64,000 nt of DNA. Source: Pseudomonas sp. Teo4. GTDB taxonomy: Bacteria; Pseudomonadota; Gammaproteobacteria; Pseudomonadales; Pseudomonadaceae. The stretch spans positions 2,294,001-2,358,000 of the forward strand of contig NZ_JAXCIL010000001.1 in the NCBI RefSeq assembly GCF_034387475.1, given 5' to 3'. Positions 1-64,000 of the stretch are shown here, one piece after another. Both the position numbers and the translations under genes were made by a program. The notes beneath the pieces are model-generated. The model was not told where the DNA came from. It saw only the letters and a list, made by a program, of their open reading frames with translations, and ran no database searches. How positions within the stretch are numbered: the first letter of the stretch is position 1; every line of letters begins with the position of its first letter.

Positions 1-236
1 CAATCAAGGCCACGGGGTTTGTCCAGGTTGTAGAAATACGCCGTCGATACACCGAGTGATTCGCTGATAGCCGTCAAGTCCGCCACAGTCGGGCGCGACA
101 CGCCCCGCTCGACCTGGGAAAGAAAGCCAACCGAGCGACCAATGCGTTGAGCCAGCTCGCCCAGTGTCAGACCTTTGAACTTGCGCAGATCGCGAATGAG
201 CACTGCCAGCTCTTCGACTTCTTCGTGAACCTTCAT
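1..236 (-). CDS. XRE/PuuR-type transcriptional regulator, N-terminal part (runs off window)
   Basis: Only the first 78 codons lie in the window; the ATG is at 236 and the gene continues past base 1. The visible part is a helix-turn-helix of the XRE class (about residues 10-65, with LTLGELAQRIGRSVGFLSQ as the HTH core), followed by STAYFYNLDKPRG, which leads into the cupin half in PuuR-like proteins. It differs at only about 16 of 78 positions from the complete regulator at 4021-4575, so the two are close paralogues bracketing the polyamine genes. The family consists of repressors that sense polyamines or their gamma-glutamyl derivatives. That this copy controls its own downstream polyamine or transport genes outside the window is inference. 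Confidence 0.85.
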   Translation of the reverse strand, partial: MKVHEEVEELAVLIRDLRKFKGLTLGELAQRIGRSVGFLSQVERGVSRPTVADLTAISESLGVSTAYFYNLDKPRGLD

Positions 237-321
237 GCTTCAACCTTAAAACAAAAAATACCGTATACCCTGCAAAGCCCGGCACGGCAATTGGCCGTAG
301 CGACTGTCTGAGCACACGAAA

Positions 322-353
322 CCCACGGCAGGGGGAGCTGCCCCTGCCGTGGG
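322..353 (-). terminator. Rho-independent-like hairpin after spuC
   Basis: A perfect 13-bp inverted repeat (CCCACGGCAGGGG at 322-334 and its complement at 341-353) with a 6-base loop. It lies 8 bases downstream of the transaminase stop. On the minus strand it is followed by TTTCGTGTG, a weak T-tract. It separates the polyamine operon from the next regulator gene. Confidence 0.7.
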
Positions 354-361
354 CTACATCC

Positions 362-1720
362 TCAACGAATGGCCTGGTACGTCAGGTCCAGGCACTTGCG
401 GGCCTTTTCCACCAGTTCGTCGATCTCTTCAATGCTGATGACCAGCGGCGGCGCGATGATCATGGTGTCACCCACTGCGCGCATGATCAGGCCGTTGTCG
501 AAGCAGTGCTGACGGCAGATCATGCCGACACCCAGGCCTTCGTAACGGGCCCGTGTGGCCTTGTCTTTCACCAGCTCGATGGCACCCAGCATGCCCAAAC
601 CGCGCACTTCGCCCACCAGCGGGTGGTCGGCCAGCTCGCGCAGACGCTTTTGCAGGTAGGGTGCGGTTTGTTCGCGAACCTGCTCGATGATTTTTTCATC
701 GCGCAGGATGCGCAGGTTTTCCAGGCCTACAGCAGCCGCCACCGGGTGGCCGGAATAGGTGAAGCCGTGGTTGAAGTCACCGCCTTCGCCAAGCACTTTG
801 GCCACTTCGTCACGCACGATCACACCGCCCATGGGGATGTAGCCGGAGGTGAGGCCCTTGGCGATGGTCATCAGGTCGGGCTTGAGGTCGTAGTAGTCGG
901 TACCGAACCACTGGCCGGTACGGCCAAAGCCGCAGATCACTTCGTCAGCGACGAACAGGATGTCGTACTTGGCCAGGATCTCCTTGACCTTCGGCCAGTA
1001 GGTCTGTGACGGGATGATCACCCCACCCGCGCCCTGGATCGGTTCGGCGATGAAGGCGGCGACATTGTCCACGCCAACCTGCAGGATCTTCGCCTCCAGC
1101 TGTTCGGCGGCCCACACGCCGAATTCGGCTTCGGTCATGTCGCCACCTTCGCCATACCAGTACGGCTGCGGGATGTGCACGATATCCGGGATCAAACCGC
1201 CTTGCTGGTGCATGCCGCTCATGCCGCCCAGGCCCGCACCCGCCACGGTGGAACCGTGGTAGCCGTTGATACGGCCAATGATGACCTTCTTGTCCTTCTT
1301 GCCTTTGATCGCCCAGTAATGGCGAACCATGCGCAGCACGGTGTCGTTGCCTTCCGAGCCGGAGCCGGTGAAGAACACATGGCTCATGCCTTGCGGGGCC
1401 ACGTCGGCAATCGCCTTGGCCAACTCCAGCGCTGGCGGGTGGGCAGTCTGGAAGAACAGGTTGTAGTACGGCAGTTCCTTCATCTGCTTGCTGGCCACCT
1501 CGGCCAACTCGTCACGGCCATAGCCAACTGCCACGCACCACAGGCCAGCCATGCCATCGAGGATCTTGTTGCCTTCGCTGTCCCACAAGTACACGCCCTT
1601 GGCCGAGGTGATGATACGCGGGCCTTTCTCGGCAAGTTGTTTGACATCGCTGAACGGTGCCAGGTGATGGTCACGGCTCATGGCTTGCCAGGCAAGCGTC
1701 TGCGAATTCTTTTCACTCAT
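362..1720 (-). CDS. spuC: Polyamine (putrescine):pyruvate aminotransferase, class III
   Basis: 452-residue fold-type I PLP transaminase of the omega-amino-acid:pyruvate/SpuC group. It moves the terminal amino group of putrescine or related diamines to pyruvate, giving aminobutyraldehyde and alanine in the cytoplasm. Visible hallmarks are the PLP-phosphate loop TGSGSEGND (about 118-126), the aspartate in VADEVICGFGRTG (Asp259) that contacts the pyridine nitrogen, and the Schiff-base lysine in TIAKGLTSGY (Lys288). The ATG at 1720 is preceded by GGAGAG. It is the last gene of a co-oriented series after the PuuD-like and PuuA-like genes, so this cluster seems to hold both transamination and gamma-glutamylation functions. 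Exact diamine preference cannot be read from sequence. Confidence 0.9.
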   Translation of the reverse strand: MSEKNSQTLAWQAMSRDHHLAPFSDVKQLAEKGPRIITSAKGVYLWDSEGNKILDGMAGLWCVAVGYGRDELAEVASKQMKELPYYNLFFQTAHPPALELAKAIADVAPQGMSHVFFTGSGSEGNDTVLRMVRHYWAIKGKKDKKVIIGRINGYHGSTVAGAGLGGMSGMHQQGGLIPDIVHIPQPYWYGEGGDMTEAEFGVWAAEQLEAKILQVGVDNVAAFIAEPIQGAGGVIIPSQTYWPKVKEILAKYDILFVADEVICGFGRTGQWFGTDYYDLKPDLMTIAKGLTSGYIPMGGVIVRDEVAKVLGEGGDFNHGFTYSGHPVAAAVGLENLRILRDEKIIEQVREQTAPYLQKRLRELADHPLVGEVRGLGMLGAIELVKDKATRARYEGLGVGMICRQHCFDNGLIMRAVGDTMIIAPPLVISIEEIDELVEKARKCLDLTYQAIR

Positions 1721-1788
1721 CGACTTCTCTCCATCAACATACGCAGCCGGGCTGCGGGAATATTGTTTTATTCAAAAACGGCCAATAA

Positions 1789-2562
1789 TCAGGCGGACTT
1801 CAACATCAGCTGGCGCAATACCGAACGTTGCCGGCAGGCTTTTCCAAATGACTGGAAGATCGTCAGGTAATGTGGGTTTTCAAGTACCTGAAACTCCGGG
1901 TGCCATTGCACGGCCAGGGCAAAACCCTTGCTGCCTTCCACCGAAATCGCTTCTACCAATCCGTCCGGCGCCAGCGCTTCAACCCTCAGCCCTGGCGCCA
2001 GTACATCGATGCCCTGGCCATGGATGGAATTGACGTCGATGACCGGCGGCAAGCCCATGCGGTCCATCATGCCGCCCGGCTGAATGTGCATCTTGTGGCG
2101 CGGGCCATATTGCTTTTCCAGGGGTTCATCCTTGCCTTCACGGTGGTCCATGAATGCACCGGTCTCGTGAACTTTCTGGTGCAGGGTCCCTCCCAGCGCC
2201 ACGTTCATTTCCTGAAACCCACGGCAAATGCCGAGCACCGGAACACCAGCAGCAATAGCCGCACGCATCAGCGGCAAGGTCGTGGCATCACGCAGGGGGT
2301 CGTGATGGGTACCCGGCGCACTGGCCGGGCCGTTGTAATGGAACGGTTCTATATTCGACGGCGAGCCGGTAAAGATCAGCCCATCCACCGTGTCAATTAT
2401 GTCGGCGGGATCCATCAAGTCAGCGAGACTGGGAATCACGATAGGCAAACCACACGCCGCCTTTGCCGCCGCGCGCGCATACTTCTCGCTGATAGTCTGG
2501 GTTGCATGCAGTTCAATCATGCTCGTGCATGCAGTGATGCCGATAACTGGCACACGTGGCAT
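1789..2562 (-). CDS. puuD: Gamma-glutamyl-GABA hydrolase-like class I glutamine amidotransferase (peptidase C26)
   Basis: 257 residues. The family hydrolyses gamma-glutamyl-gamma-aminobutyrate to glutamate and GABA, the last step of the gamma-glutamylated putrescine route. The nucleophile elbow is GVPVLGICRGFQ (Cys113) and the catalytic histidine is in AVQWHPEF (His221). An open frame extends 22 codons further upstream, but the ATG at 2562 has a strong GGAGGA five to six bases before it and begins the conserved strand VPVIGITAC, so I use it. It lies between the PuuA-like ligase (84-bp gap) and the transaminase (68-bp gap), all co-oriented. Confidence 0.88.
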   Translation of the reverse strand: MPRVPVIGITACTSMIELHATQTISEKYARAAAKAACGLPIVIPSLADLMDPADIIDTVDGLIFTGSPSNIEPFHYNGPASAPGTHHDPLRDATTLPLMRAAIAAGVPVLGICRGFQEMNVALGGTLHQKVHETGAFMDHREGKDEPLEKQYGPRHKMHIQPGGMMDRMGLPPVIDVNSIHGQGIDVLAPGLRVEALAPDGLVEAISVEGSKGFALAVQWHPEFQVLENPHYLTIFQSFGKACRQRSVLRQLMLKSA

Positions 2563-2646
2563 ATCATCCTCCGGCAAATCAATATTGCGAGTTATATTCA
2601 AACTTTGTGAGTAGAGGGTGCAGCGCAATTACTTGAATATTAAAAC

Positions 2647-3993
2647 TTACAAGAACCAGCGATATTCGCGCGCATTGATTTCATTCAGAAAGTCCAATTG
2701 CTCCTGGTATTTGTTTTCGCAGTAGACCATCACGAACTCACTGCCCAGCCCCTCGTTGACCACGGGGTGGTGGCGCATGGCGGCCACGGCGCTCAGCGCG
2801 TCCTTGGGGAAGTCGATGCCACTCTTGCGGTTGTCGTTCAGCGGCGCGATGGGTTCGATGCCGCGCTCCAGGCCATGCTCCATGCCGGTCAGGATGGCAG
2901 CCAGTACCAGGTACGGGTTGGCGTCGGCGCCGGCGAGCCGGTGTTCGATACGCAGGTTGCGTGAGTCGGACTCGGGAATGCGGATGCACGCATCGCGGTC
3001 TTCGAAGCCCCAGCTCGCAACGCTGGCAGCATTGACCATGGCGCCATAGCGGCGATAGGCATTGTGGTTGGGGGCGAAGATCGGCATGCAATGGGGCAGC
3101 AGATCCAGGCAGCCCGCCACCGCATGGCGCAGGTTGCGCTGCTCACGGCCGGCCAGGATGTTGTTGCCGGCATCGTCGTACAGGCTTACATGCACATGCA
3201 TGCCGCTGCCCGGGGCGTCGAGGTAAGGCTTGCTCATGAAGCTTGCGCGGTAGCCGTGTTTCATCGCCACACCGCGGGTACTGCGACAGAACAGCGCCGA
3301 CCAATCCGCCGCACTCAGCGCATCGTCACTGTGGGAGAAGTTGATTTCGAATTGGCCCGGGCCCAGTTCTGCCGTGATGACGTTTGCCGGTACACCCTGC
3401 TCATTGGCGACATCGACCATCTCATGCAGCACGGACGAGAATCGCGACAGCCGTTCGATATGCATGTTCGGCTGGTCATCTTCATCATCGGTCGCAGTGT
3501 CGCGTGGGAACTGCGGCAGGCCGTCCTTGAGCTTGCGATCGAACAGGTAGAACTCAAGCTCGAACGCCACCACCGGGCGGATACCGCGCTTGGCCAGGCG
3601 TTGCACCACACGGGCCAAAACTTCACGGGGTTCGAACTCGATAGGCTTATCGGTGCCATCCGAGGTCATCAGCATCTGCGCGATCACTTCCTTTTCCCAG
3701 CGTACCGGCTTCAACGTACCGGGCACCAGGCGCCGAGCCGCATCCGGGTCGCCATCGGCGAAGCAATAGTCACCAATTGGGTAGAGGCCACCCTGGGTGC
3801 CCAGCAACACACAGTTCTGAGGCACCTTCAGCGGCGCCCCCGCGGCCACTTTTTCAAGCATGTCCAGCGGGTAGCGCTTGCCATAGAAGTGCCCGGGAAT
3901 ATCCAGTGCAATCAGGTCGACATAACGTACTTCTGGATGTTTCGCGCGGAAAGAGCGCACTTCAGTCAACAGATCCGGAAAGATGAGACTCAT
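2647..3993 (-). CDS. puuA: Glutamine synthetase-family gamma-glutamyl-polyamine ligase (PuuA/SpuI-like)
   Basis: 448 residues, the usual length for gamma-glutamylpolyamine synthetases. These ligate glutamate to putrescine or related polyamines using ATP. Seen: the beta-grasp N-terminal region (about 1-110), then catalytic-domain motifs AFELEFYLFD, ELGPGQFEINF, GSGMHVHVSL, PNHNAYRRYG and NLRIEHRLAGADANPYL, typical of the ATP/glutamate site. It is not the nitrogen-assimilatory GlnA, because it lacks that protein's adenylylation-loop surroundings and sits among polyamine genes. The gene starts 27 bp after the PuuR-like regulator on the same strand, which suggests co-transcription or regulation from the same promoter region. 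Confidence 0.88.
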   Translation of the reverse strand: MSLIFPDLLTEVRSFRAKHPEVRYVDLIALDIPGHFYGKRYPLDMLEKVAAGAPLKVPQNCVLLGTQGGLYPIGDYCFADGDPDAARRLVPGTLKPVRWEKEVIAQMLMTSDGTDKPIEFEPREVLARVVQRLAKRGIRPVVAFELEFYLFDRKLKDGLPQFPRDTATDDEDDQPNMHIERLSRFSSVLHEMVDVANEQGVPANVITAELGPGQFEINFSHSDDALSAADWSALFCRSTRGVAMKHGYRASFMSKPYLDAPGSGMHVHVSLYDDAGNNILAGREQRNLRHAVAGCLDLLPHCMPIFAPNHNAYRRYGAMVNAASVASWGFEDRDACIRIPESDSRNLRIEHRLAGADANPYLVLAAILTGMEHGLERGIEPIAPLNDNRKSGIDFPKDALSAVAAMRHHPVVNEGLGSEFVMVYCENKYQEQLDFLNEINAREYRWFL

Positions 3994-4020
3994 CTTCTTA
4001 TCCTTGTGATGTGAACGAAT

Positions 4021-4575
4021 TCAATTGAATACCCAGAGCACGCGGCAGGGCTTGTCCGTCAGGTTGGCGTAACGCAAGTGCGCGTGGGGCTGCAGCTGGA
4101 AGCTGTCGTCGGCATGGAGTGTCACGGCGTCGCTGTCGTCCAGCCACACCGTCAGTTCGCCCTCGAGCACGAAACAGCCCTGCTCCGAACGGTCGCTCAG
4201 GTACTGATCACCACTGGTCGCGCCCGGCTCAAGACGGCTGTCGAGCATGGAGAAGGCACCGGCGATGGTGGGTGACGCCAGCACATCGGTAATGCCCGAG
4301 CCGAAGTACAACGTGCGCCGCTCATGAGGGCGAGTCACCCAACTGACTGCGCGCGGCTTGCTCAGGTTGTAGAAGTAGGCGGTCGATACGCCCAGTGCTT
4401 CGCTGATGGCGGTGAGGTCCGCCACGGTTGGGCGCGAAACACCCTGTTCGACCTGGGAAAGATAGCCAACCGATCGATCGGCGCGCTCAGCCAGCTCGTC
4501 CAACGTCAGGTGCTTGAACTTGCGCAGATCGTGAATAAGGATCGCGAGGGCTTCAACCTCTTCGTGCATCTTCAT
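4021..4575 (-). CDS. puuR: PuuR-like XRE-cupin repressor of polyamine catabolism
   Basis: 184 residues, nearly the length of E. coli PuuR. An N-terminal XRE helix-turn-helix (about 10-65) is followed by a small cupin (about 105-184: DQYLSDRSEQGCFVLEGEL, then HADDSFQLQPHAHLRY), the ligand-sensing half. It leads the co-oriented puuA-puuD-spuC genes. A strong palindromic element sits 15-64 bp upstream of its start (4590-4639), fitting autoregulation and control of the whole series. The polyamine-responsive role is inferred from family and neighbours. Confidence 0.87.
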   Translation of the reverse strand: MKMHEEVEALAILIHDLRKFKHLTLDELAERADRSVGYLSQVEQGVSRPTVADLTAISEALGVSTAYFYNLSKPRAVSWVTRPHERRTLYFGSGITDVLASPTIAGAFSMLDSRLEPGATSGDQYLSDRSEQGCFVLEGELTVWLDDSDAVTLHADDSFQLQPHAHLRYANLTDKPCRVLWVFN

Positions 4576-4589
4576 CGCTCAGGGCTGCC

Positions 4590-4639
4590 GTGAAATTATT
4601 TGATTTATTTTTCATGAAAAAATACATGAAAAATTTCAC
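4590..4639. promoter_or_regulatory. Nested palindrome, candidate operator of the PuuR-like regulator
   Basis: A perfect 10-bp inverted repeat, ATTTTTCATG (4607-4616) and CATGAAAAAT (4625-4634), with an 8-bp spacer. It is flanked by a second pair, GTGAAATT (4590-4597) and AATTTCAC (4632-4639). It lies just upstream of the regulator's start codon in an AT-rich stretch that would hold the operon promoter. Binding by the PuuR-like protein is inferred from position and symmetry. Confidence 0.6.
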
Positions 4640-4642
4640 GAG

Positions 4643-4855
4643 TCAAGCCAGGTGCGATTTTCTGTCTCCGTGACCGGCAGGTGGAGATGCCTTGGAGCAG
4701 GTTTGCTCAGCCATGGCCGCCACGAATACCAGTGCAATTTCAAACGAGCCGGTAGCCTGGAGAATCAAGCCGACGATGATCAGCGTGGAGATCCCGACAG
4801 TATTGCCAAAGCCGTTGAACACGCCCCCGCACGGGCCGGAATTAGTGGCGGCGAT
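4643..4855 (-). pseudogene. Remnant of an MFS transporter (anion:cation symporter type), C-terminal fragment
   Basis: Read on the minus strand from 4855, 49 codons give a sequence typical of transmembrane segments 11-12 of ACS-family permeases (NSGPCGGVFNGFGNTVGIST, then a hydrophobic stretch and TGSFEIALVFVAAM, to about 4709). The frame then drifts into unrelated residues and stops at 4643. No start codon, no upstream half and no proper last helix remain. The 5' side abuts an IS3-type end at 4861, suggesting disruption by transposition followed by deletion. Confidence 0.65.
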
Positions 4856-4860
4856 CCAGG

Positions 4861-4951
4861 ATCATGTTCAGCGAGCTTGAACTGCTCGGTGTAGTTGCCC
4901 ATAGATCCCCCCAAGGGTTGAATTTGTGTCCAACTTCTTGGGGGCAGTCCA
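4861..4951 (-). mobile_element. Truncated left end of an IS3-family (IS150-like) insertion sequence
   Basis: On the minus strand the segment starts with TGGACTGCCCCC at 4951, an inverted-repeat end typical of IS3-group elements. It then has GGGGGAT upstream of an ATG at 4902 that begins MGNYTEQFKLAEHD, like the first residues of IS3 OrfA transposases. The reading frame loses transposase similarity at about 4861. No right end or further transposase is present, so this is a dead relic. Confidence 0.6.
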
Positions 4952-4954
4952 CTC

Positions 4955-5042
4955 TGTGGAGGCGGGTCTACCCGCGAAGCAGGCAACGTGGAGGATGGCA
5001 CGGGCTACGCCCGTGTTCGCGGGTAAACCCGCTCCCACAGGG
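4955..5042. repeat. Pair of inverted REP elements (P. putida type)
   Basis: Two opposed copies of the P. putida REP unit: TGTGGAGGCGGGTCTACCCG-type at about 4955-4984 and TTCGCGGGTAAACCCGCTCC-type at about 5015-5042. Each can form a hairpin around CGGGT..ACCCG. The GC-rich core and extragenic location match the known species-specific element. Confidence 0.85.
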
Positions 5043-5119
5043 ATCGCGCAGCTTTTTAGAAACTGAGCAAGACAGTTGCGCCCACAGAACTGTCTCCAGC
5101 CTCCAGGCTTGTGCGGTAA

Positions 5120-5164
5120 CTGTGGGAGCCGGGCTTGCCGGCGATGGGCCGCGAGCGGCCCCAC
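5120..5164. repeat. REP-like palindromic repeat
   Basis: CTGTGGGAGCCGGGCTTGCC is followed by a second dyad GGGCCGC-gag-CGGCCC. It forms two adjacent hairpins of the type scattered between Pseudomonas genes. It lies downstream of the small membrane-protein gene ending at 5205 and may help end its transcript. Confidence 0.6.
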
Positions 5165-5204
5165 ATCCAGGTGGCCGCCCCGACCCTGACAGTCAAACCT
5201 GCTC

Positions 5205-5609
5205 TTAGGCCCGATTGTGTGTCCCCGCCCGATCGGCCGATTGCGAGCGGGGCGTCAAGATGGCCAAAGCAACCGCCACGATCAAGAGCGCCGGCACGTC
5301 ACCCACCAAATGCCCCATTTGCCCCGGCTGGGTGACCGCCTGGACGGCCATGACTCCTCCGTGTACAGCGCTGGACCAAGCGGTAAACCAGATCAGGCTC
5401 AGATTGGCCAATGGATCAGGTGCGGCCAGCATCAAGAACACGCCAAGGGTGGCGTAGATGCCAACGATCATCATCGGGTAGTCCGAGTGACCAGCGTGCC
5501 AGGCCCAGCCGGAGGGCCAGGCCAACATAAGTGGGTAGAGAGCAAGGCACGCGAGGCCAGCTAAAACTAGAACAACGCGCAAATACCTGAGGCGATCGGC
5601 TTCGGTCAT
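5205..5609 (-). CDS. Small integral membrane protein, four predicted helices
   Basis: 134 residues with about four hydrophobic helices (around 9-31, 44-64, 68-87 and 104-118), a charged N-terminus (MTEADRLRYLR) and a polar C-terminal tail. AGGAG precedes the ATG at 5609. It resembles unnamed small membrane proteins (DUF6632-like) common in proteobacteria; no catalytic motif is seen. It is co-oriented with the MHS transporter upstream but 92 bp away. Function unknown. Confidence 0.7.
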   Translation of the reverse strand: MTEADRLRYLRVVLVLAGLACLALYPLMLAWPSGWAWHAGHSDYPMMIVGIYATLGVFLMLAAPDPLANLSLIWFTAWSSAVHGGVMAVQAVTQPGQMGHLVGDVPALLIVAVALAILTPRSQSADRAGTHNRA

Positions 5610-5701
5610 GGCGGACTCCTCTTTGGGTCCAACTCCAAGTTGCCCCCAGTGTGGTAATAATACCTTCTGGATCCACTGAAAACCGCAATGTGCAACGACT
5701 T

Positions 5702-7060
5702 CTATTTTTTGCCGCCAATGCCCATTAGCGCCGTAGCAACTTCACCTCCACCCGCAACCCCATCAGGTTCTTCATCGATTTCCGCCATGCTCAACCGCGA
5801 TGTCTCACGTAGCTTCAACGAGCACACTGCGACTAATGTAAGCGCCCCTGCTCCATACAACGCCACACCCAGCGGGTTGTGGTCAGTGAGGATAAGGATC
5901 GCCGTGGCGATACTCGATGCGGTACCCCCACCCAACGCCGCGCCGATCTGGTAACTGGCCGAGATCCCCGAGTAGCGCATGCTGCGTGGGAACTGCTCGC
6001 CCAGAAACGCTGGGATCGGCCCTTGGGTCGCGCCCATCAGCAGGCCGGTCAGGCTGTAGGCGCACAGCGCAATGCCAAAGCTCTTCATGCCGACCAGCTC
6101 GAAGAAGGCAAACAACCCCAAAGCCATAACCACGGAGCCGAACGTCATAACCATACGCCGGCCCAGGCGGTCGGACAGGTAGCCGAATAGAGGTGCGGAA
6201 AACACGATAGCGATCGACAACGTCAGGTCGAACATCAGTGCCTCGGTGCTGCCATAACCCACCTGGGTGGCGTACGTCAGGAAGAACGTGCTGCCAATGT
6301 AGGCAATGGTGCAGTAGCCGAAGGCGATGCCGGTGCACAACAGCAGCTGCCGTGGGCGCTGGCGCAGGGCCTCGGCCAGTGGCGCGCGTACCGGCTTGAC
6401 CGCTGGGATGGCAACGGGTGTCGGCGATTTGAGGCGGGCGTACAGGCCGACCAGCACCAAGGTGCCACCGAGCCAGAACGGGATGCGCCAAGCAAAGTCC
6501 ACCAGGTTGTCGTCGAAGGCGGCACTGACGATGGCGAAGACCGCCGCACCGAAGATGCCGCCAACGCCAATGCCCATGCTCGTGAAGCTACCCCATAGCC
6601 CTCGCCTGCCCGGCGGTGCGGATTCGATGCCGAACAGCGCGGCACCGCCCCACTCCCCGCCCGCGGCGAAGCCCTGGACCAGGCGCAGCACCACCAGCAG
6701 GATCGGCGCTGCCACACCGATACTGGCGTGGGTTGGCAAGCAACCGATGAGGAAGGTGCTAAGGCCCATCAGCAGCAAGGTCGCGACCAGCACTTTCTGC
6801 CGGCCGATACGGTCGCCGAAGTGACCGAACACCAGCCCGCCCAGTGGCCGGGCGAAGAAGCCGGCGCCAAAGGCGCTGAAGGCCACCAGGGTGGCCGTCA
6901 GGTGGTCCATCTGGGGGAAGAACACCTGAGGAAACACCAGCGCGGCGGCGGTGCCGTAGATGATGAAGTCGTAGAACTCCAGCGCCGTGCCCATGCCAGA
7001 GACGCAGAAGGTCCGGAAGGCGGAGCGGGAAGACGCCGAGTGGGAATGGTCCGCATACAT
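5702..7060 (-). CDS. MFS transporter, metabolite:H+ symporter (MHS/ShiA-ProP-like) family
   Basis: 452 residues with 12 predicted membrane helices. The N-terminus carries the MHS signature: GTALEFYDFIIYGTAAALVF (helix 1), then GHFGDRIGRQKVL between helices 2 and 3 (the MFS A-motif) and RLVQGFAAGGEWGGAALFGI (helix 4). The second A-motif is GYLSDRLGRRMVM. MHS proteins import organic acids or zwitterions such as shikimate, citrate or betaine with protons. The gene follows the C45 acyltransferase gene with a 54-bp gap containing a hairpin, so uptake of that enzyme's substrate or product is a reasonable inference. Confidence 0.88.
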   Translation of the reverse strand: MYADHSHSASSRSAFRTFCVSGMGTALEFYDFIIYGTAAALVFPQVFFPQMDHLTATLVAFSAFGAGFFARPLGGLVFGHFGDRIGRQKVLVATLLLMGLSTFLIGCLPTHASIGVAAPILLVVLRLVQGFAAGGEWGGAALFGIESAPPGRRGLWGSFTSMGIGVGGIFGAAVFAIVSAAFDDNLVDFAWRIPFWLGGTLVLVGLYARLKSPTPVAIPAVKPVRAPLAEALRQRPRQLLLCTGIAFGYCTIAYIGSTFFLTYATQVGYGSTEALMFDLTLSIAIVFSAPLFGYLSDRLGRRMVMTFGSVVMALGLFAFFELVGMKSFGIALCAYSLTGLLMGATQGPIPAFLGEQFPRSMRYSGISASYQIGAALGGGTASSIATAILILTDHNPLGVALYGAGALTLVAVCSLKLRETSRLSMAEIDEEPDGVAGGGEVATALMGIGGKK

Positions 7061-7081
7061 TGTTGTTGTTCTCGTTCAGCG

Positions 7082-7106
7082 GGTGCCGCCCGAGGCAGGC
7101 GGCACC
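7082..7106. terminator. Intercistronic hairpin between acyltransferase and transporter genes
   Basis: GGTGCCGCC (7082-7090), a 7-base loop, then GGCGGCACC (7098-7106): a perfect 9-bp stem with no T-tract. It lies in the 54-bp gap between co-oriented genes and could be a partial terminator or an mRNA-stabilising structure. Confidence 0.4.
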
Positions 7107-7114
7107 GGGTGGGC

Positions 7115-8185
7115 TCAGAAACGTTCGAAGCCGGCCTTGGCCAGTTGCAGCGGTGTGCCCGCCACGTATTCCAACAGGCAACGCTCAGTGTCGATGCCCA
7201 CGCTCAGCAGGGTCTCCCAGCGCTCGGTGTCGGGCATGGACATGTCGGGATGGAAGCAAATCGGCGCGCTGTCGCCTTGCGCACCGCACATGGCTTCGGC
7301 GCGGGCACGCAGGTCGGCGCTGTCCATCTGGCCGATCACCTGTTGCAGATGGCCCAGGCGGCTTTGGGTGTCGGCGCGGTCGGCCACCTGCTCCCCCTGG
7401 CTCAGGTGCGGGTCGAGGAAGTGGTTGGTATGCAGCAACCAGCCGTCTTCGCGCGGTAGCACCAGCGCCGTGCGCTCGGGGCTCAGCTCGATGCTGACCG
7501 CACGCGGGCTGCTGTCCTGGCGGGAGAACACGGTCAGCACGGTAGAGGCACTGACCCGCGCCGAACGTGCAAGCTCGATGGCCTCATCGACGCTGCTTGC
7601 TTCTTCCAGCAGGCGACGGGCAATGGCATGCACCGGCACGCCGCCGCTGTCGTTGTCGCTGGCGTGGTGCAGGATATTGAAGTGCAGGCCCAGCCCTGCG
7701 CTGTTGACGCCCAGCTTGGCAAGCATGCCGAATTCGCAAAACAGTTTGACGTGCATGCCCCGCTCGGTGTGCAGCGCCAGCATCAGCCCGTGCGGGCAGA
7801 GGCTGTCGTGCCAATCCCAGGTCTGCAAGGTTTGCGGCGCGCGCGGGCCACGGGGAGCATGCACGGTGGTGGAGCACTCGCTGTGGCGGGTGCGTGCGGC
7901 CAGGACCTCGGTGCGCGCGTTCAGGCTTGCCAGTTGCCACAATGGCAGCTCGGCGCCGCTGGCGACACCGGCTACCTCGGCCGCCAGGTTCGGGCTCCAG
8001 GCCTCAAGGGCTGCCAGGCTGTTCTCGCCGATACGCTGCGCCTCGCGCAGGGGCACTCCGACCCGCGGGAAGAAGTCCAGGTAGAGGGCGGTGGTTTGAC
8101 GGATCTGCTCGGCGAAGCGCTCGCCGATCTGGCGACCCCGCTCGGCGGGCGTGCGGATATCGGTGGCTAAGGTATGAATCTTCAC
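7115..8185 (-). CDS. C45-family autoproteolytic acyltransferase/hydrolase (isopenicillin-N acyltransferase-like)
   Basis: 356 residues from a GTG at 8185 with AGGAG ten bases upstream; a longer open frame to 8290 exists but its extra residues look non-conserved. The family are Ntn-hydrolases whose precursor cleaves itself before an internal cysteine, which becomes the N-terminal nucleophile. Here that is Cys104 in RHSECSTTVHA. Further family features are QTWDWHDSL after the cleavage site and NSAGLGLHFN in the middle. Members hydrolyse or transfer acyl groups on amides. It is followed by an MHS transporter, so it may process an imported amide. Substrate unknown. Confidence 0.78.
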   Translation of the reverse strand: MKIHTLATDIRTPAERGRQIGERFAEQIRQTTALYLDFFPRVGVPLREAQRIGENSLAALEAWSPNLAAEVAGVASGAELPLWQLASLNARTEVLAARTRHSECSTTVHAPRGPRAPQTLQTWDWHDSLCPHGLMLALHTERGMHVKLFCEFGMLAKLGVNSAGLGLHFNILHHASDNDSGGVPVHAIARRLLEEASSVDEAIELARSARVSASTVLTVFSRQDSSPRAVSIELSPERTALVLPREDGWLLHTNHFLDPHLSQGEQVADRADTQSRLGHLQQVIGQMDSADLRARAEAMCGAQGDSAPICFHPDMSMPDTERWETLLSVGIDTERCLLEYVAGTPLQLAKAGFERF

Positions 8186-8379
8186 TGCGGGGCAACTCCT
8201 GGTACAGCAGGCTCGGGGCATCGTTGCTGTTTTGGAAAGAAGAGACCGCTTCGTTCCCCCTGTTGCACTCACCTCCCGTGAGAGTGACAAGGCAATGGAT
8301 CGGGCACGAAGAGGCCGCTGTGTTCAGGCAACCACCGCTAGCCTAGCGAGCCGTCCCCGGTCGATCATCGCCACAACCC

Positions 8380-8394
8380 GCACAACTTTTGTGC
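8380..8394. promoter_or_regulatory. Dyad GCACAA-N3-TTGTGC upstream of the C45 gene
   Basis: Lies within the 240-bp non-coding gap between the LysR stop (8426) and the C45 start (8185). This perfect 6-bp dyad is the clearest structure there. It may be an operator for the acyltransferase-transporter pair or a weak terminator of the LysR gene. Nothing else coding is visible in the gap. Confidence 0.35.
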
Positions 8395-8425
8395 CTGAGC
8401 GGAACAATTGCGCCGCGCAGCCCGA

Positions 8426-9337
8426 TTAAAGCCCCTGGCTGCGCAGTTGCTCGTGCAACAAGGCGATGAAGGCCTGCACCTTGCGCGTGTTGCGCCGATG
8501 GGGCAGGTACAGCACGTGCACCCAGGGCCCGAAGGCACTCAACGCCCGCCAGTAGTCTGGTAGCACTTCCACCAGCTGCCCGCTGGCCAGATAGGGCGCG
8601 GCGCACCAGGTGGGCACGAACTGCAGGCCATGGCCATCAAGCAGGCAGGACAGCAAGAAGTCGAAATTGTCGCTCACCAGCCGGGGCGTGGGCTGGCGTA
8701 CGCGCAGGGTCTGGCCCTCGTGCTCGACCCACCAGAAGCTGCGGTTCAGCAGGGGATGGCGCAGCAGCAGCCAGTCGTGCTGGGCGTAGTTTTCCAGGGT
8801 GATGGCCTCGCCACGCCGGGCCAGGTAGTCGGGGCTTGCGCAGAGCACTACGCGGTTCTCGATCAACGGCTGGGCGATCAGTTCGGGCTGGTCGGTGGGG
8901 CCGTCGCGCAGCGACAGGTCGTAGCCACCGTCGATCAGGTCTTCATTGGCGTCATTGAGGTTCACCTCCAGACGCACCTGCGGGTGTTCGCGCATGAAGC
9001 GAAAGCACACCTGATTGAGAAACGCCGGGCCGAACGAAGGCGGTGCGGTGATGCGCAAGGTGCCACGCAGCTCATGCTGCAACTGCTCGACCTCCTCGGT
9101 CACCAGTTGCAGGTGCATCAAGGCCTGACGTGCGCCCTCCAGGTATACCGTCCCGGCCTCGGTCAGGGCCATGCGCCGGGTGGTGCGCTCGAACAGGCGC
9201 ACGCCTAGCTCGCCCTCCAGATGGGCGACGGCCTTGGTGACGGCCGAAGGCGTCTTGCCCAACTGATCGGCCGCACGGCTGAAGCTGCCGTGTTCGGCGG
9301 CGGCGACGAAAATGGTCAGGGCCGTCATTTTGTCCAT
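8426..9337 (-). CDS. LysR-family transcriptional regulator (CrgA/DsdC-like group)
   Basis: 303 residues from the ATG at 9337 (GGAAG upstream). The longer open frame to 9520 lacks an RBS, and the LysR N-terminus begins exactly at MDKMTALTIFVAAAEHGSFS. Winged HTH at about 1-60 (SRAADQLGKTPSAVTKAVAHLE); LysR substrate-binding domain at about 90-300, starting LRGTLRITAPPSFG. It is divergent from the secreted amidohydrolase gene, with a perfect palindrome at 9407-9421 between them. It probably controls that amidohydrolase and the porin; the co-oriented C45-MHS genes could also belong to its regulon. Confidence 0.9.
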   Translation of the reverse strand: MDKMTALTIFVAAAEHGSFSRAADQLGKTPSAVTKAVAHLEGELGVRLFERTTRRMALTEAGTVYLEGARQALMHLQLVTEEVEQLQHELRGTLRITAPPSFGPAFLNQVCFRFMREHPQVRLEVNLNDANEDLIDGGYDLSLRDGPTDQPELIAQPLIENRVVLCASPDYLARRGEAITLENYAQHDWLLLRHPLLNRSFWWVEHEGQTLRVRQPTPRLVSDNFDFLLSCLLDGHGLQFVPTWCAAPYLASGQLVEVLPDYWRALSAFGPWVHVLYLPHRRNTRKVQAFIALLHEQLRSQGL

Positions 9338-9406
9338 GGTTTCTTCCTGTTCGGCACAAGCGAGGCAATGAAGGGAACGCGCGAGTATCCACGCCTTTTC
9401 ATCTAG

Positions 9407-9421
9407 CCCGCAAATTGCGGG
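9407..9421. promoter_or_regulatory. Perfect palindrome CCCGCAA-A-TTGCGGG, candidate LysR operator
   Basis: A 7-bp dyad around one central A in the 243-bp divergent region between the LysR gene (start 9337) and the amidohydrolase gene (start 9581). Its location about 70 bp from the LysR start and 160 bp from the amidohydrolase start fits a LysR recognition site. No binding data. Confidence 0.45.
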
Positions 9422-9580
9422 GATTTGAATAGGCGTCACGCGGCCGGTGGCTTGCATCAAGGCAATCTTGAGGCAGGGATTTTTTCCAGATCGCGAACAA
9501 AGTTGTGCCTTCCGTCGCATTTAACCGGCCGCGCGCGTTGGCTAGGCTGCGGCGCAATCACAACAAGAACGAGGCACCGA

Positions 9581-11302
9581 ATGAAGCACCTTCTCCAGAT
9601 GGCGATCAGCGCGGGCCTGGCCTGCACCTCCCTGCACAGCTTCGCGGCAGTGGACGTGATCTTTCACAACGCCAAGGTCTACACCGCCGAGCCAGGCCAG
9701 CCACTGCAGCAAGCGGTGGCGGTCGAGGGTGAGAAGATCGTCGCCGTGGGCTCGGACCTGGCCGTACTGCGCCTGAAGGCCGGCGGAACGCGGGTCATCG
9801 ACCTGGGCGGCAAGGTGCTGATGCCGGGCTTGCTCGATTCTCACTCCCATGCCATCAAGGGCGGCCTGCAGCTGGAGCTGGCCAACCTGATGGGCGAGCA
9901 GATCCCGCTCGATGAACTTGAACAACGCCTGCATCAGTGGCGCAAAGATGGCAAGGCCGTGCGTGGCGAGTTCTTGGTCGTCGGTGGCGTGCCGGGGACC
10001 TACTGGGATGACATCCCAGCCCTGGAGCAACGCTTCAACCAGGGCGAATGGGCCGCACAGCCGATCCTTCTGGCCGCCAACGATATGCATACCGGTTGGG
10101 CCAACCAGGCCCTGCTCAAGCGCGCCAAGATCGATGCCAAGACCATCGCCGCCCTGCCTGCCGAAGCACGCAGCACCATTGGCCAGCATGCGGACGGCAC
10201 GCCCAACGGGTTTCTGGCCGACGCCAGCTACTACCCAGTGACCGACCTGCTGCCGCCGCTGTCCCATGACACCCTGATGACTGCCGGGCGCATGGCCCTG
10301 GACTACTCCAGGCAGCTTGGCATCACCGGCTGGATGGACCCACTGGCCAATGAACTGCCCGGCTCGGATGTGAAGAACGACTCGCTGGGCGTGCTACCGG
10401 TGTACAAGGACCTCTCCGAGCGGGGCGAGCTGACGGCCCACGTCGCCGCGCTGCTGATGGCCGACTCCAAGGCCCGCCCGGCCGACCTGGATGAACTGGA
10501 CAAGGTGCGCCAGCAGTTCCTCGGCGTGCGCAACCTCACCCTGCCCGGCATCAAGGTCTTCGCCGACGGCGTCGCCGAAATGCCGGCACAGAGCGCGGCG
10601 ATGCTCAAGCCCTACAAGAACTCCGGCCAACGCGGCGAACTGCTGCTGGACCCGAAGCACTTCGGTGAACTGGTCGACGCCGCCGACGCCCGTGGCTGGC
10701 TGGTGCACGTGCATGCCATCGGTGATCGCGCCGTGCGCGAGGCACTCAACGGCGTGCAACAGGCTCGGCGCGCACGTCACAGCGGCGTCCCCCATTCGAT
10801 CACCCACTTGCAGATTGTCAGCGATCAGGACTATCCACGCTTCAAGCAGCTCGATGTGATCGCCTCGATGCAGTTGTACTGGGCCAGTGCCGACGAGACC
10901 AACCTCGACCTGGTCAAGCCGTATGTTGACGAGCATGCCTTCGCCCACAGCTACCCGGCCCATTCACTGTACAAGGCCGGTGCGACCATCGCCGGAGCCA
11001 GCGACTGGCCGATCACCACGCCAGAGCCGTGGAAGGCGATCTACCAGGCAGTGAGCCGCAAGGGCCCCAAAGGTGTCCTCAATGCTGACGAGGCCATCGA
11101 CCGGGAAACCATGTTCCAGGCCTACACCCTCAATGCCGCCCGCGCCATGCGCCTGGAGCAGCAGGTCGGCTCGCTGAAGGTCGGCAAGCAGGCCGACATG
11201 ATCGTACTCGACCGCGACGTGCTCAGCGTCGACGCCGAGACGCTGCGTGACACCCAGGTGCTGCAGACCTGGTTCGCCGGCAAGCAGATCTACCAGCGCT
11301 GA
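9581..11302 (+). CDS. Exported YtcJ-type amidohydrolase
   Basis: 573 residues from the ATG at 9581 (GAGG upstream). The reading frame is open further upstream to 9425, but the ATG used starts a clear signal peptide (MKHLLQMAISAGLACTSLHS, cleavage near SFAA). The rest is a metal-dependent amidohydrolase of the YtcJ/N-substituted formamide deformylase group: LLDSHSHAIKGG (metal-binding HxH), HVHAIGDRAVREAL, ASDWPITTPEPW (metal-binding Asp) and a C-terminal composite beta domain with QADMIVLDRD. Family members hydrolyse amide, formamide or lactam bonds. Periplasmic location is inferred from the leader. It is probably co-transcribed with the porin at 11420, a pair that would admit and process an amide; the substrate is unknown. 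Confidence 0.85.
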   Translation: MKHLLQMAISAGLACTSLHSFAAVDVIFHNAKVYTAEPGQPLQQAVAVEGEKIVAVGSDLAVLRLKAGGTRVIDLGGKVLMPGLLDSHSHAIKGGLQLELANLMGEQIPLDELEQRLHQWRKDGKAVRGEFLVVGGVPGTYWDDIPALEQRFNQGEWAAQPILLAANDMHTGWANQALLKRAKIDAKTIAALPAEARSTIGQHADGTPNGFLADASYYPVTDLLPPLSHDTLMTAGRMALDYSRQLGITGWMDPLANELPGSDVKNDSLGVLPVYKDLSERGELTAHVAALLMADSKARPADLDELDKVRQQFLGVRNLTLPGIKVFADGVAEMPAQSAAMLKPYKNSGQRGELLLDPKHFGELVDAADARGWLVHVHAIGDRAVREALNGVQQARRARHSGVPHSITHLQIVSDQDYPRFKQLDVIASMQLYWASADETNLDLVKPYVDEHAFAHSYPAHSLYKAGATIAGASDWPITTPEPWKAIYQAVSRKGPKGVLNADEAIDRETMFQAYTLNAARAMRLEQQVGSLKVGKQADMIVLDRDVLSVDAETLRDTQVLQTWFAGKQIYQR

Positions 11303-11304
11303 CT

Positions 11305-11372
11305 GCTTCGCGGTTAAACCCGCTCCCACAGGCGCAACACAACTCCCTGTGGGGCGGGTTTGCCCGCGAAAG
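11305..11372. repeat. Pair of inverted REP elements (P. putida type)
   Basis: Two facing REP units, GCTTCGCGGTTAAACCCGCT-type (11305-11332) and CCTGTGGGGCGGGTTTGCCC-type (11346-11372), occupy most of the 117-bp gap between the amidohydrolase and porin genes. In this position they may attenuate or stabilise a shared transcript. Confidence 0.85.
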
Positions 11373-11419
11373 CCACACCCGCTTCACCGTGCATAACAAC
11401 AATAATTGGAAAGCATCGA

Positions 11420-12145
11420 ATGACCGTACGCATCCTCATCGCAGGCGGCCTGCTCGCCTGCACCCCGCTGGCCCATGCCCTCTACCTCGACGACGACTTC
11501 AGCCTCGAGGCCAAGGCTGGCCTGTTCAGCGACTACCGCACCCGCGGCATCTCCCAGACCCAGAACGATCCGGCCCTGCAGGGCTCGTTGACCCTGGCAC
11601 ACTCCAGCGGCCTGTACGCAGGCGTATGGAGCTCGAACGTCGACTTCGGTTTCGGCAGCAGCACGCGCCAGGAGCTGGACTACTACGCCGGCTACTTCTG
11701 GCAGATCAACGACGATGTCACCCTCGATACCTCGTACATCAAGTACGTGTACCCGCGCCAGGGCAACTTCAACTACGGCGAATACCATGCCGAACTGCGC
11801 GCCTGGGGTGTACTGCTCGGCGGCAATTATTCGGACAACTTCAACGGCGACCAGTCGATGCTCTACAGCTACGTGGGTTACACCACGCTGCTGCCGTCCG
11901 ACACCGACCTGCTGGTGCGCTACGGGCGCAACGACTACAAGGACCCGAGCTGGTTCACCAATGATGGCGCCAGCCGCGACGACTACCATGAATGGGAAGT
12001 GAAGCTGACCCGCACGATGCTGTCGCTTGATTGGTCGGTCAGCTACATCGACACCGACCTTTCCGAGAGCGAATGCGCCAGCTATCTGGGCTTCAAGGAT
12101 GTCTGCTCGGCCACCGTGGTGGCCTCGGTCAGCAAGACTTTCTGA
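11420..12145 (+). CDS. TorF-family putative outer-membrane porin
   Basis: 241 residues from the ATG at 11420 (GGAAAG upstream). Signal peptide MTVRILIAGGLLACTPLAHA, then LYLDDDFSLEAKAGLFSDYR and TRGISQTQNDPALQGSL, the conserved opening of the TorF/TIGR02001 group. It contains alternating aromatic beta-strands (YAGVWSSNVDFG, ELDYYAGYFW) and ends in phenylalanine (VVASVSKTF), the usual C-terminal signature of outer-membrane barrels. It follows the exported amidohydrolase. The family's transport substrates are not established. Confidence 0.85.
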   Translation: MTVRILIAGGLLACTPLAHALYLDDDFSLEAKAGLFSDYRTRGISQTQNDPALQGSLTLAHSSGLYAGVWSSNVDFGFGSSTRQELDYYAGYFWQINDDVTLDTSYIKYVYPRQGNFNYGEYHAELRAWGVLLGGNYSDNFNGDQSMLYSYVGYTTLLPSDTDLLVRYGRNDYKDPSWFTNDGASRDDYHEWEVKLTRTMLSLDWSVSYIDTDLSESECASYLGFKDVCSATVVASVSKTF

Positions 12146-12186
12146 AGCTGCGAATTGCCAATAGATGTCGCGCCTTTTTCTAAGGT

Positions 12187-12220
12187 ACAAGCGTCAGCTT
12201 GGACGCTTGTTTATTGTTTT
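12187..12220 (+). terminator. Rho-independent terminator after the porin gene
   Basis: ACAAGCGTC (12187-12195), a 6-base loop, then GACGCTTGT (12202-12210), followed by TTATTGTTTT. A perfect 9-bp stem plus a T-rich tail, 42 bp after the porin stop. Confidence 0.85.
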
Positions 12221-12453
12221 GAGGTCTTGCGACCTGAAGTTGAAACTACCGAACCTTTGGCGAATGGCCGTTATCGACCCGAAGCAGCCATTCGGGAAAG
12301 CGTGCTGTTGGCCAAAAAACCAGCGTGCGCATGTTGTGCTCGCTCATCACCACGGCAGTTAAGCTTGGGCCTTGTCTATGGCTTCCCGATGTCCTGCACC
12401 AAGGCCCGAAGAGGATTAATGAGTGCAACTTGCCCGTATCGAACGCGAGACGC
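12221..12453. other. Non-coding gap with a degenerate repeat
   Basis: Between the porin terminator and the NDH-2-like stop I see no convincing gene. The stretch around 12264-12294 (CCGTTATCGACCCGAAGCAG core, with flanking GAATGG and CCATTC) resembles the complement of 19107-19143 and looks like a dispersed, decayed Pseudomonas intergenic repeat. Confidence 0.4.
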
Positions 12454-13761
12454 TCAATCAATGGAGCCGGATTTATCCACTACCGTGGGCGCTTTTTCGG
12501 TAAGCGCATGCATGATGATGCGAGAGCCGCGGTAGCCGATGCTGTGGTTCCATACCCAACTCATCGCGACGCTTAGACGATTTCGCGTACCGATCAAAAA
12601 GTAGATGTGCGCGAGTTTCCAGATCCACCACGCGAAGGCACCACGCAGCTTCACCCGCCCCATGTCAATGACTGCCAGGCTGCGGCCGATGGTGGCCAGG
12701 TTCCCCTGGTGCCGGTATTCGAAAGGCCCGTCAGCGGGCTTACCCTTCAGACGCCGGCCAATCAGGTTGGCGACGTACTTCCCTTGCTGCTTGGCAGCCG
12801 GGGCGATGCCTGGTACGGGCTTCCCATCGGCCGTGGTGCACGAGGCTGTATCGCCAATGACGAAGACCTCCGGGTGACCGGCCACCGTCAGGTCGGGATC
12901 AACTACCACTCGACCAGCACGATCAGACGCAGCGCCCAACCAGCGAGCCGCAGGAGACGCCTGAACTCCGGCCGCCCATACGATGGTCTTGGCCGAAAGG
13001 CGCTGGCCGGCATGCACCACGCCTTCAACCGAGCATTCGGTGACTGGCGAACCCAGCACGACCTCGACCCCGAGTTTTTCGAGCGCCCGACGCGTATAGG
13101 CCGACAGATCCTCTGGGAAGACCGACAACAGGCGCGGGCCCGCCTCGATCAGTACCACACGCGATGTGCTCGGGTCGATTGAGCGGAAGTCACGGGTCAG
13201 CGTGTCTCGTGCAAGCTCGGCGATGGTTCCGGCCAATTCAACCCCGGTGGGGCCACCACCGATGATGACGAACGTTTGCAGCGCGGCACGGCGTTGCGGG
13301 TCGCTCGTGCGCTCTGCCTCCTCGAAGGCCGCGAGAATTCGACCTCGAATGGTCGTGGCATCTTCCAGCGTTTTCAAACCCGGTGCGAAAGCCCCCCATT
13401 CGTCGTGTCCGAAGTAGGCATGGGTGGCACCTGTCGCGAGCACGAGTGTGTCGTAGGTTTGCCGCGATCCGTTGTTGAGAATGACCTGGCGCGCGTTCTG
13501 GTCGATACCTTCTACTTCCGCCATCAAGGTGTTCACTTCCGGGCGATTGCGGAAGAGATGGCGAATAGGCCAGGCGATCTCCGATGTCGAGAGTGACGCC
13601 CCTGCAACCTGGTAAAGCAAGGGTTGGAACAGGTGATGATTGCGCCGATCGATGATCGTCACATCGACCTCGGCACCCGCAAGCCGGTTGGCAACCTCGA
13701 TCCCGCCGAAGCCCGCTCCGATGATGACGACGTGATGTCGGTTTTCAGAGGTCTTTTTCAT
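12454..13761 (-). CDS. Type II NADH dehydrogenase-like FAD flavoprotein
   Basis: 435 residues. FAD-binding VIIGAGFGGIEVANRL (about 12-27), NAD-binding VIIGGGPTGVELAGTIAELA (about 165-184) and the second FAD motif VFVIGDTAS (about 300) are the two-dinucleotide-fold pattern of NDH-2/alternative NADH:quinone oxidoreductases. The C-terminal part (about 360-410, GAFAWWIWKLAHIYFLIGTR) supplies an amphipathic membrane anchor. AGGAG precedes the ATG. It is the last gene of the formaldehyde operon, only 18 bp after fghA; reoxidation of NADH from formaldehyde and formate oxidation is a plausible inferred role. Confidence 0.85.
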   Translation of the reverse strand: MKKTSENRHHVVIIGAGFGGIEVANRLAGAEVDVTIIDRRNHHLFQPLLYQVAGASLSTSEIAWPIRHLFRNRPEVNTLMAEVEGIDQNARQVILNNGSRQTYDTLVLATGATHAYFGHDEWGAFAPGLKTLEDATTIRGRILAAFEEAERTSDPQRRAALQTFVIIGGGPTGVELAGTIAELARDTLTRDFRSIDPSTSRVVLIEAGPRLLSVFPEDLSAYTRRALEKLGVEVVLGSPVTECSVEGVVHAGQRLSAKTIVWAAGVQASPAARWLGAASDRAGRVVVDPDLTVAGHPEVFVIGDTASCTTADGKPVPGIAPAAKQQGKYVANLIGRRLKGKPADGPFEYRHQGNLATIGRSLAVIDMGRVKLRGAFAWWIWKLAHIYFLIGTRNRLSVAMSWVWNHSIGYRGSRIIMHALTEKAPTVVDKSGSID

Positions 13762-13779
13762 GACCTGGTCTCCTGTCTC

Positions 13780-14610
13780 TCAGCGTTTCAGCGCCGATGC
13801 GTGATGTGCCATATGCTCGCTAATGAAACTGGCAATGAAGTAGTAGCTGTGGTCATGGCCTGGGCGCAGATTCAACGTGAGCGGGTGCCCCGTTTCGTCG
13901 CAGGCTTTGCGCAGCAGCTCGGGCTGAAGCTGGCTCTCCAGGAACTCGTCTGCCAAGCCCTGATCCACCAACAACGGCAAACGCTCCTGCACAGTGCGAA
14001 TCAGCTCCACGGTGTCGTACTGCTTCCAGGCTTCCCAGTCGCTGCCCAGGTACGCCTCGAAGGCTTTTTGCCCCCAGGGAACCTGGGTCGGAGCGACGAT
14101 GGGCGAGAAGGCCGAGACGCTTCGATAACGGCCTGGATTGCGCAGGGCGATGACCAGGGCGCCATGCCCGCCCATGGAGTGGCCGCTGATGCTCCGCTGT
14201 GCTGTCACGGGAAAGTGGGCCTCGATCAGCGCCGGTAGTTCCTGCACGACGTAGTCATACATCCGATAGTTCGCAGCCCAGGATTGCTGTGTGGCATTGA
14301 CGTAGAAACCCGCGCCCTGTCCAAGGTCATAGGCAGGATCGTCGGCAATGCCTTCGCCGCGAGGGCTGCTATCGGGCGCGACGACGGCAATGCCATGTTC
14401 GGCCGCGTAGCGCTGGACGGCGGACTTGGTGATGAAGTTCTGCTCGGTGCAGGTCAGGCCTGAAAGCCAGTACAGCACCGGCACCTTGCCATGCTGCGCT
14501 TGCGCCGGCAGATAGACGCCAACTTTCATCGTGCAACCGAGCGTCGTGGATGCGTGTTGATAGACGTCCTGCCAACCATCAAAGCTGGCGTGATGTTCGA
14601 GGCGTTCCAT
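13780..14610 (-). CDS. fghA: S-formylglutathione hydrolase
   Basis: 276 residues, an esterase D-type alpha/beta hydrolase. It hydrolyses S-formylglutathione to formate and glutathione, the second step of glutathione-dependent formaldehyde oxidation. The catalytic serine is in SISGHSMGGHGAL (Ser145), with histidine in PGHDHSYYF and aspartate in LVDQGLADEF. The substrate-loop signature LSGLTCTEQNFI is present. The ATG at 14610 has GGAG eight bases upstream; a TTG four codons earlier is less likely. It stands in the same operon as frmA, which confirms the pathway. Confidence 0.95.
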   Translation of the reverse strand: MERLEHHASFDGWQDVYQHASTTLGCTMKVGVYLPAQAQHGKVPVLYWLSGLTCTEQNFITKSAVQRYAAEHGIAVVAPDSSPRGEGIADDPAYDLGQGAGFYVNATQQSWAANYRMYDYVVQELPALIEAHFPVTAQRSISGHSMGGHGALVIALRNPGRYRSVSAFSPIVAPTQVPWGQKAFEAYLGSDWEAWKQYDTVELIRTVQERLPLLVDQGLADEFLESQLQPELLRKACDETGHPLTLNLRPGHDHSYYFIASFISEHMAHHASALKR

Positions 14611-14668
14611 GTTGTTCTCCAATGTTCAAACGAGCGGCACAGCGATCGCGTGCCAGGACGGCGGCTCG

Positions 14669-16003
14669 TCAGGAAGATTGCTCGTTGATTGCCGTGTCGC
14701 CGTGGGCGTGCCTGATCCTGCGCACCACCCACCAGATCGACAGCATCACCATAGGCACCAGAGCCGCCGTCACCGGCGCCACAACGTTGTGGATCATCGC
14801 AATGCCCTTGAGCAGATAGCCGAGAAGACTCACGACGTAGTATGAAATTGCCGCGACCGACAGGCCTTCGACGGTTTGCTGAAGGCGCAATTGCATCTTG
14901 GCCCGGTTATTCATCGAAGCCAGCAAATCGCGGTTCTGGCGTTCGAGTTCGACGTCGACCCAGGAACGCAGCAGCGCGATGGCCCGGGTAAGCTTGTCGG
15001 AGAGCTTGGCCTGACGTTCCTTTACGGATTGGCATGTCCGCATGGCGGGAGCGATGCGACGCTGCAGGAAGTCCGTCCAGGTGCAGTACCCGGCCACGGC
15101 CTCTTCCGAAAGCGCAGCCAGCCTTTCTTCGACTATCTCGTAGTAGGCACGGCTGGCGCCGAAGCGATAGAGATTCGCCGCAACACCAGCTTCCAGCTCG
15201 GCAGCCAGGCCAGTCAGCTCGGACAACAGCTCGTCGTTGTCGCGCCGCTCTACCAAGCTCGAACGCATCTCGTCGGTGATCGCTGCAAGGCGCGACTCCA
15301 TGTGTCGCAGTTGCGACGTCATCGATCGTGTCAGTGGCAGGGACAGCAACGCCAAAGTACGGTAGTTTTCGATCTCCAGCAGACGTTGAGCCAGTGCTCC
15401 CGCCCGTGCCGGAGTCAAATCGCGGGTAAGGACGAGGATCTGCGTCAGGCCATCCTCATCCTGTCTGAAGTCGGTCAGGATGGCGGCAGAGCCGTTCTCC
15501 ACCAGCGAGTAGCACAGGCTGGCAGGATCGAAGCGCTCGACCTCCTTCTCCGTATCCAGCGTCCATGGCAGAAGTTTCAAACGGATGCCGGATATGACCG
15601 GGCCCGGAGCAATAAATCCATGCTTGAACGGATTTTCGCTGCACGGCTCTCCCGTGTCGGAATCCAGCGAAGCGCACCAGAGATACGTCGAGAACTCGGT
15701 GTGTTTTTCGCAGTGCAGGTCTCCCTCATCCCATGTCATGCCGTGAAGCGGCGTAGCGTAGTCCGGTTCGCCAGTACTGAAACGGTGAGATAACGTGCTC
15801 GTCGCCATTTGATCCTTGACCGTGTCGCCTTCAGTCATGAAAGCGAGCTGCAATATGCCGCGAGGGGCCTGAAGCAACAGATGCGGTCGCGCGTGCACTT
15901 CGCCCACGGCTGCGGCACGATCAGCAAAGGCCGGCATGCCATACACGGTGGCGCTCGGGGAGAAGTATGCGGTCGTCATATTGATGTGCACCGGCTCTTT
16001 CAT
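14669..16003 (-). CDS. DUF3422 membrane protein in the formaldehyde operon
   Basis: 444 residues of the DUF3422 family. A long soluble N-terminal part starts with YGMPAFADRAAAVGEVHARP (about 21-40) and is followed by a largely helical middle (about 200-370) with heptad-like stretches. Two C-terminal membrane helices follow (about 383-402 and 410-430, LVPMVMLSIWWVVRRIRH). The biochemical function of the family is unknown. The gene lies between the VOC and fghA genes of the formaldehyde operon, 157 bp after the VOC stop and 58 bp before fghA. It could act in stress response at the membrane, but that is only suggested by position. Confidence 0.8.
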   Translation of the reverse strand: MKEPVHINMTTAYFSPSATVYGMPAFADRAAAVGEVHARPHLLLQAPRGILQLAFMTEGDTVKDQMATSTLSHRFSTGEPDYATPLHGMTWDEGDLHCEKHTEFSTYLWCASLDSDTGEPCSENPFKHGFIAPGPVISGIRLKLLPWTLDTEKEVERFDPASLCYSLVENGSAAILTDFRQDEDGLTQILVLTRDLTPARAGALAQRLLEIENYRTLALLSLPLTRSMTSQLRHMESRLAAITDEMRSSLVERRDNDELLSELTGLAAELEAGVAANLYRFGASRAYYEIVEERLAALSEEAVAGYCTWTDFLQRRIAPAMRTCQSVKERQAKLSDKLTRAIALLRSWVDVELERQNRDLLASMNNRAKMQLRLQQTVEGLSVAAISYYVVSLLGYLLKGIAMIHNVVAPVTAALVPMVMLSIWWVVRRIRHAHGDTAINEQSS

Positions 16004-16160
16004 AACGACCTCATCTCAGATTGGTTGAAAACACACTTAAAGGCTTATGCCCGCAGCTATGCGTTTCGCACATGGCTGCGGGCCGTTCTTCAGGAGCTGG
16101 CACCGTCGCTGTACAGCGGTTTCTGCTGACCCTTTAAGAACGCCCTCAGCCTTGTTGCTT

Positions 16161-16559
16161 TCAGACGAAGGTGTACGAACAGATCTTGTTGCCTGCCGGA
16201 TCACGCAGGTAGGCCGCATAGGCACCCGGCAGGTGACCACGTGCGCCAGGCTGCCCCTCATCGGTGCCGCCTGCGGCAAGGCCGGCGGCGTGGAAGGCAT
16301 CCACTTCGGCGGGAGTGGCGGCCGCAAAGCCGATCGTCACGCCGTTGCTGGAGGGTGCTTCACCATTACCCGGACGAGCGATGATGAACGCCGGCTTTTC
16401 TCGACCGAAAAGCACCCACCCACTGCCGAAAGGGCCAAGGTTGTTGATGCCGAGGGCACCCAGCGCGGCATCGTAGAATGCGGCCGACTTCTGCACGTCG
16501 GCGGCACCGATAAAGACGTGCGAGAAGATGCCGTCGCCGGAAATGACAGGATTGGACAT
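16161..16559 (-). CDS. VOC/glyoxalase-like protein of the formaldehyde operon
   Basis: 132 residues from the ATG at 16559 (AAGGAA upstream); the longer open frame has no RBS. Single-chain VOC fold with two beta-alpha-beta-beta-beta units: FSHVFIGAADVQKSAAFYD at the start and AAYLRDPAGNKICSYTF at the end, with the usual VOC pattern of histidine near the N-terminus. Small VOC proteins bind metal and act on glutathione adducts or aldehydes. Directly after frmA (43-bp gap), it may handle an S-hydroxymethyl or other aldehyde adduct; this is inference. Confidence 0.82.
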   Translation of the reverse strand: MSNPVISGDGIFSHVFIGAADVQKSAAFYDAALGALGINNLGPFGSGWVLFGREKPAFIIARPGNGEAPSSNGVTIGFAAATPAEVDAFHAAGLAAGGTDEGQPGARGHLPGAYAAYLRDPAGNKICSYTFV

Positions 16560-16602
16560 GGTTGATTTCCTTGATAGTTGGTGTTGAGTGGATTGTGAGT
16601 GA

Positions 16603-17727
<1,125 letters not shown>

Positions 17728-17795
17728 TCAGGTGGTTCAGGAGCGGAGCATTCCGCTGTGTTGTCAGTTTGGGAAATGACTCAGCTGCTGTATAT

Positions 17796-17834
17796 GGAAT
17801 TGTTTTGATTTTATAATTCCAAAATATGGAATTA
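17796..17834. promoter_or_regulatory. GGAATT/AATTCC dyads, candidate LysR operator of the formaldehyde operon
   Basis: TAATTCC (17814-17820), a 7-bp spacer, then GGAATTA (17828-17834): a perfect 7-bp inverted repeat fitting a LysR T-N11-A site. A third half-site, GGAATT, lies at 17796-17801. All sit in the 156-bp divergent region between frmA and the LysR gene, in an AT-rich stretch. Confidence 0.6.
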
Positions 17835-17868
17835 ATGACGAAAAAGGCTGCCTAGAGAGGTCTGGAGA

Positions 17869-18774
17869 ATGAACAAGGAAATCGAGTTGCTGCGCATATT
17901 CCGGGTGGCGGCCGAAAGCAGCAGTTTTCGCGACGCAGCCGTCCGCTTGGGGACATCCCCTCAAGGCGTTACGCGGGCCATTCAGCAACTGGAGCGGCAC
18001 TACGGCGAGGTGTTGTTCCATCGCAGCACACGCCAGGTGCGCATTACCGCGTTTGCCGAAGGCCTGCTGGAACAGGTGCGCCCTGTGCTGGAGCGGTTCG
18101 AAGACCTATTGCGGCCACCTGTTACCGACCAGCAGGATGCCCTGTCGGGCACCGTGCGCATCACCGCACCGCACAGTCTGGGCACCCGAGCAGTCATGCC
18201 TGCGCTGGAGCGCGTTGCCGAGCGGCATCCCGGGATCACCCTGGATGTGCGCCTGTCCGACCGACTCAGCAATACGGTTGACGATGGGATCGATGTTGGC
18301 ATCAGGGTCGGTTTCATGCGCGATAGCCGCTTCGTCGCGCGCAAGGCAGCCGACATGAGGCTGCCCATCGTTGCCGCTCCACGGCTTATCGAGAAAGTGG
18401 GCGCACCTGGCGATATCGATGCGCTGGCCGGCCTGCCGATCGCCGCAGCCCTGGATACCAATACTGGCCGCCCCTGGCCTTGGCACTTCAAAGCGGGACA
18501 GCAGTGGACACCCCCGGCTCCCACTCTTATCGCCGACAATGCCGACATGGAAATAGGGGCCGCACTGGCCGGGGTTGCCTTCGCCCAACTGGCGGACTAC
18601 ATGGCGGCTCCCTACATTGCCAGCGGGAAGCTCGTGCAGGTGCTTCAAGACGAGGAGCCTCCCGCATGGGGGTTGTACGTCTATCGGCCTCAGCGTGGCC
18701 CTGTTCCAGGAAGGGTTCGAGTGGTATTTGATGAAATGCTGGCCGCCGTTGGGGCGCTGCCAGCTTTGCGCTGA
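17869..18774 (+). CDS. LysR-family regulator divergent from the formaldehyde operon
   Basis: 301 residues. Winged HTH at 1-60 (IEVLLRIFR-like start, FRDAAVRLGTSPQGVTRAIQ), effector domain from about 90 (LSGTVRITAPHSLGTRAVMP). GGAGA precedes the ATG. Back-to-back arrangement with frmA and the shared dyads indicate control of the formaldehyde operon. Many bacteria use the CsoR-like repressor FrmR here, so a LysR regulator is an alternative solution; the inducer could be formaldehyde or its glutathione adduct, which is inference. Confidence 0.88.
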   Translation: MNKEIELLRIFRVAAESSSFRDAAVRLGTSPQGVTRAIQQLERHYGEVLFHRSTRQVRITAFAEGLLEQVRPVLERFEDLLRPPVTDQQDALSGTVRITAPHSLGTRAVMPALERVAERHPGITLDVRLSDRLSNTVDDGIDVGIRVGFMRDSRFVARKAADMRLPIVAAPRLIEKVGAPGDIDALAGLPIAAALDTNTGRPWPWHFKAGQQWTPPAPTLIADNADMEIGAALAGVAFAQLADYMAAPYIASGKLVQVLQDEEPPAWGLYVYRPQRGPVPGRVRVVFDEMLAAVGALPALR

Positions 18775-19351
18775 CACGCAACTTGGCGTTACAGGACTTA
18801 CATCGTGGAAAGCACGGTACTTAACCTCGGTGGCTTGCTCTTTCGGCTGAATTATTACACGGTCTCGGTGAAGCTTTTACGAGCCTGATGGAGGTGGTTG
18901 CAGTCGCTGCCTGCCGTCCAGGCAATGGGTAGAGTTTTCTTGACCATGGATAACGCGGAGTTGGTGATAGGACTACCAGGTGAGGGTTGACCGACGCGCC
19001 TCGCACGTACGAGCAAGGATTCCAGTTTAATTTTGGGAGCGCCTGACTAAGCGAGTGGGGCAAGGAGATCACTCGCCTTAGAGGCGAGCCGCTTCTGGCT
19101 AATAACTGTCGTCGTGAAGGGCAGCTATGGGTCGAAAGCGGGCGGTCCGCTCTTGCCATGAAGTCGCCAGCCCCCATGATCTCAAACGCCATCCATACGC
19201 CGTTCCTGGCCTTCGTCAAAAATCGCTATTGCTGCGTGTGCACAGCCCCAATTGATGAATAGATCTCATAGTGGCACTCAGATTTCCCCCTCTAATCACT
19301 GCCCAAGACTTGACCTACAGTGGTGCTCTCACTCTTATTTGGGAGCCCCCC
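18775..19351. other. 577-bp non-coding region
   Basis: No credible gene on either strand. It contains a small hairpin CTCGCCT-TAG-AGGCGAG (19072-19088) and a segment (19107-19143) whose complement resembles the repeat near 12264-12294. The 3' end carries the SDR ribosome binding site GGGAG. Confidence 0.5.
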
Positions 19352-20173
19352 ATGACAGACGTAACCGTTGTAATCGGCGCCGGCTCAATCGGCCAGGCCA
19401 TCGCTCGCAGAGTCAGCGCAGGCAAGCATGTGCTGTTGGCAGACCTGCGCAAGGAAACCGCTGACGCCGCCGCCAAGGTTCTGAACGACGCCGGTTTCGA
19501 GGTCAGCACGGCAGTGGTTGATGTCGCCTCCCGAGCCTCCGTTCAAGCATTGGTCGATACCGCGTCCGCCCTCGGCGATATCACCGGGGTGATTCATGCC
19601 GCAGGCGTGTCCCCCTCCCAAGCGCCACCGGCGACCATCCTGCGTGTGGACTTGTACGGCACCGCGCTGGTGCTGGAGCTTTTCGGCAACGTCATTGCCA
19701 AAGGTGGCTCTGCCATCGTCATCGCTTCGCAGTCTGGTCATCGCCTACCGGCACTGACGCCTGAGCAGAACAAAGCCTTGGCCCTGACACCCGTCGAAGA
19801 ACTGCTTGCACTGCCGATGTTGCAGCCCGACCAGGTGACCGACCCGCTGAATGCCTACCAGATCTCCAAACGCGGCAACTCCCTGCGCGTAGCCGCAGAA
19901 GCGGTTCGTTGGGGTAAGCGCGGCGCTCGCGTCAACACCATCAGCCCGGGCATCATTTTCACCCCGCTGGCGCGAGATGAACTCAATGGCCCACGCGGTG
20001 CTGGATACCGAAGCATGATCGATTCCTGCGCAGCCAAACGGGGTGGCACACCAGATGAAGTAGGCGCCGTCGCCGCTCTACTCATGGGCCCGGAAGGTAC
20101 TTTCATTACAGGCAGCGACTTCCTCATGGATGGCGGCGTGACCGCACAATACTGGTGGGGTGAAAGCCAGTAG
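19352..20173 (+). CDS. Short-chain dehydrogenase/reductase
   Basis: 273 residues from the ATG at 19352 (GGGAG upstream; the open frame extends upstream without an RBS). Classical SDR: dinucleotide motif VIGAGSIGQAIA (about 8-19), IHAAGVSP in place of the usual NNAG, catalytic Ser at 126/128 (SQSGH), Tyr169 and Lys173 (AYQISKRG) and TISPGIIFTPL after the active site. The C-terminus FITGSDFLMDGGVT is standard. Substrate unknown. It is convergent with the aldo/keto reductase gene; both may belong to one redox module with the LysR gene at 21303. Confidence 0.87.
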   Translation: MTDVTVVIGAGSIGQAIARRVSAGKHVLLADLRKETADAAAKVLNDAGFEVSTAVVDVASRASVQALVDTASALGDITGVIHAAGVSPSQAPPATILRVDLYGTALVLELFGNVIAKGGSAIVIASQSGHRLPALTPEQNKALALTPVEELLALPMLQPDQVTDPLNAYQISKRGNSLRVAAEAVRWGKRGARVNTISPGIIFTPLARDELNGPRGAGYRSMIDSCAAKRGGTPDEVGAVAALLMGPEGTFITGSDFLMDGGVTAQYWWGESQ

Positions 20174-20200
20174 CGCGTGCTTCACGCAAGCCCCCTACTC

Positions 20201-21208
20201 TCACACCTTGCGGCCTTCGACCGGGTAGCCAGGGTCGGTAAAACCGTGAGTGGAAGCGTGGCCCGGCACCACCAGGCTATCAACCAGTTGCTCGTCATCC
20301 GGGCCCAGTTCCAGCTGCAAGGCATCCATGTAGCTATCCCAGTGTGCTTCGGTGCGAGGGCCCGCAACAGCGGCACTGACCAACGAGTTCCTCAGTACCC
20401 AGGCAATGGCGAAAGCGATGGGGGTAGTTCCACGCTCGGCCGCGTAACGAGCGATCGTTTGAGCCACCTGCAACGACTCGGGGCGCCATTCCGTCTGCTG
20501 GATTCGCTTGTCACCTCGACCTGCTCGAGTGTCTGCCGCCGGAGCTGCATTGACCGCATACTTTCCACTGAGCACGCCCCTGGCCAATGGGCTGTAGGGC
20601 ACAACCCCAATGCCGTAGTGCCCGGCGACAGGCAACTGCTCGACTTCGGCAATCCGGTTCACGATGTTGTACAGCGGTTGGCTGACGGTTGGCCGCGGCA
20701 TGCCGAGCGCGTCGGCAAGCCTGACCATTTCAGCGATCCGCCAGCCGTGGAAATTGGAAACACCGTAGTAGCGGATCTTGCCTTGACGGATCAAGTCGTC
20801 AATCGCGCGCATCCCCTCCTCCATCGGTGCGTCGGTCAAGGCGCGATGGAAGTACAGAACATCGATGAAGTCGGTACCCAGGCGCTTCAGGCTGTCCTCG
20901 ACGTTCTGGATGATCCATTTACGCGACTGTCCCTGTCGATTGGGGCCAGCGTCTGCGGATGATGGATAGCCAAACTTGGTAGCCACAATCCAGTCATGCC
21001 GGGAGGCGGCAATGGCACGACCGACCACCTCTTCAGAACGGCCTGCGTGGTAGGCGTCTGCGGTGTCGATGAAATTGATGCCCGCTGCAGCGGCTTTGTC
21101 GATGATGCGCCGGGAGGTGGCTTCATCGGTCTCGCCGCCAAACATCATTGCGCCGAGACACAGTGGAGATACTTTCAAGGCACTGCGGCCCAGATAACGG
21201 TAGTTCAT
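20201..21208 (-). CDS. Aldo/keto reductase
   Basis: 335 residues, (beta/alpha)8 NADPH-dependent oxidoreductase. Catalytic tetrad residues are visible: Asp48 and Tyr53 in FIDTADAYHAGRSEE, Lys78 in IVATKFGY and a histidine in YFHRALTD. Cofactor-binding residues occur near the end (VAGPRTEAHWDS). It reduces aldehydes or ketones; the specific substrate is not readable. A CATGAA-N5-TTCATG dyad lies 83-99 bp upstream, matching one in front of the neighbouring LysR/CMD pair, so it is probably part of that LysR regulon. Confidence 0.88.
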   Translation of the reverse strand: MNYRYLGRSALKVSPLCLGAMMFGGETDEATSRRIIDKAAAAGINFIDTADAYHAGRSEEVVGRAIAASRHDWIVATKFGYPSSADAGPNRQGQSRKWIIQNVEDSLKRLGTDFIDVLYFHRALTDAPMEEGMRAIDDLIRQGKIRYYGVSNFHGWRIAEMVRLADALGMPRPTVSQPLYNIVNRIAEVEQLPVAGHYGIGVVPYSPLARGVLSGKYAVNAAPAADTRAGRGDKRIQQTEWRPESLQVAQTIARYAAERGTTPIAFAIAWVLRNSLVSAAVAGPRTEAHWDSYMDALQLELGPDDEQLVDSLVVPGHASTHGFTDPGYPVEGRKV

Positions 21209-21290
21209 GACAGACCCTTGATTGCTTGAAAAACGAGACCACCCTAAGCCAGGACGGGCGGGTGATTAAGTTGCAAAAAAGGGAAACGCT

Positions 21291-21307
21291 CATGAATCCA
21301 TTTCATG
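21291..21307. promoter_or_regulatory. CATGAA-N5-TTCATG dyad upstream of the aldo/keto reductase
   Basis: CATGAA (21291-21296), TCCAT, TTCATG (21302-21307). It overlaps the LysR stop codon and sits in the promoter region of the reductase gene. The same 17-bp architecture recurs at 22275-22291. Confidence 0.6.
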
Positions 21308-22205
21308 AATCTAGATCAGTGAAACGAAGCGCCTCCACGACAAGGTTCAATACGCGCGACGACTGTCGTCGACTGGGGTAGTAAACGTGCAGGCCTGGAA
21401 AGGTGGGGAACCACTTTTCAAGCACCCAGACCAGCCGACCGGCAGCGACATGCTCCCGGACCAGATCCTCTGGCAGATAAGCGATTCCGCAGCCATCCAT
21501 GGCAGCTGCAAGCATCGGATAGGTCCCATTGAAGGTCAGCTGGCCGTTCACCCTGATCTGTACTTCGCGCTGACCATCGCTCAGCTCCCACGGGTAGCAG
21601 CCGCCATGGGTGGGCAATCTGAGATTGATGCAATTTTGTTGCCCCAACTCTTCTGGTGACTGCGGCATGGCCCGCCCGTTGAAGTAGTCGGGAGAAGCCA
21701 CCATCGCCATCCGTAAATCCGGGCCGATGCGTACCGCGATCATGTCCTGCGCAATCTGATCCCCCAGACGAACGCCGAGGTCATAGCGCTGCGCGACGAT
21801 GTCTGTCAGACCGTAGTCAGTGGTGATCTCGATCTTGATGTCTGGATACTGCAGCATCAGCGTTTTCAAGCGCGGCCACAGCACAGCATTGGCGGCGTAG
21901 TCCGTTGCAGAAATGCGCAAGCTGCCACGCGGAGCATCCCCAAGCTCGATGACCTCTGCGATCTCGGCATCGACCTCGGCAAAGAGCGAGGAAAGCTTCT
22001 CGAACAATTGCTCCCCTGCCTCGGTAGGCGTGACGCTTCGCGTTGTGCGAGTCAGCAGCCTTACCCCCAGGCGAGCCTCCAGCGTGCGGATGGTGTGGCT
22101 CAGCGCCGATTGCGAAACCCCAAGCTGAGAAGCGGCCCTGGTGAAACTTCGCTCACGGGCAATCGCGAGAAAAGCCTGAAAATCGCCGTAACCGTCACGT
22201 GCCAT
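21303..22205 (-). CDS. LysR-family transcriptional regulator
   Basis: 300 residues from the ATG at 22205; the first 24 codons of the longer frame look non-coding. HTH at about 1-60 (FTRAASQLGVSQSALSHTIR), effector domain from about 88 (PRGSLRISATDYAANAV). The type resembles regulators paired with AKR/SDR genes. Two copies of CATGAA-N5-TTCATG flank it, one before the reductase and one in the divergent region with the CMD gene. This suggests it controls both neighbours and itself. Confidence 0.9.
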   Translation of the reverse strand: MARDGYGDFQAFLAIARERSFTRAASQLGVSQSALSHTIRTLEARLGVRLLTRTTRSVTPTEAGEQLFEKLSSLFAEVDAEIAEVIELGDAPRGSLRISATDYAANAVLWPRLKTLMLQYPDIKIEITTDYGLTDIVAQRYDLGVRLGDQIAQDMIAVRIGPDLRMAMVASPDYFNGRAMPQSPEELGQQNCINLRLPTHGGCYPWELSDGQREVQIRVNGQLTFNGTYPMLAAAMDGCGIAYLPEDLVREHVAAGRLVWVLEKWFPTFPGLHVYYPSRRQSSRVLNLVVEALRFTDLDS

Positions 22206-22274
22206 TGATACACCCGCTGCTGAGTTCAACCACAACAGGATACCGGCGTGGTGAGCGCCGGTCGCTGAAAAATT

Positions 22275-22291
22275 CATGAACCTGATTCATG
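22275..22291. promoter_or_regulatory. CATGAA-N5-TTCATG dyad in the LysR/CMD divergent region
   Basis: CATGAA (22275-22280), CCTGA, TTCATG (22286-22291). It lies 70 bp from the LysR start and 136 bp from the CMD start, and is identical in both half-sites and spacing to 21291-21307. Confidence 0.65.
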
Positions 22292-22426
22292 AGAGCATGC
22301 AGCTTATGCGCCTTAATCTGTGTTTCGAAGTTATCTACCCTTTGCCCAGCTACTCATTCGTTTCAACTTCGCGGGCCGTAGGTGAATGGCCCGTGGAAGC
22401 TTCGACTCTTCCCAAAGGAATGTCCG

Positions 22427-23209
22427 ATGAAGCTGCTTGCCGCTACCACTTTCGCAACCCTTCTGCTTTCCGCCGTTGTGGACGCTGATGAAGCTCAGCC
22501 ACGCCAAGATCCAAAGCCCTCGCCGGACGTGCTTGAGGTCACCCCGCAACTCTACAAGTACACGACCGAGCTGCTCTTCGGTGAAGTGTGGAAGCGTGAG
22601 GCGCTGGTGCCACGCGACCGCAGCCTGATCACCCTGGCGGCGCTGATTGCAAGCGGTCAAGTGCCGCAACTCACCAGCCACATCCGACTGGGGCTGGATA
22701 ACGGACTCAAGCCCAGTGAGATCAGCGCCGAAATCACCCACCTGGCGTTCTATTCAGGTTGGCCCAACGCCATGTCGGCAGCCGGCGTAGCCAAACAGAT
22801 CTTCAACGAGCGCAACTTACCTGCAGAGCAGATTGTGCCGCCAGCGAGTGAGCCCATATCGCTCGATCCAGAGAGCGAAGAGAAACGCCGGGCCGCGGTA
22901 GAGGCCGGCGTCGGTGATGTCGCACCTGAGCTGGGCCGTTATACCAACGACGTTTTGTTCGGTGACCTGTGGCGGCAAAGCAGTCTCAGCCCCCGAGACC
23001 GCAGTTTGGTCACGGTCGCAGCGCTGATCGCCCAGGGGCAGGCAGCGCAGCTGCCCTTCCACCTCAACCGCGCCATGGACAACGGGCTCAGCCAGGCCCA
23101 AGCCGCCGAAGTAGTCACTCACCTTGCCTTCTATGTGGGTTGGCCAAAGGCGATGTCTGCTGTCCCGGTGCTCAAGCAGGTCTTCACTTCGCGTGAGCAG
23201 AACGGGTAG
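22427..23209 (+). CDS. Exported tandem carboxymuconolactone-decarboxylase-like protein
   Basis: 260 residues from the ATG at 22427 (AAGGA upstream). The N-terminus is a signal peptide (MKLLAATTFATLLLSAVVDA). Two CMD-like repeats follow: LVPRDRSLITLAALIASGQ with EISAEITHLAFYSGWPNAMS (first, about 35-125) and LSPRDRSLVTVAALIAQGQ with EVVTHLAFYVGWPKAMS (second, about 150-255). The protein has no cysteine, so it is not an AhpD-type peroxidase. CMD-fold proteins include decarboxylases and redox proteins; this one's reaction is unknown. Its 3' end overlaps the opposite-strand MFS gene by 26 bp. Confidence 0.83.
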   Translation: MKLLAATTFATLLLSAVVDADEAQPRQDPKPSPDVLEVTPQLYKYTTELLFGEVWKREALVPRDRSLITLAALIASGQVPQLTSHIRLGLDNGLKPSEISAEITHLAFYSGWPNAMSAAGVAKQIFNERNLPAEQIVPPASEPISLDPESEEKRRAAVEAGVGDVAPELGRYTNDVLFGDLWRQSSLSPRDRSLVTVAALIAQGQAAQLPFHLNRAMDNGLSQAQAAEVVTHLAFYVGWPKAMSAVPVLKQVFTSREQNG

Positions 23210-24779
23210 GTCTGTGAGGGAGATTGGCCCTGCGCGCCAGCAGCAACTTGATGCACACCAGCAGCGGCGCCGCTACGGCAAACAGCAACGCCACGGCATT
23301 GAACGCCGTATCGAACGCGATGACCGACCCTTGCCCCACCACTGCCCGCCCCAGCAGGCTCATGGCCGCCCGCCCAGCTGCCAGCGGATCCATACCCTCG
23401 AGCCTTAGCATTGCCGTGGTCGATTCCAGCCGTTCAATCACGGCCGCCGTCCCTGCACTGACATGCGCGCCGAGCGCCTGGGCATTGAGCACGCCGTGCT
23501 GGTCCAGCAGCGTCTGCAGCCCTGCCACGCCCAGCAAGCCACCCAACTGCCGCCCGGTATTGAACAGGCCGATACCGCTGGCCAGGCGATACCGGCGAAG
23601 CTTGCCGAAGGCGATCAGGGTCAGCGACAGGAACAACAGCCCCAGGCCAGCGCCGCGCAGCATGACCGCAACCATCATGTCGTCCATGCCGCTCTCGCGG
23701 GTCGAGCCCGAAAGCATCCACATCGCAATCATGATCGTCAGGATGCCGAACGGCACCGTGGCAAAAGGCGCGAGACCACGCACCTGGATCAAATAGGCCA
23801 CGCCCAGCAGCACAGCGATGAACACTGCGCCACTGGGCAGCAGCAACAGGCCAGCATCGGTCGCCGTGAAGGCCAGCACCGACAAGGCAAAAGCCGGAAT
23901 CACGAACGCGCTGCCGAACAACGCCGCGCCAGCGACGAAGCTGACGATGAAGGCGAAGGTGAAGTCGCTCGATTGGAACAGGCGCAAGTCCAGCACGCCC
24001 TGTCCTTTGCCCACCAGTTGCTGGCCAAGGAACAGCAGCAGCGCTGCCACACCGACCACACTGGCCCAGCGCAGGTGCGATGCTTCGAACCAATCCCAGC
24101 GGCTGCCCTGGCTCAGGACGTAGCTCAGGCACAGCAATGCGGTGGCTGCCAGCACGCAGCCCGGCCAATCGAAACGGCGCCGCCCTGGCTGAGCGCCCGC
24201 AGGCAGCTCGACAAACAGCAATAACCCAGTCGCCGCCAAGGTCAAAGGCACGACACTGAGGAAAATCCAGGTCCAGTCCTGCCGGTCGATCAGCCAGCCC
24301 TGCATGGCGGGGGTGAGCGCCGCCGGTGCGACCACTGCACCGATGGCGAACAGGCCTTGCAGCACCGGTTGCTGCCTGCGCGGGCAAGCCAGGAAGATCA
24401 GCGTCTGCCCCGCCACCAGCAGCACACCCCCCGCCATGCCCTGACAGGCGCGCAAGGCCACCAGCACATCGACGCTCACCACCCACGCGGCAGCGGCGCA
24501 GGCAAACCCCATGAGCTGGGTCGCGCCGATGATCACCAGGCGCGGTGGCAGGCGCCCCAACAGCCACGGCGCGATCAGGAACCCCATCAATTTGCAGGCG
24601 GTGTAAGCAACATCCAGCCAGGCGAACTCATCCGGTGTGGCATGGATATCGCCCAGGATGTCGTTGCGCCCGAATGCCAGAACGCTGCTGGCGATGGCGT
24701 CGGTGAGGGCCGCCAGCACGATGCCAGCCACCAGCAGCCAACCGGTGGGCCGGCTGCTGCCCGCCCGGACGATGTTCAC
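23184..24779 (-). CDS. MFS drug-efflux transporter, DHA2 (EmrB-like) type
   Basis: 531 residues with about 14 predicted helices, the DHA2 length. Helix-rich N-terminus with TACKLMGFLIAPWLLGRLPP and RACQGMAGGVLLVAG (motif C region). It pairs with the HlyD/EmrA-like adaptor just upstream: the ATGA at 24776-24779 overlaps start and stop, a sign of translational coupling. Together they would form an inner-membrane plus periplasmic efflux unit using a TolC-like channel encoded elsewhere. The substrate is unknown, though the operon also has a cupin and an NmrA-like gene. Confidence 0.87.
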   Translation of the reverse strand: MNIVRAGSSRPTGWLLVAGIVLAALTDAIASSVLAFGRNDILGDIHATPDEFAWLDVAYTACKLMGFLIAPWLLGRLPPRLVIIGATQLMGFACAAAAWVVSVDVLVALRACQGMAGGVLLVAGQTLIFLACPRRQQPVLQGLFAIGAVVAPAALTPAMQGWLIDRQDWTWIFLSVVPLTLAATGLLLFVELPAGAQPGRRRFDWPGCVLAATALLCLSYVLSQGSRWDWFEASHLRWASVVGVAALLLFLGQQLVGKGQGVLDLRLFQSSDFTFAFIVSFVAGAALFGSAFVIPAFALSVLAFTATDAGLLLLPSGAVFIAVLLGVAYLIQVRGLAPFATVPFGILTIMIAMWMLSGSTRESGMDDMMVAVMLRGAGLGLLFLSLTLIAFGKLRRYRLASGIGLFNTGRQLGGLLGVAGLQTLLDQHGVLNAQALGAHVSAGTAAVIERLESTTAMLRLEGMDPLAAGRAAMSLLGRAVVGQGSVIAFDTAFNAVALLFAVAAPLLVCIKLLLARRANLPHRPTRSAHAK

Positions 24780-25849
24780 GAACCACCCCCAACCTCGATC
24801 TGCACCCGCGCCGACAACCCCGGCACGATGCGCCCAGGCAATGGGTTGTGGGCCAGACGGATCTTTACCGGCACCCGCTGCACCACGCGCACGAAGTTGC
24901 CGGTGGCGTTGTCCGGCGGCAACAGGCTGAACGCCGCACCACTGCCAGGCGCGAAGCTGTCGACGACGCCATCGAGCGTGTCAGATGGGTAGCCGTCAAG
25001 GGTAACCCTCGCCCGCTGCCCAGGCTGGATATGCTCCAGCTGGGTTTCCTTGAAGTTGGCCACGATCCACACGCCCTCGACCGGCACCAGGTCGAGCAAG
25101 GCACCGCCCTGCGTGACGAAGCGCCCTACCCGCACCTGCCGATTGCCAATCACTCCAGCCACCGGTGCCCGCACCACGGTGTGCTCCAGCTCGATCAGCG
25201 ACAGGTCGCGTGCGGCCTCGGCCTGGGCGATGGCCGCTACAGCGGCCTCACGTTGGGCATCCAGCACGGCGATACGCTGGCGCTGGGCATCGAGTGTCGC
25301 CGCCGCAGCCGTGAGCGCCGCCTCGGCACTGCTGCGGGCGGCGTCGGTCTGATCGACCAGGGCCTGGCTGACCGCGCTGAACTGGATCAGCTTGCGGCTG
25401 CGCTCATGGGTCTTGTTGGCAAGTTGTCGCTCGGCCATGGCCGCCTGGCGCTGTGCCTCGGCCTGGCGAATCTGCGCCTGCTGCAGGCGGGTCTGGGCAT
25501 CGACATCGGTCAGGCGAGCCTCGGCAGCCTTTAGATTGGCCTCGGCCTGGGCCAGGTGCGCGCGGTAGTCGCGGTCATCGATGCGGAACAACACATCGCC
25601 GGCCTTGACCTGCTGATTGTCCTCGACCTCTACCGCCGTCACGTAACCTGACACCTTGGCCGCCATCGACGTGACATCGCCACGCACGTAGGCGTTGTCG
25701 GTAAAGGCGGCATCACTGGAACGAAACGCCAGCCAACCAACCGCCAGCACCAGCACGGCCGCTACGCACAGGACGATGCCCAGTTTCTTCATTCTGGCCG
25801 GCCGCGCCGCCACGGCCTGGTCGGCCTGCTCAGGTTCATGTGTGTTCAT
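24776..25849 (-). CDS. HlyD/EmrA-family membrane fusion protein
   Basis: 357 residues from the ATG at 25849 (AGGA upstream). Single N-terminal anchor helix (about 22-42), barrel-sandwich/lipoyl halves (VSGYVTAVEVEDNQQVKAGDVLFRID, with the partner VRAPVAGVIGNRQVRVGRFV) flanking a long alpha-helical hairpin rich in Ala/Gln/Glu (about 100-205), then a beta-barrel domain. Periplasmic adaptor of an MFS-type tripartite pump, translationally coupled to the EmrB-like gene downstream. Confidence 0.9.
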   Translation of the reverse strand: MNTHEPEQADQAVAARPARMKKLGIVLCVAAVLVLAVGWLAFRSSDAAFTDNAYVRGDVTSMAAKVSGYVTAVEVEDNQQVKAGDVLFRIDDRDYRAHLAQAEANLKAAEARLTDVDAQTRLQQAQIRQAEAQRQAAMAERQLANKTHERSRKLIQFSAVSQALVDQTDAARSSAEAALTAAAATLDAQRQRIAVLDAQREAAVAAIAQAEAARDLSLIELEHTVVRAPVAGVIGNRQVRVGRFVTQGGALLDLVPVEGVWIVANFKETQLEHIQPGQRARVTLDGYPSDTLDGVVDSFAPGSGAAFSLLPPDNATGNFVRVVQRVPVKIRLAHNPLPGRIVPGLSARVQIEVGGGS

Positions 25850-25905
25850 GATGCGTTGTCCTGTTTTCGGCCCCGCCAGCATGTACTGCCAACAGGGCCG
25901 AAGGC

Positions 25906-26319
25906 TTACTTCTCGCTCGGCGTGACCAGTACCGTCTCATTGCTGTCGAGCACGAACACGGCCATCAGCTTGGCGGGCTTGCTGTCGCTGGCATTGGCGC
26001 TGACGCCGTGGAACGCACCCGGTGCCTCGTACCAGTTCTCGCCGGGCTTGTAGACCTTGGCCGGCTCGCCATTGACGCTGCTGCGCACTTCGCCTTCGAG
26101 CACGGTGGCATAGATGAAGGCTGATTTCGGGTGGCGGTGCGCAGGCGATGCGGCGCCTGGGGCGTAGTCGACGATCACCCCGCGCATGCTCTTGCCCGGT
26201 ACGTTGGGCAGTGGGCGGTCGAAGACCACGGTGACCTTGCTGACCGGACGCTCGGCGGCCACTACCGGGGTGATGGCCAGCGCGGCGAACGCGGCGGCCA
26301 GGAGAGTGCGGCTGAACAT
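25906..26319 (-). CDS. Secreted cupin-domain protein
   Basis: 137 residues from the ATG at 26319 (AGGAG upstream). Signal peptide MFSRTLLAAAFAALAITPVVA, then one cupin barrel: APGAASPAHRHPKSAFIYATVLEGEV (metal-binding His pair) and YKPGENWYEAPGAFHGVSAN (second motif). Such small periplasmic cupins are of unknown function. It lies between the NmrA-like gene (37-bp gap) and the HlyD gene (56-bp gap), so it is in the efflux operon. Confidence 0.83.
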   Translation of the reverse strand: MFSRTLLAAAFAALAITPVVAAERPVSKVTVVFDRPLPNVPGKSMRGVIVDYAPGAASPAHRHPKSAFIYATVLEGEVRSSVNGEPAKVYKPGENWYEAPGAFHGVSANASDSKPAKLMAVFVLDSNETVLVTPSEK

Positions 26320-26356
26320 GACGTTACTCCTTCTGTTCGGGTTGGGTTTGACTGAC

Positions 26357-27100
26357 TTACTGGCGAGCCAGCCAGTCTTCGAAACGGGTCGTGCCAAGTC
26401 GTGCACCGCTGCCAGGGGTCAACGCCTTGTCATCGAGCTCGGCGCCGAAATAGCGCGCATGCACATCCGCCACCACCTTGCGCGGATCGCCGCTCAGGCG
26501 CAGGAAGCGGCGCACCAGCTCATCCAGCGGCGTGGCCTCTGGCCCGGCGACCTCCAACGTGCCGTTGACCGGTGGCGCCAGCACCACGTCGGTGAGCGCC
26601 GCGACCACATCGTCCGAGGCCATGGGCTGGAACAGCGCCGGCGACAGGTGAATTTCCTCACCCACCGCGCCCGCCTGGGCAATGCCCTCGACGAACTCGA
26701 AAAACTGCGTGGCACGCAGCACGGTGTAGGGCACCCCGGAGCGCTTGATCAGCGCCTCCTGGGCGACCTTGGCCCGGAAATAGCCGTTTTCCGGCAGCCG
26801 CTCACTGCCGACGATCGACAGCGCGACATGATGTTTCACACCTGCCGCCTTCTCGGCCGCCAGCAGGTTGCGGGTGGACGTCTCGAAGAATTCAAGCACG
26901 GCCTGGTCCTCCCAGGACGGCGCATTGGCCACATCCACCACCACATCCGCACCGTTCATCGCCTCGGCCAAGCCCTCGCGGGTGATGCTGTTCACCCCCG
27001 TGCTCGGCGCCGCCGGGACGGCATGGTGCCCGCGCTCGCGCAAACCGTTGACAAGCTTCGAACCAATGAGGCCAGTGCCTCCGATCACCACGATTTTCAT
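26357..27100 (-). CDS. NmrA-like NAD(P)-binding protein (atypical SDR)
   Basis: 247 residues. N-terminal dinucleotide motif VIGGTGLIGSKLV (about 5-17), the central VDVANAPSWEDQAVLEFFE and HHVALSIVGSERLP segments of the atypical SDR/NmrA group; the usual YxxxK is replaced by YFRAKVAQE. Such proteins act as NAD(P)H-dependent reductases or redox sensors. First gene of the operon that continues with the cupin, HlyD and MFS genes. The divergent regulator is at 27342, with a tandem direct repeat in between. Confidence 0.83.
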   Translation of the reverse strand: MKIVVIGGTGLIGSKLVNGLRERGHHAVPAAPSTGVNSITREGLAEAMNGADVVVDVANAPSWEDQAVLEFFETSTRNLLAAEKAAGVKHHVALSIVGSERLPENGYFRAKVAQEALIKRSGVPYTVLRATQFFEFVEGIAQAGAVGEEIHLSPALFQPMASDDVVAALTDVVLAPPVNGTLEVAGPEATPLDELVRRFLRLSGDPRKVVADVHARYFGAELDDKALTPGSGARLGTTRFEDWLARQ

Positions 27101-27193
27101 GGGGCTCTCTCCGCTTACTCGACCGCAACCATTGCCGTCGTCATGGTTCCAGCGTGCGCCGAGGCCTGAGCAGAGTCCTTGCCCACTGGCTGG

Positions 27194-27226
27194 ATTTGCC
27201 TCCAGGCAAGCTTGAATTTGCGTCCA
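27194..27226. promoter_or_regulatory. Tandem direct repeat ATTTGC(C/G)TCCA, 22-bp period
   Basis: ATTTGCCTCCA (27194-27204) and ATTTGCGTCCA (27216-27226) differ at one base and are spaced exactly two helical turns apart, the layout typical for OmpR-type winged-helix proteins. The first repeat also contains the dyad TTGCCT-CC-AGGCAA. They lie in the 241-bp divergent region between the efflux operon and the winged-helix regulator. Confidence 0.5.
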
Positions 27227-27341
27227 AACTGTTCAATCCGCGCCCTGCCGTGTGCAGCCGCCAATAGGCTGCCGTATCATCGACCCACACCCATGAACAG
27301 TCGCCTCGGACACGAAGCCTAAGGCGTGCGAGGGACACTAC

Positions 27342-28901
27342 GTGCCATTCGAGTTTGACGACTATGTGCTCGACGAACAGCGCAGGGAGCTGACCCAGCG
27401 CGGGCAGGCCGTGACCATCGGTCCGCAGGTGTTCGACCTGCTTTTGCAACTGGTCAGCAACCATGACCGGGTATTGGGCCGCGACGAGCTGCTGGCCCGC
27501 GTGTGGAACGGCAAGATCGTCTCCGAGTCGACCATCACCAGCCATATCAATGCCGTGCGCAAAGCCATCGGCGACTCAGGCGAGGAACAGCGCCTGCTCC
27601 GCACGGTGGCACGCAAGGGCTATCGCTTTGTAGGCCAGGTTCGCGAACCCGCCAACGTTGAAGCCCCCGCCGAACCTGCCAGCGCCAGCCTCGGGCTGGC
27701 GTTGCCCGACAAACCTTCGATCACCGTGCTGCCCTTCCAGAACCTCAGCGGCGACCCGGAGCAGGACTATTTCGCCGACGGCATGGTCGAGGACATCATC
27801 GCGGCCCTGTCACGCATCCGCTGGCTGTTCGTCATTGCCCGCAATTCCAGTTTCACCTTCAAGGGCCAACGTATCGACGTGCAGCAGGTCGGCCAGACGC
27901 TGGGCGTGCGCTATGTGCTTGAAGGCAGCGTGCGCAAGGCGGGCAAACGGGTGCGCATTACCGGCCAGCTGATCGACGCCACCACCGGTGAGCACCTGTG
28001 GGCCGAGCGTTTCGAAGGGCAGCTCGATGACCTGTTCGAGCTGCAGGACCAGGTGGCTGAAAGTGTGGTGGGCGCCATTGCCCCACAGCTCGAACGGGCC
28101 GAGATCGAACGGGCCAAGCGCAAACCCACCGACAGCCTGTGCGCCTACGATTACTACCTGCGCGGCACCGCAAAGCTGCATAACGGTACCCGCGAAGCCA
28201 TCGCCCAGGCGTTGCCGCTGTTCTACCAGGCTATCGAACTCGACCCGGAGTTCGCCTCGGCCTATGGCATGGCGGCATGGTGCTACTTCTGGCGCAAGCT
28301 CAATGGCTGGATGGACGATCGTGATCAGGAAATCGCCGAGGGTGCCCGTCTGGCGCGCCTGGCCGTTGAGCTGGGGCGTGACGATGCCGTGGCGTTGACC
28401 CGCGGCGGGCATGCCCTCGGGCATCTGGCGGGCGACCTCGACGGTGGTATCGCCCTGCTCGACCGGGCGCGCCTGCTCAACCCCAACCTGGCGCCCGCCT
28501 GGTACCTGGGCGGAATCTTGCGGGCGCTGCGGGGCGAGACACAGACCGCCATCGACAATCTCAAGCACGCCGCACGGCTGAGCCCGCTGGACCCGGAGAT
28601 GTTTCGCATGCAGGTGGGCATGGCATTGGCGCACTTCTTTGCCGGGCGGCTGGACGAAGCTATCGAGTGGGCGGAAAAGGCGCTGGGCAATCTGCCCAGC
28701 CTGCTCGCGGCGGTGGCCCTGTTGGCGGCCAGCCATGCGCTAAGCGGGCGGATGGATAACGCACACCAGGCGATGCAACGCTTGCGTGCGCTGGACCCAG
28801 AGTTGCGGTTGTCTGCATTGAGGCAATGGTTGCCGATTTATCGCGATGAGGACTTGGCCCGGCTTGCCGAGGGGTTGAGGTTGGCGGGATTGCCGGAGTA
28901 A
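27342..28901 (+). CDS. Winged-helix (OmpR/CadC-type) regulator with TolB-like and TPR domains
   Basis: 519 residues from a GTG at 27342 (GAGGG upstream). DNA-binding winged helix (about 1-98: GPQVFDLLLQLVSNHDRVL, ARVWNGKIVSESTITSHIN, VARKGYRF). Then a TolB-N-like domain (about 125-250, SITVLPFQNLSGDPEQDYFA and YVLEGSVRKAGKRVRIT) and C-terminal TPR-like helices (about 260-510). There is no transmembrane helix, unlike CadC, so it should be cytoplasmic. It is divergent from the NmrA-cupin-EmrAB operon and likely controls it; the signal is unknown. Confidence 0.85.
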   Translation: MPFEFDDYVLDEQRRELTQRGQAVTIGPQVFDLLLQLVSNHDRVLGRDELLARVWNGKIVSESTITSHINAVRKAIGDSGEEQRLLRTVARKGYRFVGQVREPANVEAPAEPASASLGLALPDKPSITVLPFQNLSGDPEQDYFADGMVEDIIAALSRIRWLFVIARNSSFTFKGQRIDVQQVGQTLGVRYVLEGSVRKAGKRVRITGQLIDATTGEHLWAERFEGQLDDLFELQDQVAESVVGAIAPQLERAEIERAKRKPTDSLCAYDYYLRGTAKLHNGTREAIAQALPLFYQAIELDPEFASAYGMAAWCYFWRKLNGWMDDRDQEIAEGARLARLAVELGRDDAVALTRGGHALGHLAGDLDGGIALLDRARLLNPNLAPAWYLGGILRALRGETQTAIDNLKHAARLSPLDPEMFRMQVGMALAHFFAGRLDEAIEWAEKALGNLPSLLAAVALLAASHALSGRMDNAHQAMQRLRALDPELRLSALRQWLPIYRDEDLARLAEGLRLAGLPE

Positions 28902-28939
28902 TCGGTGATGCATTGATGATTTGCGCAGCAAAGGGTCTC

Positions 28940-30076
28940 TCAACCGGCACTTTGGCACACCTCGCCCAGCACTTGCTCGACCACGGCCTTCAGTGCCAGA
29001 CGCTGTTCCCAACCTTGCTCCAGGGCACCCGCAAGCATTGCCAGCTGGCGCTCGGCACTGGTGCCTTGACTCAGGATGCGTCTGGCCTGGTAGAACGCCT
29101 GCTCGGCATCCTGCGTATCCGGGGGCATCAAGGACTGCAGTTGCGCCAGCCAGCCTTCGGCACTTACCGGATGCCTGTCCTGCACGCCGATGAACGTGCC
29201 CTTGCAGCCATAACGGTAAGCCCGCCAGTAGTTTTCCTGGGTTATCCAACGCAGTTCATTGCTGATCGGCTGCCAGCGCTGGCTGAGCAACAGGGTCTGT
29301 TCGACCAGATGGCGAAACAGCCCGGCAATCGCCAAGCCATCCTCCAACCTCGGGCAGGCATCGCAGATCCGCAGTTCTACCGTGGGAAAGCGCCGCGACG
29401 GACGTATCGCCCACCAAAAGTCCCCATCCGCCGCAAGCCCACCGACGTCTTGCAGCAGCCTTCTGTAGCGCTGGTAGTCATGCCAATTGTCCAGCGGTTC
29501 GGGCATGCCCATGTGCGGCCACTCGGCGCACACCACGCGACGGTAGCTACGGTAGCCTGTAACCAAACCACTCCACAGAGGTGACGACGTGCTGAGGGCC
29601 AGAAACAACGGCAACCAGTAGAGCAGCTGATTGATCAGTTGCATCCGATCAATGCCATGGGGCACGCCCACATGGATGTGCAGCCCGGACAGCAGGCTAC
29701 GTCGGGCGACGATCTGGTAGTCGTCGAACACCTGGCGATAATGGGGCAGGTTTCGCGCGTGCTGACGCCGCCATTGCGCGCCAGGGTGGCTGGCAGCGCA
29801 GTAAAGCCCTACGCCTTCATCCAACAGCACGTTACGCAGTGTGTGACGGCTTTGCGTGAAGAAACTGCGCGCCTCATGCAAATTGCCGAATACCGGCGAG
29901 GCCACCTCGATCTGGCTGCAGAACATTTCTTCGGCGAAATGCTCACCCATCGTTTCCTGACAACGACGAGTCACCGCTCGCGAAGGCCTGGCCAGGACCT
30001 GTCCACTGTCAAGGTCCACCAGCAGGTATTCTTCCTCGATGCCGAACCCGCACACCGAGCCCGTGCCGTTAGACAT
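28940..30076 (-). CDS. YbdK-family carboxylate-amine ligase (GCS2-like)
   Basis: 378 residues of the glutamate-cysteine ligase type 2/YbdK fold. Visible: FGIEEEYLLVDLDSG at the start, MFCSQIEVASPVFGN, LLSGLHIHVGVPHGID and RFPTVELRICDACP, the family's metal and substrate segments. E. coli YbdK has weak gamma-glutamylcysteine ligase activity; the true substrate of this clade is open. Its start overlaps the methyltransferase stop by 8 bp, which ties it to the methyltransferase and diiron-protein genes in one operon. Confidence 0.88.
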   Translation of the reverse strand: MSNGTGSVCGFGIEEEYLLVDLDSGQVLARPSRAVTRRCQETMGEHFAEEMFCSQIEVASPVFGNLHEARSFFTQSRHTLRNVLLDEGVGLYCAASHPGAQWRRQHARNLPHYRQVFDDYQIVARRSLLSGLHIHVGVPHGIDRMQLINQLLYWLPLFLALSTSSPLWSGLVTGYRSYRRVVCAEWPHMGMPEPLDNWHDYQRYRRLLQDVGGLAADGDFWWAIRPSRRFPTVELRICDACPRLEDGLAIAGLFRHLVEQTLLLSQRWQPISNELRWITQENYWRAYRYGCKGTFIGVQDRHPVSAEGWLAQLQSLMPPDTQDAEQAFYQARRILSQGTSAERQLAMLAGALEQGWEQRLALKAVVEQVLGEVCQSAG

Positions 30077-31022
30077 TGCGGGTCACGTTCAGCGCCACGG
30101 CGGCGATGCGTTCAACCTGCTCGTAGCCCGGTTCGGGCAATTGCTCACCAAACACATCTGGGTCCAGTTCACGGTAGTGCCAACTGAATGCAGGCCCGGC
30201 AAGGCGCAGGCGCACGGCTTCGAGCAAGGCGTCGCGGCCTTCGACGATGGCTACCCCGGTGTACAGCAACAAAGTGCCGCCGACTGCCAGGCGTTCGCGA
30301 GCCTGTTCGACAATACGCAAGGAAAGCTGCGCACCGAGCGCCCCACCGCCATGACGATAGGCCCGCTGCCGGGCATCCAGCATATAGGGTGGATTGGCAA
30401 CGATCAGGTCGAACGAGCCACAGACACCCTCGAGCAGGTCGCTGAGTGCTGTCGAAACGTTGGTCACGCCAGCCAAGGCAGCATTGATGGCGGTGAATCG
30501 TAGCGCCAATGGATTGATGTCCACCGCGCAGACCCGGGCATGCGGAGCGGCCCGGGCTATCAGCAGCGCACCAATGCCGCTGCCACAGCCAATGTCTACA
30601 GCCTGTTCCACAGGTTTGGGGTTGTGCTGCAGAAAGCCCTGGATCACCTGGGCGAAGCGGTAGCTGTCGGGGCCGAAGAACACGGCGTCACGGCTATCGG
30701 TAGGCCATGCCGAATGAACCACCAGCAGGTCGTCGAGACTCGACCAACGTACCAGGCTGCGCAGCAATTCATCCTGCTCTTGAACCAAGCCCGCCGCTTT
30801 CAGCTGCGCCAGTTCATCGCTGCCGATCAGCGCTGCTGGGAACGGCCTGCTCCAGCCAAACACATCGCGCAAGTCACGTGCCTCACGCGCAGTTGCTCGG
30901 CCGTTGACGTGGGCGTGAGTGTTCGGCGTGACGCACGTGAAACGATAACCGTCGGCACTCAGGCGCCTGCCCAGTTGCAATAGCGCCCGGTCGGCGTGCT
31001 CGTGGTTCTGATCAAGCAGCAT
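30069..31022 (-). CDS. Class I SAM-dependent methyltransferase with NPPY motif
   Basis: 317 residues. SAM-binding motif I AVDIGCGSGIGALLIARA (about 141-158), acidic post-I VCAVDINPLALR, and NPPY at 210-213, the catalytic motif of N-methyltransferases acting on glutamine amides, adenine or similar planar nitrogens (HemK/PrmC-like fold). The N-terminal 110 residues are family-specific. The target could be a protein, RNA or small molecule; the operon context (diiron protein and amine ligase) favours a small molecule. The start overlaps the preceding stop by one base (TGATG). Confidence 0.82.
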   Translation of the reverse strand: MLLDQNHEHADRALLQLGRRLSADGYRFTCVTPNTHAHVNGRATAREARDLRDVFGWSRPFPAALIGSDELAQLKAAGLVQEQDELLRSLVRWSSLDDLLVVHSAWPTDSRDAVFFGPDSYRFAQVIQGFLQHNPKPVEQAVDIGCGSGIGALLIARAAPHARVCAVDINPLALRFTAINAALAGVTNVSTALSDLLEGVCGSFDLIVANPPYMLDARQRAYRHGGGALGAQLSLRIVEQARERLAVGGTLLLYTGVAIVEGRDALLEAVRLRLAGPAFSWHYRELDPDVFGEQLPEPGYEQVERIAAVALNVTRNV

Positions 31023-32395
31023 CAGTTCGGCCCTGCGCGGGTCAACCCGGTGGCATGGATAAAGTCACGAGTCGCGCGCAGGCCATTGGGCGTGGCATGG
31101 CGATTACCCCACATCCGTTCGATCATGCGATCTACGCAAACCTCGCCTTGCGCCACTGGTGCGTCTTGCTCCAAGGCCAGGTCCCGCTCCCACTGCCCGG
31201 GTCGGACGCGTCGACAGTCCTCAGCTGCCGTGTCACCGACAATCCAGTCATGCAACAGCTGCTTCTCATAGGCTGTAAATACACCGAACATCGCGGCCTG
31301 CGGCCCGTCGATCAAGGTCCAGAACCGGCTATGCGAAGGAGCTTCGCCCCGGCGCACCCACTGTTGCGCTTCAAGGGCACGCAGAAAGCCTGGCATTGCC
31401 TCTGCATCGGCCAGCCATTGGTTGATGGTGCGCCCTTGCAGACGGCAGCGATCACTGTGCATGAACTGCCCGTAGGGCCGCTTGCGCTGCAATGCAGCCA
31501 GCAGTTCGTCTTCCAAGTCAAAGCTCACGATCATCGACGGGGTATCGATGCCGAGGTCATTGAGTCGATAGCCCTGCCGAACGCGGTCATAGAAGGCTTT
31601 TGCGCATTGGCCAGGCATCAGCAGACGCAGGCTTTGCAGCGCGCGACGGGCGTGGCCACAAGCGGCATTGTCGATGGTGACATGCAGTTGAAAATAGTGC
31701 GCGTCGATGCCCAGTTCGGCCAGTTCATGGGTGGTGATCAGCAGGTGCAAGGGGGGCTGCTCGTAGCCCAGGTTGTAACCGATCACCTCGGGCAGAAAAT
31801 GTTCGGCGTGGCGACCCAATGCCAATTGCACCACCCCCTGCAAATACCGCGACGGATCGAGCGGCAGGCCTTGGTCACATCCCAGACGGCTGAGTAATCG
31901 CTGGTAGATCAATACATGGTTGCAGCGTGGATCACCGTCGCCAAGTTCTTCGAGGAACGTTCGAATCAGCCCGTGAAAACGGAAATCACGCCAGTGCCTG
32001 AGCACTCCATGCAGCCAGGCGCCATCGACAACTTTGGTCGGCGCGACTTGCTGGAGAAACCACAGGGCATGAGCGCGATTGGCGAAGTAATGCCTTGGAG
32101 CACCCTGGTGACGCCGTGTCAGATAACGCGTGTGATCGGTGGCCACCTGCGCGGCATGGTTGGCAGCCCAACTCTCCAGTTGCGCCGGGTCATCCGGCAG
32201 ATCGTCAGCCATGCTCGCCGTGCGTCGAAGCTGAGTGGACAGCCACTCCCTCGCGTCGTGTTCGCCATCCTGCAGCATCGCCAAGTAAAGACGTTGCGGA
32301 TCCTCCACCCCCCTATAGCTTGCCTGCCGTACGTTTTCAGGCTGCATGAATGCCATGGTCGACAGCTCTGCTGTCGGTAGCAGGTGCTTTCTCAT
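31022..32395 (-). CDS. Heme-oxygenase-like diiron (iron-containing redox enzyme) protein
   Basis: 457 residues from the ATG at 32395 (GGGAG six bases upstream); the open frame extends 127 codons further but lacks an RBS. The C-terminal half has the Haem_oxygenas_2 pattern: a glutamate in LPEVIGYNLGYE (Glu203), then HYFQLHVTIDNAACGH, giving His238, Asp242 and His248 as candidate metal ligands. Related proteins are nonheme iron oxygenases and N-oxygenases such as those making N-N or alkene bonds. First gene of a three-gene operon with the methyltransferase and YbdK ligase. The reaction is unknown. Confidence 0.78.
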   Translation of the reverse strand: MRKHLLPTAELSTMAFMQPENVRQASYRGVEDPQRLYLAMLQDGEHDAREWLSTQLRRTASMADDLPDDPAQLESWAANHAAQVATDHTRYLTRRHQGAPRHYFANRAHALWFLQQVAPTKVVDGAWLHGVLRHWRDFRFHGLIRTFLEELGDGDPRCNHVLIYQRLLSRLGCDQGLPLDPSRYLQGVVQLALGRHAEHFLPEVIGYNLGYEQPPLHLLITTHELAELGIDAHYFQLHVTIDNAACGHARRALQSLRLLMPGQCAKAFYDRVRQGYRLNDLGIDTPSMIVSFDLEDELLAALQRKRPYGQFMHSDRCRLQGRTINQWLADAEAMPGFLRALEAQQWVRRGEAPSHSRFWTLIDGPQAAMFGVFTAYEKQLLHDWIVGDTAAEDCRRVRPGQWERDLALEQDAPVAQGEVCVDRMIERMWGNRHATPNGLRATRDFIHATGLTRAGPN

Positions 32396-32615
32396 GAAGG
32401 GCTCCCGTTTGCTCTGCGAGGTCTTCATAACAATGAGTGCAGCGCGCCCGACAGCATTCCTTTTCATTGCTGCGCAGCTGATGAGTGGCGCTAATTGCCG
32501 GGCCGATGCTGACGCGACCACTCGTCCAGTCTCCGGCACTTTGGCGCCTTGCTGGCCTCCACCCTGTACCCACTGCACACGGAGTGAGCACGATGCCAAG
32601 CGCAGATAAAGACCC

Positions 32616-33398
32616 ATGTCCATCATGAACACGATGCTCCCCGCCCCAACTGGCCTGATCGAACCGTTGACCGCAGTGCATCGCCTCACGGTGCTGACGC
32701 TCAACGTGCACAAGGGCTTCACCCTGTTCAACCGCCGGTTCATCCTGCCGGAGCTGCGCGAAGCGGTGCGCTCCACCGGTGCCGACCTGGTGTTCCTTCA
32801 GGAGGTGCACGGCAGTCATCAATGGCATGCCAAGCACCACCCAGCGTGGCCGCAGCAACCTCAGTACGAGTTTCTCGCCGACAGCATGTGGCCGCAATTC
32901 GCCTATGGACGCAATGCGGTCTACCCCCATGGCGACCATGGCAATGCCCTGCTGTCGAAGTTTCCGATCGGTGCCTGGAACAATCTGGACGTTTCCATAC
33001 ATGGCAACGAGCAGCGCGGCCTGTTGCACTGCCAGCTGGCAGTGCCAGGCCATGAGCAGGTACATGCCATCTGCGTGCATCTGGGCTTGCGCGAGGATCA
33101 TCGCCAGCGCCAGGTCGGCCTGCTCCTGGCATTGCTCGACAGCCTGCCAGCGGGAGAGCCGGTGATCGTCGCCGGTGACTTCAATGACTGGCGCCTGAAG
33201 GCCAACGCGCGGCTGTCCGACCATCTGATCGAAGCTTTCGACAAACCGGCACGCAGCTTCCCCGCGCGCCTGCCCCTGTTGCGCCTGGACCGCATCTACC
33301 TGCGCAATGCGCGGCCCATCGGGGCGCAGGTGCTTTCCAGATATCCATGGTCGCACCTCTCTGATCATGCCCCCTTGGTGGCGCAGGTGTCCTTGTGA
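32616..33398 (+). CDS. Endonuclease/exonuclease/phosphatase-family protein (YbhP-like)
   Basis: 260 residues. EEP fold motifs in order: LTVLTLNVHKGF, ADLVFLQEVHG, GDHGNALLSKFP, ICVHLGLRE, VIVAGDFNDW and the C-terminal LSDHAPLVAQV. The gene is directly coupled to clsB (GTGA overlap at 33395-33398) and then a YbhN-like gene, the same trio as E. coli ybhP-ybhO(clsB)-ybhN. A phospholipid-related phosphodiesterase role is possible but unproven. Confidence 0.85.
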   Translation: MSIMNTMLPAPTGLIEPLTAVHRLTVLTLNVHKGFTLFNRRFILPELREAVRSTGADLVFLQEVHGSHQWHAKHHPAWPQQPQYEFLADSMWPQFAYGRNAVYPHGDHGNALLSKFPIGAWNNLDVSIHGNEQRGLLHCQLAVPGHEQVHAICVHLGLREDHRQRQVGLLLALLDSLPAGEPVIVAGDFNDWRLKANARLSDHLIEAFDKPARSFPARLPLLRLDRIYLRNARPIGAQVLSRYPWSHLSDHAPLVAQVSL

Positions 33399-34597
33399 AC
33401 CAGGCCTGGAGTGACGGCAACCACGTCGAACTGCTGATCAATGGTGAGCAGTACTACCCGCGCGTGTTCGAGGCCATGGCCCAGGCGCGGGACGAGATCC
33501 TTCTGGAAACCTTCATCATCTACGACGACAAGGTCGGCCAACCCTTGCGCCAGGTGCTGATCGACGCGGCCCGGCGAGGCGTACGAGTCGAGGTGGCGGT
33601 GGACGGCTATGGCACCGCTGACCTGCCCGGCGATTTCATTTCCTCCATGACCGATGCCGGAGTGCGCTTCCACTCGTTCGACCCACAGCCGCGACTGGCC
33701 GGCATGCGCACCAACCTGTTTCGCCGCCTGCATCGCAAGATCGTGGTGATTGACGGTCAGCGCGCCTTCATTGGCGGTATCAACTACAGCGCCGACCACT
33801 TGGGCGACTTCGGGCCACAGGCCAAGCAGGACTACGCCGTCGAGGTCGTGGGCCCCGTGGTAAGCCAGATCCACGCGTCCACTTGCCGGATGCTCGCCCC
33901 CGTCATGGATACCGTAAGTCAGGTCGCGTCGGCCAGCACCGCTGCCGGCACAGCCAGCGCCCTGCTGGTTGAGCGCGACAACCACCGCCATCGCAACGAC
34001 ATCGAGCTGTGCTACCTGCAGGCCTTGCGCGAAGCCAAGCGACGCATCGTCGTCGCCAACGCCTATTTCTTCCCTGGATATCGCCTGCTGCGCGAGCTAC
34101 GCAATGCCGCTCGGCGGGGCGTGGAGGTGACCCTGATCCTTCAGGGGCAACCGGACATGCGCTGGGTCAGGGCCCTCTCGCGACTGCTCTACAACTATCT
34201 GTTGCGAGACAACGTACGCATCCATGAGTACCGCCGGCGCCCCCTCCACGGCAAGGTGGCGCTGGTGGATGACGACTGGTCCACCGTGGGTTCGAGCAAT
34301 CTCGACCCGCTGAGCCTGTCGTTCAACCTCGAAGCCAACCTGCTGATCCGCGACCGCACCTTCAACCACGGCCTGCACCAGCATCTGAGCGAACTGACCC
34401 GCGAACACTGCAAGGCGGTAACGCTGGAGCGCATGGTGCGTGGCTACTGGTGGCGCGCACCGCTGATCTTCCTGGGCTTTCACATCACCCGCTACTTCCC
34501 ACGCATCGCCGGCTGGTTTCCGGCGCATCGGCAGCGGCTGCAATCGCTACAAACGGACATCGAGACTTCGGTCGACTACCGCGGGGGCAAAACCTGA
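33395..34597 (+). CDS. clsB: Cardiolipin synthase B
   Basis: 400 residues from a GTG overlapping the previous stop. Two HKD phospholipase-D motifs: HRKIVVIDGQRAFIGG (His113, Lys115, Asp120) and HGKVALVDDDWSTVGSSNLD (His285, Lys287, Asp292). ClsB-type enzymes make cardiolipin from phosphatidylglycerol and phosphatidylethanolamine or another PG. There is no N-terminal pair of membrane helices, which separates it from ClsA. Overlaps the ybhN-like gene by one base. Confidence 0.9.
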   Translation: MNQAWSDGNHVELLINGEQYYPRVFEAMAQARDEILLETFIIYDDKVGQPLRQVLIDAARRGVRVEVAVDGYGTADLPGDFISSMTDAGVRFHSFDPQPRLAGMRTNLFRRLHRKIVVIDGQRAFIGGINYSADHLGDFGPQAKQDYAVEVVGPVVSQIHASTCRMLAPVMDTVSQVASASTAAGTASALLVERDNHRHRNDIELCYLQALREAKRRIVVANAYFFPGYRLLRELRNAARRGVEVTLILQGQPDMRWVRALSRLLYNYLLRDNVRIHEYRRRPLHGKVALVDDDWSTVGSSNLDPLSLSFNLEANLLIRDRTFNHGLHQHLSELTREHCKAVTLERMVRGYWWRAPLIFLGFHITRYFPRIAGWFPAHRQRLQSLQTDIETSVDYRGGKT

Positions 34598-35550
34598 TGA
34601 GCGGGCAAGGCTGGAAGACCTGGGGCAAGCATCTGCTGACCCTGCTGTTCCTGATACTGATCCCGGTGCTGTTGTTCACTTTGGCGCGCAATCTGGACTG
34701 GCGCGAGGTGCGCCAGTCCCTGCTCGCCTACCAACCTTCCACCCTGGTACTGGGCCTGCTGCTGGCCTTGTGCAGTTACCTGGTGTTCGCCAGTTACGAC
34801 CTGCTCGCCCGCGCCTACACCGGCCACCGACTACCGGCACGCCAGGTACTACCCGTGGCGTTCGTCTGCTACGCGTTCAACCTCAACTTCACCACCTGGG
34901 TCGGTGGCGTCGCCCTGCGCTATCGTCTGTACAGCCGTCTTGGGCTGGATACCGCAACCATTACCCGCATCCTCACCCTGGGCCTGCTGACCAACTGGAT
35001 GGGCTACCTGCTGCTGGCCGGCACGGTGTTCAGCCTGAACCTTGTCAAATTGCCCGAAAGCTGGGCGGTGGGTGCGAACGGCCTGCGCCTGATCGGTTCG
35101 CTGATGGTGGCGGTCGCGGTGGCCTACCTGCTTGCCTGCGCCTTCGCCAAACGGCGGACATGGCAGCTGCGTGGGCATGAAGTCACCTTGCCGAGCCTGC
35201 GCCTGGCGGTGTGCCAGATGGTGCTCGGTGCCAGCAACTGGGCACTGATGGCGGCGCTGATCCATCTGCTGTTGCCGCATGATCTGTTCTACCCATCGGT
35301 GTTGGGGGTATTGCTGATCAGTTGCGTGGCCGGCGTGGTGGCACATATTCCCGCCGGACTGGGCGTGCTGGAGGCCGTGTTCCTCGCCATGCTTCATGGT
35401 CAACTCGGCCAAGGCACCCTGATCGCTGCATTGCTGGGCTATCGAACGTTGTACTACCTGATTCCGCTGGTGCTGGCGGTAATCACCTACCTGACCCTGG
35501 AAAAGCGCGCCAAGGCCCTGCGCCAGCAGGCTCGGCCAGGCACGCAGTGA
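34597..35550 (+). CDS. YbhN-like / lysylphosphatidylglycerol synthase-type membrane protein (UPF0104)
   Basis: 317 residues starting at the ATG at 34597 inside ATGA-type coupling (TGATG) with clsB; the longer upstream frame overlaps clsB and is not used. About eight membrane helices (first at about 14-30), with the family region FVCYAFNLNFTTWVGGVALRYRLY and the late VAHIPAGLGVLEAVFLAML. The fold is that of the flippase half of MprF-type proteins; coupling to clsB suggests lipid handling. Confidence 0.87.
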   Translation: MSGQGWKTWGKHLLTLLFLILIPVLLFTLARNLDWREVRQSLLAYQPSTLVLGLLLALCSYLVFASYDLLARAYTGHRLPARQVLPVAFVCYAFNLNFTTWVGGVALRYRLYSRLGLDTATITRILTLGLLTNWMGYLLLAGTVFSLNLVKLPESWAVGANGLRLIGSLMVAVAVAYLLACAFAKRRTWQLRGHEVTLPSLRLAVCQMVLGASNWALMAALIHLLLPHDLFYPSVLGVLLISCVAGVVAHIPAGLGVLEAVFLAMLHGQLGQGTLIAALLGYRTLYYLIPLVLAVITYLTLEKRAKALRQQARPGTQ

Positions 35551-35564
35551 TCGCGAGCACAACC

Positions 35565-38039
35565 ATGGCCAAGTCCCTGCAGGAGTACCAGCGCAAACGC
35601 GACTTCAACGCCACACCCGAGCCGACCGGCAAACGCGCTCGCCAACGGCCGGCCCACGCGCTGCAATACTGCATTCAGAAGCACGACGCCAGCCATCTGC
35701 ACTACGACTTGCGCCTGGAGCTGGATGGCACCCTGAAAAGCTGGGCGATTCCCAAAGGCCCGTCGCTCGACCCAAGAATCCGTCGGCTGGCCGTGCAGGT
35801 GGAGGACCACCCGCTGGACTATGCCGGCTTCGAAGGCCATATCCCCGAAGGTCATTACGGCGCTGGCGACGTGATCGTCTGGGACCGGGGCATCTGGGAG
35901 CCCGAAGGCGACCCCCGCGAGGCCTATGCCAAGGGCAAGCTGCGTTTTCGCCTGCAAGGTGAAAAGCTTGCGGGTATCTGGAACCTGTTCCGAACCGGCC
36001 TGGCTGGCAAGAAAGCGCAATGGATCCTGGTCAAATCCCGGGATGAACAGGCTCGCAGCGAAGCGCAATACTGCATCGTCGAAGCACAACCGGACAGCGT
36101 ACTGAGCGACCGCACCCTGCTACCCCGTCAGGCCACGAGAACCACCAACCCACCACGCAAACGCGGCGCCAGCGGCAAGCCCGCCGCCCTGCCAGTCAAC
36201 CTGCAACCGCAGCTGGCCACCCTGGTCGACTCGCCCCCCAGCGGTGACTGGCGCTACGAGATCAAGTTCGACGGCTACCGTATGCTGGCCCGCATCGACG
36301 GGGACGACGTACGCCTGTTCACCCGCAATGGCCATGACTGGAGTGCGAAGATGCCAAGCCAGATCGCGGCGCTCAGGGCGCTGGGGCTCACTTCGGCATG
36401 GCTCGATGGCGAGATGGTCGTCGTCAACCAGCATGGAGCCGTCGACTTCCAGGCCCTGCAGAATGCCTTCGATACCGACCACGACGAACACATCACCTAC
36501 TACCTGTTCGACGTGCCCTATCTAAACGGCCAGGACCTGCGCACATTGCCGTTACAGGCGCGGCGGTCAACCCTGGCCCAGTTGCTCGAGCGTTTTCCGT
36601 CGGACACCCTTGCGTTCTCTGCCGACTTCGACCAGCCGGTTGCCTCGTTGCTCGACAGCGCCTGCCGCCTGAAGCTGGAAGGCCTGATCGGCAAGCGCGC
36701 CGACAGCCCTTACGTGGGCGGGCGCAGCAGCGACTGGATCAAGCTCAAGTGCAAGCAGCGCCAGGAGTTCGTGATCGTCGGCTACACAGAACCCAAAGGC
36801 AGCCGCAATGCCTTCGGCGCCCTGCTGCTGGCATTGCACGACCGCGACAGTGGCCAGCTTCGCTATGCCGGCAAGGTGGGTACGGGGTTCAGCGCAAGCA
36901 CACTGGACCACCTACTTGCCCGCCTCGAACCCCTGCAAGTGAACAAGCCCGCCTTGTCGAACCCACCGACAGGCGCCGAGGCCCGTGGCGTGCATTGGCT
37001 CAAGCCGCAGTTGCTGGCCGAGGTTGCCTTCGCACAGATAACCCGCGAAGGCATCGTGCGACACGCGGTCTTCCACGGTCTGCGCGACGACAAGCCCGCC
37101 ACCGCCATCGACCTGGAGCGCGCCATGCCCGGCTACATTGTTTCGAGGCAGATGTCCGAGCCCTTGGGCAACCTGCGCCTGACTCACCCCGACCGCATCA
37201 TCGATGCCACCAGCGGCACCAGCAAACGTCAGGTCGCCGAGTACTACGCTCAGGTCGCCAGCTGGCTGCTGCCGCAACTCAAGGGCCGGCCCGTGTCGCT
37301 GGTGCGCGCACCGGACGGGCTGGGGGGCGAGCTGTTCTTTCAGAAGCACGCCGGCCAGTTGCACATTCCCAAACTGGTCAGCTACACCAAGGCTCAGGCC
37401 GGACAGGCCGCCATGTCGCTCAACCACGCCGAAAGCCTGCTGGGCGCGGTGCAGATGAACATGCTCGAACTGCATACCTGGAACGCCACCGACAAGGACT
37501 TCAACAAGCCCGACCGCTTCGTGCTCGACCTCGACCCCGACCCCGCGTTGCCCTGGAAGGCAATGCTCGAAGCCACCCAGCTCACCCTCACCCTGCTCGA
37601 CGAGCTGGGCCTGAAGGCGTTCCTCAAGACCAGCGGCGGCAAAGGCATGCACCTGGTGGTGCCCCTCACCCGGCGCGCTGGCTGGGATGAAGTGAAAGAC
37701 TTCAGCCACGCCATCGTCGTGCACATGGCCAGGCTGTTCCCCGATCGGTTGAGCGCTGTTTCCGGCCCGAAGAACCGAGTCGGGCGAATCTTCATCGACT
37801 ACCTGCGTAACGGCAAAGGCGCCACCACTGTCGCCGCCTACTCGCTGCGCGCCCGTGAGGGGCTGCCGGTGTCGGTGCCGATCTGGCGCGAGGAGTTGCT
37901 CCAGCTCAAGGGCGCCAATCAATGGAACATCGACAACCTGCACGAGCGCTTGGCGGTGGTCGATGATCCTTGGCACGACCTGTCCAGGACGCGGCAGTCG
38001 ATCACCGCGCGCATGCGCAAGCAGCTGGGGATTGCTTGA
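35565..38039 (+). CDS. ligD: Multifunctional non-homologous end-joining DNA ligase D
   Basis: 824 residues from the ATG at 35565; upstream in-frame residues belong to the ybhN overlap and are excluded. Three domains in the Pseudomonas order: 3'-phosphoesterase (about 30-170, KHDASHLHYDLRLE), ATP-dependent ligase (about 210-520, catalytic Lys234 in YEIKFDGYRM, later EGLIGKRADSPY and WIKLKC), and primase-polymerase (about 540-820, LDLDPDP with catalytic Asp655 and 657, TSGGKGMHLVVP). It repairs double-strand breaks with Ku. Fifteen bp after the ybhN-like gene, convergent with ku. Confidence 0.95.
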   Translation: MAKSLQEYQRKRDFNATPEPTGKRARQRPAHALQYCIQKHDASHLHYDLRLELDGTLKSWAIPKGPSLDPRIRRLAVQVEDHPLDYAGFEGHIPEGHYGAGDVIVWDRGIWEPEGDPREAYAKGKLRFRLQGEKLAGIWNLFRTGLAGKKAQWILVKSRDEQARSEAQYCIVEAQPDSVLSDRTLLPRQATRTTNPPRKRGASGKPAALPVNLQPQLATLVDSPPSGDWRYEIKFDGYRMLARIDGDDVRLFTRNGHDWSAKMPSQIAALRALGLTSAWLDGEMVVVNQHGAVDFQALQNAFDTDHDEHITYYLFDVPYLNGQDLRTLPLQARRSTLAQLLERFPSDTLAFSADFDQPVASLLDSACRLKLEGLIGKRADSPYVGGRSSDWIKLKCKQRQEFVIVGYTEPKGSRNAFGALLLALHDRDSGQLRYAGKVGTGFSASTLDHLLARLEPLQVNKPALSNPPTGAEARGVHWLKPQLLAEVAFAQITREGIVRHAVFHGLRDDKPATAIDLERAMPGYIVSRQMSEPLGNLRLTHPDRIIDATSGTSKRQVAEYYAQVASWLLPQLKGRPVSLVRAPDGLGGELFFQKHAGQLHIPKLVSYTKAQAGQAAMSLNHAESLLGAVQMNMLELHTWNATDKDFNKPDRFVLDLDPDPALPWKAMLEATQLTLTLLDELGLKAFLKTSGGKGMHLVVPLTRRAGWDEVKDFSHAIVVHMARLFPDRLSAVSGPKNRVGRIFIDYLRNGKGATTVAAYSLRAREGLPVSVPIWREELLQLKGANQWNIDNLHERLAVVDDPWHDLSRTRQSITARMRKQLGIA

Positions 38040-38072
38040 CAAGGCTGCTGGCCGGTCGGATGCATCAGCCGT

Positions 38073-38912
38073 TCAAGACGCCTTGCGTGGCCGTTTGGGC
38101 GCTGGTTTCTTGCTCTTGGCCTTGCCGCCAAGGCTGCGCTTGAGCAGCTCGGTAAGGTCGATGATGTCCGCGCCCTTCTGCGCACTGGCGGCGTCCGCGG
38201 CTTTATCCACCGTCTCGATCTTGCCTTTACTGGCCTTCTCTTCCACCAGGTCGAGAATGGTCTGGCGAAACGCGTCGTGATACGTATCCGGAGCCCACGG
38301 CCCACTCATGTCCTCGACCAAACGTTTGGCCATGTCCAGTTCGCGCTTGTCGACCTTGGCATCGGTCACGCTCTTGTCCAACTCCAGCGTTTCAACGCTG
38401 CGCACCTCTTCGGGCCAGCGCAGGGTGATCATCACCAAGGCTTCGTCCAGCGGCCGCAGCAGCGCCAGGTGCTGGCGGGTATGCAGCACCACGGTGGCCA
38501 AGGCCACCTTGCCGGTGCTTTGCAGCGTTTCGCGCAGCAGTGCGTAGACCTTGCCACCGCGGCGGTCGGGGCTCAGGTAGTAGGGCGTGTCGAAGTGCTG
38601 CAGCGGAATATCACCCGCCTCGACGAAGGAGAATATGTCGATGGACTGGGTTGCCTCGGGGCGCGCGGTGCGGATCTCGTCCTCGCTGAGCACTACGTAG
38701 CGGCCCTTCTCGTACTCCACGCCCTTGACGATGTTGTCCTTGTCGATCTCCTTGCCGGTGACCTTGTTTACTCGCTTGTAGCCCACCGGCTCCATGCTGC
38801 GTTTATCGAGCCAGTCGAAATCCACCCGCTCTGAACGCACCGCCGAGTTGAGCGAAACGGGGATGTGCACCAAGCCGAAACTGATCGCGCCTTTCCAGAT
38901 GGCCCGCGCCAT
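38073..38912 (-). CDS. ku: Ku-family DNA end-binding protein
   Basis: 279 residues. Starts MARAIWKGAISFGLVHIPVS, the invariant bacterial Ku opening. Core ring domain to about 210 (PYYLSPDRRGGKVYALLRE), then a lysine-rich C-terminal tail (KSKKPAPKRPRK) that contacts DNA and LigD. Binds broken ends and recruits LigD. Convergent with ligD, 33 bp apart, so the two are not in one transcript although they work together. Confidence 0.95.
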   Translation of the reverse strand: MARAIWKGAISFGLVHIPVSLNSAVRSERVDFDWLDKRSMEPVGYKRVNKVTGKEIDKDNIVKGVEYEKGRYVVLSEDEIRTARPEATQSIDIFSFVEAGDIPLQHFDTPYYLSPDRRGGKVYALLRETLQSTGKVALATVVLHTRQHLALLRPLDEALVMITLRWPEEVRSVETLELDKSVTDAKVDKRELDMAKRLVEDMSGPWAPDTYHDAFRQTILDLVEEKASKGKIETVDKAADAASAQKGADIIDLTELLKRSLGGKAKSKKPAPKRPRKAS

Positions 38913-39158
38913 GGCGACCTCCTACACATTGAACGGTTCTGCCACCTCTCTGGACCTCACCCAACGAAGTCCCCTACTGCAAGTGACTGCCCCCTGACGC
39001 GAAGGTTTAATTCAAAGGCAGCGACGGCAAATTACCATCACCTTGGGCGACCTACCCAGGATGTCCAAGCCCCCGCAAAGGCCTGCAACAGATTGCAATC
39101 CATTGAAATACTTTTCAAATGCCACCATTCCCAATCCCGCCATCGCCAAGTACACTTG

Positions 39159-39179
39159 AGACACATTCTTATTTGCATT
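39159..39179 (+). promoter_or_regulatory. Candidate Fur box upstream of the ECF sigma gene
   Basis: AGACACATTCTTATTTGCAT resembles the right half of Pseudomonas Fur sites (ATTCTCATTTGC-like). It lies 24-44 bp before the sigma factor start, where iron repression would be expected. The match is partial. Confidence 0.4.
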
Positions 39180-39202
39180 TGGCGATTTGGGGGAGGCGCA
39201 TG

Positions 39203-39718
39203 ATGTCCACCGTTGTTCTCGACGGAGCTGCGCACAGGGGGCTGGAAACACTGTACCGCGAGCACAACGGCTGGTTGCACGGCTGGTTGCGTCAGCGCCT
39301 GAACAATTTCGCCGATGCTGCGGACCTGGCCCAGGACACCTTCATTCGGGTAATGCTGGCGCGCACCGCAGGCACGCTCAACGAGCCGCGTCACTACCTG
39401 GCAACCATCGCCCGCGGTCTGGTCATCGACCTCTACCGTCGCCGCAGCCTGGAAAACGCCTACCTCGAAGCCCTGGCACTGCAGCCGGAACACTACGCGC
39501 CATCTGCCGAAATCCGTGCGGCGATCCTCGATACGCTAATGGCCATTGACCGAATGCTCGATGGCCTGGGCCCGCGCACGCGCGCGATCTTTCTCGCCGT
39601 ACAACTTGATGGCCTGAGTTACGAAAAAGCCGCCGAACGGCTCGGCGTTTCGGTGAGCACCGTGCGTAAGCACCTGGCGCGTGCGCTGATGCACTGCTTG
39701 CTGATCGAAGACGCATGA
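39203..39718 (+). CDS. FecI-like ECF sigma factor (iron-starvation type)
   Basis: 171 residues. Region 2 (about 14-80, LYREHNGWLHGWLRQRL, ADLAQDTFIRVM, ATIARGLVIDLYRR) and region 4 (about 115-165, LDGLSYEKAAERLGVSVSTV). Two ATGs occur together; I use the second (39203), six bases after GGAGG, while 39200 would be too close. It would direct RNA polymerase to the promoter of the TonB receptor gene when FecR signals substrate binding. Overlaps fecR by ATGA. Confidence 0.92.
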   Translation: MSTVVLDGAAHRGLETLYREHNGWLHGWLRQRLNNFADAADLAQDTFIRVMLARTAGTLNEPRHYLATIARGLVIDLYRRRSLENAYLEALALQPEHYAPSAEIRAAILDTLMAIDRMLDGLGPRTRAIFLAVQLDGLSYEKAAERLGVSVSTVRKHLARALMHCLLIEDA

Positions 39719-40638
39719 AGGCCATTCTCGCAGACGCCGTGGACTGGTACGTGCGCTTGAACGACAGCAACGTCGATGATTCCACCCGTTCGGCCTGGCA
39801 AGCCTGGGTCGCCGCCGACCATCGCCACGCCGAGGCCTGGGCGCGCCTTGAGCAGCTGCAGTGCCGCCTGGGCAACGCACCCCGCGGTGCAGCACAGACA
39901 CTGACAAACGCGAGGCGCGATCGACGCCATGCCGTGAAGGCATTGGCGCTGATGCTCGGGGTCGGGGTGGTCGGTTGGCAGGGCTATCGGGCCTCGCCCT
40001 GGAGTGCCGATTACTCGACACGGATCGGCGAGCGGCGGCACCTGACGCTTGCCGACGGCACGCGCCTGGACCTGAACACTGACAGCCGTGTGGATATCAG
40101 CTTCGACGCGGGCCAGCGCCTGATCCATCTGCGCCAGGGCGAGATCCTGGTGGAAACCGCCAAGGACCCCCGCCCACTCAGCGTGCGCACCGCTGAAGGC
40201 GACATCCTTGCGCTCGGCACTCGATTCAGCGTGCGCCAGGACGCCGCCTCGACACATGTGGCGGTGACCGCCCATGCCGTGCAAGTGCAACCAAGCCGAT
40301 CACCTCAGCAGGTACGCATCGACAGTGGGTGCAGCCTGGACTTCAGCACCCACAGCGTGGGGCCGTTGCGTCCCCTGCCCCCCGATGCGCTGGCCTGGGC
40401 GCATGGCATGCTGGTCAGCGTCGATTGGAGTCTGGGCGATGTGGTCCATGAGCTGGCGCGCTACCGCCCTGGTTATCTTGGGTGTGCCGGGCAAGTCGCC
40501 GGGCTGCGCCTGTCCGGCGCATTCAACCTCGACGACACCGACCTCGCCTTGGTCAGTCTGGAAGACGCCCTGCCGATCCGCGCACGTCGCATGACACGCT
40601 ATTGGGTACGTCTGGAGCCACTCAGGCTTCATTCGTAG
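39715..40638 (+). CDS. fecR: FecR-family anti-sigma regulator
   Basis: 307 residues. N-terminal cytoplasmic DUF4880 part (about 5-45, WYVRLNDSNVDDSTRSAWQA), one membrane helix (about 63-80, VKALALMLGVGVVGWQGY), then the periplasmic FecR domain (RIGERRHLTLADGTRLDLNT, HLRQGEILVETAKD, TRFSVRQDA) and a C-terminal STN-interacting part. It relays receptor occupancy to the sigma factor with which it is translationally coupled. Confidence 0.92.
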   Translation: MKAILADAVDWYVRLNDSNVDDSTRSAWQAWVAADHRHAEAWARLEQLQCRLGNAPRGAAQTLTNARRDRRHAVKALALMLGVGVVGWQGYRASPWSADYSTRIGERRHLTLADGTRLDLNTDSRVDISFDAGQRLIHLRQGEILVETAKDPRPLSVRTAEGDILALGTRFSVRQDAASTHVAVTAHAVQVQPSRSPQQVRIDSGCSLDFSTHSVGPLRPLPPDALAWAHGMLVSVDWSLGDVVHELARYRPGYLGCAGQVAGLRLSGAFNLDDTDLALVSLEDALPIRARRMTRYWVRLEPLRLHS

Positions 40639-40645
40639 ACTCACT

Positions 40646-40680
40646 GAAAATATTTCTCATTTAGGGGTAGCAGATTTCCC
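40646..40680 (+). promoter_or_regulatory. Candidate FecI-type promoter / Fur region of the TonB receptor gene
   Basis: GAAAATATTTCTCATTTAGG followed by GGTAGCAGATTTCCC. The AT-rich, Fur-like left part and the following GC-containing element resemble promoters of ECF-controlled siderophore receptor genes in pseudomonads. It lies in the 112-bp gap between fecR and the receptor. Confidence 0.4.
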
Positions 40681-40750
40681 TCGCTGCTTCGGCTCTTGAG
40701 GACGCGTGCATTCGACGCGCCCAAACCAACCAGAACAGGAGCCCCAATTC

Positions 40751-43162
40751 ATGTCCGCAAGCCGTTCCTCGCTAGCCTGCAGTATTCGCAAGGCGGCCCT
40801 CGCGCTAAGCCTTTGCAGTGGCGTGCTGGCGACCTCGACTGCCTGGGCTGCGCCGCAGCGCTACGATATCCCGGCAGGCAGCCTGGCCTCTGCGATCAGC
40901 CAGTTCGCGGCTGCCAGTGGTGTGACCATCAGTTTCAGCAACGACGAAACGGCTGGGTTGCAGTCATCCGGGCTGCACGGCAGTTTCGAGCTGGAGCAAG
41001 GTTTCGCCACGTTGCTGCAGGGCACTGGGCTGCAGGTGCTGCAGGCGGGGGAAAAACGGTATGTGCTGAGCAAGGCGGACACCAGCGGTGCCCTCGAGCT
41101 GGGAGCGACCAGTGTCAATGCTGCAGGCCTGGGTAGCACGACCGAAGGCACCGGCAGTTACACCACAGGCTCGGTCAACACCGCGACCGGCCTACGCCTC
41201 TCGGCGCGCGAGACACCGCAATCGGTCAGCGTGGTCACCCGCCAGCAGATCGAGGACCAGAACCTGACGGACGTGGCCCAGGTGCTGGAACAGACGCCTG
41301 GTGTGGTCGTTGACAGCATGGGGCCGGCCGGTAGCGACGCCAACCATATCTATGTGCGCGGCTTCTCGGTCGGCAGCATCCAGGTCGATGGCATCAACCG
41401 CCCCGATACCTATGGCTTTCGCGACGACCTCGCCGACATGGTCAGCTACGACCGGGTGGAGGTGGTTCGCGGGGCCACGGGGCTGATGTCGGGAACCGGC
41501 GACCCCGGCGCGACGATCAACCTGATCCGCAAGAAACCAACGCTTGAAACCAAGCGCACGCTGACACTCAAGGCCGGCTCCTGGGACAACTACCGCACCG
41601 AGCTGGACGTATCCGGAAAGCTGACCGAAAGCGGCAATGTACGCGGGCGCTTCGTCGCATCGACCACCGACAGCGGCAGCCATATCGACCGCCAGACCCT
41701 GGAGAAAGAGGTGGCCTACGGCGTGGTGGAGTGGGACCTCACCGACAGCACGATGCTGACCGTGGGGGCCGAATACCAGGAGATGGACAGCGATGGGGCC
41801 GGCAACCATGGCTTCACCATGTACAAGTCCGATGGCAGTCACTTCAGCCCTTCCCGCTCGTTCAACTCGGCCTCGGACTGGAGCTACCACAAACGCAGGA
41901 CCAAGACGGTGTTCTCCACCCTGGAACATCAGCTGGACAATGGCTGGCAGCTCAAATTCAATGCCGAACACAGCCGCCGCAGCTATGACGACGCCTTCGC
42001 CACAGCGGCCAGCGGCACCGTCAACCCTGATGGCAGCGGCGTCAGCACCTGGTCCGGACGCTGGGCCGGCGAGCCGCGGCAGACGTCGTTCGATCTGTCG
42101 GCTTCCGGGCCGTTTGAGCTGTTCTCGCGCGAGCACCAGGCCTACTTCGGGGCCAGTCACTACAAAGCCTACTACCGTAACCCCGGTTACCCGCTATGGA
42201 CCATCCAGAGCATCGACAACATCTACACCTGGGACGGTTCGCTGCCGATCCCGGATGCCATCCACACCAAGTCCTCGGAAGATTCGCTGGATGAAACCCA
42301 GGACGGCCTGGTGGCTTCGGTCCGCTGGAGCCTGGCCGATGACCTGTCGCTGATTACCGGTGCACGGGTGATCGACTGGCACCGTGACGAAACCTCGACC
42401 ACGCTGTCGTCCGGCGATACCAGCCGCACTTCACGCAGCGAAACCGGGGTGGTCACGCCTTACCTCGGGCTGGTGTATGACCTCAACGAAAACTGGTCGG
42501 CCTACGCCAGCTACACCACCATCTTCAAGCCGCAAAGCAACAAGGATGTCAGTGGTGCCTACCTGGACCCCGAAGAAGGTGTGAACTACGAGCTGGGTAT
42601 CAAGAGCGAGTTCTGGGACAAACGCCTGACCACCGCGTTCAGTGTCTTCGAGGTGCGCCAGGACAACCTTGCCGTGGCTGACGGCAGCAACCTGGCGCCG
42701 GACGGCAACCAGGCCTACCGCGCCGAATCCGGCACCAAGACCCGTGGTTTCGAGATGGAAATGGCGGGCGAGATCCTGCCTGATTGGCAAGTGTCCGCCA
42801 GCTACACCTATGCCGTGATCAAGGACTCGGATAACGATCGCCTGCTCACCGAAGTACCGCGCGATACCTTCAAACTGTTCACCAGCTATCGCCTGCAGTC
42901 CCTGCCGCAGTTGAAGGTGGGTGGCGGTGTGCGTTGGCAAGGTACGGAATACTACAAAGGTGCCGGCCCGAACGACGAGACGTTCACTCAAGACCCCTAC
43001 AGCGTGGTCGACCTGATGGCGCAATATGCGTTCACGCCGCAAACCAGCGTCTCGCTGAACGTCAACAACGTGTTCGACGAGAAGTATTACACCGCGATCG
43101 GCTCACGTGGTTGGTATGGCACTCCGCGTAGCGCAACGGCCACCCTGGTGTACGCGTTCTGA
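40751..43162 (+). CDS. TonB-dependent siderophore receptor with N-terminal signalling (STN) domain
   Basis: 803 residues from the ATG at 40751 (AGGAG upstream). Signal peptide to about residue 33 (LATSTAWA), STN domain (about 34-95, YDIPAGSLASAISQFAAASG), plug domain (about 135-250, ARETPQSVSVVTRQQIEDQN and HIYVRGFSVGSIQVDGINR) and a 22-strand barrel ending in phenylalanine (RSATATLVYAF). The STN domain plus the preceding sigma/FecR genes show cell-surface signalling in response to a ferri-siderophore, probably a xenosiderophore. The FhuE/FpvA-like class is suggested but the ligand is not known. Confidence 0.93.
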   Translation: MSASRSSLACSIRKAALALSLCSGVLATSTAWAAPQRYDIPAGSLASAISQFAAASGVTISFSNDETAGLQSSGLHGSFELEQGFATLLQGTGLQVLQAGEKRYVLSKADTSGALELGATSVNAAGLGSTTEGTGSYTTGSVNTATGLRLSARETPQSVSVVTRQQIEDQNLTDVAQVLEQTPGVVVDSMGPAGSDANHIYVRGFSVGSIQVDGINRPDTYGFRDDLADMVSYDRVEVVRGATGLMSGTGDPGATINLIRKKPTLETKRTLTLKAGSWDNYRTELDVSGKLTESGNVRGRFVASTTDSGSHIDRQTLEKEVAYGVVEWDLTDSTMLTVGAEYQEMDSDGAGNHGFTMYKSDGSHFSPSRSFNSASDWSYHKRRTKTVFSTLEHQLDNGWQLKFNAEHSRRSYDDAFATAASGTVNPDGSGVSTWSGRWAGEPRQTSFDLSASGPFELFSREHQAYFGASHYKAYYRNPGYPLWTIQSIDNIYTWDGSLPIPDAIHTKSSEDSLDETQDGLVASVRWSLADDLSLITGARVIDWHRDETSTTLSSGDTSRTSRSETGVVTPYLGLVYDLNENWSAYASYTTIFKPQSNKDVSGAYLDPEEGVNYELGIKSEFWDKRLTTAFSVFEVRQDNLAVADGSNLAPDGNQAYRAESGTKTRGFEMEMAGEILPDWQVSASYTYAVIKDSDNDRLLTEVPRDTFKLFTSYRLQSLPQLKVGGGVRWQGTEYYKGAGPNDETFTQDPYSVVDLMAQYAFTPQTSVSLNVNNVFDEKYYTAIGSRGWYGTPRSATATLVYAF

Positions 43163-43180
43163 CGCAGAGGCGTTGACATT

Positions 43181-43206
43181 GATGGCTCCCATGCGTGGGA
43201 GCCATC
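43181..43206. terminator. Bidirectional hairpin between converging genes
   Basis: GATGGCTCCCA (43181-43191), TGCG loop, TGGGAGCCATC (43196-43206): a perfect 11-bp stem between the TonB receptor stop and the cyclase stop, able to end both transcripts. Confidence 0.75.
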
Positions 43207-43227
43207 GACTCGGATACACAAGTCAAA

Positions 43228-44031
43228 CTACTTGCCCGAGACTCCCCACTCGTTGAAGATTGCGACCGCCCGAACAAAACCGGCAGAGGCATGGCGGATC
43301 TTGTAAGGGAAACAGCTGACCATGAACCCAAACGCCGGCAGCTGTTCCAGATTGGCCAGCTTCTCCATCTGCCCATAACCAATGTCGCGCCCGGCCTTGT
43401 GCCCCTCCCAGATGATTGATGCATCGCCTGTGGCACCAAAGCGTTCGCGGGTGTATTTGAACGGTGCATCCCAACTCCAGGCATCCGTCCCGACCACCCT
43501 CACCCCCCGCTCCAACAGGTACAGCGTGGCCTCACGCCCCATGCCCACTCCAGCCTCAAGGTAGCCAGGCTGGCCGAACAGTCTGCCGGCACGGGTGTTG
43601 ACCAGGACGATGTCCAGCGGTTGCAGCTCATGGCCGATGCGTGCCAGCTCATTTTCGACCTGCGCCGCCGTGACCACATGACCATCCGGCAGATGACGAA
43701 AATCCAGTTTCACACCCGGCTGCAGGCACCATTCCAGTGGCAGCTCGTCGATACCGAAGGCCGGCTTGCCGCCGTCGGTGGTCGATGCGTAATGCCACGG
43801 CGCATCCATGTGCGTGCCGCTGTGGGTGGTGATCTGCAGCCGCTCAGCCGCCCATGACTCGTTACCCGGCAAGTCCTCCTTGCGCAGGCCAGGGAACATC
43901 GCAGCCATTTCCGGCCAGCCCTGCTGGTGGTCCATGTATTCGACCTTCGGCAACAGTGGCGGTGGGTCGGTATGAGGGTTGTTGTCCAGGGTCACTGAAA
44001 GGTCCACCAGGCGACGCGTGCTCACGTTCAT
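43228..44031 (-). CDS. Cyclase/kynurenine-formamidase-like metal hydrolase
   Basis: 267 residues of the cyclase (PF04199) family. The metal-binding motif HSGTHMDAPWH gives His70, His74, Asp76 and His80; the partner segment is DIVLVNTRAGRLF. Members hydrolyse formamides, imides or lactone-like compounds. It is the most distal gene of the region-8 minus-strand operon, coupled by ATGA to the DenD-like gene, and would act late on a ring-fission product. The precise reaction is unknown. Confidence 0.85.
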   Translation of the reverse strand: MNVSTRRLVDLSVTLDNNPHTDPPPLLPKVEYMDHQQGWPEMAAMFPGLRKEDLPGNESWAAERLQITTHSGTHMDAPWHYASTTDGGKPAFGIDELPLEWCLQPGVKLDFRHLPDGHVVTAAQVENELARIGHELQPLDIVLVNTRAGRLFGQPGYLEAGVGMGREATLYLLERGVRVVGTDAWSWDAPFKYTRERFGATGDASIIWEGHKAGRDIGYGQMEKLANLEQLPAFGFMVSCFPYKIRHASAGFVRAVAIFNEWGVSGK

Positions 44032-45014
44032 GCAAGAAACCCTTTGCGAATGGCCGCACGGCTGCTTCGCCGCGCCGGCAGGTTGAGGGTGTTGCGCAGC
44101 AGCCCGGCCACCGAACCGTCGTGGCAGAAACCCAGCTCCCGAGCCAGGGGGCTGCGCAACGGTGGGTAGCGGCCGAACAGCGCTTCAAGTTGCGGGTCGG
44201 GCTCGAAGGCGATGCGCTCGCGGTTGGCCTCGCCAAAACTGTCCGCCAGGCCGGCCAGCACCTGGTCGATGGAAAGGTGCAGCACCGGTAGCTGCCAGAT
44301 GCGCTGGCTGCCGGGGTTATCCAATTCGGCGGCGAGCAGCAGGTTGTCCACGCAGCAACGGGCAGACATCCACCAGGCGCACGCATCGGGCGACACGGGG
44401 CAGGTGTAGGCCTCCCCTGCAGCATAGGCATGCAACAGGTCGCTCATGAACGCCGAGCGCAAACCGTTCGGCTCACGTGGCCGGGCAACGATGCCGGGTA
44501 GCCGTAACGCACGCCCGTCCACCTCGCCGCGACGGGCCAGGTCCTGCAAAGCGATTTCCACCATGCGCTTGTGTGCCGCATAAGACAGCTGCGGCGAAGG
44601 CGGTTGGTCTTCACCCATGCGCGTTGGCAGCTCGCCGCCGTACACCGCGACACTGCTGGCATACACCAGCACCGGGGGGCACCAGGGGTTGCGCAGTTGG
44701 TTGAGCAACTCCAGGCTGGCCTGCAGGTTCACCTGGTAACCCAGCTCGTACTGCGCCTCGGCGGCACCACCCGGCACACTGACCAGGTGGAAGACGACGT
44801 CGACACCATCGGCCAGCACCCGGCGCAATAAAGCCGGGTCGGTGACACTGCCGTAGTGGCGGCGCACGCGCGCATCCTCGGGCAAGCCATCCAGCGTCTG
44901 GTCCAGCAGCAGCAACGCTTCGATGCGCTGCCCCCGCACCTCGCCAGTTTCCAGCAGGCGTTGCACCAGCTGACGACCGACGAAACCGTTGGCACCCGTG
45001 ACCATCACACGCAT
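44028..45014 (-). CDS. NAD-dependent epimerase/dehydratase, D-erythronate dehydrogenase-like
   Basis: 328 residues of the extended SDR class. VTGANGFVGRQLVQRL at the start, FHLVSVPGGAAEAQYELGY and YASSVAVYGGELP with the SYAAHK segment carrying the Tyr and Lys. The sequence pattern is that of DenD-type proteins, which oxidise D-erythronate; in this operon it more likely oxidises a hydroxy intermediate of aromatic breakdown. Overlaps the FAH gene by 10 bp. Confidence 0.83.
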   Translation of the reverse strand: MRVMVTGANGFVGRQLVQRLLETGEVRGQRIEALLLLDQTLDGLPEDARVRRHYGSVTDPALLRRVLADGVDVVFHLVSVPGGAAEAQYELGYQVNLQASLELLNQLRNPWCPPVLVYASSVAVYGGELPTRMGEDQPPSPQLSYAAHKRMVEIALQDLARRGEVDGRALRLPGIVARPREPNGLRSAFMSDLLHAYAAGEAYTCPVSPDACAWWMSARCCVDNLLLAAELDNPGSQRIWQLPVLHLSIDQVLAGLADSFGEANRERIAFEPDPQLEALFGRYPPLRSPLARELGFCHDGSVAGLLRNTLNLPARRSSRAAIRKGFLA

Positions 45015-45997
45015 GGCCAGCCTCCCCGCACCACGCGCTGGTCAATCGCGCCGAACAGCACTTCGCCTTCGCAATCACGCGCCTCCATGCGCACGCGGTC
45101 GCCAAAGCGCATGAAGGCCGTGCGCGGCGCGCCGAAAGCGATGATCTCGATGGCGCGGCGCTCGGCGATACAAGCCGACCCGACGCTGCGGTCGGCATTG
45201 GAAACGGTGCCGGAACCCACCAGCGTGCCAGCGCTCAAGCGCCGCGTCAGCGCCGCATGGGCAATCAACTGGTGAAAGCCGAAATGCATGGCACCACCGT
45301 GGGGATGCCCGAACCACTCGCCGTTCCACTCGACCTGCAGCGGCAAGTGCACCCGGCCATTGCGCCAGGCATCGCCAAGTTCGTCCGGGGTTACTGCGAC
45401 CGGCGCGAAGCTGCTGGCGGGTTTGGCCTGAAGAAAGCCAAAACCGGTCTTCATTTCCCGAGGGGCCAAGGCACGCAAGCTGACATCGTTCAGTTGCAGC
45501 AACAGGCGCACATGCTGCAATGCCTGCTCCGGCGGGCAACCCATGGGGACGTCATCCAGCAGCACCGCGAACTCGCCTTCGAAGTCGATGCCGTGGGCTT
45601 CGCTGGGCAACGGAATGTCCATGCGCGCACCCAGAAAGTCATCGCTGGCGCCCTGGTAGATCAGCGGCGTGTGCTCGACGCCATCGATCGGCTCCAGGTC
45701 GAAAGCCTTCTGCATCAGCTCGCCATGGCTGAGGAAGCAGGAGCCGTCCAACCACTGGCTGGCACGCGGCAGGGGCGCGGCGAGTTGTGCCAGGTCGAGA
45801 TCGAAGGCACCCTGCGCCTCGTTGGCATTGAGCCGATGATAAAGGGCCTGCAAGCGCGCCTCGACCTGGGGCCAGTTTTCCAGCGCAGCCTGCAGGGTGA
45901 CGGCAATGTCGCTGGCATCGACCGCCCGCCCCAGGTCACGCGCCACCACCAGCAGACAACCATCGCGACTGCCGTCGTTGAACGTGGCAAGCTTCAT
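45005..45997 (-). CDS. Fumarylacetoacetate hydrolase-family enzyme
   Basis: 330 residues with the FAA_hydrolase core (about 75-325): GIDFEGEFAVLLDDVP (metal-binding acidic residues), MKTGFGFLQAKPASSFAPV, FGHPHGGAMHFGFHQLI, LVGSGTVSNADRS. The N-terminal 75 residues resemble the FAH N-terminal domain. The family cleaves C-C bonds of beta-diketo acids or hydrates ring-cleavage products with Mg2+. Here it would split an acylpyruvate-like product. Coupled by ATGA to the cupin gene. Confidence 0.87.
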   Translation of the reverse strand: MKLATFNDGSRDGCLLVVARDLGRAVDASDIAVTLQAALENWPQVEARLQALYHRLNANEAQGAFDLDLAQLAAPLPRASQWLDGSCFLSHGELMQKAFDLEPIDGVEHTPLIYQGASDDFLGARMDIPLPSEAHGIDFEGEFAVLLDDVPMGCPPEQALQHVRLLLQLNDVSLRALAPREMKTGFGFLQAKPASSFAPVAVTPDELGDAWRNGRVHLPLQVEWNGEWFGHPHGGAMHFGFHQLIAHAALTRRLSAGTLVGSGTVSNADRSVGSACIAERRAIEIIAFGAPRTAFMRFGDRVRMEARDCEGEVLFGAIDQRVVRGGWPCV

Positions 45998-46566
45998 GGC
46001 AGCAGCTCCTTCAGGCCGTCGGCGTACCGGCCGTCGAGCAGGATGAAGACCATGCGCGCCATCTGCTCGCTGCGGTTGCTCCAGGCGTGGTTGGTGCCGC
46101 GCTGTACCACAATGTCGCCGCGTTTGAGATGGACTTCGCCGTCGTCCAGCACCAACCAGACCTCACCCTCGGTGACGATGCCGTAGTCCAGGGTCTGAGT
46201 GCGGTGCATCAACTTGTGCCTGGAGTCGGCCTTGCCAGTGCCTGCGCTGGCCTCGCCGATCTCGGCGAAGGCTGCCGCGGCCGCTTCGGCGCTGACCTGG
46301 TTCTGCACGCTGTCCGGTGGAATATCCACCACGCGGATCACGCTGCCCAGCGGACCGGGGCTAAGTTGCAGCGGCTGGGCTGTCGGATCGTCGCCGTTAT
46401 CCAGCAACGCCGGGCTACCGACGCTGTTCCACACCTCGTAGAACAGGGTGCCGGGTACCGCCTTCAGCGGGAAATTGTTAGGCGTCGCGCCACACGTGGC
46501 CACGACCGCCTGCCCCTGGGCATCGTGGCCAGTGACCACGCGTTTGAATACAGGAAGCGATTGCAT
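45994..46566 (-). CDS. Cupin-domain protein of the catabolic operon
   Basis: 190 residues from the ATG at 46566 (AAAGGAG upstream); a TTG five codons earlier is less likely. One cupin barrel in the C-terminal half: MHRTQTLDYGIVTEGEVWL and HLKRGDIVVQRGTNHAW (His and Glu ligands). The N-terminal 90 residues contain PNNFPLKAVPGTLFYEVWNS. Similar cupins often accompany FAH and SDR genes in aromatic-degradation operons, possibly as isomerases or oxygenases; the role here is not known. Confidence 0.8.
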   Translation of the reverse strand: MQSLPVFKRVVTGHDAQGQAVVATCGATPNNFPLKAVPGTLFYEVWNSVGSPALLDNGDDPTAQPLQLSPGPLGSVIRVVDIPPDSVQNQVSAEAAAAAFAEIGEASAGTGKADSRHKLMHRTQTLDYGIVTEGEVWLVLDDGEVHLKRGDIVVQRGTNHAWSNRSEQMARMVFILLDGRYADGLKELLP

Positions 46567-46577
46567 GTTGTCTCCTT

Positions 46578-47354
46578 TCAATTGCCGTCGCCGATGGTGG
46601 TGCCACCGTCGACAATAAGGTTCTGTCCGCTAATGAACGCGCCGCCGGGCGCAGCCAGCAGCAATGCCAAGGCCGCCACCTCTTCAGGGCGGCCAACCCG
46701 ACGCAACGGGGTCAATGCCAGGCGCCGCTGCAGCACGTCAGGCTTGTCGGTCAGCGGGCGGGCGAACTCGGTATGGATGACGCCGGGGCTGATGGCGTTG
46801 ACGCGGATGTTCGCCGGCCCCCATTCCACGGCCAGGTTGCGCGCCAACTGCGCCAGGCCGGCCTTCGACAGCCCATAGAGGCCCAGGCCCTGGTTGCCAC
46901 GCACACCGGCGATGCTTGCCATGAGCACCACACTGCCGCCGCCCCCCTCGGCCATGGCCGGCAACAACGCGCTGGTCAACCAGACGGCGCTGCGCAGGTT
47001 GACGGTGAAGGTCAGCTCCCAGTCGGCGTCGCTGGCCGTGGCCAGCGGCCCTAGGTGCGGTGCGACACCGGCGTTGCACACCAGCGCGTCGAGCCGCCCA
47101 AAAAGCTCCAGGCAGCGGCCCGCCAAGGCCTGCACGGCCTCGGGGTCGCTCAGGTCGGCGACCAGGGCGATGGCCTCGACCCCCTCCTGCGCCAGTTGCG
47201 CCACGGCCTGCGCACAGCCCTCAGCGCTCTCGCTGCTGATGGCGATGCGAGCACCGGCGCGCCCGTATTCGCGAGCAATGGCCAAGCCGATGCCACGGGT
47301 GGAGCCAGTGATGAGTGCAGTCTTGCCCGCCAGGGAAAACAGTTCGCTGATCAT
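46578..47354 (-). CDS. Short-chain dehydrogenase/reductase of the catabolic operon
   Basis: 258 residues, classical SDR: TGSTRGIGLAIAREYG (about 16-31), LVCNAGVAPHLG, Ser147, Tyr160 and Lys164 (MASIAGVRGNQ, LYGLSKAG), ISPGVIHTEFARPL, FISGQNLIVDGG. NAD(P)-dependent oxidation or reduction of a hydroxyl group in the pathway. ATGA overlap with the MFS gene start-stop pair and 11-bp gap to the cupin gene show co-transcription. Confidence 0.88.
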   Translation of the reverse strand: MISELFSLAGKTALITGSTRGIGLAIAREYGRAGARIAISSESAEGCAQAVAQLAQEGVEAIALVADLSDPEAVQALAGRCLELFGRLDALVCNAGVAPHLGPLATASDADWELTFTVNLRSAVWLTSALLPAMAEGGGGSVVLMASIAGVRGNQGLGLYGLSKAGLAQLARNLAVEWGPANIRVNAISPGVIHTEFARPLTDKPDVLQRRLALTPLRRVGRPEEVAALALLLAAPGGAFISGQNLIVDGGTTIGDGN

Positions 47355-48538
47355 GCCCCTACCCCCACTGCCGAGCGCTCATGCCGTATCAGCCGCAGGC
47401 ACACAGGCGCCAGTGCCAACTGGCCGAAGGCGACCAGCAACAGTGCGGGTGGCAATTGCGAGATCACACCGTCAGTCAGTGCCAACACCAGCAGCGGGCT
47501 GATGAACTCACCGGCAAAAATGGCCGCGGTGAACCCACCTGTGGCACGGCCGCGCTGGTCGAAACCGACCTGCTGCATCACCAGGTTGATGAGCGTCGGC
47601 AGCAACAGGCCGACCCCCAGGCCGTTGACCAGAACCGCCAGTACCACCAGCGCATGGCCGGTCGACAGCGCCATCAGGCCGCCACCAAGCCCCGCCGTGG
47701 CAAACCCCAGAGCCAGCAGCCGGCAGGCCGACAGACGCGTCAGCAGGCGGAAGACCAGCGCGCCGGCCAGCACGCCGAGCTGGTTGGCGCCCATGGTCAG
47801 GCCTACCTGCTGCGGCGCATCAATGTGCAACAGTTGCAGCAGGTAGCCGGCTTGAACCGGGACGATGAACAGGCTGACCCCGGCCAACGTGGTGAGCAGG
47901 TACAACGGCGCCAGGGCCGCCCATGGGAAACGTGAAACAGCCGTCGCTTCGGACGTGATGCGGACGGCCCGAGGTTCCCAGAGCAGCAGCGCCATCAACG
48001 GCAGGCACAGCACACCCACTGCGTAGAGTGAGAACGGAGTGCGCCAGTCGCTTTCACCCAGCGCGCCTCCCACGCCCATGAACAACGCGGCCGACAGCGA
48101 GGTAACCACCATCTGCTGGGCGAACAACCGCGAGCGGCGCTGGCCGTCGAAATAGTCGCCCATGAGCGTGGTGCAGCAGGTCATGATCCCGGCTTCAGCC
48201 AGGCCGATGCCGGCGCGGCTGGCGACGATCAGGCCCAGTGAATCCAGCCACAGCGGCAACACCCCACAGAGGCTGTACAGCAGCATGCTCGCCAGCAACA
48301 ACGGTCGGCGCCCGACACGGTCGGCCAGCACACCCGCCAGCGGCGCCAGCAAGGCGATCACCAGGGCCGGCAGCGTCAGCGCAACCGGTACCAGCACGGC
48401 AACGCCCGGCGTCTCGGCGAAATGCGCGTGCATGCGTGGCAGCACCGGTGCGATAAGCACCGCGCCCAGCACGGGTAGACAGCTACCGAACAGCAACAGC
48501 ATGGCCTGGGCACGACCGGCGATGCGTTCAACGGCCAT
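47351..48538 (-). CDS. MFS transporter (12-TM) of the catabolic operon
   Basis: 395 residues, 12 predicted helices. LLAPLAGVLADRVGRRPLLL carries the MFS A-motif, and RAGIGLAEAGIMTCCTTLMG is the helix-4/5 region. Family resemblance is to DHA1-type uptake or export carriers. Overlaps the RND gene's 3' end by 11 bp. Likely transports an aromatic substrate or intermediate across the inner membrane. Confidence 0.87.
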   Translation of the reverse strand: MAVERIAGRAQAMLLLFGSCLPVLGAVLIAPVLPRMHAHFAETPGVAVLVPVALTLPALVIALLAPLAGVLADRVGRRPLLLASMLLYSLCGVLPLWLDSLGLIVASRAGIGLAEAGIMTCCTTLMGDYFDGQRRSRLFAQQMVVTSLSAALFMGVGGALGESDWRTPFSLYAVGVLCLPLMALLLWEPRAVRITSEATAVSRFPWAALAPLYLLTTLAGVSLFIVPVQAGYLLQLLHIDAPQQVGLTMGANQLGVLAGALVFRLLTRLSACRLLALGFATAGLGGGLMALSTGHALVVLAVLVNGLGVGLLLPTLINLVMQQVGFDQRGRATGGFTAAIFAGEFISPLLVLALTDGVISQLPPALLLVAFGQLALAPVCLRLIRHERSAVGVGA

Positions 48539-50993
48539 GGCTCACCTCCTTGAGCGGGTTGAAGCGGGCACCCTGCTCGCATTGCCGGGGCTTGGGCTCA
48601 TCCGCCTGCAGCGCCGCACGGGCCTGGTGTTGTGGCAAGAGGAAGTAGGCCAGCGCCGGCAGCAGGATCAGTGCACCGACCATGTTCCAGACGAACATGA
48701 AGGCCAGCAGCACGCCCATGTCGGCCTGGAACTTGATCGGCGAGAAGATCCAGGTTCCGACGCCAATGGCCAGGGTGATGCCAGTGAGCATCACCACCTT
48801 GCCGGTGAACAACAGTGCGCGGTAGTACGCCTGGGACAGGCTCGCGCCTTGGCGCAGTTGGGCCAGCACGATGCTCATCACGTACAGCGCGTAATCCACG
48901 CCGATACCGACACCCAGGGCGATCACCGGCAGGGTCGCCACCTTCACGCCAATGCCCAGCGCGACCATCAGTGCCTCGCAAAGTATCGAGGTGAGCACCA
49001 GCGGCAGCACTGCGCAAAGCACAGCGCGCCAGGAACGGAAGGTCACCAGGCACAGCAGGATCACCGCGCCATACACCCACCACAGCATGTCGCGGTTGGC
49101 CTGTTTAACCACCTGATTGGTGGCCGCCTCGATGCCGGCGCTGCCGGCGGCCATCAGGAAGCTGGCCTGCTCGCTGTCATTGGCCTGGGCAAAGCCCTGG
49201 ACGCTGTCCACCACCCGCGCCAGGGTGTCGGCCTTGTGGTCGGTGAGGTAGGCGTAGAGCGTCAGCAGGCTGCAGTCGTCGTTGTACAGCCCACGTGGAG
49301 CGTTGGCGGTGACCATGTTCAGGGTCGCCTGGTTGTTGACCAGGTCGTACCACTTCGGGCTGCCTTCGGAGAGGCCAACCAGCACACGGCGGTTGAGCAG
49401 TGCCAGCGAGTTGGTCGAGTCCACCCCCTGCAGGCCGCGCAACTGCCAGTCCAGATCATCCACGCGTTTCAAGGTGTCGTAGGCCGAACAACCACCGGGG
49501 GCGGTGCGCACCATCACCGCGAACACATCACTGCTGGCGCCGTAGTGCCGGGTGACGAAGGCGTTGTCGCGGTTGTAGCGTGAATCGGCGCGCAACTCGG
49601 GGGCGCCGGCGTCGAGGTCGCCTACCTTCAGGTGCAGGCTCACGGCGTAGCCGCCGGCGGCCATCAGTGCGGCCACGGCGATGCACCACGCGGCCCAGCG
49701 ACGCTGGGTGAACAGGTCGAGAAAACGCCACAGCGCATGCTTGCGCGCCCCGCTCGCCTCGGCCTCTTCGGCACGCAGGCTGCGCCGCGCCGCACGAGCA
49801 CTGACGCCCACATAGGAGAGCAGCACGGGCAGCAGGATCAGGTTGGTGAAGATCAACACCGCCACGCCCAGGCTGGCGATGACCGCCAGGTCCTGGATCA
49901 CCTGGATCTGGATGATCATCAGCACGGCGAAGCCCACGGCATCGCACAGCAGCGCGGTGAGCCCGGCCAGGAACAGCCGACGGAAAGTGAAGCGCGCCGC
50001 CACCAGGCGATGCATGCCGCGGCCGATGTCCTGCATGATGCCGTTCATCTTCTGCGCGCCGTGGCTCATACCGATGGCGAACACCAGAAACGGCACCAGC
50101 ACCGAGTATGGGTCGAGCTCGTAGCCCAGCAGCGGCAGCAAGCCAAGTTGCCAGATCACCGCCACCAGCGAGCACACCACCACCAGCGCGGTGCTGCGCA
50201 CACAGCGGGTGTACCAATAGAGCACCACGGCGGTGATGGTGATGGCAGCGGCGAAGAACAGCAGGATCTGCCTGAGGCCGTCGATCAGGTCGCCCACCAC
50301 CTTGGCAAAGCCAGTGATGTGGATCTGCACGCCCTGCGCCTGGAAGCGCTCGCGCAGGGTCTCCAGTTCATGGGCGAAGGCGGTGTAGTCCAGGGTTTGG
50401 CCGTCCGGCGTGTTCTCCAGCAGCGGCACGTAGATGATGCTTGAACGCTGGTCGAAGGCCACCAGCTGGCCGATCTCGTTAGAACGCTCGACGTTGCGCT
50501 TGAGCGCTTTGAGGCTCGCGTCACCACCATCGTAGCCGTCGGGAATGACCGGGCCGCCTTCCAGGCCATCCTCGGTCACGCCGGTCCAGCGGGTGGACGG
50601 GGTCCAGAGTGACTTCATTGCCGCACGGTCGACGCCCGGTAGCAGATAAACAGCGTCGTTGAGTTGCTGCAAGCTGTGCAGGTAGCCCTTGTCGTAGATG
50701 CTGCCGTGCGGGTTGACCACGGCGATGCGCACCGCGTTGCCCAACCCGGCCAATTCCTGGCGGTGCTCCAGGTAGTTGTGAACGAACGGATGATCACGGG
50801 GGATCATCTTCTCGAAGCTGGCGTTGAGCGTCAGGCGCGAGGCCTGCCAGCCGAGCAACAGGGTCGCTGCCAGGCACAGCAGCAGGACCAGAGCGCGGTG
50901 GTTGAACAGCGCACGTTCAAGCAGCGAACCGGATGTGCTGTCGAAGTCATCGAGGCGGCCGCTGGACGGCGCAGGTGAATTCATGGCGTGCAT
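48528..50993 (-). CDS. RND-superfamily (MMPL-type) exporter protein
   Basis: 821 residues with the 12-helix RND layout: one helix at about 33-50, a large periplasmic loop, five helices at about 240-400, a second helix near 440 and loop, then five helices at about 650-790. Characteristic stretches are LVPFLVFAIGMSHGAQKMNG (helix-4 type) and VIALGVGIGVDYALYVMS. Such proteins occur with DUF1302, DUF1329 and YCF48-like proteins in clusters for hydrophobic compounds. It follows the YCF48 gene by 3 bp. Direction of transport cannot be read from sequence. Confidence 0.87.
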   Translation of the reverse strand: MHAMNSPAPSSGRLDDFDSTSGSLLERALFNHRALVLLLCLAATLLLGWQASRLTLNASFEKMIPRDHPFVHNYLEHRQELAGLGNAVRIAVVNPHGSIYDKGYLHSLQQLNDAVYLLPGVDRAAMKSLWTPSTRWTGVTEDGLEGGPVIPDGYDGGDASLKALKRNVERSNEIGQLVAFDQRSSIIYVPLLENTPDGQTLDYTAFAHELETLRERFQAQGVQIHITGFAKVVGDLIDGLRQILLFFAAAITITAVVLYWYTRCVRSTALVVVCSLVAVIWQLGLLPLLGYELDPYSVLVPFLVFAIGMSHGAQKMNGIMQDIGRGMHRLVAARFTFRRLFLAGLTALLCDAVGFAVLMIIQIQVIQDLAVIASLGVAVLIFTNLILLPVLLSYVGVSARAARRSLRAEEAEASGARKHALWRFLDLFTQRRWAAWCIAVAALMAAGGYAVSLHLKVGDLDAGAPELRADSRYNRDNAFVTRHYGASSDVFAVMVRTAPGGCSAYDTLKRVDDLDWQLRGLQGVDSTNSLALLNRRVLVGLSEGSPKWYDLVNNQATLNMVTANAPRGLYNDDCSLLTLYAYLTDHKADTLARVVDSVQGFAQANDSEQASFLMAAGSAGIEAATNQVVKQANRDMLWWVYGAVILLCLVTFRSWRAVLCAVLPLVLTSILCEALMVALGIGVKVATLPVIALGVGIGVDYALYVMSIVLAQLRQGASLSQAYYRALLFTGKVVMLTGITLAIGVGTWIFSPIKFQADMGVLLAFMFVWNMVGALILLPALAYFLLPQHQARAALQADEPKPRQCEQGARFNPLKEVSHGR

Positions 50994-50996
50994 GGC

Positions 50997-52058
50997 TCAG
51001 TCCGTCGTGGTGGAAAGGGAAGATGGCGCCAGGCGGCGGGCACCGGCCATGCCGACGGCAACGATGGCGCCGTCGGCGGCGATGGTGGCGGCGGCCAGCG
51101 GCAAGCCATCGGTCACTGGCAAGGGCTGGGCGGCGAAGTCGTCAAGGCCGCTGCGCAACAGCATCCCCGCCTGGTTGGCGAGCAACAGCTGGTTACCGGC
51201 GACGCGGATGCCATTGAGCGAAGCGGGTATCGGGTTGGCCAGTGCTCGGAAACTGTCACCGCCGTCATCAGAGGCGAACAGCGAGCCACGCAACCCGCCG
51301 ACCAGCAGTCGCCCGCTGGGCAGTACGCTGGCGGCGAAGTAGCTGCCGTCGTAGGGGCCTTGCAGCGCAACGAAGTGGGCACCGCCATCACGCGAGCGCA
51401 ACAGCAGCCCCTGTTCACCGGCGACGTACAGCTCTGCACCTTGGCGCGCCAGCGCATAAAGATGCAGCCCACGCCGATTCGGCAACAACCCCATGCTGGA
51501 CTGCCAGGAGCGCCCACCGTCGGTGGTCGCCAAGGCCAAACCATAGGCGCCCACGACCAAGCCGTGGCGCGCATCGGCAAAGCTCAGGGCCAGCAGCGGT
51601 TTGTCGGCGCCGTCAGCTTGCAGCCGCTGCGCCGCCGCGATGCGACTGGCATCGCCATCAGCCTCGCCAGCCTGCAGCTCAAGGGCGGCGGCGCGCTTGC
51701 CGTCAAGCTGCAAGGCCCAGTGTTCACCGCCATCTTCGCTGTGCAACACCACGCCAGCGTGGCCGACTGCCCAGCCGTTGCGCTCGTCAACGAACTGCAC
51801 GGCGGTCAGGCTGACACTCACCGGTACGGCCGTGGCCTGGCGCCAGGTGGCGCCATTGTCATCGGAGAGCAGCACTACACCACGCTCGCCCACCGACACC
51901 AGGCGCGTACCGGCACGGGCCACATCCTGCAGCACCGCGTGCAAGGCTTGAGGGCCATGCACGGCGGGCTGCGAAAGTACATCCACGTCACTTCCGGCGA
52001 ATGCCGGGGGCAGCCCGCAACAGGCTGCCAGCAGCCAGCCATAGAGCATCTTGTTCAT
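50997..52058 (-). CDS. Exported YCF48/BNR-repeat-like protein
   Basis: 353 residues. Signal peptide (MLYGWLLAACCGLPPAFA), then a beta-propeller of repeated blocks with the pattern GEHWALQ, GGRSWQSS, GGAHFVAL and GGDSFRAL (Gly-x-x-W/F), as in photosystem assembly factor YCF48 and BNR proteins. Probably periplasmic. It is always-adjacent to the RND gene in this cluster type, so it may be a periplasmic accessory of the RND protein; the biochemical role is not known. Confidence 0.83.
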   Translation of the reverse strand: MNKMLYGWLLAACCGLPPAFAGSDVDVLSQPAVHGPQALHAVLQDVARAGTRLVSVGERGVVLLSDDNGATWRQATAVPVSVSLTAVQFVDERNGWAVGHAGVVLHSEDGGEHWALQLDGKRAAALELQAGEADGDASRIAAAQRLQADGADKPLLALSFADARHGLVVGAYGLALATTDGGRSWQSSMGLLPNRRGLHLYALARQGAELYVAGEQGLLLRSRDGGAHFVALQGPYDGSYFAASVLPSGRLLVGGLRGSLFASDDGGDSFRALANPIPASLNGIRVAGNQLLLANQAGMLLRSGLDDFAAQPLPVTDGLPLAAATIAADGAIVAVGMAGARRLAPSSLSTTTD

Positions 52059-52111
52059 CGCACGCAGCCTTTTCTTGTTGTATTCGGCACAGCACAGCGC
52101 AGTGCGTCCGT

Positions 52112-53479
52112 TCAGCGCACACCCTCGCCCGCCATGGCATCGGCGGTGAACACCGAGTCCTTGTAGGGCGGCACGATGCGGTATTGCTCGTTCTTGCCGG
52201 CGAACAGGTCACCGGCAAACCAGGCGCCAGAGAGCAGGTCGTAGAAGCCGTTGGTCAGGGTCACTACGCCAGGCAGGTCAGGCAGCACCACCGGCGAGGT
52301 CCAGACCACCTTGGCCAGCTGGTCGCGGGCGTCGTAACGCTCACCCAGCACGGCGGCCCAGGTGTCCTCGTCGAGGTAGTAGGTGCTCTTGGGCATGACG
52401 TGGCGCTGGCCGTTTTTCAGGGTCGCCTGCACCACCCAGACACGGTGCAATTCCCAGCGGATGGCTTGCGGCTTCAGGTGATGCGGGTCGAGCAGCGCTT
52501 CGGCGTTGGCGGCGGTGAAGACCTGGTTGGCGTTGTAGGGGATGTACATCTCCTGCTTGCCCACCAGTTTCCAGTCGAAACGGTCGAGGCGGCCGTTGAA
52601 CACATACAGTTCATCGAAGCTCATGACCCCGGCGGTGGCCGGTGTCGGCGTATCGCAACAGGCATTGGGCAGGCGGCGCACGCGACGCTGGCCAGGCAGG
52701 TAGGTCCATACCGCAGCTTTGTCGGCGTTGAGGTTCTCAAGGCCGGTGATGGCCTCGCCGGCACGCAATGGCGGGCCATCGTTGGTCATGCGGATAGACC
52801 AGAACACGCCCTTGTCGCCACCGCCACCAGGCAAGTACCAAGGCATCTGCAGGTCGGCACGCGAGTCGTTGGTCAGTACGTGCTTGCCGTCGGCGGTGGT
52901 CAGGTACTGATTGAAGCTGGCGTGCCAGGAAGCACCACGCCAGCGCAACAGGTGGTTCCACATGGCTTCGACGCCGTTGGCGGGAATCGGAAACGGAATG
53001 CCCCCGGCGGCGCCTTCTGGCATCGGGCCGGCAGGGCCGTCGAGCAACTTGCCACTGGTGGCATTGGCGAAGGTGGCGTCGTACACCGATTGTGGTGCGG
53101 CGGCGCTGCGGTGGGTCGGGTAGATGTCCAACCGGTAGCTGTCCGGGTACTTTTTCAACATCGCCTGGATGCCCGGCGTCAGCTTGTCGGCGTACTGCGC
53201 CATGTTCTGCGCGGTGATGGTCAGCAGTGGTTTGTCGTTGGCGAAGGGGTCGCCACGCTTGCCGCCCTCCTTGTAGGCAGGGTCGATCTTGGTATAGCCA
53301 CCGGTCCAGGCTGGAATGCTGCCGTCGGCATTGCCGGCACGTTCGCCACCGAGCGGGGTCAAGGTTGTCTTGAGGGTGGCTGCCTGCTCGGCAGTCACTG
53401 CGGCGCAGGCGCCGTGGGCGAACAGCAGCGAAGCACTCAGGGCAGTGAGCAGGGAAACGACTTTCTTGTTGTGTCTCAT
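52112..53479 (-). CDS. DUF1329 periplasmic/outer-membrane protein
   Basis: 455 residues with signal peptide (LLTALSASLLFAHGACA), then the DUF1329 domain: TLTPLGGERAGNADGSIPAW at the start, YLPGQRRVRRLPN, FNGRLDRFDWKLVGKQEMYI and YYLDEDTWAAVLGERYDA. The fold is LolB-like (lipid-binding). Found next to DUF1302 and RND genes for hydrophobic-substrate uptake or envelope transport. Fifty-three bp before the YCF48 gene. Confidence 0.87.
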   Translation of the reverse strand: MRHNKKVVSLLTALSASLLFAHGACAAVTAEQAATLKTTLTPLGGERAGNADGSIPAWTGGYTKIDPAYKEGGKRGDPFANDKPLLTITAQNMAQYADKLTPGIQAMLKKYPDSYRLDIYPTHRSAAAPQSVYDATFANATSGKLLDGPAGPMPEGAAGGIPFPIPANGVEAMWNHLLRWRGASWHASFNQYLTTADGKHVLTNDSRADLQMPWYLPGGGGDKGVFWSIRMTNDGPPLRAGEAITGLENLNADKAAVWTYLPGQRRVRRLPNACCDTPTPATAGVMSFDELYVFNGRLDRFDWKLVGKQEMYIPYNANQVFTAANAEALLDPHHLKPQAIRWELHRVWVVQATLKNGQRHVMPKSTYYLDEDTWAAVLGERYDARDQLAKVVWTSPVVLPDLPGVVTLTNGFYDLLSGAWFAGDLFAGKNEQYRIVPPYKDSVFTADAMAGEGVR

Positions 53480-53493
53480 CGGGTAGTCCTCGG

Positions 53494-55164
53494 TCAGAAG
53501 GTGCGGCTGACGGTGAAGGCGATGAAGTCGCGGTCTTTGAGCGACTGTTCGAAGGTGTAGTGGTTGTCGGCGTCGAGGAAGGTGTTCTCCGGGCCGTAGT
53601 AGTGCGTGTAGGTCAGGCCCAGGCTCCAGGTATTTAGGTAGTTGCCCTTCAGGCCGATGTTCAGGTCGCCGCCGTGGTCGCTGCCAAAGCCGGTGCCCAG
53701 TGCCATGGATGCGCCGTTGGTGTAGCTCGCGCCGATCGGCACCGACAGGTCGAGGCCGGGAATGATCTGCCGGTACATCGGCTCGAAGACCAGGCGCAGG
53801 CTGGTGGCGTCGCGGTCGGCGTTGGGGTCGACGGCATCGGCGTTCTTGCTCACGCTCATCACCCGGTTCCAGGCGATTTCGCCCAGAAAGCTCGATTCGG
53901 CGGCGATGAAGTTCGGCTCCAGGCTGGCCAGCCAGGAGAAGTTGGCGTGCAACGTGCGACCGGTGGCGTACACCGGGTCATCGTCGTTGTCGATCGCCTC
54001 GTCCGTGGCAAGCGCGTGCTGGTTGGTCGAGGCCAGCGGCTGGTTCCAGCGCGTGGACAGTTCGCCAGCGATGTTGAAGTTGCCCAGGGTCGTGGAGAAG
54101 CTGGCGCCCAGGGCCTCGATGCCTTCGGGGTAGACCCAGTAGAACTCGCCGGCTTTGCCGCTGACCGGGTCGAGGTTGGCGAAGTCCGGGCGCACGTTGA
54201 GTTGCGGCGACTTGTCATGGAAGCGAATGGCGTACACGCCCCAGTCCACCGTCTCGGTGCGCCAGCGCAGTTGCACGCCGCCCTGCCCCGAGTCCTTGGC
54301 CTCCTTGTCATTGCCACGGAAGAATGCCAACGGCTGTCCGCCGGGGAACACCGGCGTGCCGACGAACATGCGTTCGCCACCGTCGCCAAAGAAGTCGTCG
54401 CTGGAGAAGTAGCTGCCGGCCGCCGGCAGGCGGTTGGCCTCCCACTCGAACTGGTAGTACGCCCCCACGGACACATCCGGCGTCAGCTGCAATTGGCCGG
54501 AAATCTGCTGCACCGGCCGGATCAGCTCCTTGAACTGGGTGTTGGGCACCGACAGGCCCTTGACCACGTCAACCGGCGCCATGCCGCCGGCGATGCCGTT
54601 CATACCGTAGAACAAGCTCTCGCCCCACTGCATGGCGTAGCGGCCCAGGCGGCCGGACACTGGCAGGTCGCCGATCTCGGTCTTGCCGAAGATGAAGGCA
54701 TCGAGCAGCTCACCCTTGCGCCCGTGCAGCTTGCGGGTGTCATCGGTGAATTCGTCGTAGTCGACCGAGTAGCTGTTGGCGCGGCTGGGGTCGTTGTTGT
54801 CGGTGCCCTGGTTGTAGACATCGTCGTACCAGGCCGCGCCACTGACCCGCGCACCGACGTTTCCATAGGTGATGTCCAGTTCGGACAGCAGGTCGAGGCG
54901 GTTGGAGATCAGCCCCTTGTCGAAGTTGCGGTCACCGTCGTCCAGGTTCAGCGCGGTCTGCCCTTCGGTCAGCTTGCTGCTGGCGTCCTGGGTACGCCAG
55001 GCGGCGCTGTACTTCAGGGTATTGTCCCAGCGCACCCGCAGGTCGGGGTTGCCGGTGTCGAGTTCGAAGGCCTGGGCCTGGCTGGTAGCCAGCGCAAGAA
55101 GCGCCAGGCTGATGGGTTTGAGCGCCGGCAACGGCCGTACGATTGCACCTTTGCGAGTCAACAT
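53494..55164 (-). CDS. DUF1302 outer-membrane beta-barrel protein
   Basis: 556 residues. Signal peptide (ISLALLALATSQAQAFE), then the DUF1302 barrel: LDTGNPDLRVRWDNTLKYS, GLISNRLDLLSELDITYG, GRLGRYAMQWGESLFYGMNG and a C-terminal phenylalanine (FIAFTVSRTF). Outer-membrane channel or assembly partner of the DUF1329 protein 14 bp downstream. Probably helps move a bulky aromatic compound across the outer membrane; this is inferred from co-occurrence. Confidence 0.88.
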   Translation of the reverse strand: MLTRKGAIVRPLPALKPISLALLALATSQAQAFELDTGNPDLRVRWDNTLKYSAAWRTQDASSKLTEGQTALNLDDGDRNFDKGLISNRLDLLSELDITYGNVGARVSGAAWYDDVYNQGTDNNDPSRANSYSVDYDEFTDDTRKLHGRKGELLDAFIFGKTEIGDLPVSGRLGRYAMQWGESLFYGMNGIAGGMAPVDVVKGLSVPNTQFKELIRPVQQISGQLQLTPDVSVGAYYQFEWEANRLPAAGSYFSSDDFFGDGGERMFVGTPVFPGGQPLAFFRGNDKEAKDSGQGGVQLRWRTETVDWGVYAIRFHDKSPQLNVRPDFANLDPVSGKAGEFYWVYPEGIEALGASFSTTLGNFNIAGELSTRWNQPLASTNQHALATDEAIDNDDDPVYATGRTLHANFSWLASLEPNFIAAESSFLGEIAWNRVMSVSKNADAVDPNADRDATSLRLVFEPMYRQIIPGLDLSVPIGASYTNGASMALGTGFGSDHGGDLNIGLKGNYLNTWSLGLTYTHYYGPENTFLDADNHYTFEQSLKDRDFIAFTVSRTF

Positions 55165-55209
55165 CGGGGTTTCCTCTTTCTTGTTCTTGTGCGTCGGTGT
55201 TGGCGTGGC

Positions 55210-55243
55210 ACCCGGCGCGCCAGCAAGGCAGGGTGCGCCGGGT
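55210..55243. terminator. Intercistronic hairpin after the monooxygenase gene
   Basis: ACCCGGCGC (55210-55218) and GCGCCGGGT (55235-55243), a perfect 9-bp stem with a 16-base loop and no T-tract. It lies between the FAD monooxygenase stop and the DUF1302 start, so it may attenuate read-through from the enzyme genes into the transport genes. Confidence 0.4.
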
Positions 55244-55251
55244 ACGGGGAA

Positions 55252-56376
55252 TCAGATCGGCCGTGCGGTGACCTCCAGCATCTGCTTGACCAGGCCGATG
55301 CGGTCGAAGGACGGGTCACGCTGGACTTCCTTCTCGCCGGCCAGCAGGGACATGTCGCTGATGAACTTGCAGCGTTCGAAACGCCGCGCCATGAAGCGCT
55401 TCAACTGCACATCCAGGCTGCCACCGGCGGTGAGTTCCTCGGCCAGCACCACGGCATCCTCGATGGCCATGCCGGCGCCCTGCCCCAGGTGTGGCGTGGT
55501 GGCATGGGCGGCATCGCCGATCAGCAATACGCGGCCGCGATACCAGGGTTCATCGACGAACACCGCTTCCAGCGGCTTGTAGACAACTTCGGCACTGTCG
55601 ACGATTCGCGAGCGCAACTCGCCGATCAGCCCGCCGAAACCGGCCAGGCGCTGGCGCAGGCCATCCGCCAGGGTGGCCGGTTCCATCCAGGGGTTGCCTG
55701 GCTCGTGGGAGGTGGTGAACAGGTACATCAGGTCATCGGCCAGCGGCACCAGGCCGGCATTGCCGGACGGCCCCTGGTAGTTGGCCAGGTGGTCGATGCC
55801 CTCGGCACGCGGGAAGTTGTAGCGCCATACCGACTGCCCGGTGAAGCGCGGCTGGTAGCGGTCGCCGAACAACAAACCGCGCACCTTCGAGAACAACCCA
55901 TCGGCACCGACCATCAGCCCATAGCGGCCCTCACTGCCATCAGTGAACAGCACGTCAACCCCGCTGTCGTCCTGTTCGAAGCGCTCCACCGAGGTGCCCA
56001 GGCGCACCTGGGTGCCGAGTTCGATGGCGGTTTCGCTCAGTACCTTGTGCAAGGCTCGGCGAGAGATGCCGACGTTGGCTGGATACCGAGGGCCAGCCAG
56101 GCGCTGGCCGGGAATGCGCGCAAGCTGCTGGCCCTGGGTCGTATAGATGGCGACGTCCTCGAAGGCGTAAGCCGCGTCCAGGTAGGCCTCCAGAAGGCCC
56201 AGTCGGTGCATCTCGCGCACCACGTTGCTCTGCTGGATGATGCCGACGCCATAGACGGTCCATTCGGTTTTTAGCTCGACCAGGTCGACAGCGATACCCT
56301 TGCGGCGCAGGGCAATGGCGGCACAAAGCCCGCCAATTCCGCCACCCACGATCAGCACGTTGTTCACAGTATTCAT
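55252..56376 (-). CDS. FAD-dependent aromatic monooxygenase (FdeE / 3-hydroxybenzoate 6-hydroxylase-like)
   Basis: 374 residues from the ATG at 56376; the open frame upstream reads through unrelated sequence. FAD motif VLIVGGGIGGLCAAIALRRKG (about 7-27), DG motif GLMVGADGLFSKVR (about 155-168), second FAD motif RVLLIGDAAHATTPHLGQGAG (about 283-303). Single-component class A flavoprotein hydroxylase that adds one hydroxyl to a phenolic ring with NAD(P)H and O2. Its place after the VOC dioxygenase and Rieske genes, with its own copy of the regulon element upstream, suggests it makes the diol that the dioxygenase cleaves. Confidence 0.88.
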   Translation of the reverse strand: MNTVNNVLIVGGGIGGLCAAIALRRKGIAVDLVELKTEWTVYGVGIIQQSNVVREMHRLGLLEAYLDAAYAFEDVAIYTTQGQQLARIPGQRLAGPRYPANVGISRRALHKVLSETAIELGTQVRLGTSVERFEQDDSGVDVLFTDGSEGRYGLMVGADGLFSKVRGLLFGDRYQPRFTGQSVWRYNFPRAEGIDHLANYQGPSGNAGLVPLADDLMYLFTTSHEPGNPWMEPATLADGLRQRLAGFGGLIGELRSRIVDSAEVVYKPLEAVFVDEPWYRGRVLLIGDAAHATTPHLGQGAGMAIEDAVVLAEELTAGGSLDVQLKRFMARRFERCKFISDMSLLAGEKEVQRDPSFDRIGLVKQMLEVTARPI

Positions 56377-56470
56377 GGCATGTCTCACGTCTTGTTCTTG
56401 TTGTCCGCCGCGCCATGCGAGGCGGCCGTTTCCTGTGCCTGGGCACAGCTTCCCGGCAGCGCCGGGCTTT

Positions 56471-56517
56471 GACCAATCGAGTCCCGGGATGCGAGCTATC
56501 GCGTGGCGCGATAGCTC
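56471..56517 (-). promoter_or_regulatory. Regulon element copy A (upstream of the FAD monooxygenase)
   Basis: Palindrome GAGCTATCGCG-TGG-CGCGATAGCTC (56493-56517) overlaps the Rieske stop codon. In the direction of the monooxygenase gene it is followed, 20 bases after the palindrome core, by ATTGG (complement of 56473-56477), with CGCATCC in between. Core and spacing match copies B (57922-57966) and C (59062-59106). Confidence 0.7.
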
Positions 56518-56863
56518 AGGTATTGAGTTGTTCCAGCGGCAATAGCAGCCAGCCGTGTGCCTCGCGGTGCTGAAGCGTCTGCAACGTCTCACCCCGGCAT
56601 GGGCCATGGACGCAGGCGCCGTCGTCGGGCCTGAAGCGAGCGCCGTGGGCGTAGCAGATGACCCACTGGCCATCGGCGCTGAGGAATCGATCCTTGCGAT
56701 ACTCCAGCGGCACCAGCAGGTGCGGGCAGCGGTTGCGGTAGACCCGTACTTCGCCTCGGTACCGGAGCGCGAACAGGCTGTCTGCTCCACTGCCCTGCGG
56801 GTCAAAGCCTCGCGCCTGGCCCTCGCCCAGCTCATCGAGCCGGCACAGCACGGCACAGTCCAC
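56516..56863 (-). CDS. Rieske-type [2Fe-2S] ferredoxin
   Basis: 115 residues from a GTG at 56863 (AGGG upstream). Rieske cluster ligands Cys46 and His48 (NRCPHLLVPLEY) and Cys70 and His73 (VICYAHGARFRPDDGACVHG). Length and fold match small Rieske ferredoxins of aromatic-ring oxygenase systems. No Rieske oxygenase alpha subunit is present nearby, so it probably keeps the iron of the VOC dioxygenase reduced or serves the flavoprotein. Three bp after the dioxygenase gene; an FdeD-like role is inferred. Confidence 0.88.
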   Translation of the reverse strand: MDCAVLCRLDELGEGQARGFDPQGSGADSLFALRYRGEVRVYRNRCPHLLVPLEYRKDRFLSADGQWVICYAHGARFRPDDGACVHGPCRGETLQTLQHREAHGWLLLPLEQLNT

Positions 56864-56866
56864 GGC

Positions 56867-57808
56867 TCAGCCCTGCTTGGGCGGTGGGCCACCAGGTGCC
56901 CATTTCTCCCGTGAGCTGAACAGGAACAGCTGCGAGTTGTCGGCCGACATCGGCGCCTGACGCGCCGCCCACTCGTCGTCATGCTTGTCCATGTCGGCGT
57001 CGTATTCGATGTGGCAGCCAAGCGGGCTGTTGAAGTACCAGAACCAGTTGGAGCCCAGCAGATGCCGACCGGGGCCCCAGAAACTGGTCCAGCCGTTCTG
57101 CTGGAAGCGTGTGCCAGCCAGCAGCACCTCCGTGCCGCTGCCCATGTGGAAGGTGAAGTGCTCGCAGCCCTGCATGTGCGGTGGCGTCTGGATCATGAAC
57201 AGGCAATGGTGGTCGTCCATGCCGGCGGTGCGCATGAACGGGCCTACGCCGATGAAACTGTCGGTGGTGACGAAACCCAGGCGGTCACGGTAAAAGGCTT
57301 CGCCCTTGGCCGCGTCGGGCACGAAGTACACCACGTGGGACAAGGTGCGTGGCACCGCCGGCATGTCCAGGGTAATGCCCAGCTGGTTGAGCGGGCGCTG
57401 CGGCGCGCTGCCGGGAGCGTTGGTCAGGTCGGCGGGTGCCTCGAAGGCGCGACGGCAGGAAACCTGGAAGGCGATGGCGAAACCCAGGTCGTCGACGGTG
57501 TGCAGCGCACCGTGCTCGTCACGGCGCACTTCACGGTCTCGCCCCAGTTCATCGGCGATGGCCTCCAGGTCTGCCGTCGAAGCGACGCCGTAGACCGTCT
57601 CGCGCAGTGACGGAGTTGGGCCCAGCGCGGGCGGCAGGCTGCTGTCGTCGCCGTGGCGAATGATGATCGCGGTGCCGTCCAACGCCTCGAAACGGCCTCC
57701 GTCGGCGTCCAGTTGGGCGGCCACAAGGCCGTAGTCACGCAGGCAATTGCTACAGGCCTGGATATCGTCGACGCCAAAGACCAACGCGTCGAGTCCAAGA
57801 ATGTTCAT
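56867..57808 (-). CDS. VOC-type extradiol ring-cleavage dioxygenase (FdeC-like)
   Basis: 313 residues from the ATG at 57808 (GGAG upstream); the open frame to 57859 starts upstream without RBS. Two-domain vicinal-oxygen-chelate fold. In the C-terminal domain, candidate iron ligands are His158 (RTLSHVVYFVPD), His217 or His221 (CEHFTFHMGSG) and Glu268 (CHIEYDADMD), the usual 2-His-1-carboxylate set. It would open a catechol-like ring between or beside hydroxyls made by the neighbouring monooxygenase. First gene of the minus-strand series, with regulon element copy B upstream. Confidence 0.85.
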   Translation of the reverse strand: MNILGLDALVFGVDDIQACSNCLRDYGLVAAQLDADGGRFEALDGTAIIIRHGDDSSLPPALGPTPSLRETVYGVASTADLEAIADELGRDREVRRDEHGALHTVDDLGFAIAFQVSCRRAFEAPADLTNAPGSAPQRPLNQLGITLDMPAVPRTLSHVVYFVPDAAKGEAFYRDRLGFVTTDSFIGVGPFMRTAGMDDHHCLFMIQTPPHMQGCEHFTFHMGSGTEVLLAGTRFQQNGWTSFWGPGRHLLGSNWFWYFNSPLGCHIEYDADMDKHDDEWAARQAPMSADNSQLFLFSSREKWAPGGPPPKQG

Positions 57809-57921
57809 GGCTACCACTCCATTGAAATTGTTATTCGGCGAGGCAGGGTCACCGGACATGGGTCGTGGCGACTCGGCGGCCGCTCGACTGGAGTTCAGGT
57901 TGCTCGGTGGGGAGGCGGCGT

Positions 57922-57966
57922 GACCAATCGCGAGTCAGGATGCGAGGCATCGGCAATCGCGATACC
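57922..57966 (-). promoter_or_regulatory. Regulon element copy B (upstream of the VOC dioxygenase)
   Basis: In the direction of the dioxygenase gene: ATCGCG-ATT-GCCGAT (complement of 57949-57963), 20 bases with CGCATCC, then ATTGG (complement of 57924-57928). One half-site is degenerate. Spacing is identical to copies A and C. The surrounding 277-bp divergent region also contains half-sites closer to the LysR start. Confidence 0.65.
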
Positions 57967-58025
57967 TGTGCGCCAGCCCATGGCGCCTGGCGTTGGCTCG
58001 GCTGGACAGCGGATTGGCCTTGACG

Positions 58026-58054
58026 TATCGGCAATGCAGCGGGAAGGTATCGCG
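58026..58054. promoter_or_regulatory. Half-sites ATCGGCAAT and ATCGCG upstream of the LysR gene
   Basis: ATCGGCAAT (58027-58035) repeats the degenerate half of element B, and GGTATCGCG (58046-58054) repeats the conserved half-site. They lie 32-59 bp before the LysR start and could mediate autoregulation. Confidence 0.4.
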
Positions 58055-58085
58055 AAAATAACTACAAGAACCGTGAGCTATCACC

Positions 58086-59024
58086 ATGCGCTTCCATCAC
58101 CTGGATCTGAACCTGCTGGTGGCACTGGATGTCCTGCTCGAGGAGCAGAACATCACCCGAGCCGCCGAACGCCTGCACATGACCCAATCGGCCACCAGCG
58201 GCGTACTGGGCCGTTTGCGAAACTTTTTCGAGGACGAGTTGCTGGTACAGGTCGGCCGCAAGATGCAGCCAACCCCTTATGCCCTTGAGCTGGCCAACCC
58301 GGTGCGTGAGGTACTGCTGACCATCCGTTCCTCGATCACCGCCAAGCCGGTGTTCGAGCCTGCAAGCAGCAAGCGGCACTTTCGCCTGGTGACCTCGGAC
58401 TACCTGATCAGTGTGCTGTTCGCCCAGGTCATCCAGAAAATCCACCAGCAGGCACCACACATCACCTTCGAGATGATCAGCCCGGGTGACGGCAGCGCCG
58501 AGCTGCTGATGCGTGGCGAGGTCGACATGATGATCGTGCCCGAGCGCTACCTGATCGACGGCCACCCGGCGCAACTGCTGTTCGAAGAAGAACATGTCTG
58601 CGTGGTCTGGCGCGACAACCCCCAGGTCGGCGAACACCTGACCCTGGAACAGTACATGGAGATGGGGCACATTTCGGTGGGCTTTGGCCGCAACCGGCAC
58701 TTGAGCATCGAGGACTGGTTCATGAGCCAGTACGGTTTCAACCGCCGCCTGGAAGTGATCACCAACGACTTCAATACCCTGCCGCAGCTGCTGGTAGGCA
58801 CGCCGCGCGTCGCCACCATGCACCGGCGCCTGGCCGAACTCTACGCGGGCTATCTGCCCCTGCGCATCCTGCCGCCCCCAGTGAAGATCCCAGTGATGCG
58901 CGAATTCATGCTCTGGCATCGCAGCATGGACGGTGACCCCATGCACCGCTGGCTGCGCGAGCGCATCAGTGACTTCATCCGGCACGCCGACCAACAGCCG
59001 AACATCCTGCGCGCCACCGCCTGA
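58086..59024 (+). CDS. LysR-family regulator of the aromatic catabolic regulon (FdeR/NodD-like)
   Basis: 312 residues. N-terminus LDLNLLVALDVLLEEQNITR, the NodD/NagR/FdeR-type opening, HTH about 20-45 (AAERLHMTQSATSGVLGRLR), effector domain from about 92 (KRHFRLVTSDYLISVL). Regulators of this group respond to aromatic compounds, including flavonoids. It is placed between the divergent minus-strand series and the co-oriented hydrolase series, and the element ATCGCG-N3-CGCGAT occurs before all three operon heads. It most likely binds there. Confidence 0.88.
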   Translation: MRFHHLDLNLLVALDVLLEEQNITRAAERLHMTQSATSGVLGRLRNFFEDELLVQVGRKMQPTPYALELANPVREVLLTIRSSITAKPVFEPASSKRHFRLVTSDYLISVLFAQVIQKIHQQAPHITFEMISPGDGSAELLMRGEVDMMIVPERYLIDGHPAQLLFEEEHVCVVWRDNPQVGEHLTLEQYMEMGHISVGFGRNRHLSIEDWFMSQYGFNRRLEVITNDFNTLPQLLVGTPRVATMHRRLAELYAGYLPLRILPPPVKIPVMREFMLWHRSMDGDPMHRWLRERISDFIRHADQQPNILRATA

Positions 59025-59061
59025 GCAACACACATCGCCCCGGCCGCCGCAACGGCGTCGG

Positions 59062-59106
59062 GGCATCGCGTTTCGCGATACCTTGCATCCCCACACTCGA
59101 TTGGCC
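59062..59106 (+). promoter_or_regulatory. Regulon element copy C (upstream of the alpha/beta hydrolase)
   Basis: GGCATCGCG-TTT-CGCGATACC with core ATCGCG (59065-59070) and CGCGAT (59074-59079), followed 20 bases later by ATTGG (59100-59104) with TGCATCC between. Perfect core palindrome, oriented toward the hydrolase gene at 59207. Confidence 0.7.
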
Positions 59107-59206
59107 CCGCCCCGTCCTGCCTGCGTACCTTGCCTTCGAACCGCGCCTTGCGTGCCTGTCGCAACTTGAAGGCGCCGGACTCAACGACCGCAGAAGGACA
59201 ACAACA

Positions 59207-60364
59207 ATGTTCCGTTACTTCCCCACCAATTACGTCTGGAATCTCTCGGTGGACCTGGCCATCGAAATGGGTGCCCGCATGGGTGAGATCGAAGCGATGT
59301 GCGCCCCCCTGCAGGAGGCCGCCAAGCAGCCAGACGCTGCCGGCACCCAGGCATTCCGAGAAACCTGGGCGAAGATGGCCGACAAGCTCTGCGCCCTGGC
59401 CGAAGAAGACCAAGCCGCCGGCAGGCACCTCTCTGCCGGCGAGAAGTACAACCGCGCCGCCACCTACTACCTCACCTGCGAGCGCCTGCAGGCCCATGGC
59501 GCGCCAGGTCGTGCGGCGCTGTACCAGCGCTTTCTGGACACCTTCGCCCGCGGCATCGACCTGTCCGGGGAAAACTGCGAACGGGTGGAAATCCCCTACG
59601 AAGGCAAGTGCCTGTCGGGCCTGCTAGTACGCGCCGAGGGCGTCACTGGCCCTGCACCGCTGCTGGTGCAGGTCAACGGCCTGGACTCGACCAAGGAGAT
59701 GAAGTACCGCGTCGGCCTGCCTGCATGGCTGGCCAAGCGAGGCGTGTCCTCACTGATCATCGACCAGCCCGGCACCGGCGAAGCACTGCGCCTGCACGGC
59801 CTGACCGCACGCTACGACAGCGAGCACTGGGCCAGCCGCGTGGTGGACTGGCTGGAAACCCGCGCTGACGTCAACCCCAAGCGCATCGGCCTTGAAGGCG
59901 TATCCCTGGGCGGCTACTACTGCCCCCGTGCGGTGGCCTTCGAGCCACGCTTCGCCTGCGGCGTGGTGTGGGGCGCCAACCACGACTGGCGCGACGTGCA
60001 GAAGCGGCGCCTGGAGAAAGAAGGCGACTTCCCGGTGCCACACTACTGGGCCCACGTGCGCTGGGTCTGGGGCGCGAACGACATGGACGATTTCATGCGC
60101 ATCGCCGAGAACGTGCACCTCGACGGCGTGCTGGACCGCATCCGCGTGCCGTTCCTGGTCACCCACGGCGAGAAGGACTCGCAGATCCCGCTCAAATGGG
60201 CGCATCGCACCTATGAGCAACTGGTGAACAGCCCCAAGCGCGAGCTGAAGATCTTCACCGACCGCGAAGGCGGTGTGCAGCACTCAAGCTTCGACAACAG
60301 CATCAATGCCGGCCACTACATCGCCGACTGGGTCGCCGAGACACTGGGCGGCCACACCGCCTGA
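59207..60364 (+). CDS. Alpha/beta-fold C-C hydrolase (2,6-dihydroxypseudooxynicotine hydrolase-like)
   Basis: 385 residues. An extra N-terminal helical domain (about 1-120) precedes an alpha/beta-hydrolase core with nucleophile elbow LEGVSLGGYYC (Ser233), acid in HGEKDSQIPLKW (Asp324) and histidine in GGVQHSSFDN (His359). This domain layout matches the DHPON hydrolase of nicotine degradation, which cleaves an aryl-acyl C-C bond. Here it may cleave the acyl side chain from a ring-fission product. First of three plus-strand genes; regulon element C lies upstream. Confidence 0.82.
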   Translation: MFRYFPTNYVWNLSVDLAIEMGARMGEIEAMCAPLQEAAKQPDAAGTQAFRETWAKMADKLCALAEEDQAAGRHLSAGEKYNRAATYYLTCERLQAHGAPGRAALYQRFLDTFARGIDLSGENCERVEIPYEGKCLSGLLVRAEGVTGPAPLLVQVNGLDSTKEMKYRVGLPAWLAKRGVSSLIIDQPGTGEALRLHGLTARYDSEHWASRVVDWLETRADVNPKRIGLEGVSLGGYYCPRAVAFEPRFACGVVWGANHDWRDVQKRRLEKEGDFPVPHYWAHVRWVWGANDMDDFMRIAENVHLDGVLDRIRVPFLVTHGEKDSQIPLKWAHRTYEQLVNSPKRELKIFTDREGGVQHSSFDNSINAGHYIADWVAETLGGHTA

Positions 60365-60429
60365 TACCCTTCGCGCCGGCGCTGCCGGCCTTGCCCTGAG
60401 GCAAACAACAAGACGAGGAGAGTCCATCC

Positions 60430-61773
60430 ATGGGCGCCCTGCACCTGCACTGTTCCACCCTGTTCGATGGCACCGGCCTGCAAGCCCGCCAGCAGCAGAC
60501 GCTGATTATTGAAGGCGGCGTTATCCGCCATGTCGGACCCACCTCCGAGGCCCCCCGCCCACGGCCCGGCGACCGCGAGGCCCACGGCAACTTCGTCATG
60601 CCTGGGCTGGTGGATGTCCACACCCATCTGGCATTCGGCAATGCCCAGAGCGAAGAGGACATCGACATCTGGACCAGCGACGAATTCCGCGCCCTGCGCG
60701 GGCTGTTCTTCGCCCAGCACGTGTTGGCCGCCGGTGTGACCTCGATGGTCTGCCCAGGCGACAGCGGCCAGCTCAGCATCGCCGTACGCAACACAGTCAA
60801 CGCCGGGTTGTTCGAAGGCCCACGCATTGCCGCCAGCAGCCGTGTGATCACCAACCGGCAGAGCCTCAACGATTGGTTCCCCAGCCGCGTCGGCGCCCCG
60901 GAATACTTCACCGCCGCGTTGGTCACCAGCCGTACCGAAGCCATAGCGCAGATCCGCAAGCAGGCCAAGGACGGCGTGGACCTGATCAAGATCGCCATGG
61001 ACGGCACCCATCGTCGCCCCAACGGCGAAATCATCGCCGCCTTCACCGCCGACGAAACCCGCGAAATGGTCGATGAAGCCCATCGCCTCGGCTGCCGCGT
61101 CGCCACCCACGCTTACGGACGCGAGGCGGTGATGTACGCCGCCAAGGCCGGTGTCGACCTGGTGTTCCACGCCTTTTACATGGACGACGCCTGCATCGAG
61201 GCGCTGCTTGAGGCCGGTAGCGTGCTGGCCCCGACCATGACCTTTCCACAGAACACCGTGGACTTCTGTCAGCCTCACGACCCTGCGATCAGCACCGGCT
61301 ATGCCGGCTACTGCGCACGGACCCTGGAGCTCGGCACGCCAATACTCAAGCGTGCCAAGGCCGCAGGTGTGCCCTTCGCCTGCGGCAGCGACAGCGGTTT
61401 TGCCGTCACGCCTTACGGTGAATGGCACGCCCGCGAGCTGGAACTGCTGGTGCGACGCCTGGACTTCACCCCGGCCGAGGCGCTGTATGCCGCGACCAAC
61501 GTCGGCGCACGGCTGATGCCGCGGGGCGAAACCCTCGGCACGCTGGAACCGGGCAAGCAGGCTGATCTGCTGGTACTCGATGGCTCGCCACTGGACGACA
61601 TCCGCATCCTCCAGGACCGCAACCGTCTGCAGGCCGTGTACAAGGCCGGCGAACCGGTACGCCTGCAACGCACTGCCTACAACCCCAAGCAGGTGTCGGA
61701 CTTCAACTCGCTGAAATGGACCGACCTGTATACCCGCGACCGCGTGGCCGAACTTGGCAAATGGAGCCTGTGA
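60430..61773 (+). CDS. Metal-dependent amidohydrolase
   Basis: 447 residues, imidazolonepropionase/prolidase-like amidohydrolase. GLVDVHTHLAFGNAQSEEDI (metal His pair, about 60-75), KIAMDGTHRRPNGE, CRVATHAYGREAVMYA, FACGSDSGFAVTPYGEWHA (metal Asp) and TLGTLEPGKQADLLVLDG at the C-terminus. GAGGAG precedes the ATG. No signal peptide. It would open a lactone, lactam or amide formed in the pathway; the substrate is unknown. Confidence 0.86.
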   Translation: MGALHLHCSTLFDGTGLQARQQQTLIIEGGVIRHVGPTSEAPRPRPGDREAHGNFVMPGLVDVHTHLAFGNAQSEEDIDIWTSDEFRALRGLFFAQHVLAAGVTSMVCPGDSGQLSIAVRNTVNAGLFEGPRIAASSRVITNRQSLNDWFPSRVGAPEYFTAALVTSRTEAIAQIRKQAKDGVDLIKIAMDGTHRRPNGEIIAAFTADETREMVDEAHRLGCRVATHAYGREAVMYAAKAGVDLVFHAFYMDDACIEALLEAGSVLAPTMTFPQNTVDFCQPHDPAISTGYAGYCARTLELGTPILKRAKAAGVPFACGSDSGFAVTPYGEWHARELELLVRRLDFTPAEALYAATNVGARLMPRGETLGTLEPGKQADLLVLDGSPLDDIRILQDRNRLQAVYKAGEPVRLQRTAYNPKQVSDFNSLKWTDLYTRDRVAELGKWSL

Positions 61774-61775
61774 AC

Positions 61776-62219
61776 ATGACAACGCTGGACTTCGAACGGG
61801 CCGCGCAACTGGCCGCCAACACCCTACGCCACGCCCGCGCCCTGGGCGTGCGGCCGTTGGCGGCCGCGGTACTCGACAGCGCGGGCAACCCACTGGCGAT
61901 CCTGCGTGACGAGCAGGCCAGCTTCCTGCGCCCGCAAATCGCCACCGGCAAGGCACGCGGCTGCCTGGGCATGGGCTTCGGCGGCCGCGAACTGGCCCGC
62001 CGCGCCCAGGCGATGCCCGCATTCTTCGACGCCATCAACAGCCTCACAGGTGGCGAAGTGATCCCGGTGCCCGGCGGTATTCTGCTGCGCGATGCCGAGG
62101 GCCGCGTGCTGGGTGCCATCGGCGTCAGTGGCGATACCTCGGACAACGACGAACGCTGTGCCCTGCTGGCCATCGAAGCGCTCGGCCTGATCGGCGATAC
62201 CGGCGACCTTCAGCCCTGA
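61776..62219 (+). CDS. GlcG/HbpS-family protein
   Basis: 147 residues from the ATG at 61776, nine bases after GGAG; a GTG at 61770 overlapping the previous stop is an alternative. Typical heme-degradation/GlcG fold: AVLDSAGNPLAILRDEQASF, ATGKARGCLGMGFG, VIPVPGGILLRDAEGRVLGA, IGVSGDTSDNDERCA. These small proteins accompany many catabolic operons (glycolate, propanediol, aromatic) with unknown function. Last gene of the plus-strand series, translationally close to the amidohydrolase. Confidence 0.85.
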   Translation: MTTLDFERAAQLAANTLRHARALGVRPLAAAVLDSAGNPLAILRDEQASFLRPQIATGKARGCLGMGFGGRELARRAQAMPAFFDAINSLTGGEVIPVPGGILLRDAEGRVLGAIGVSGDTSDNDERCALLAIEALGLIGDTGDLQP

Positions 62220-62257
62220 TCCAGACGTCGATAGCGCCTGCCTCGGTGTTGGCAGCC

Positions 62258-63424
62258 TCAGGCCGCCTCTGCACACTGAGCCTGGCGCACGACGGCCGCC
62301 AACCGCTTGAGGCCTTCATCCAGTTTTTCGGGTTCGACGTGGCTGAAATTCAACCGCAGATGCCCCAGGTGCTTGTCGGGCTCGGGGAAAAATGGCTCTC
62401 CCGGCATGAAGGCGACATCGACCGCCAGTGCTGACTCAAGCAATGTGCGGGTGTCCAGCGGACGCTTGAGCGTCAGCCAGAAGAACAACCCGCCCTCGGG
62501 CACTTTCCAATCCGCCAGGTCGCAAAAGTGCGTTTCCAGTGCAACCTGAAACGCATCCCGACGGCGCCGGTAGTAGTCGCGCAGCGCTTCCAAATGGCGC
62601 TCCAGCTTTTCCGTACCCAGCCACTGCAACGCCTGCCACTGGCTCACCCGGTTGGTGTGCAAATCGGCCGACTGCTTGAGCCGCAGCAAGTGCGGGAACA
62701 AGTCCGGGCTGGCGATCAGGTAGCCCACCCGCAGCCCTGGAAGCAAGGTTTTCGACAACGTGCCGGTGTAGATCCAGCTGGCCTTGCGCAGGTGGCTGAC
62801 CAGAGGCTTTGCGGTGCCGCCGTCAAAGGTCAGTTCGCGATATGGCTCGTCTTCGATCAGCGTCACGCCGAACTCATCCAGCAATGCAGCGACCGCAGCT
62901 CGCTTGGCTTCGCTGTAGCGCAGCCCCGAGGGGTTCTGGAAGGTCGGAATCAAATAGATGAATGCTGGACGATGCTGCTCCAGACGGCTGCGCAACGAAG
63001 CGAGGTCTGGGCCATCCGCGGCCATTTGTACGGGGAGGCAATCGGCGCCGAAGAACTGAAACGTTTGCAGGGCTGCCAGATACGTTGGCGCCTCCAGCAA
63101 CACCTCAGTGCCCTGGTCGATGTAAAGCTTCGCCGCGAGGTCAAGGGCCTGCTGAGAACCGCTGAGGACCAGAACCTGATTGGCCTGGCACTCGATACCC
63201 AGTGCACGGGCCTCGGCGGCCAATGCCTCACGCAGGGCGGGTTCACCTTCGCTCATGCCGTACTGCCCCATCGCCACGGGCATATCGGCCCACTCGACAG
63301 TCGGCAACATCGCTTCGGCAGGCAGCCCGCCAGCGAACGACATCACGCCTGGCTTCTGCGCCGCAGCCAGGATTTCACGAATCAGGGAGCTTTTAAGACG
63401 CGAGACACGTTCGGAGAAAGCCAT
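62258..63424 (-). CDS. PLP-dependent aminotransferase, class I/II (2-aminoadipate transaminase-like)
   Basis: 388 residues. SFAGGLPAEAMLP at the start, LVLSGSQQALDLAAKLYIDQ, IYLIPTFQNPSGL, LIEDEPYRELTF and the Schiff-base lysine in YTGTLSKTLLPGLRVGYL (about Lys232). The layout matches the LysN/MocR-partner group that transaminates 2-aminoadipate or branched and aromatic amino acids. Lacks a DNA-binding domain. Divergent from a MarR regulator, with matching GTCAA-N5-TTGAC operators between. Confidence 0.88.
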   Translation of the reverse strand: MAFSERVSRLKSSLIREILAAAQKPGVMSFAGGLPAEAMLPTVEWADMPVAMGQYGMSEGEPALREALAAEARALGIECQANQVLVLSGSQQALDLAAKLYIDQGTEVLLEAPTYLAALQTFQFFGADCLPVQMAADGPDLASLRSRLEQHRPAFIYLIPTFQNPSGLRYSEAKRAAVAALLDEFGVTLIEDEPYRELTFDGGTAKPLVSHLRKASWIYTGTLSKTLLPGLRVGYLIASPDLFPHLLRLKQSADLHTNRVSQWQALQWLGTEKLERHLEALRDYYRRRRDAFQVALETHFCDLADWKVPEGGLFFWLTLKRPLDTRTLLESALAVDVAFMPGEPFFPEPDKHLGHLRLNFSHVEPEKLDEGLKRLAAVVRQAQCAEAA

Positions 63425-63457
63425 GGGATCACCGGTAGCGAAGCGTGGGAGAAATAA

Positions 63458-63472
63458 GTCAAACTGCTTGAC
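63458..63472. promoter_or_regulatory. MarR operator 1, GTCAA-N5-TTGAC
   Basis: GTCAA (63458-63462), ACTGC, TTGAC (63468-63472), in the divergent region 34 bp before the aminotransferase start. The same dyad recurs 42 bp downstream. Confidence 0.6.
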
Positions 63473-63499
63473 CGAAATTACGACGCCCCTGGCGGATAT

Positions 63500-63514
63500 G
63501 TCAACATGATTGAC
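63500..63514. promoter_or_regulatory. MarR operator 2, GTCAA-N5-TTGAC, over the marR start codon
   Basis: GTCAA (63500-63504), CATGA, TTGAC (63510-63514). It contains the ATG of the MarR gene. Exactly 42 bp (four helical turns) from operator 1, so two dimers would bind on the same face. Confidence 0.6.
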
Positions 63515-63958
63515 CTAAAAAACTGCAGCACCCAGCAACAGGCCATGGAGGCATTTTTCTTTGGTTACCAGGCGTTCACTGCCAAGGCAGACGCGATTCT
63601 GGAACGCAGAGGCTTGAGCCGGGTGCATCAACGCATCGTGTTTTTCATCGCCCGCTATCCAGGCCTCAGCGTCAAGGAACTGCTGACATTGCTCGGGGTG
63701 AGCAAACAGGCGCTGAACATTCCGCTGCGTCAATTGATGGAAATGCGCCTTGTCGACAGCGCTGCATCGCCGAACGACAAGCGCATGCGCCTGCTTGAGC
63801 TGACCGATGATGGCGCTAATCTGGAGCAGACGTTGCGGCGTGAGCAGGTGAAGTTGCTGGAGCGAGCGTTCGCAGAAGCCGGAGAGACCGCCGTGAACGG
63901 CTGGTTGGCGGTCAATCAGGCATTGGGGAAAAACCAAGGGCTGAACGAAGAGCTCTGA
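63506..63958 (+). CDS. MarR-family transcriptional regulator
   Basis: 150 residues. Winged helix-turn-helix in the middle (about 50-110): VHQRIVFFIARYPGLSVKEL, LLGVSKQALNIPLRQLMEM, wing SPNDKRMRLLELTDDG. N- and C-terminal helices form the dimer interface. Divergent from the aminotransferase gene, with two dyads between; one covers its own start, so autorepression is likely. Confidence 0.9.
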   Translation: MIDLKNCSTQQQAMEAFFFGYQAFTAKADAILERRGLSRVHQRIVFFIARYPGLSVKELLTLLGVSKQALNIPLRQLMEMRLVDSAASPNDKRMRLLELTDDGANLEQTLRREQVKLLERAFAEAGETAVNGWLAVNQALGKNQGLNEEL

Positions 63959-63977
63959 CAGGCAAGATCAAATCCAG

Positions 63978-64000
63978 GGAGCGCCAGCGACCGGCGCTCC
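63978..64000 (+). terminator. Hairpin after the MarR gene at the window edge
   Basis: GGAGCGCC (63978-63985), a 7-base loop, GGCGCTCC (63993-64000): an 8-bp stem 20 bp after the MarR stop. Any T-tract lies outside the window. Confidence 0.55.

Follow-up and report, generated by a model that had tools for sequence, protein, structure and literature searches.

Sequence analysis of a 64,000-nucleotide stretch of the Pseudomonas sp. Teo4 genome (the window) points to a regulon in which three copies of a composite element very probably act as double operators for the LysR-type protein encoded at 58086. This protein would control three transcription units, with a flavonoid or another plant phenol as the likely inducer, and the regulon probably switches on genes for the breakdown of a plant flavonoid-like compound. 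The Teo4-type regulon and its catabolic cluster are apparently undescribed and uncharacterised so far. The analysis would define a precise regulon (three promoters, one regulator) for this cluster and connect it with the plant-signal sensors of the NodD/FdeR line.

Two tandem dyads in each element

The initial annotation had described three copies of ATCGCG-N3-CGCGAT (one with a degenerate half), each followed by 20 bases and then ATTGG, with a (C/T)GCATCC block in the same register within the gap and with every copy directed toward its downstream gene, on differing strands. Direct reading of the letters bore out all of this. The sites had been placed correctly, with ends that were 2 to 5 bases off. 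On the gene-pointing strand they read ATCGCGCCACGCGAT-AGCTCGCATCCCGGGACTCG-ATTGG before the monooxygenase gene, ATCGCGATTGCCGAT-GCCTCGCATCCTGACTCGCG-ATTGG before the dioxygenase gene, where the right half is degenerate, and ATCGCGTTTCGCGAT-ACCTTGCATCCCCACACTCG-ATTGG before the hydrolase gene. Their consensus is ATC-N9-GAT-N7-ATC-N9-GATTGG.

56473-56512, minus strand: putative double LysR operator of the FAD monooxygenase gene, exact pattern match (distal dyad 56498-56512, proximal dyad 56476-56490; -35-like TTGGTC 56471-56476, -10-like GAAGCT 56447-56452)
57924-57963, minus strand: putative double LysR operator of the extradiol dioxygenase gene, exact pattern match (distal dyad 57949-57963, proximal dyad 57927-57941; -35-like TTGGTC 57922-57927, -10-like CAACCT 57897-57902)
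59065-59104, plus strand: putative double LysR operator of the alpha/beta hydrolase gene, exact pattern match (distal dyad 59065-59079, proximal dyad 59087-59101; -35-like TTGGCC 59101-59106, -10-like GTACCT 59125-59130)

Each of the three sites contains ATC-N9-GAT twice, that is, two 15-bp inverted repeats with a T-N11-A core. The second dyad is hidden by the 20-bp gap, with the GCATCC block as its left half and the GAT of CGATTGG as its right half. A better reading of the element is a tandem pair of 15-bp LysR dyads, 22 bp apart centre to centre, the second of which merges into the -35-like TTGGTC or TTGGCC. It had been interpreted as a fixed LysR site plus a promoter element, not a simple dyad; the composite overlapping a -35-like hexamer stands, and the separate promoter block falls, since the gap conceals a second dyad.

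A single palindromic LysR site joined to a separate fixed promoter block, with no second dyad, seems quite unlikely. It would fit the distal dyad being the better palindrome and ATTGG merging into the -35-like hexamer. A point against the double operator is that the proximal dyad is an imperfect palindrome inside its ATC/GAT. However, in the aligned sites ATC at columns 22-24 and GAT at columns 34-36, which are also scan positions, are as constant as the distal ATC and GAT. In addition, dyad pairs peak at 22 bp, with exactly this spacing in 55 of the 65 close pairs at 20 fetched loci (chosen from motif-bearing genomes), and nod boxes and fde-like loci have the same spacing.

Co-inheritance with the 58086-type regulator

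The exact pattern occurs three times in the 6.5-Mb genome and nowhere else, and the reversed control gave no match. An 18-position version yielded no further match at up to two mismatches, and at three it matched 8 other places versus 1 for the reversed control. When the block letters were fixed in a longer pattern and three mismatches allowed, only two of the three sites were recovered, the dioxygenase site being too divergent. The palindrome alone was rejected as a signal: allowing one mismatch, it was found 7 times in the window versus 3.83 expected, a count reached by 9 of 100 shuffles.

Among 298 genomes of the genus, 123 motif matches were found, against none for the control. The motif was present in 47 of these genomes (Teo4 counted): all 47 that carry a 58086-type LysR (at least 70% identity) and none of the 251 others. 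Nearly all sites (121 of 123) lie within 8 kb of the 58086-type regulator gene. The initial annotation had set a motif search of this genome and its relatives as the test of its proposal that the composite marks a LysR-linked regulon with three promoters; the sites proved not to be scattered, and the proposal holds. As a near-perfect marker of the regulator in the 298 genomes, the site can be used for mapping the regulon. In genome G161 the operons lie 1.6 Mb away from the regulator and have kept their sites, and at four loci (L138, L141, L143 and L149) the hydrolase gene is located apart with the site still in front of it. Such natural rearrangements offer a means of telling which operons the regulator serves.

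The site is also conserved upstream of orthologous genes (window included in each count). Before the dioxygenase, 16 of the 19 regions have an exact site and 3 a site with one mismatch. The corresponding figures for the 19 monooxygenase regions are 14 and 2, with no site directly before the gene in the remaining three (L135, L150 and L151). Sixteen of the 17 hydrolase regions have an exact site; in the last, L153, the best match falls on the dioxygenase site in reverse orientation, and the site on the hydrolase side has a distal half that is degenerate. Of the 15 upstream regions on the amidohydrolase side, 5 (L138, L139, L142, L144 and L147) contain exact pairs, which were kept out of the site class owing to their different tail. 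In 14 further regions (L154-L167) matches within one mismatch are scattered, with none in L156, L157, L160, L161, L164, L165 and L167. L161 is a second fde-like cluster in the genus, with another LysR at 48%, and its lack of a site fits the assignment of the element to the 58086-type regulator.

This co-occurrence strongly indicates that the 58086 protein binds the element. That another regulator recognises it, the 58086 gene being a mere neighbour, we consider very improbable. A second LysR (about 40% identical) lies near the cluster in many relatives (14 of the 20 fetched loci), and its own gene has a site ahead of it in L142 and L144. It is present in 31 of the 47 motif genomes, where it could share the sites. 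But this protein has no match at E 1e-70 in Teo4 or 15 further motif genomes, whereas the 58086-type LysR is in all 47. Genome G019, which has the second LysR and lacks the 58086-type, has no site. On these grounds the second LysR was rejected as cognate regulator.

58086..59024, plus strand: LysR-type regulator, NodD/FdeR-related, presumed cognate protein (Pfam LysR_substrate and HTH_1; tree; co-occurrence)
58020..58054, plus strand: probable promoter of lysR itself, TTGACG-N17-GAAGGT, with half-site GGTATCGCG overlapping it

The half-sites noted earlier before lysR are present, ATCGG at 58027 and ATCGCG at 58049, and autoregulation of lysR is possible.

Putatively regulated genes and predicted promoter geometry

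The genes around the three elements are as follows (identities are to three Herbaspirillum sp. loci).

56867..57808, minus strand: extradiol (VOC) dioxygenase, FdeC/IfcB-like (Pfam Glyoxalase; 64-68%)
56516..56863, minus strand: Rieske protein, FdeD-like (Pfam Rieske; 45-48%)
55252..56376, minus strand: FAD monooxygenase, FdeE-like in position, divergent in sequence (Pfam FAD_binding_3; 40-42%)
47351..55164, minus strand: transport-type module behind the monooxygenase (DUF1302, DUF1329, YCF48-like, MMPL/RND transporter, MFS)
59207..60364, plus strand: alpha/beta hydrolase (Pfam Peptidase_S9; 82-85%)
60430..61773, plus strand: amidohydrolase, probably gene 2 of the hydrolase operon (Pfam Amidohydro_1)
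61776..62219, plus strand: HbpS-like protein, probably gene 3 of the hydrolase operon (Pfam PF03928)

The frame of the HbpS-like gene is open from 61716, and its start codon is unsure. Hydrolase, FdeC-, FdeD- and FdeE-type genes are clustered with a NodD-like LysR, as in the fde system, and we take the hydrolase to be the positional counterpart of FdeB. Homologues of the DUF1302, DUF1329, YCF48 and MMPL proteins also occur in fde-like clusters L040, L041, L044, L069 and L123. Two features make flavonoids or related plant phenols the likely class of inducer: the regulator's kinship with NodD/FdeR and the agreement of the enzymes with the fde/ifc set for A-ring cleavage. The substrate itself may not be a flavonoid, since the monooxygenase shows only 36-43% likeness to its counterparts next to the other VOC dioxygenases examined. 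The units under the 58086 regulator would be dioxygenase-Rieske, monooxygenase plus transport module, and hydrolase-amidohydrolase-HbpS.

In the aligned upstream regions the -35-like hexamer falls in columns 36-41 and -10-like columns are also seen; columns 57, 58, 64 and 66 are raised too. This alignment left out L153 (hydrolase class) and L135, L150 and L151 (monooxygenase class, more than one mismatch). The -10-like hexamers are weak, and the CAACCT of the dioxygenase promoter is shifted one base farther than in relatives. As the -10-like hexamer of the relatives lies 18 bp beyond the -35-like one, the dyads would be centred near -65 and -43, with start sites extrapolated. A published survey gives -66/-44 for the double sites of OxyR and CynR (PMC5002191), so the layout is the ordinary one, and the control mechanism is ordinary LysR biology with a textbook layout. 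A first dimer would occupy the distal dyad, ATCGCG-N3-CGCGAT, at about -65, and a second the tandem dyad, ATCC-N7-CGAT, 22 bp downstream at about -43, its last bases overlapping the -35 box. As in other LysR systems, the inducer would alter the tetramer together with the bend of the DNA, letting RNA polymerase start. The least probable alternative is that the sites are repressor operators at which the regulator blocks RNA polymerase at -35 until inducer frees the promoter: the proximal dyad overlaps the -35 and FdeR reportedly both activated and repressed when used in a synthetic circuit (PMC10799723), but the -35/-10-like boxes are weak, the distal dyad would sit near -65, the usual LysR activator place (PMC5002191), and FdeR and NodD are described as activating their own operons (PMC10799723, PMC5596368).

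Comparison with known LysR systems

The regulator is 42-44% identical to the LysR proteins of the three Herbaspirillum sp. loci and 43-45% identical to four LysR/NodD proteins of nod-box loci. In the tree, built without L044_8149, it falls outside the NodD clade and on another branch than the three Herbaspirillum sp. proteins, to which the comparison is confined, H. seropedicae SmR1 not being among the 80 loci listed; within this set, which lacks SmR1 FdeR, the tree does not support it as a close FdeR orthologue. On plasmid NAH7, ATT-N9-GAT stands ahead of ndoR and salA, and we take these to be NahR sites. They differ in that neither has a good second dyad at the 22-bp register, the best candidates matching 9 and 8 of 12 positions. 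The LysR encoded next to salA, presumably NahR itself, shares 31% identity with the 58086 regulator.

OxyR, CynR and MetR sites are described as 15-bp inverted repeats, at -63/-41 for MetR, with the proximal repeat by the -35 (PMC5002191). The idea that the 22-bp grammar is a NodD speciality was dropped, as these three share the spacing. Because the spacing is that of published LysR-type sites generally, the element is less unusual than first thought. It differs in that both of its dyads keep constant ATC/GAT, and in that one regulator would serve at least three promoters with near-identical copies.

The ifc cluster of Variovorax, induced by daidzein, comprises the ifcA monooxygenase, the FdeC-like ifcB dioxygenase and an alpha/beta hydrolase (PMC11069340), three functions also found in the Teo4 cluster. 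Its authors reported IfcA homologues in Pseudomonas, and the main text of their paper does not mention LysR. Disruption of the ifc hydrolase is reported to leave daidzein degradation unaffected, whereas the Teo4 hydrolase has its own putative operator.

The fde operon of Herbaspirillum serves naringenin degradation. Its regulator FdeR is a LysR of NodD-like type according to the title of Wassem 2017 (cited in PMC10799723), and clustered T-N11-A boxes for FdeR are described upstream of fdeA (PMC10799723). The order in Herbaspirillum sp. L125 is LysR, one gene, then hydrolase-VOC-Rieske-monooxygenase. Teo4 shares the enzyme order and differs in its three promoters, divergent monooxygenase and amidohydrolase/HbpS genes. 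We examined 86 fde-like loci and left out 23 with no usable LysR upstream region; AT-N11-AT pairs at the 22-bp spacing occur in 51 of the other 63, gaps of 3 and 16 also being frequent (27 and 34). Exact ATC-N9-GAT pairs upstream of LysR are rare among the 86 (L096 and L128 with no mismatch; L046, L054 and L068 with one) and were rejected as general to such loci, only the relaxed AT-N11-AT showing the spacing.

The same two-dyad, fixed-register grammar is found at nod-box loci L048-L051 of rhizobia. A pair of ATC-N9-GAT dyads separated by 7 bp stands exactly so before nodB of Cupriavidus taiwanensis. With one mismatch it recurs upstream of nodB in P. phymatum, upstream of glmS (behind nodL) in R. 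indigoferae, and on a plasmid of S. americanum, where the gene that follows is not named as nod. The element differs from L048-L051 in its inner bases (GCG/CGC) and its tail (TTRGTCA), its neighbours are catabolic with no nod genes, and its regulator lies outside the NodD clade. Inner sequence, targets and clade rule it out as a strict nod box. There is perhaps an even chance that the 58086 protein represents a third NodD-type regulator lineage, beside NodD and the FdeR-like proteins, which runs a dispersed flavonoid/plant-phenol regulon in about one sixth of the species of the genus (47 of 298), its portable double operators following the operons through rearrangements, even 1.6 Mb off.

Tandem dyads and predicted promoter placement

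Direct reading of the window sequence bore out the three composite copies described in the initial annotation, which lie as follows:
56473-56512, minus strand: element before the FAD monooxygenase gene
57924-57963, minus strand: element before the extradiol VOC dioxygenase gene
59065-59104, plus strand: element before the alpha/beta hydrolase gene

On the gene-pointing strand, all three share ATC-N9-GAT-N7-ATC-N9-GATTGG. The annotation's spacing of a palindrome followed by a 20-base gap is present, but the gap hides a second ATC-N9-GAT, its left half being the GCATCC block and its right half the GAT of CGATTGG. Each element is therefore two tandem 15-bp LysR-type dyads with centres 22 bp apart. 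Counting every exact ATC-N9-GAT, paired or not, in 20 loci of 15-16 kb (19 relatives) gave 177 dyads. Pairs at most 60 bp apart numbered 65, with a spacing of exactly 22 in 55 and of 21 in four; since the relatives were chosen from motif-bearing genomes, this count informs the dyad arrangement and not the rarity of pairs.

The pattern derived from the three window sites themselves matched those sites and no others in the 6,512,772 bases of the genome, and is thus not scattered; read backwards as a control, it gave 0 matches there. An 18-position version found no additional site at up to two mismatches, and at three mismatches eight further places, where the reversed control gave one. With the block letters fixed and 3 mismatches permitted, a longer pattern recovered just two of the three sites. 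The palindrome alone was unremarkable (7 one-mismatch matches in the window versus 3.83 expected).

The alignment comprised 51 sites, drawn from the window and the relatives above: 19 upstream of the dioxygenase, 16 of the monooxygenase and 16 of the hydrolase. Positions 0-2, 12-14, 22-24 and 34-36 were near constant, these being the positions used for scanning. Among unselected positions, T18, C21, C25, C33, T37, G39 and C41 were at least 90% constant, and T18, C33, T37 and G39 fully so. A -35-like hexamer, TTRG(T/C)C, starts at position 36. Within positions 60-65, 18 bases past this hexamer, information is raised at A61, A62 and T65 (1.04, 0.79 and 1.30 bits), and likewise at columns 57, 58, 64 and 66 (0.67 to 0.95 bits), against at most 0.62 bits in columns 67-91. 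If positions 60-65 are the -10 element, the dyad centres would fall at about -65 and -43; in the window's own dioxygenase promoter the -10-like hexamer is displaced one base further.

The half-sites noted before the lysR gene (58086-59024) are present as well, near one further feature:
58020-58048: promoter-like TTGACG-N17-GAAGGT upstream of lysR, running into GGTATCGCGAAAATAACTAC

The promoter-like stretch was seen in 16 of 30 loci (in the other 14 the displayed part lies elsewhere), and GTAT(C/T)G-N2-AAAA(T/C)AA is kept in 15 of these 16, the exception being L034. This conservation suggests that the half-sites are probably part of the lysR promoter, where they perhaps serve autoregulation.

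Co-occurrence with the regulator

The lysR gene encodes a full-length protein with the Pfam domains LysR_substrate and HTH_1. We searched 298 genomes of the genus, its own included, for this LysR and for the motif. The regulator was matched at E 1e-60 in 53 genomes, and the motif at 123 sites in 47, with 0 control matches. These 47 are exactly the genomes with a LysR of at least 70% identity. In G023, G044, G059, G163, G282 and G287 the best LysR identity is 46-65% and the exact site is absent, one-mismatch sites being present in G023 (L155); the remaining 245 genomes have no exact site.

The LysR lies within 8 kb of 121 of the 123 sites. The other two belong to G161 (L152, L153). There a single contig has the LysR at 444 kb but its enzyme operons and sites at 2.04 Mb, a split of 1.6 Mb, and no LysR match within the 15-kb enzyme stretch. 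The sites stay with the operons, which makes a natural test of trans regulation. The hydrolase gene is separated from lysR in L138, L141, L143 and L149, and its site is still directly upstream. A second fde-like cluster in G111 (L161), with a different LysR (48%), has no site at up to one mismatch.

Fourteen of the 20 loci also carry a second type of LysR, which shares about 40% identity; at E 1e-70 it had no match in the window's genome or in 15 other motif genomes. G019 has this type without the 58086 type, and has no site. Exact sites lie upstream of the second LysR gene at L142:2752-2788 and L144:13483-13519, which would mean a two-regulator cascade.

A 78-row tree places the 58086 LysR among proteins of its own kind, on a branch with good support. 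The four NodD-type proteins lie outside this branch, and the Herbaspirillum sp. proteins belong to a different one; a weak fork (85/80) joins the 58086 LysR with NodD. NahR (nahA, nahG and NahR are names of NAH7 genes) is a long branch of unsure placement. Plasmid matches, among the best 40 of 1197 records, were below 47% identity and include NodD2 genes and LysR genes near VOC dioxygenases. In L114, labelled Marinimicrobium alkaliphilum (another family), a LysR at 8590-7685, 67% identical to ours, adjoins a hydrolase and a VOC dioxygenase; dyad pairs with two mismatches lie upstream of it.

Enzymes and putative substrate

By sequence, the enzymes match in kind the A-ring pathway of fde (naringenin, Herbaspirillum) and ifc (isoflavone, Variovorax). 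Identity to three Herbaspirillum sp. loci is 82-85% for the hydrolase (by position the counterpart of FdeB), 64-68% for the VOC dioxygenase, 45-48% for the Rieske protein and 40-42% for the monooxygenase, and because this last value is low a flavonoid substrate is only putative. A Variovorax study reports, from ifcA and ifcB mutants, that such a monooxygenase and dioxygenase perform the first steps of daidzein degradation, which disruption of the alpha/beta hydrolase left unaffected (PMC11069340). Naringenin is hydroxylated by FdeE with FdeD (PMC8552027); FdeR of H. seropedicae is a naringenin-dependent LysR, a reported activator and, in a synthetic circuit, a repressor as well (PMC10799723).

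The window's DUF1302, DUF1329, YCF48-like and MMPL genes (47351-55164) have homologues in the fde-like clusters L040, L041, L044, L069 and L123, which come from other groups. They probably make up an outer-membrane/transport module that handles hydrophobic substrates. An HbpS-like frame opens inside the amidohydrolase gene (ATG 61716), with a second ATG at 61776 just past the amidohydrolase stop; the genes thus adjoin each other at the least, and an overlap is possible. Extra tandem dyads upstream of the amidohydrolase (L138:6842, L139:5091, L142:5748, L144:10492, L147:5269) end in GATACC, GATGCC or GATACT, not GATTRG, and are possibly a fourth target without the -35-like overlap.

Comparison with other LysR-type sites

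Symbiotic plasmids carry sites of the same grammar. The one upstream of nodB in C. taiwanensis (L049) is exact; those with one mismatch lie upstream of nodB in P. phymatum (L050), of glmS, which follows nodL, in R. indigoferae (L048), and of a gene without a nod name in S. americanum (L051). From 86 loci (the best 80 of 369 relatives plus 6 plasmid loci), 63 fde-like loci were counted. In 51 of these 63, AT-N11-AT pairs separated by 7 bp lie upstream of LysR, versus 0.06 expected from shuffles; the loci are related to one another and not independent cases. Gaps of 6 and 8 occur in 0 of the 63; gaps of 3 (27 loci) and 16 (34 loci) are frequent because boxes overlap.

Our searches of open-licence papers found no description of this regulon, and what appears new is the regulon itself, three near-identical predicted double operators under one NodD-related regulator. 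The 22-bp spacing is not peculiar to the NodD-related family: PMC5002191 places OxyR and CynR sites at -66 and -44 and MetR sites at -63 and -41, so the proposed control mechanism is an ordinary one for LysR regulators.
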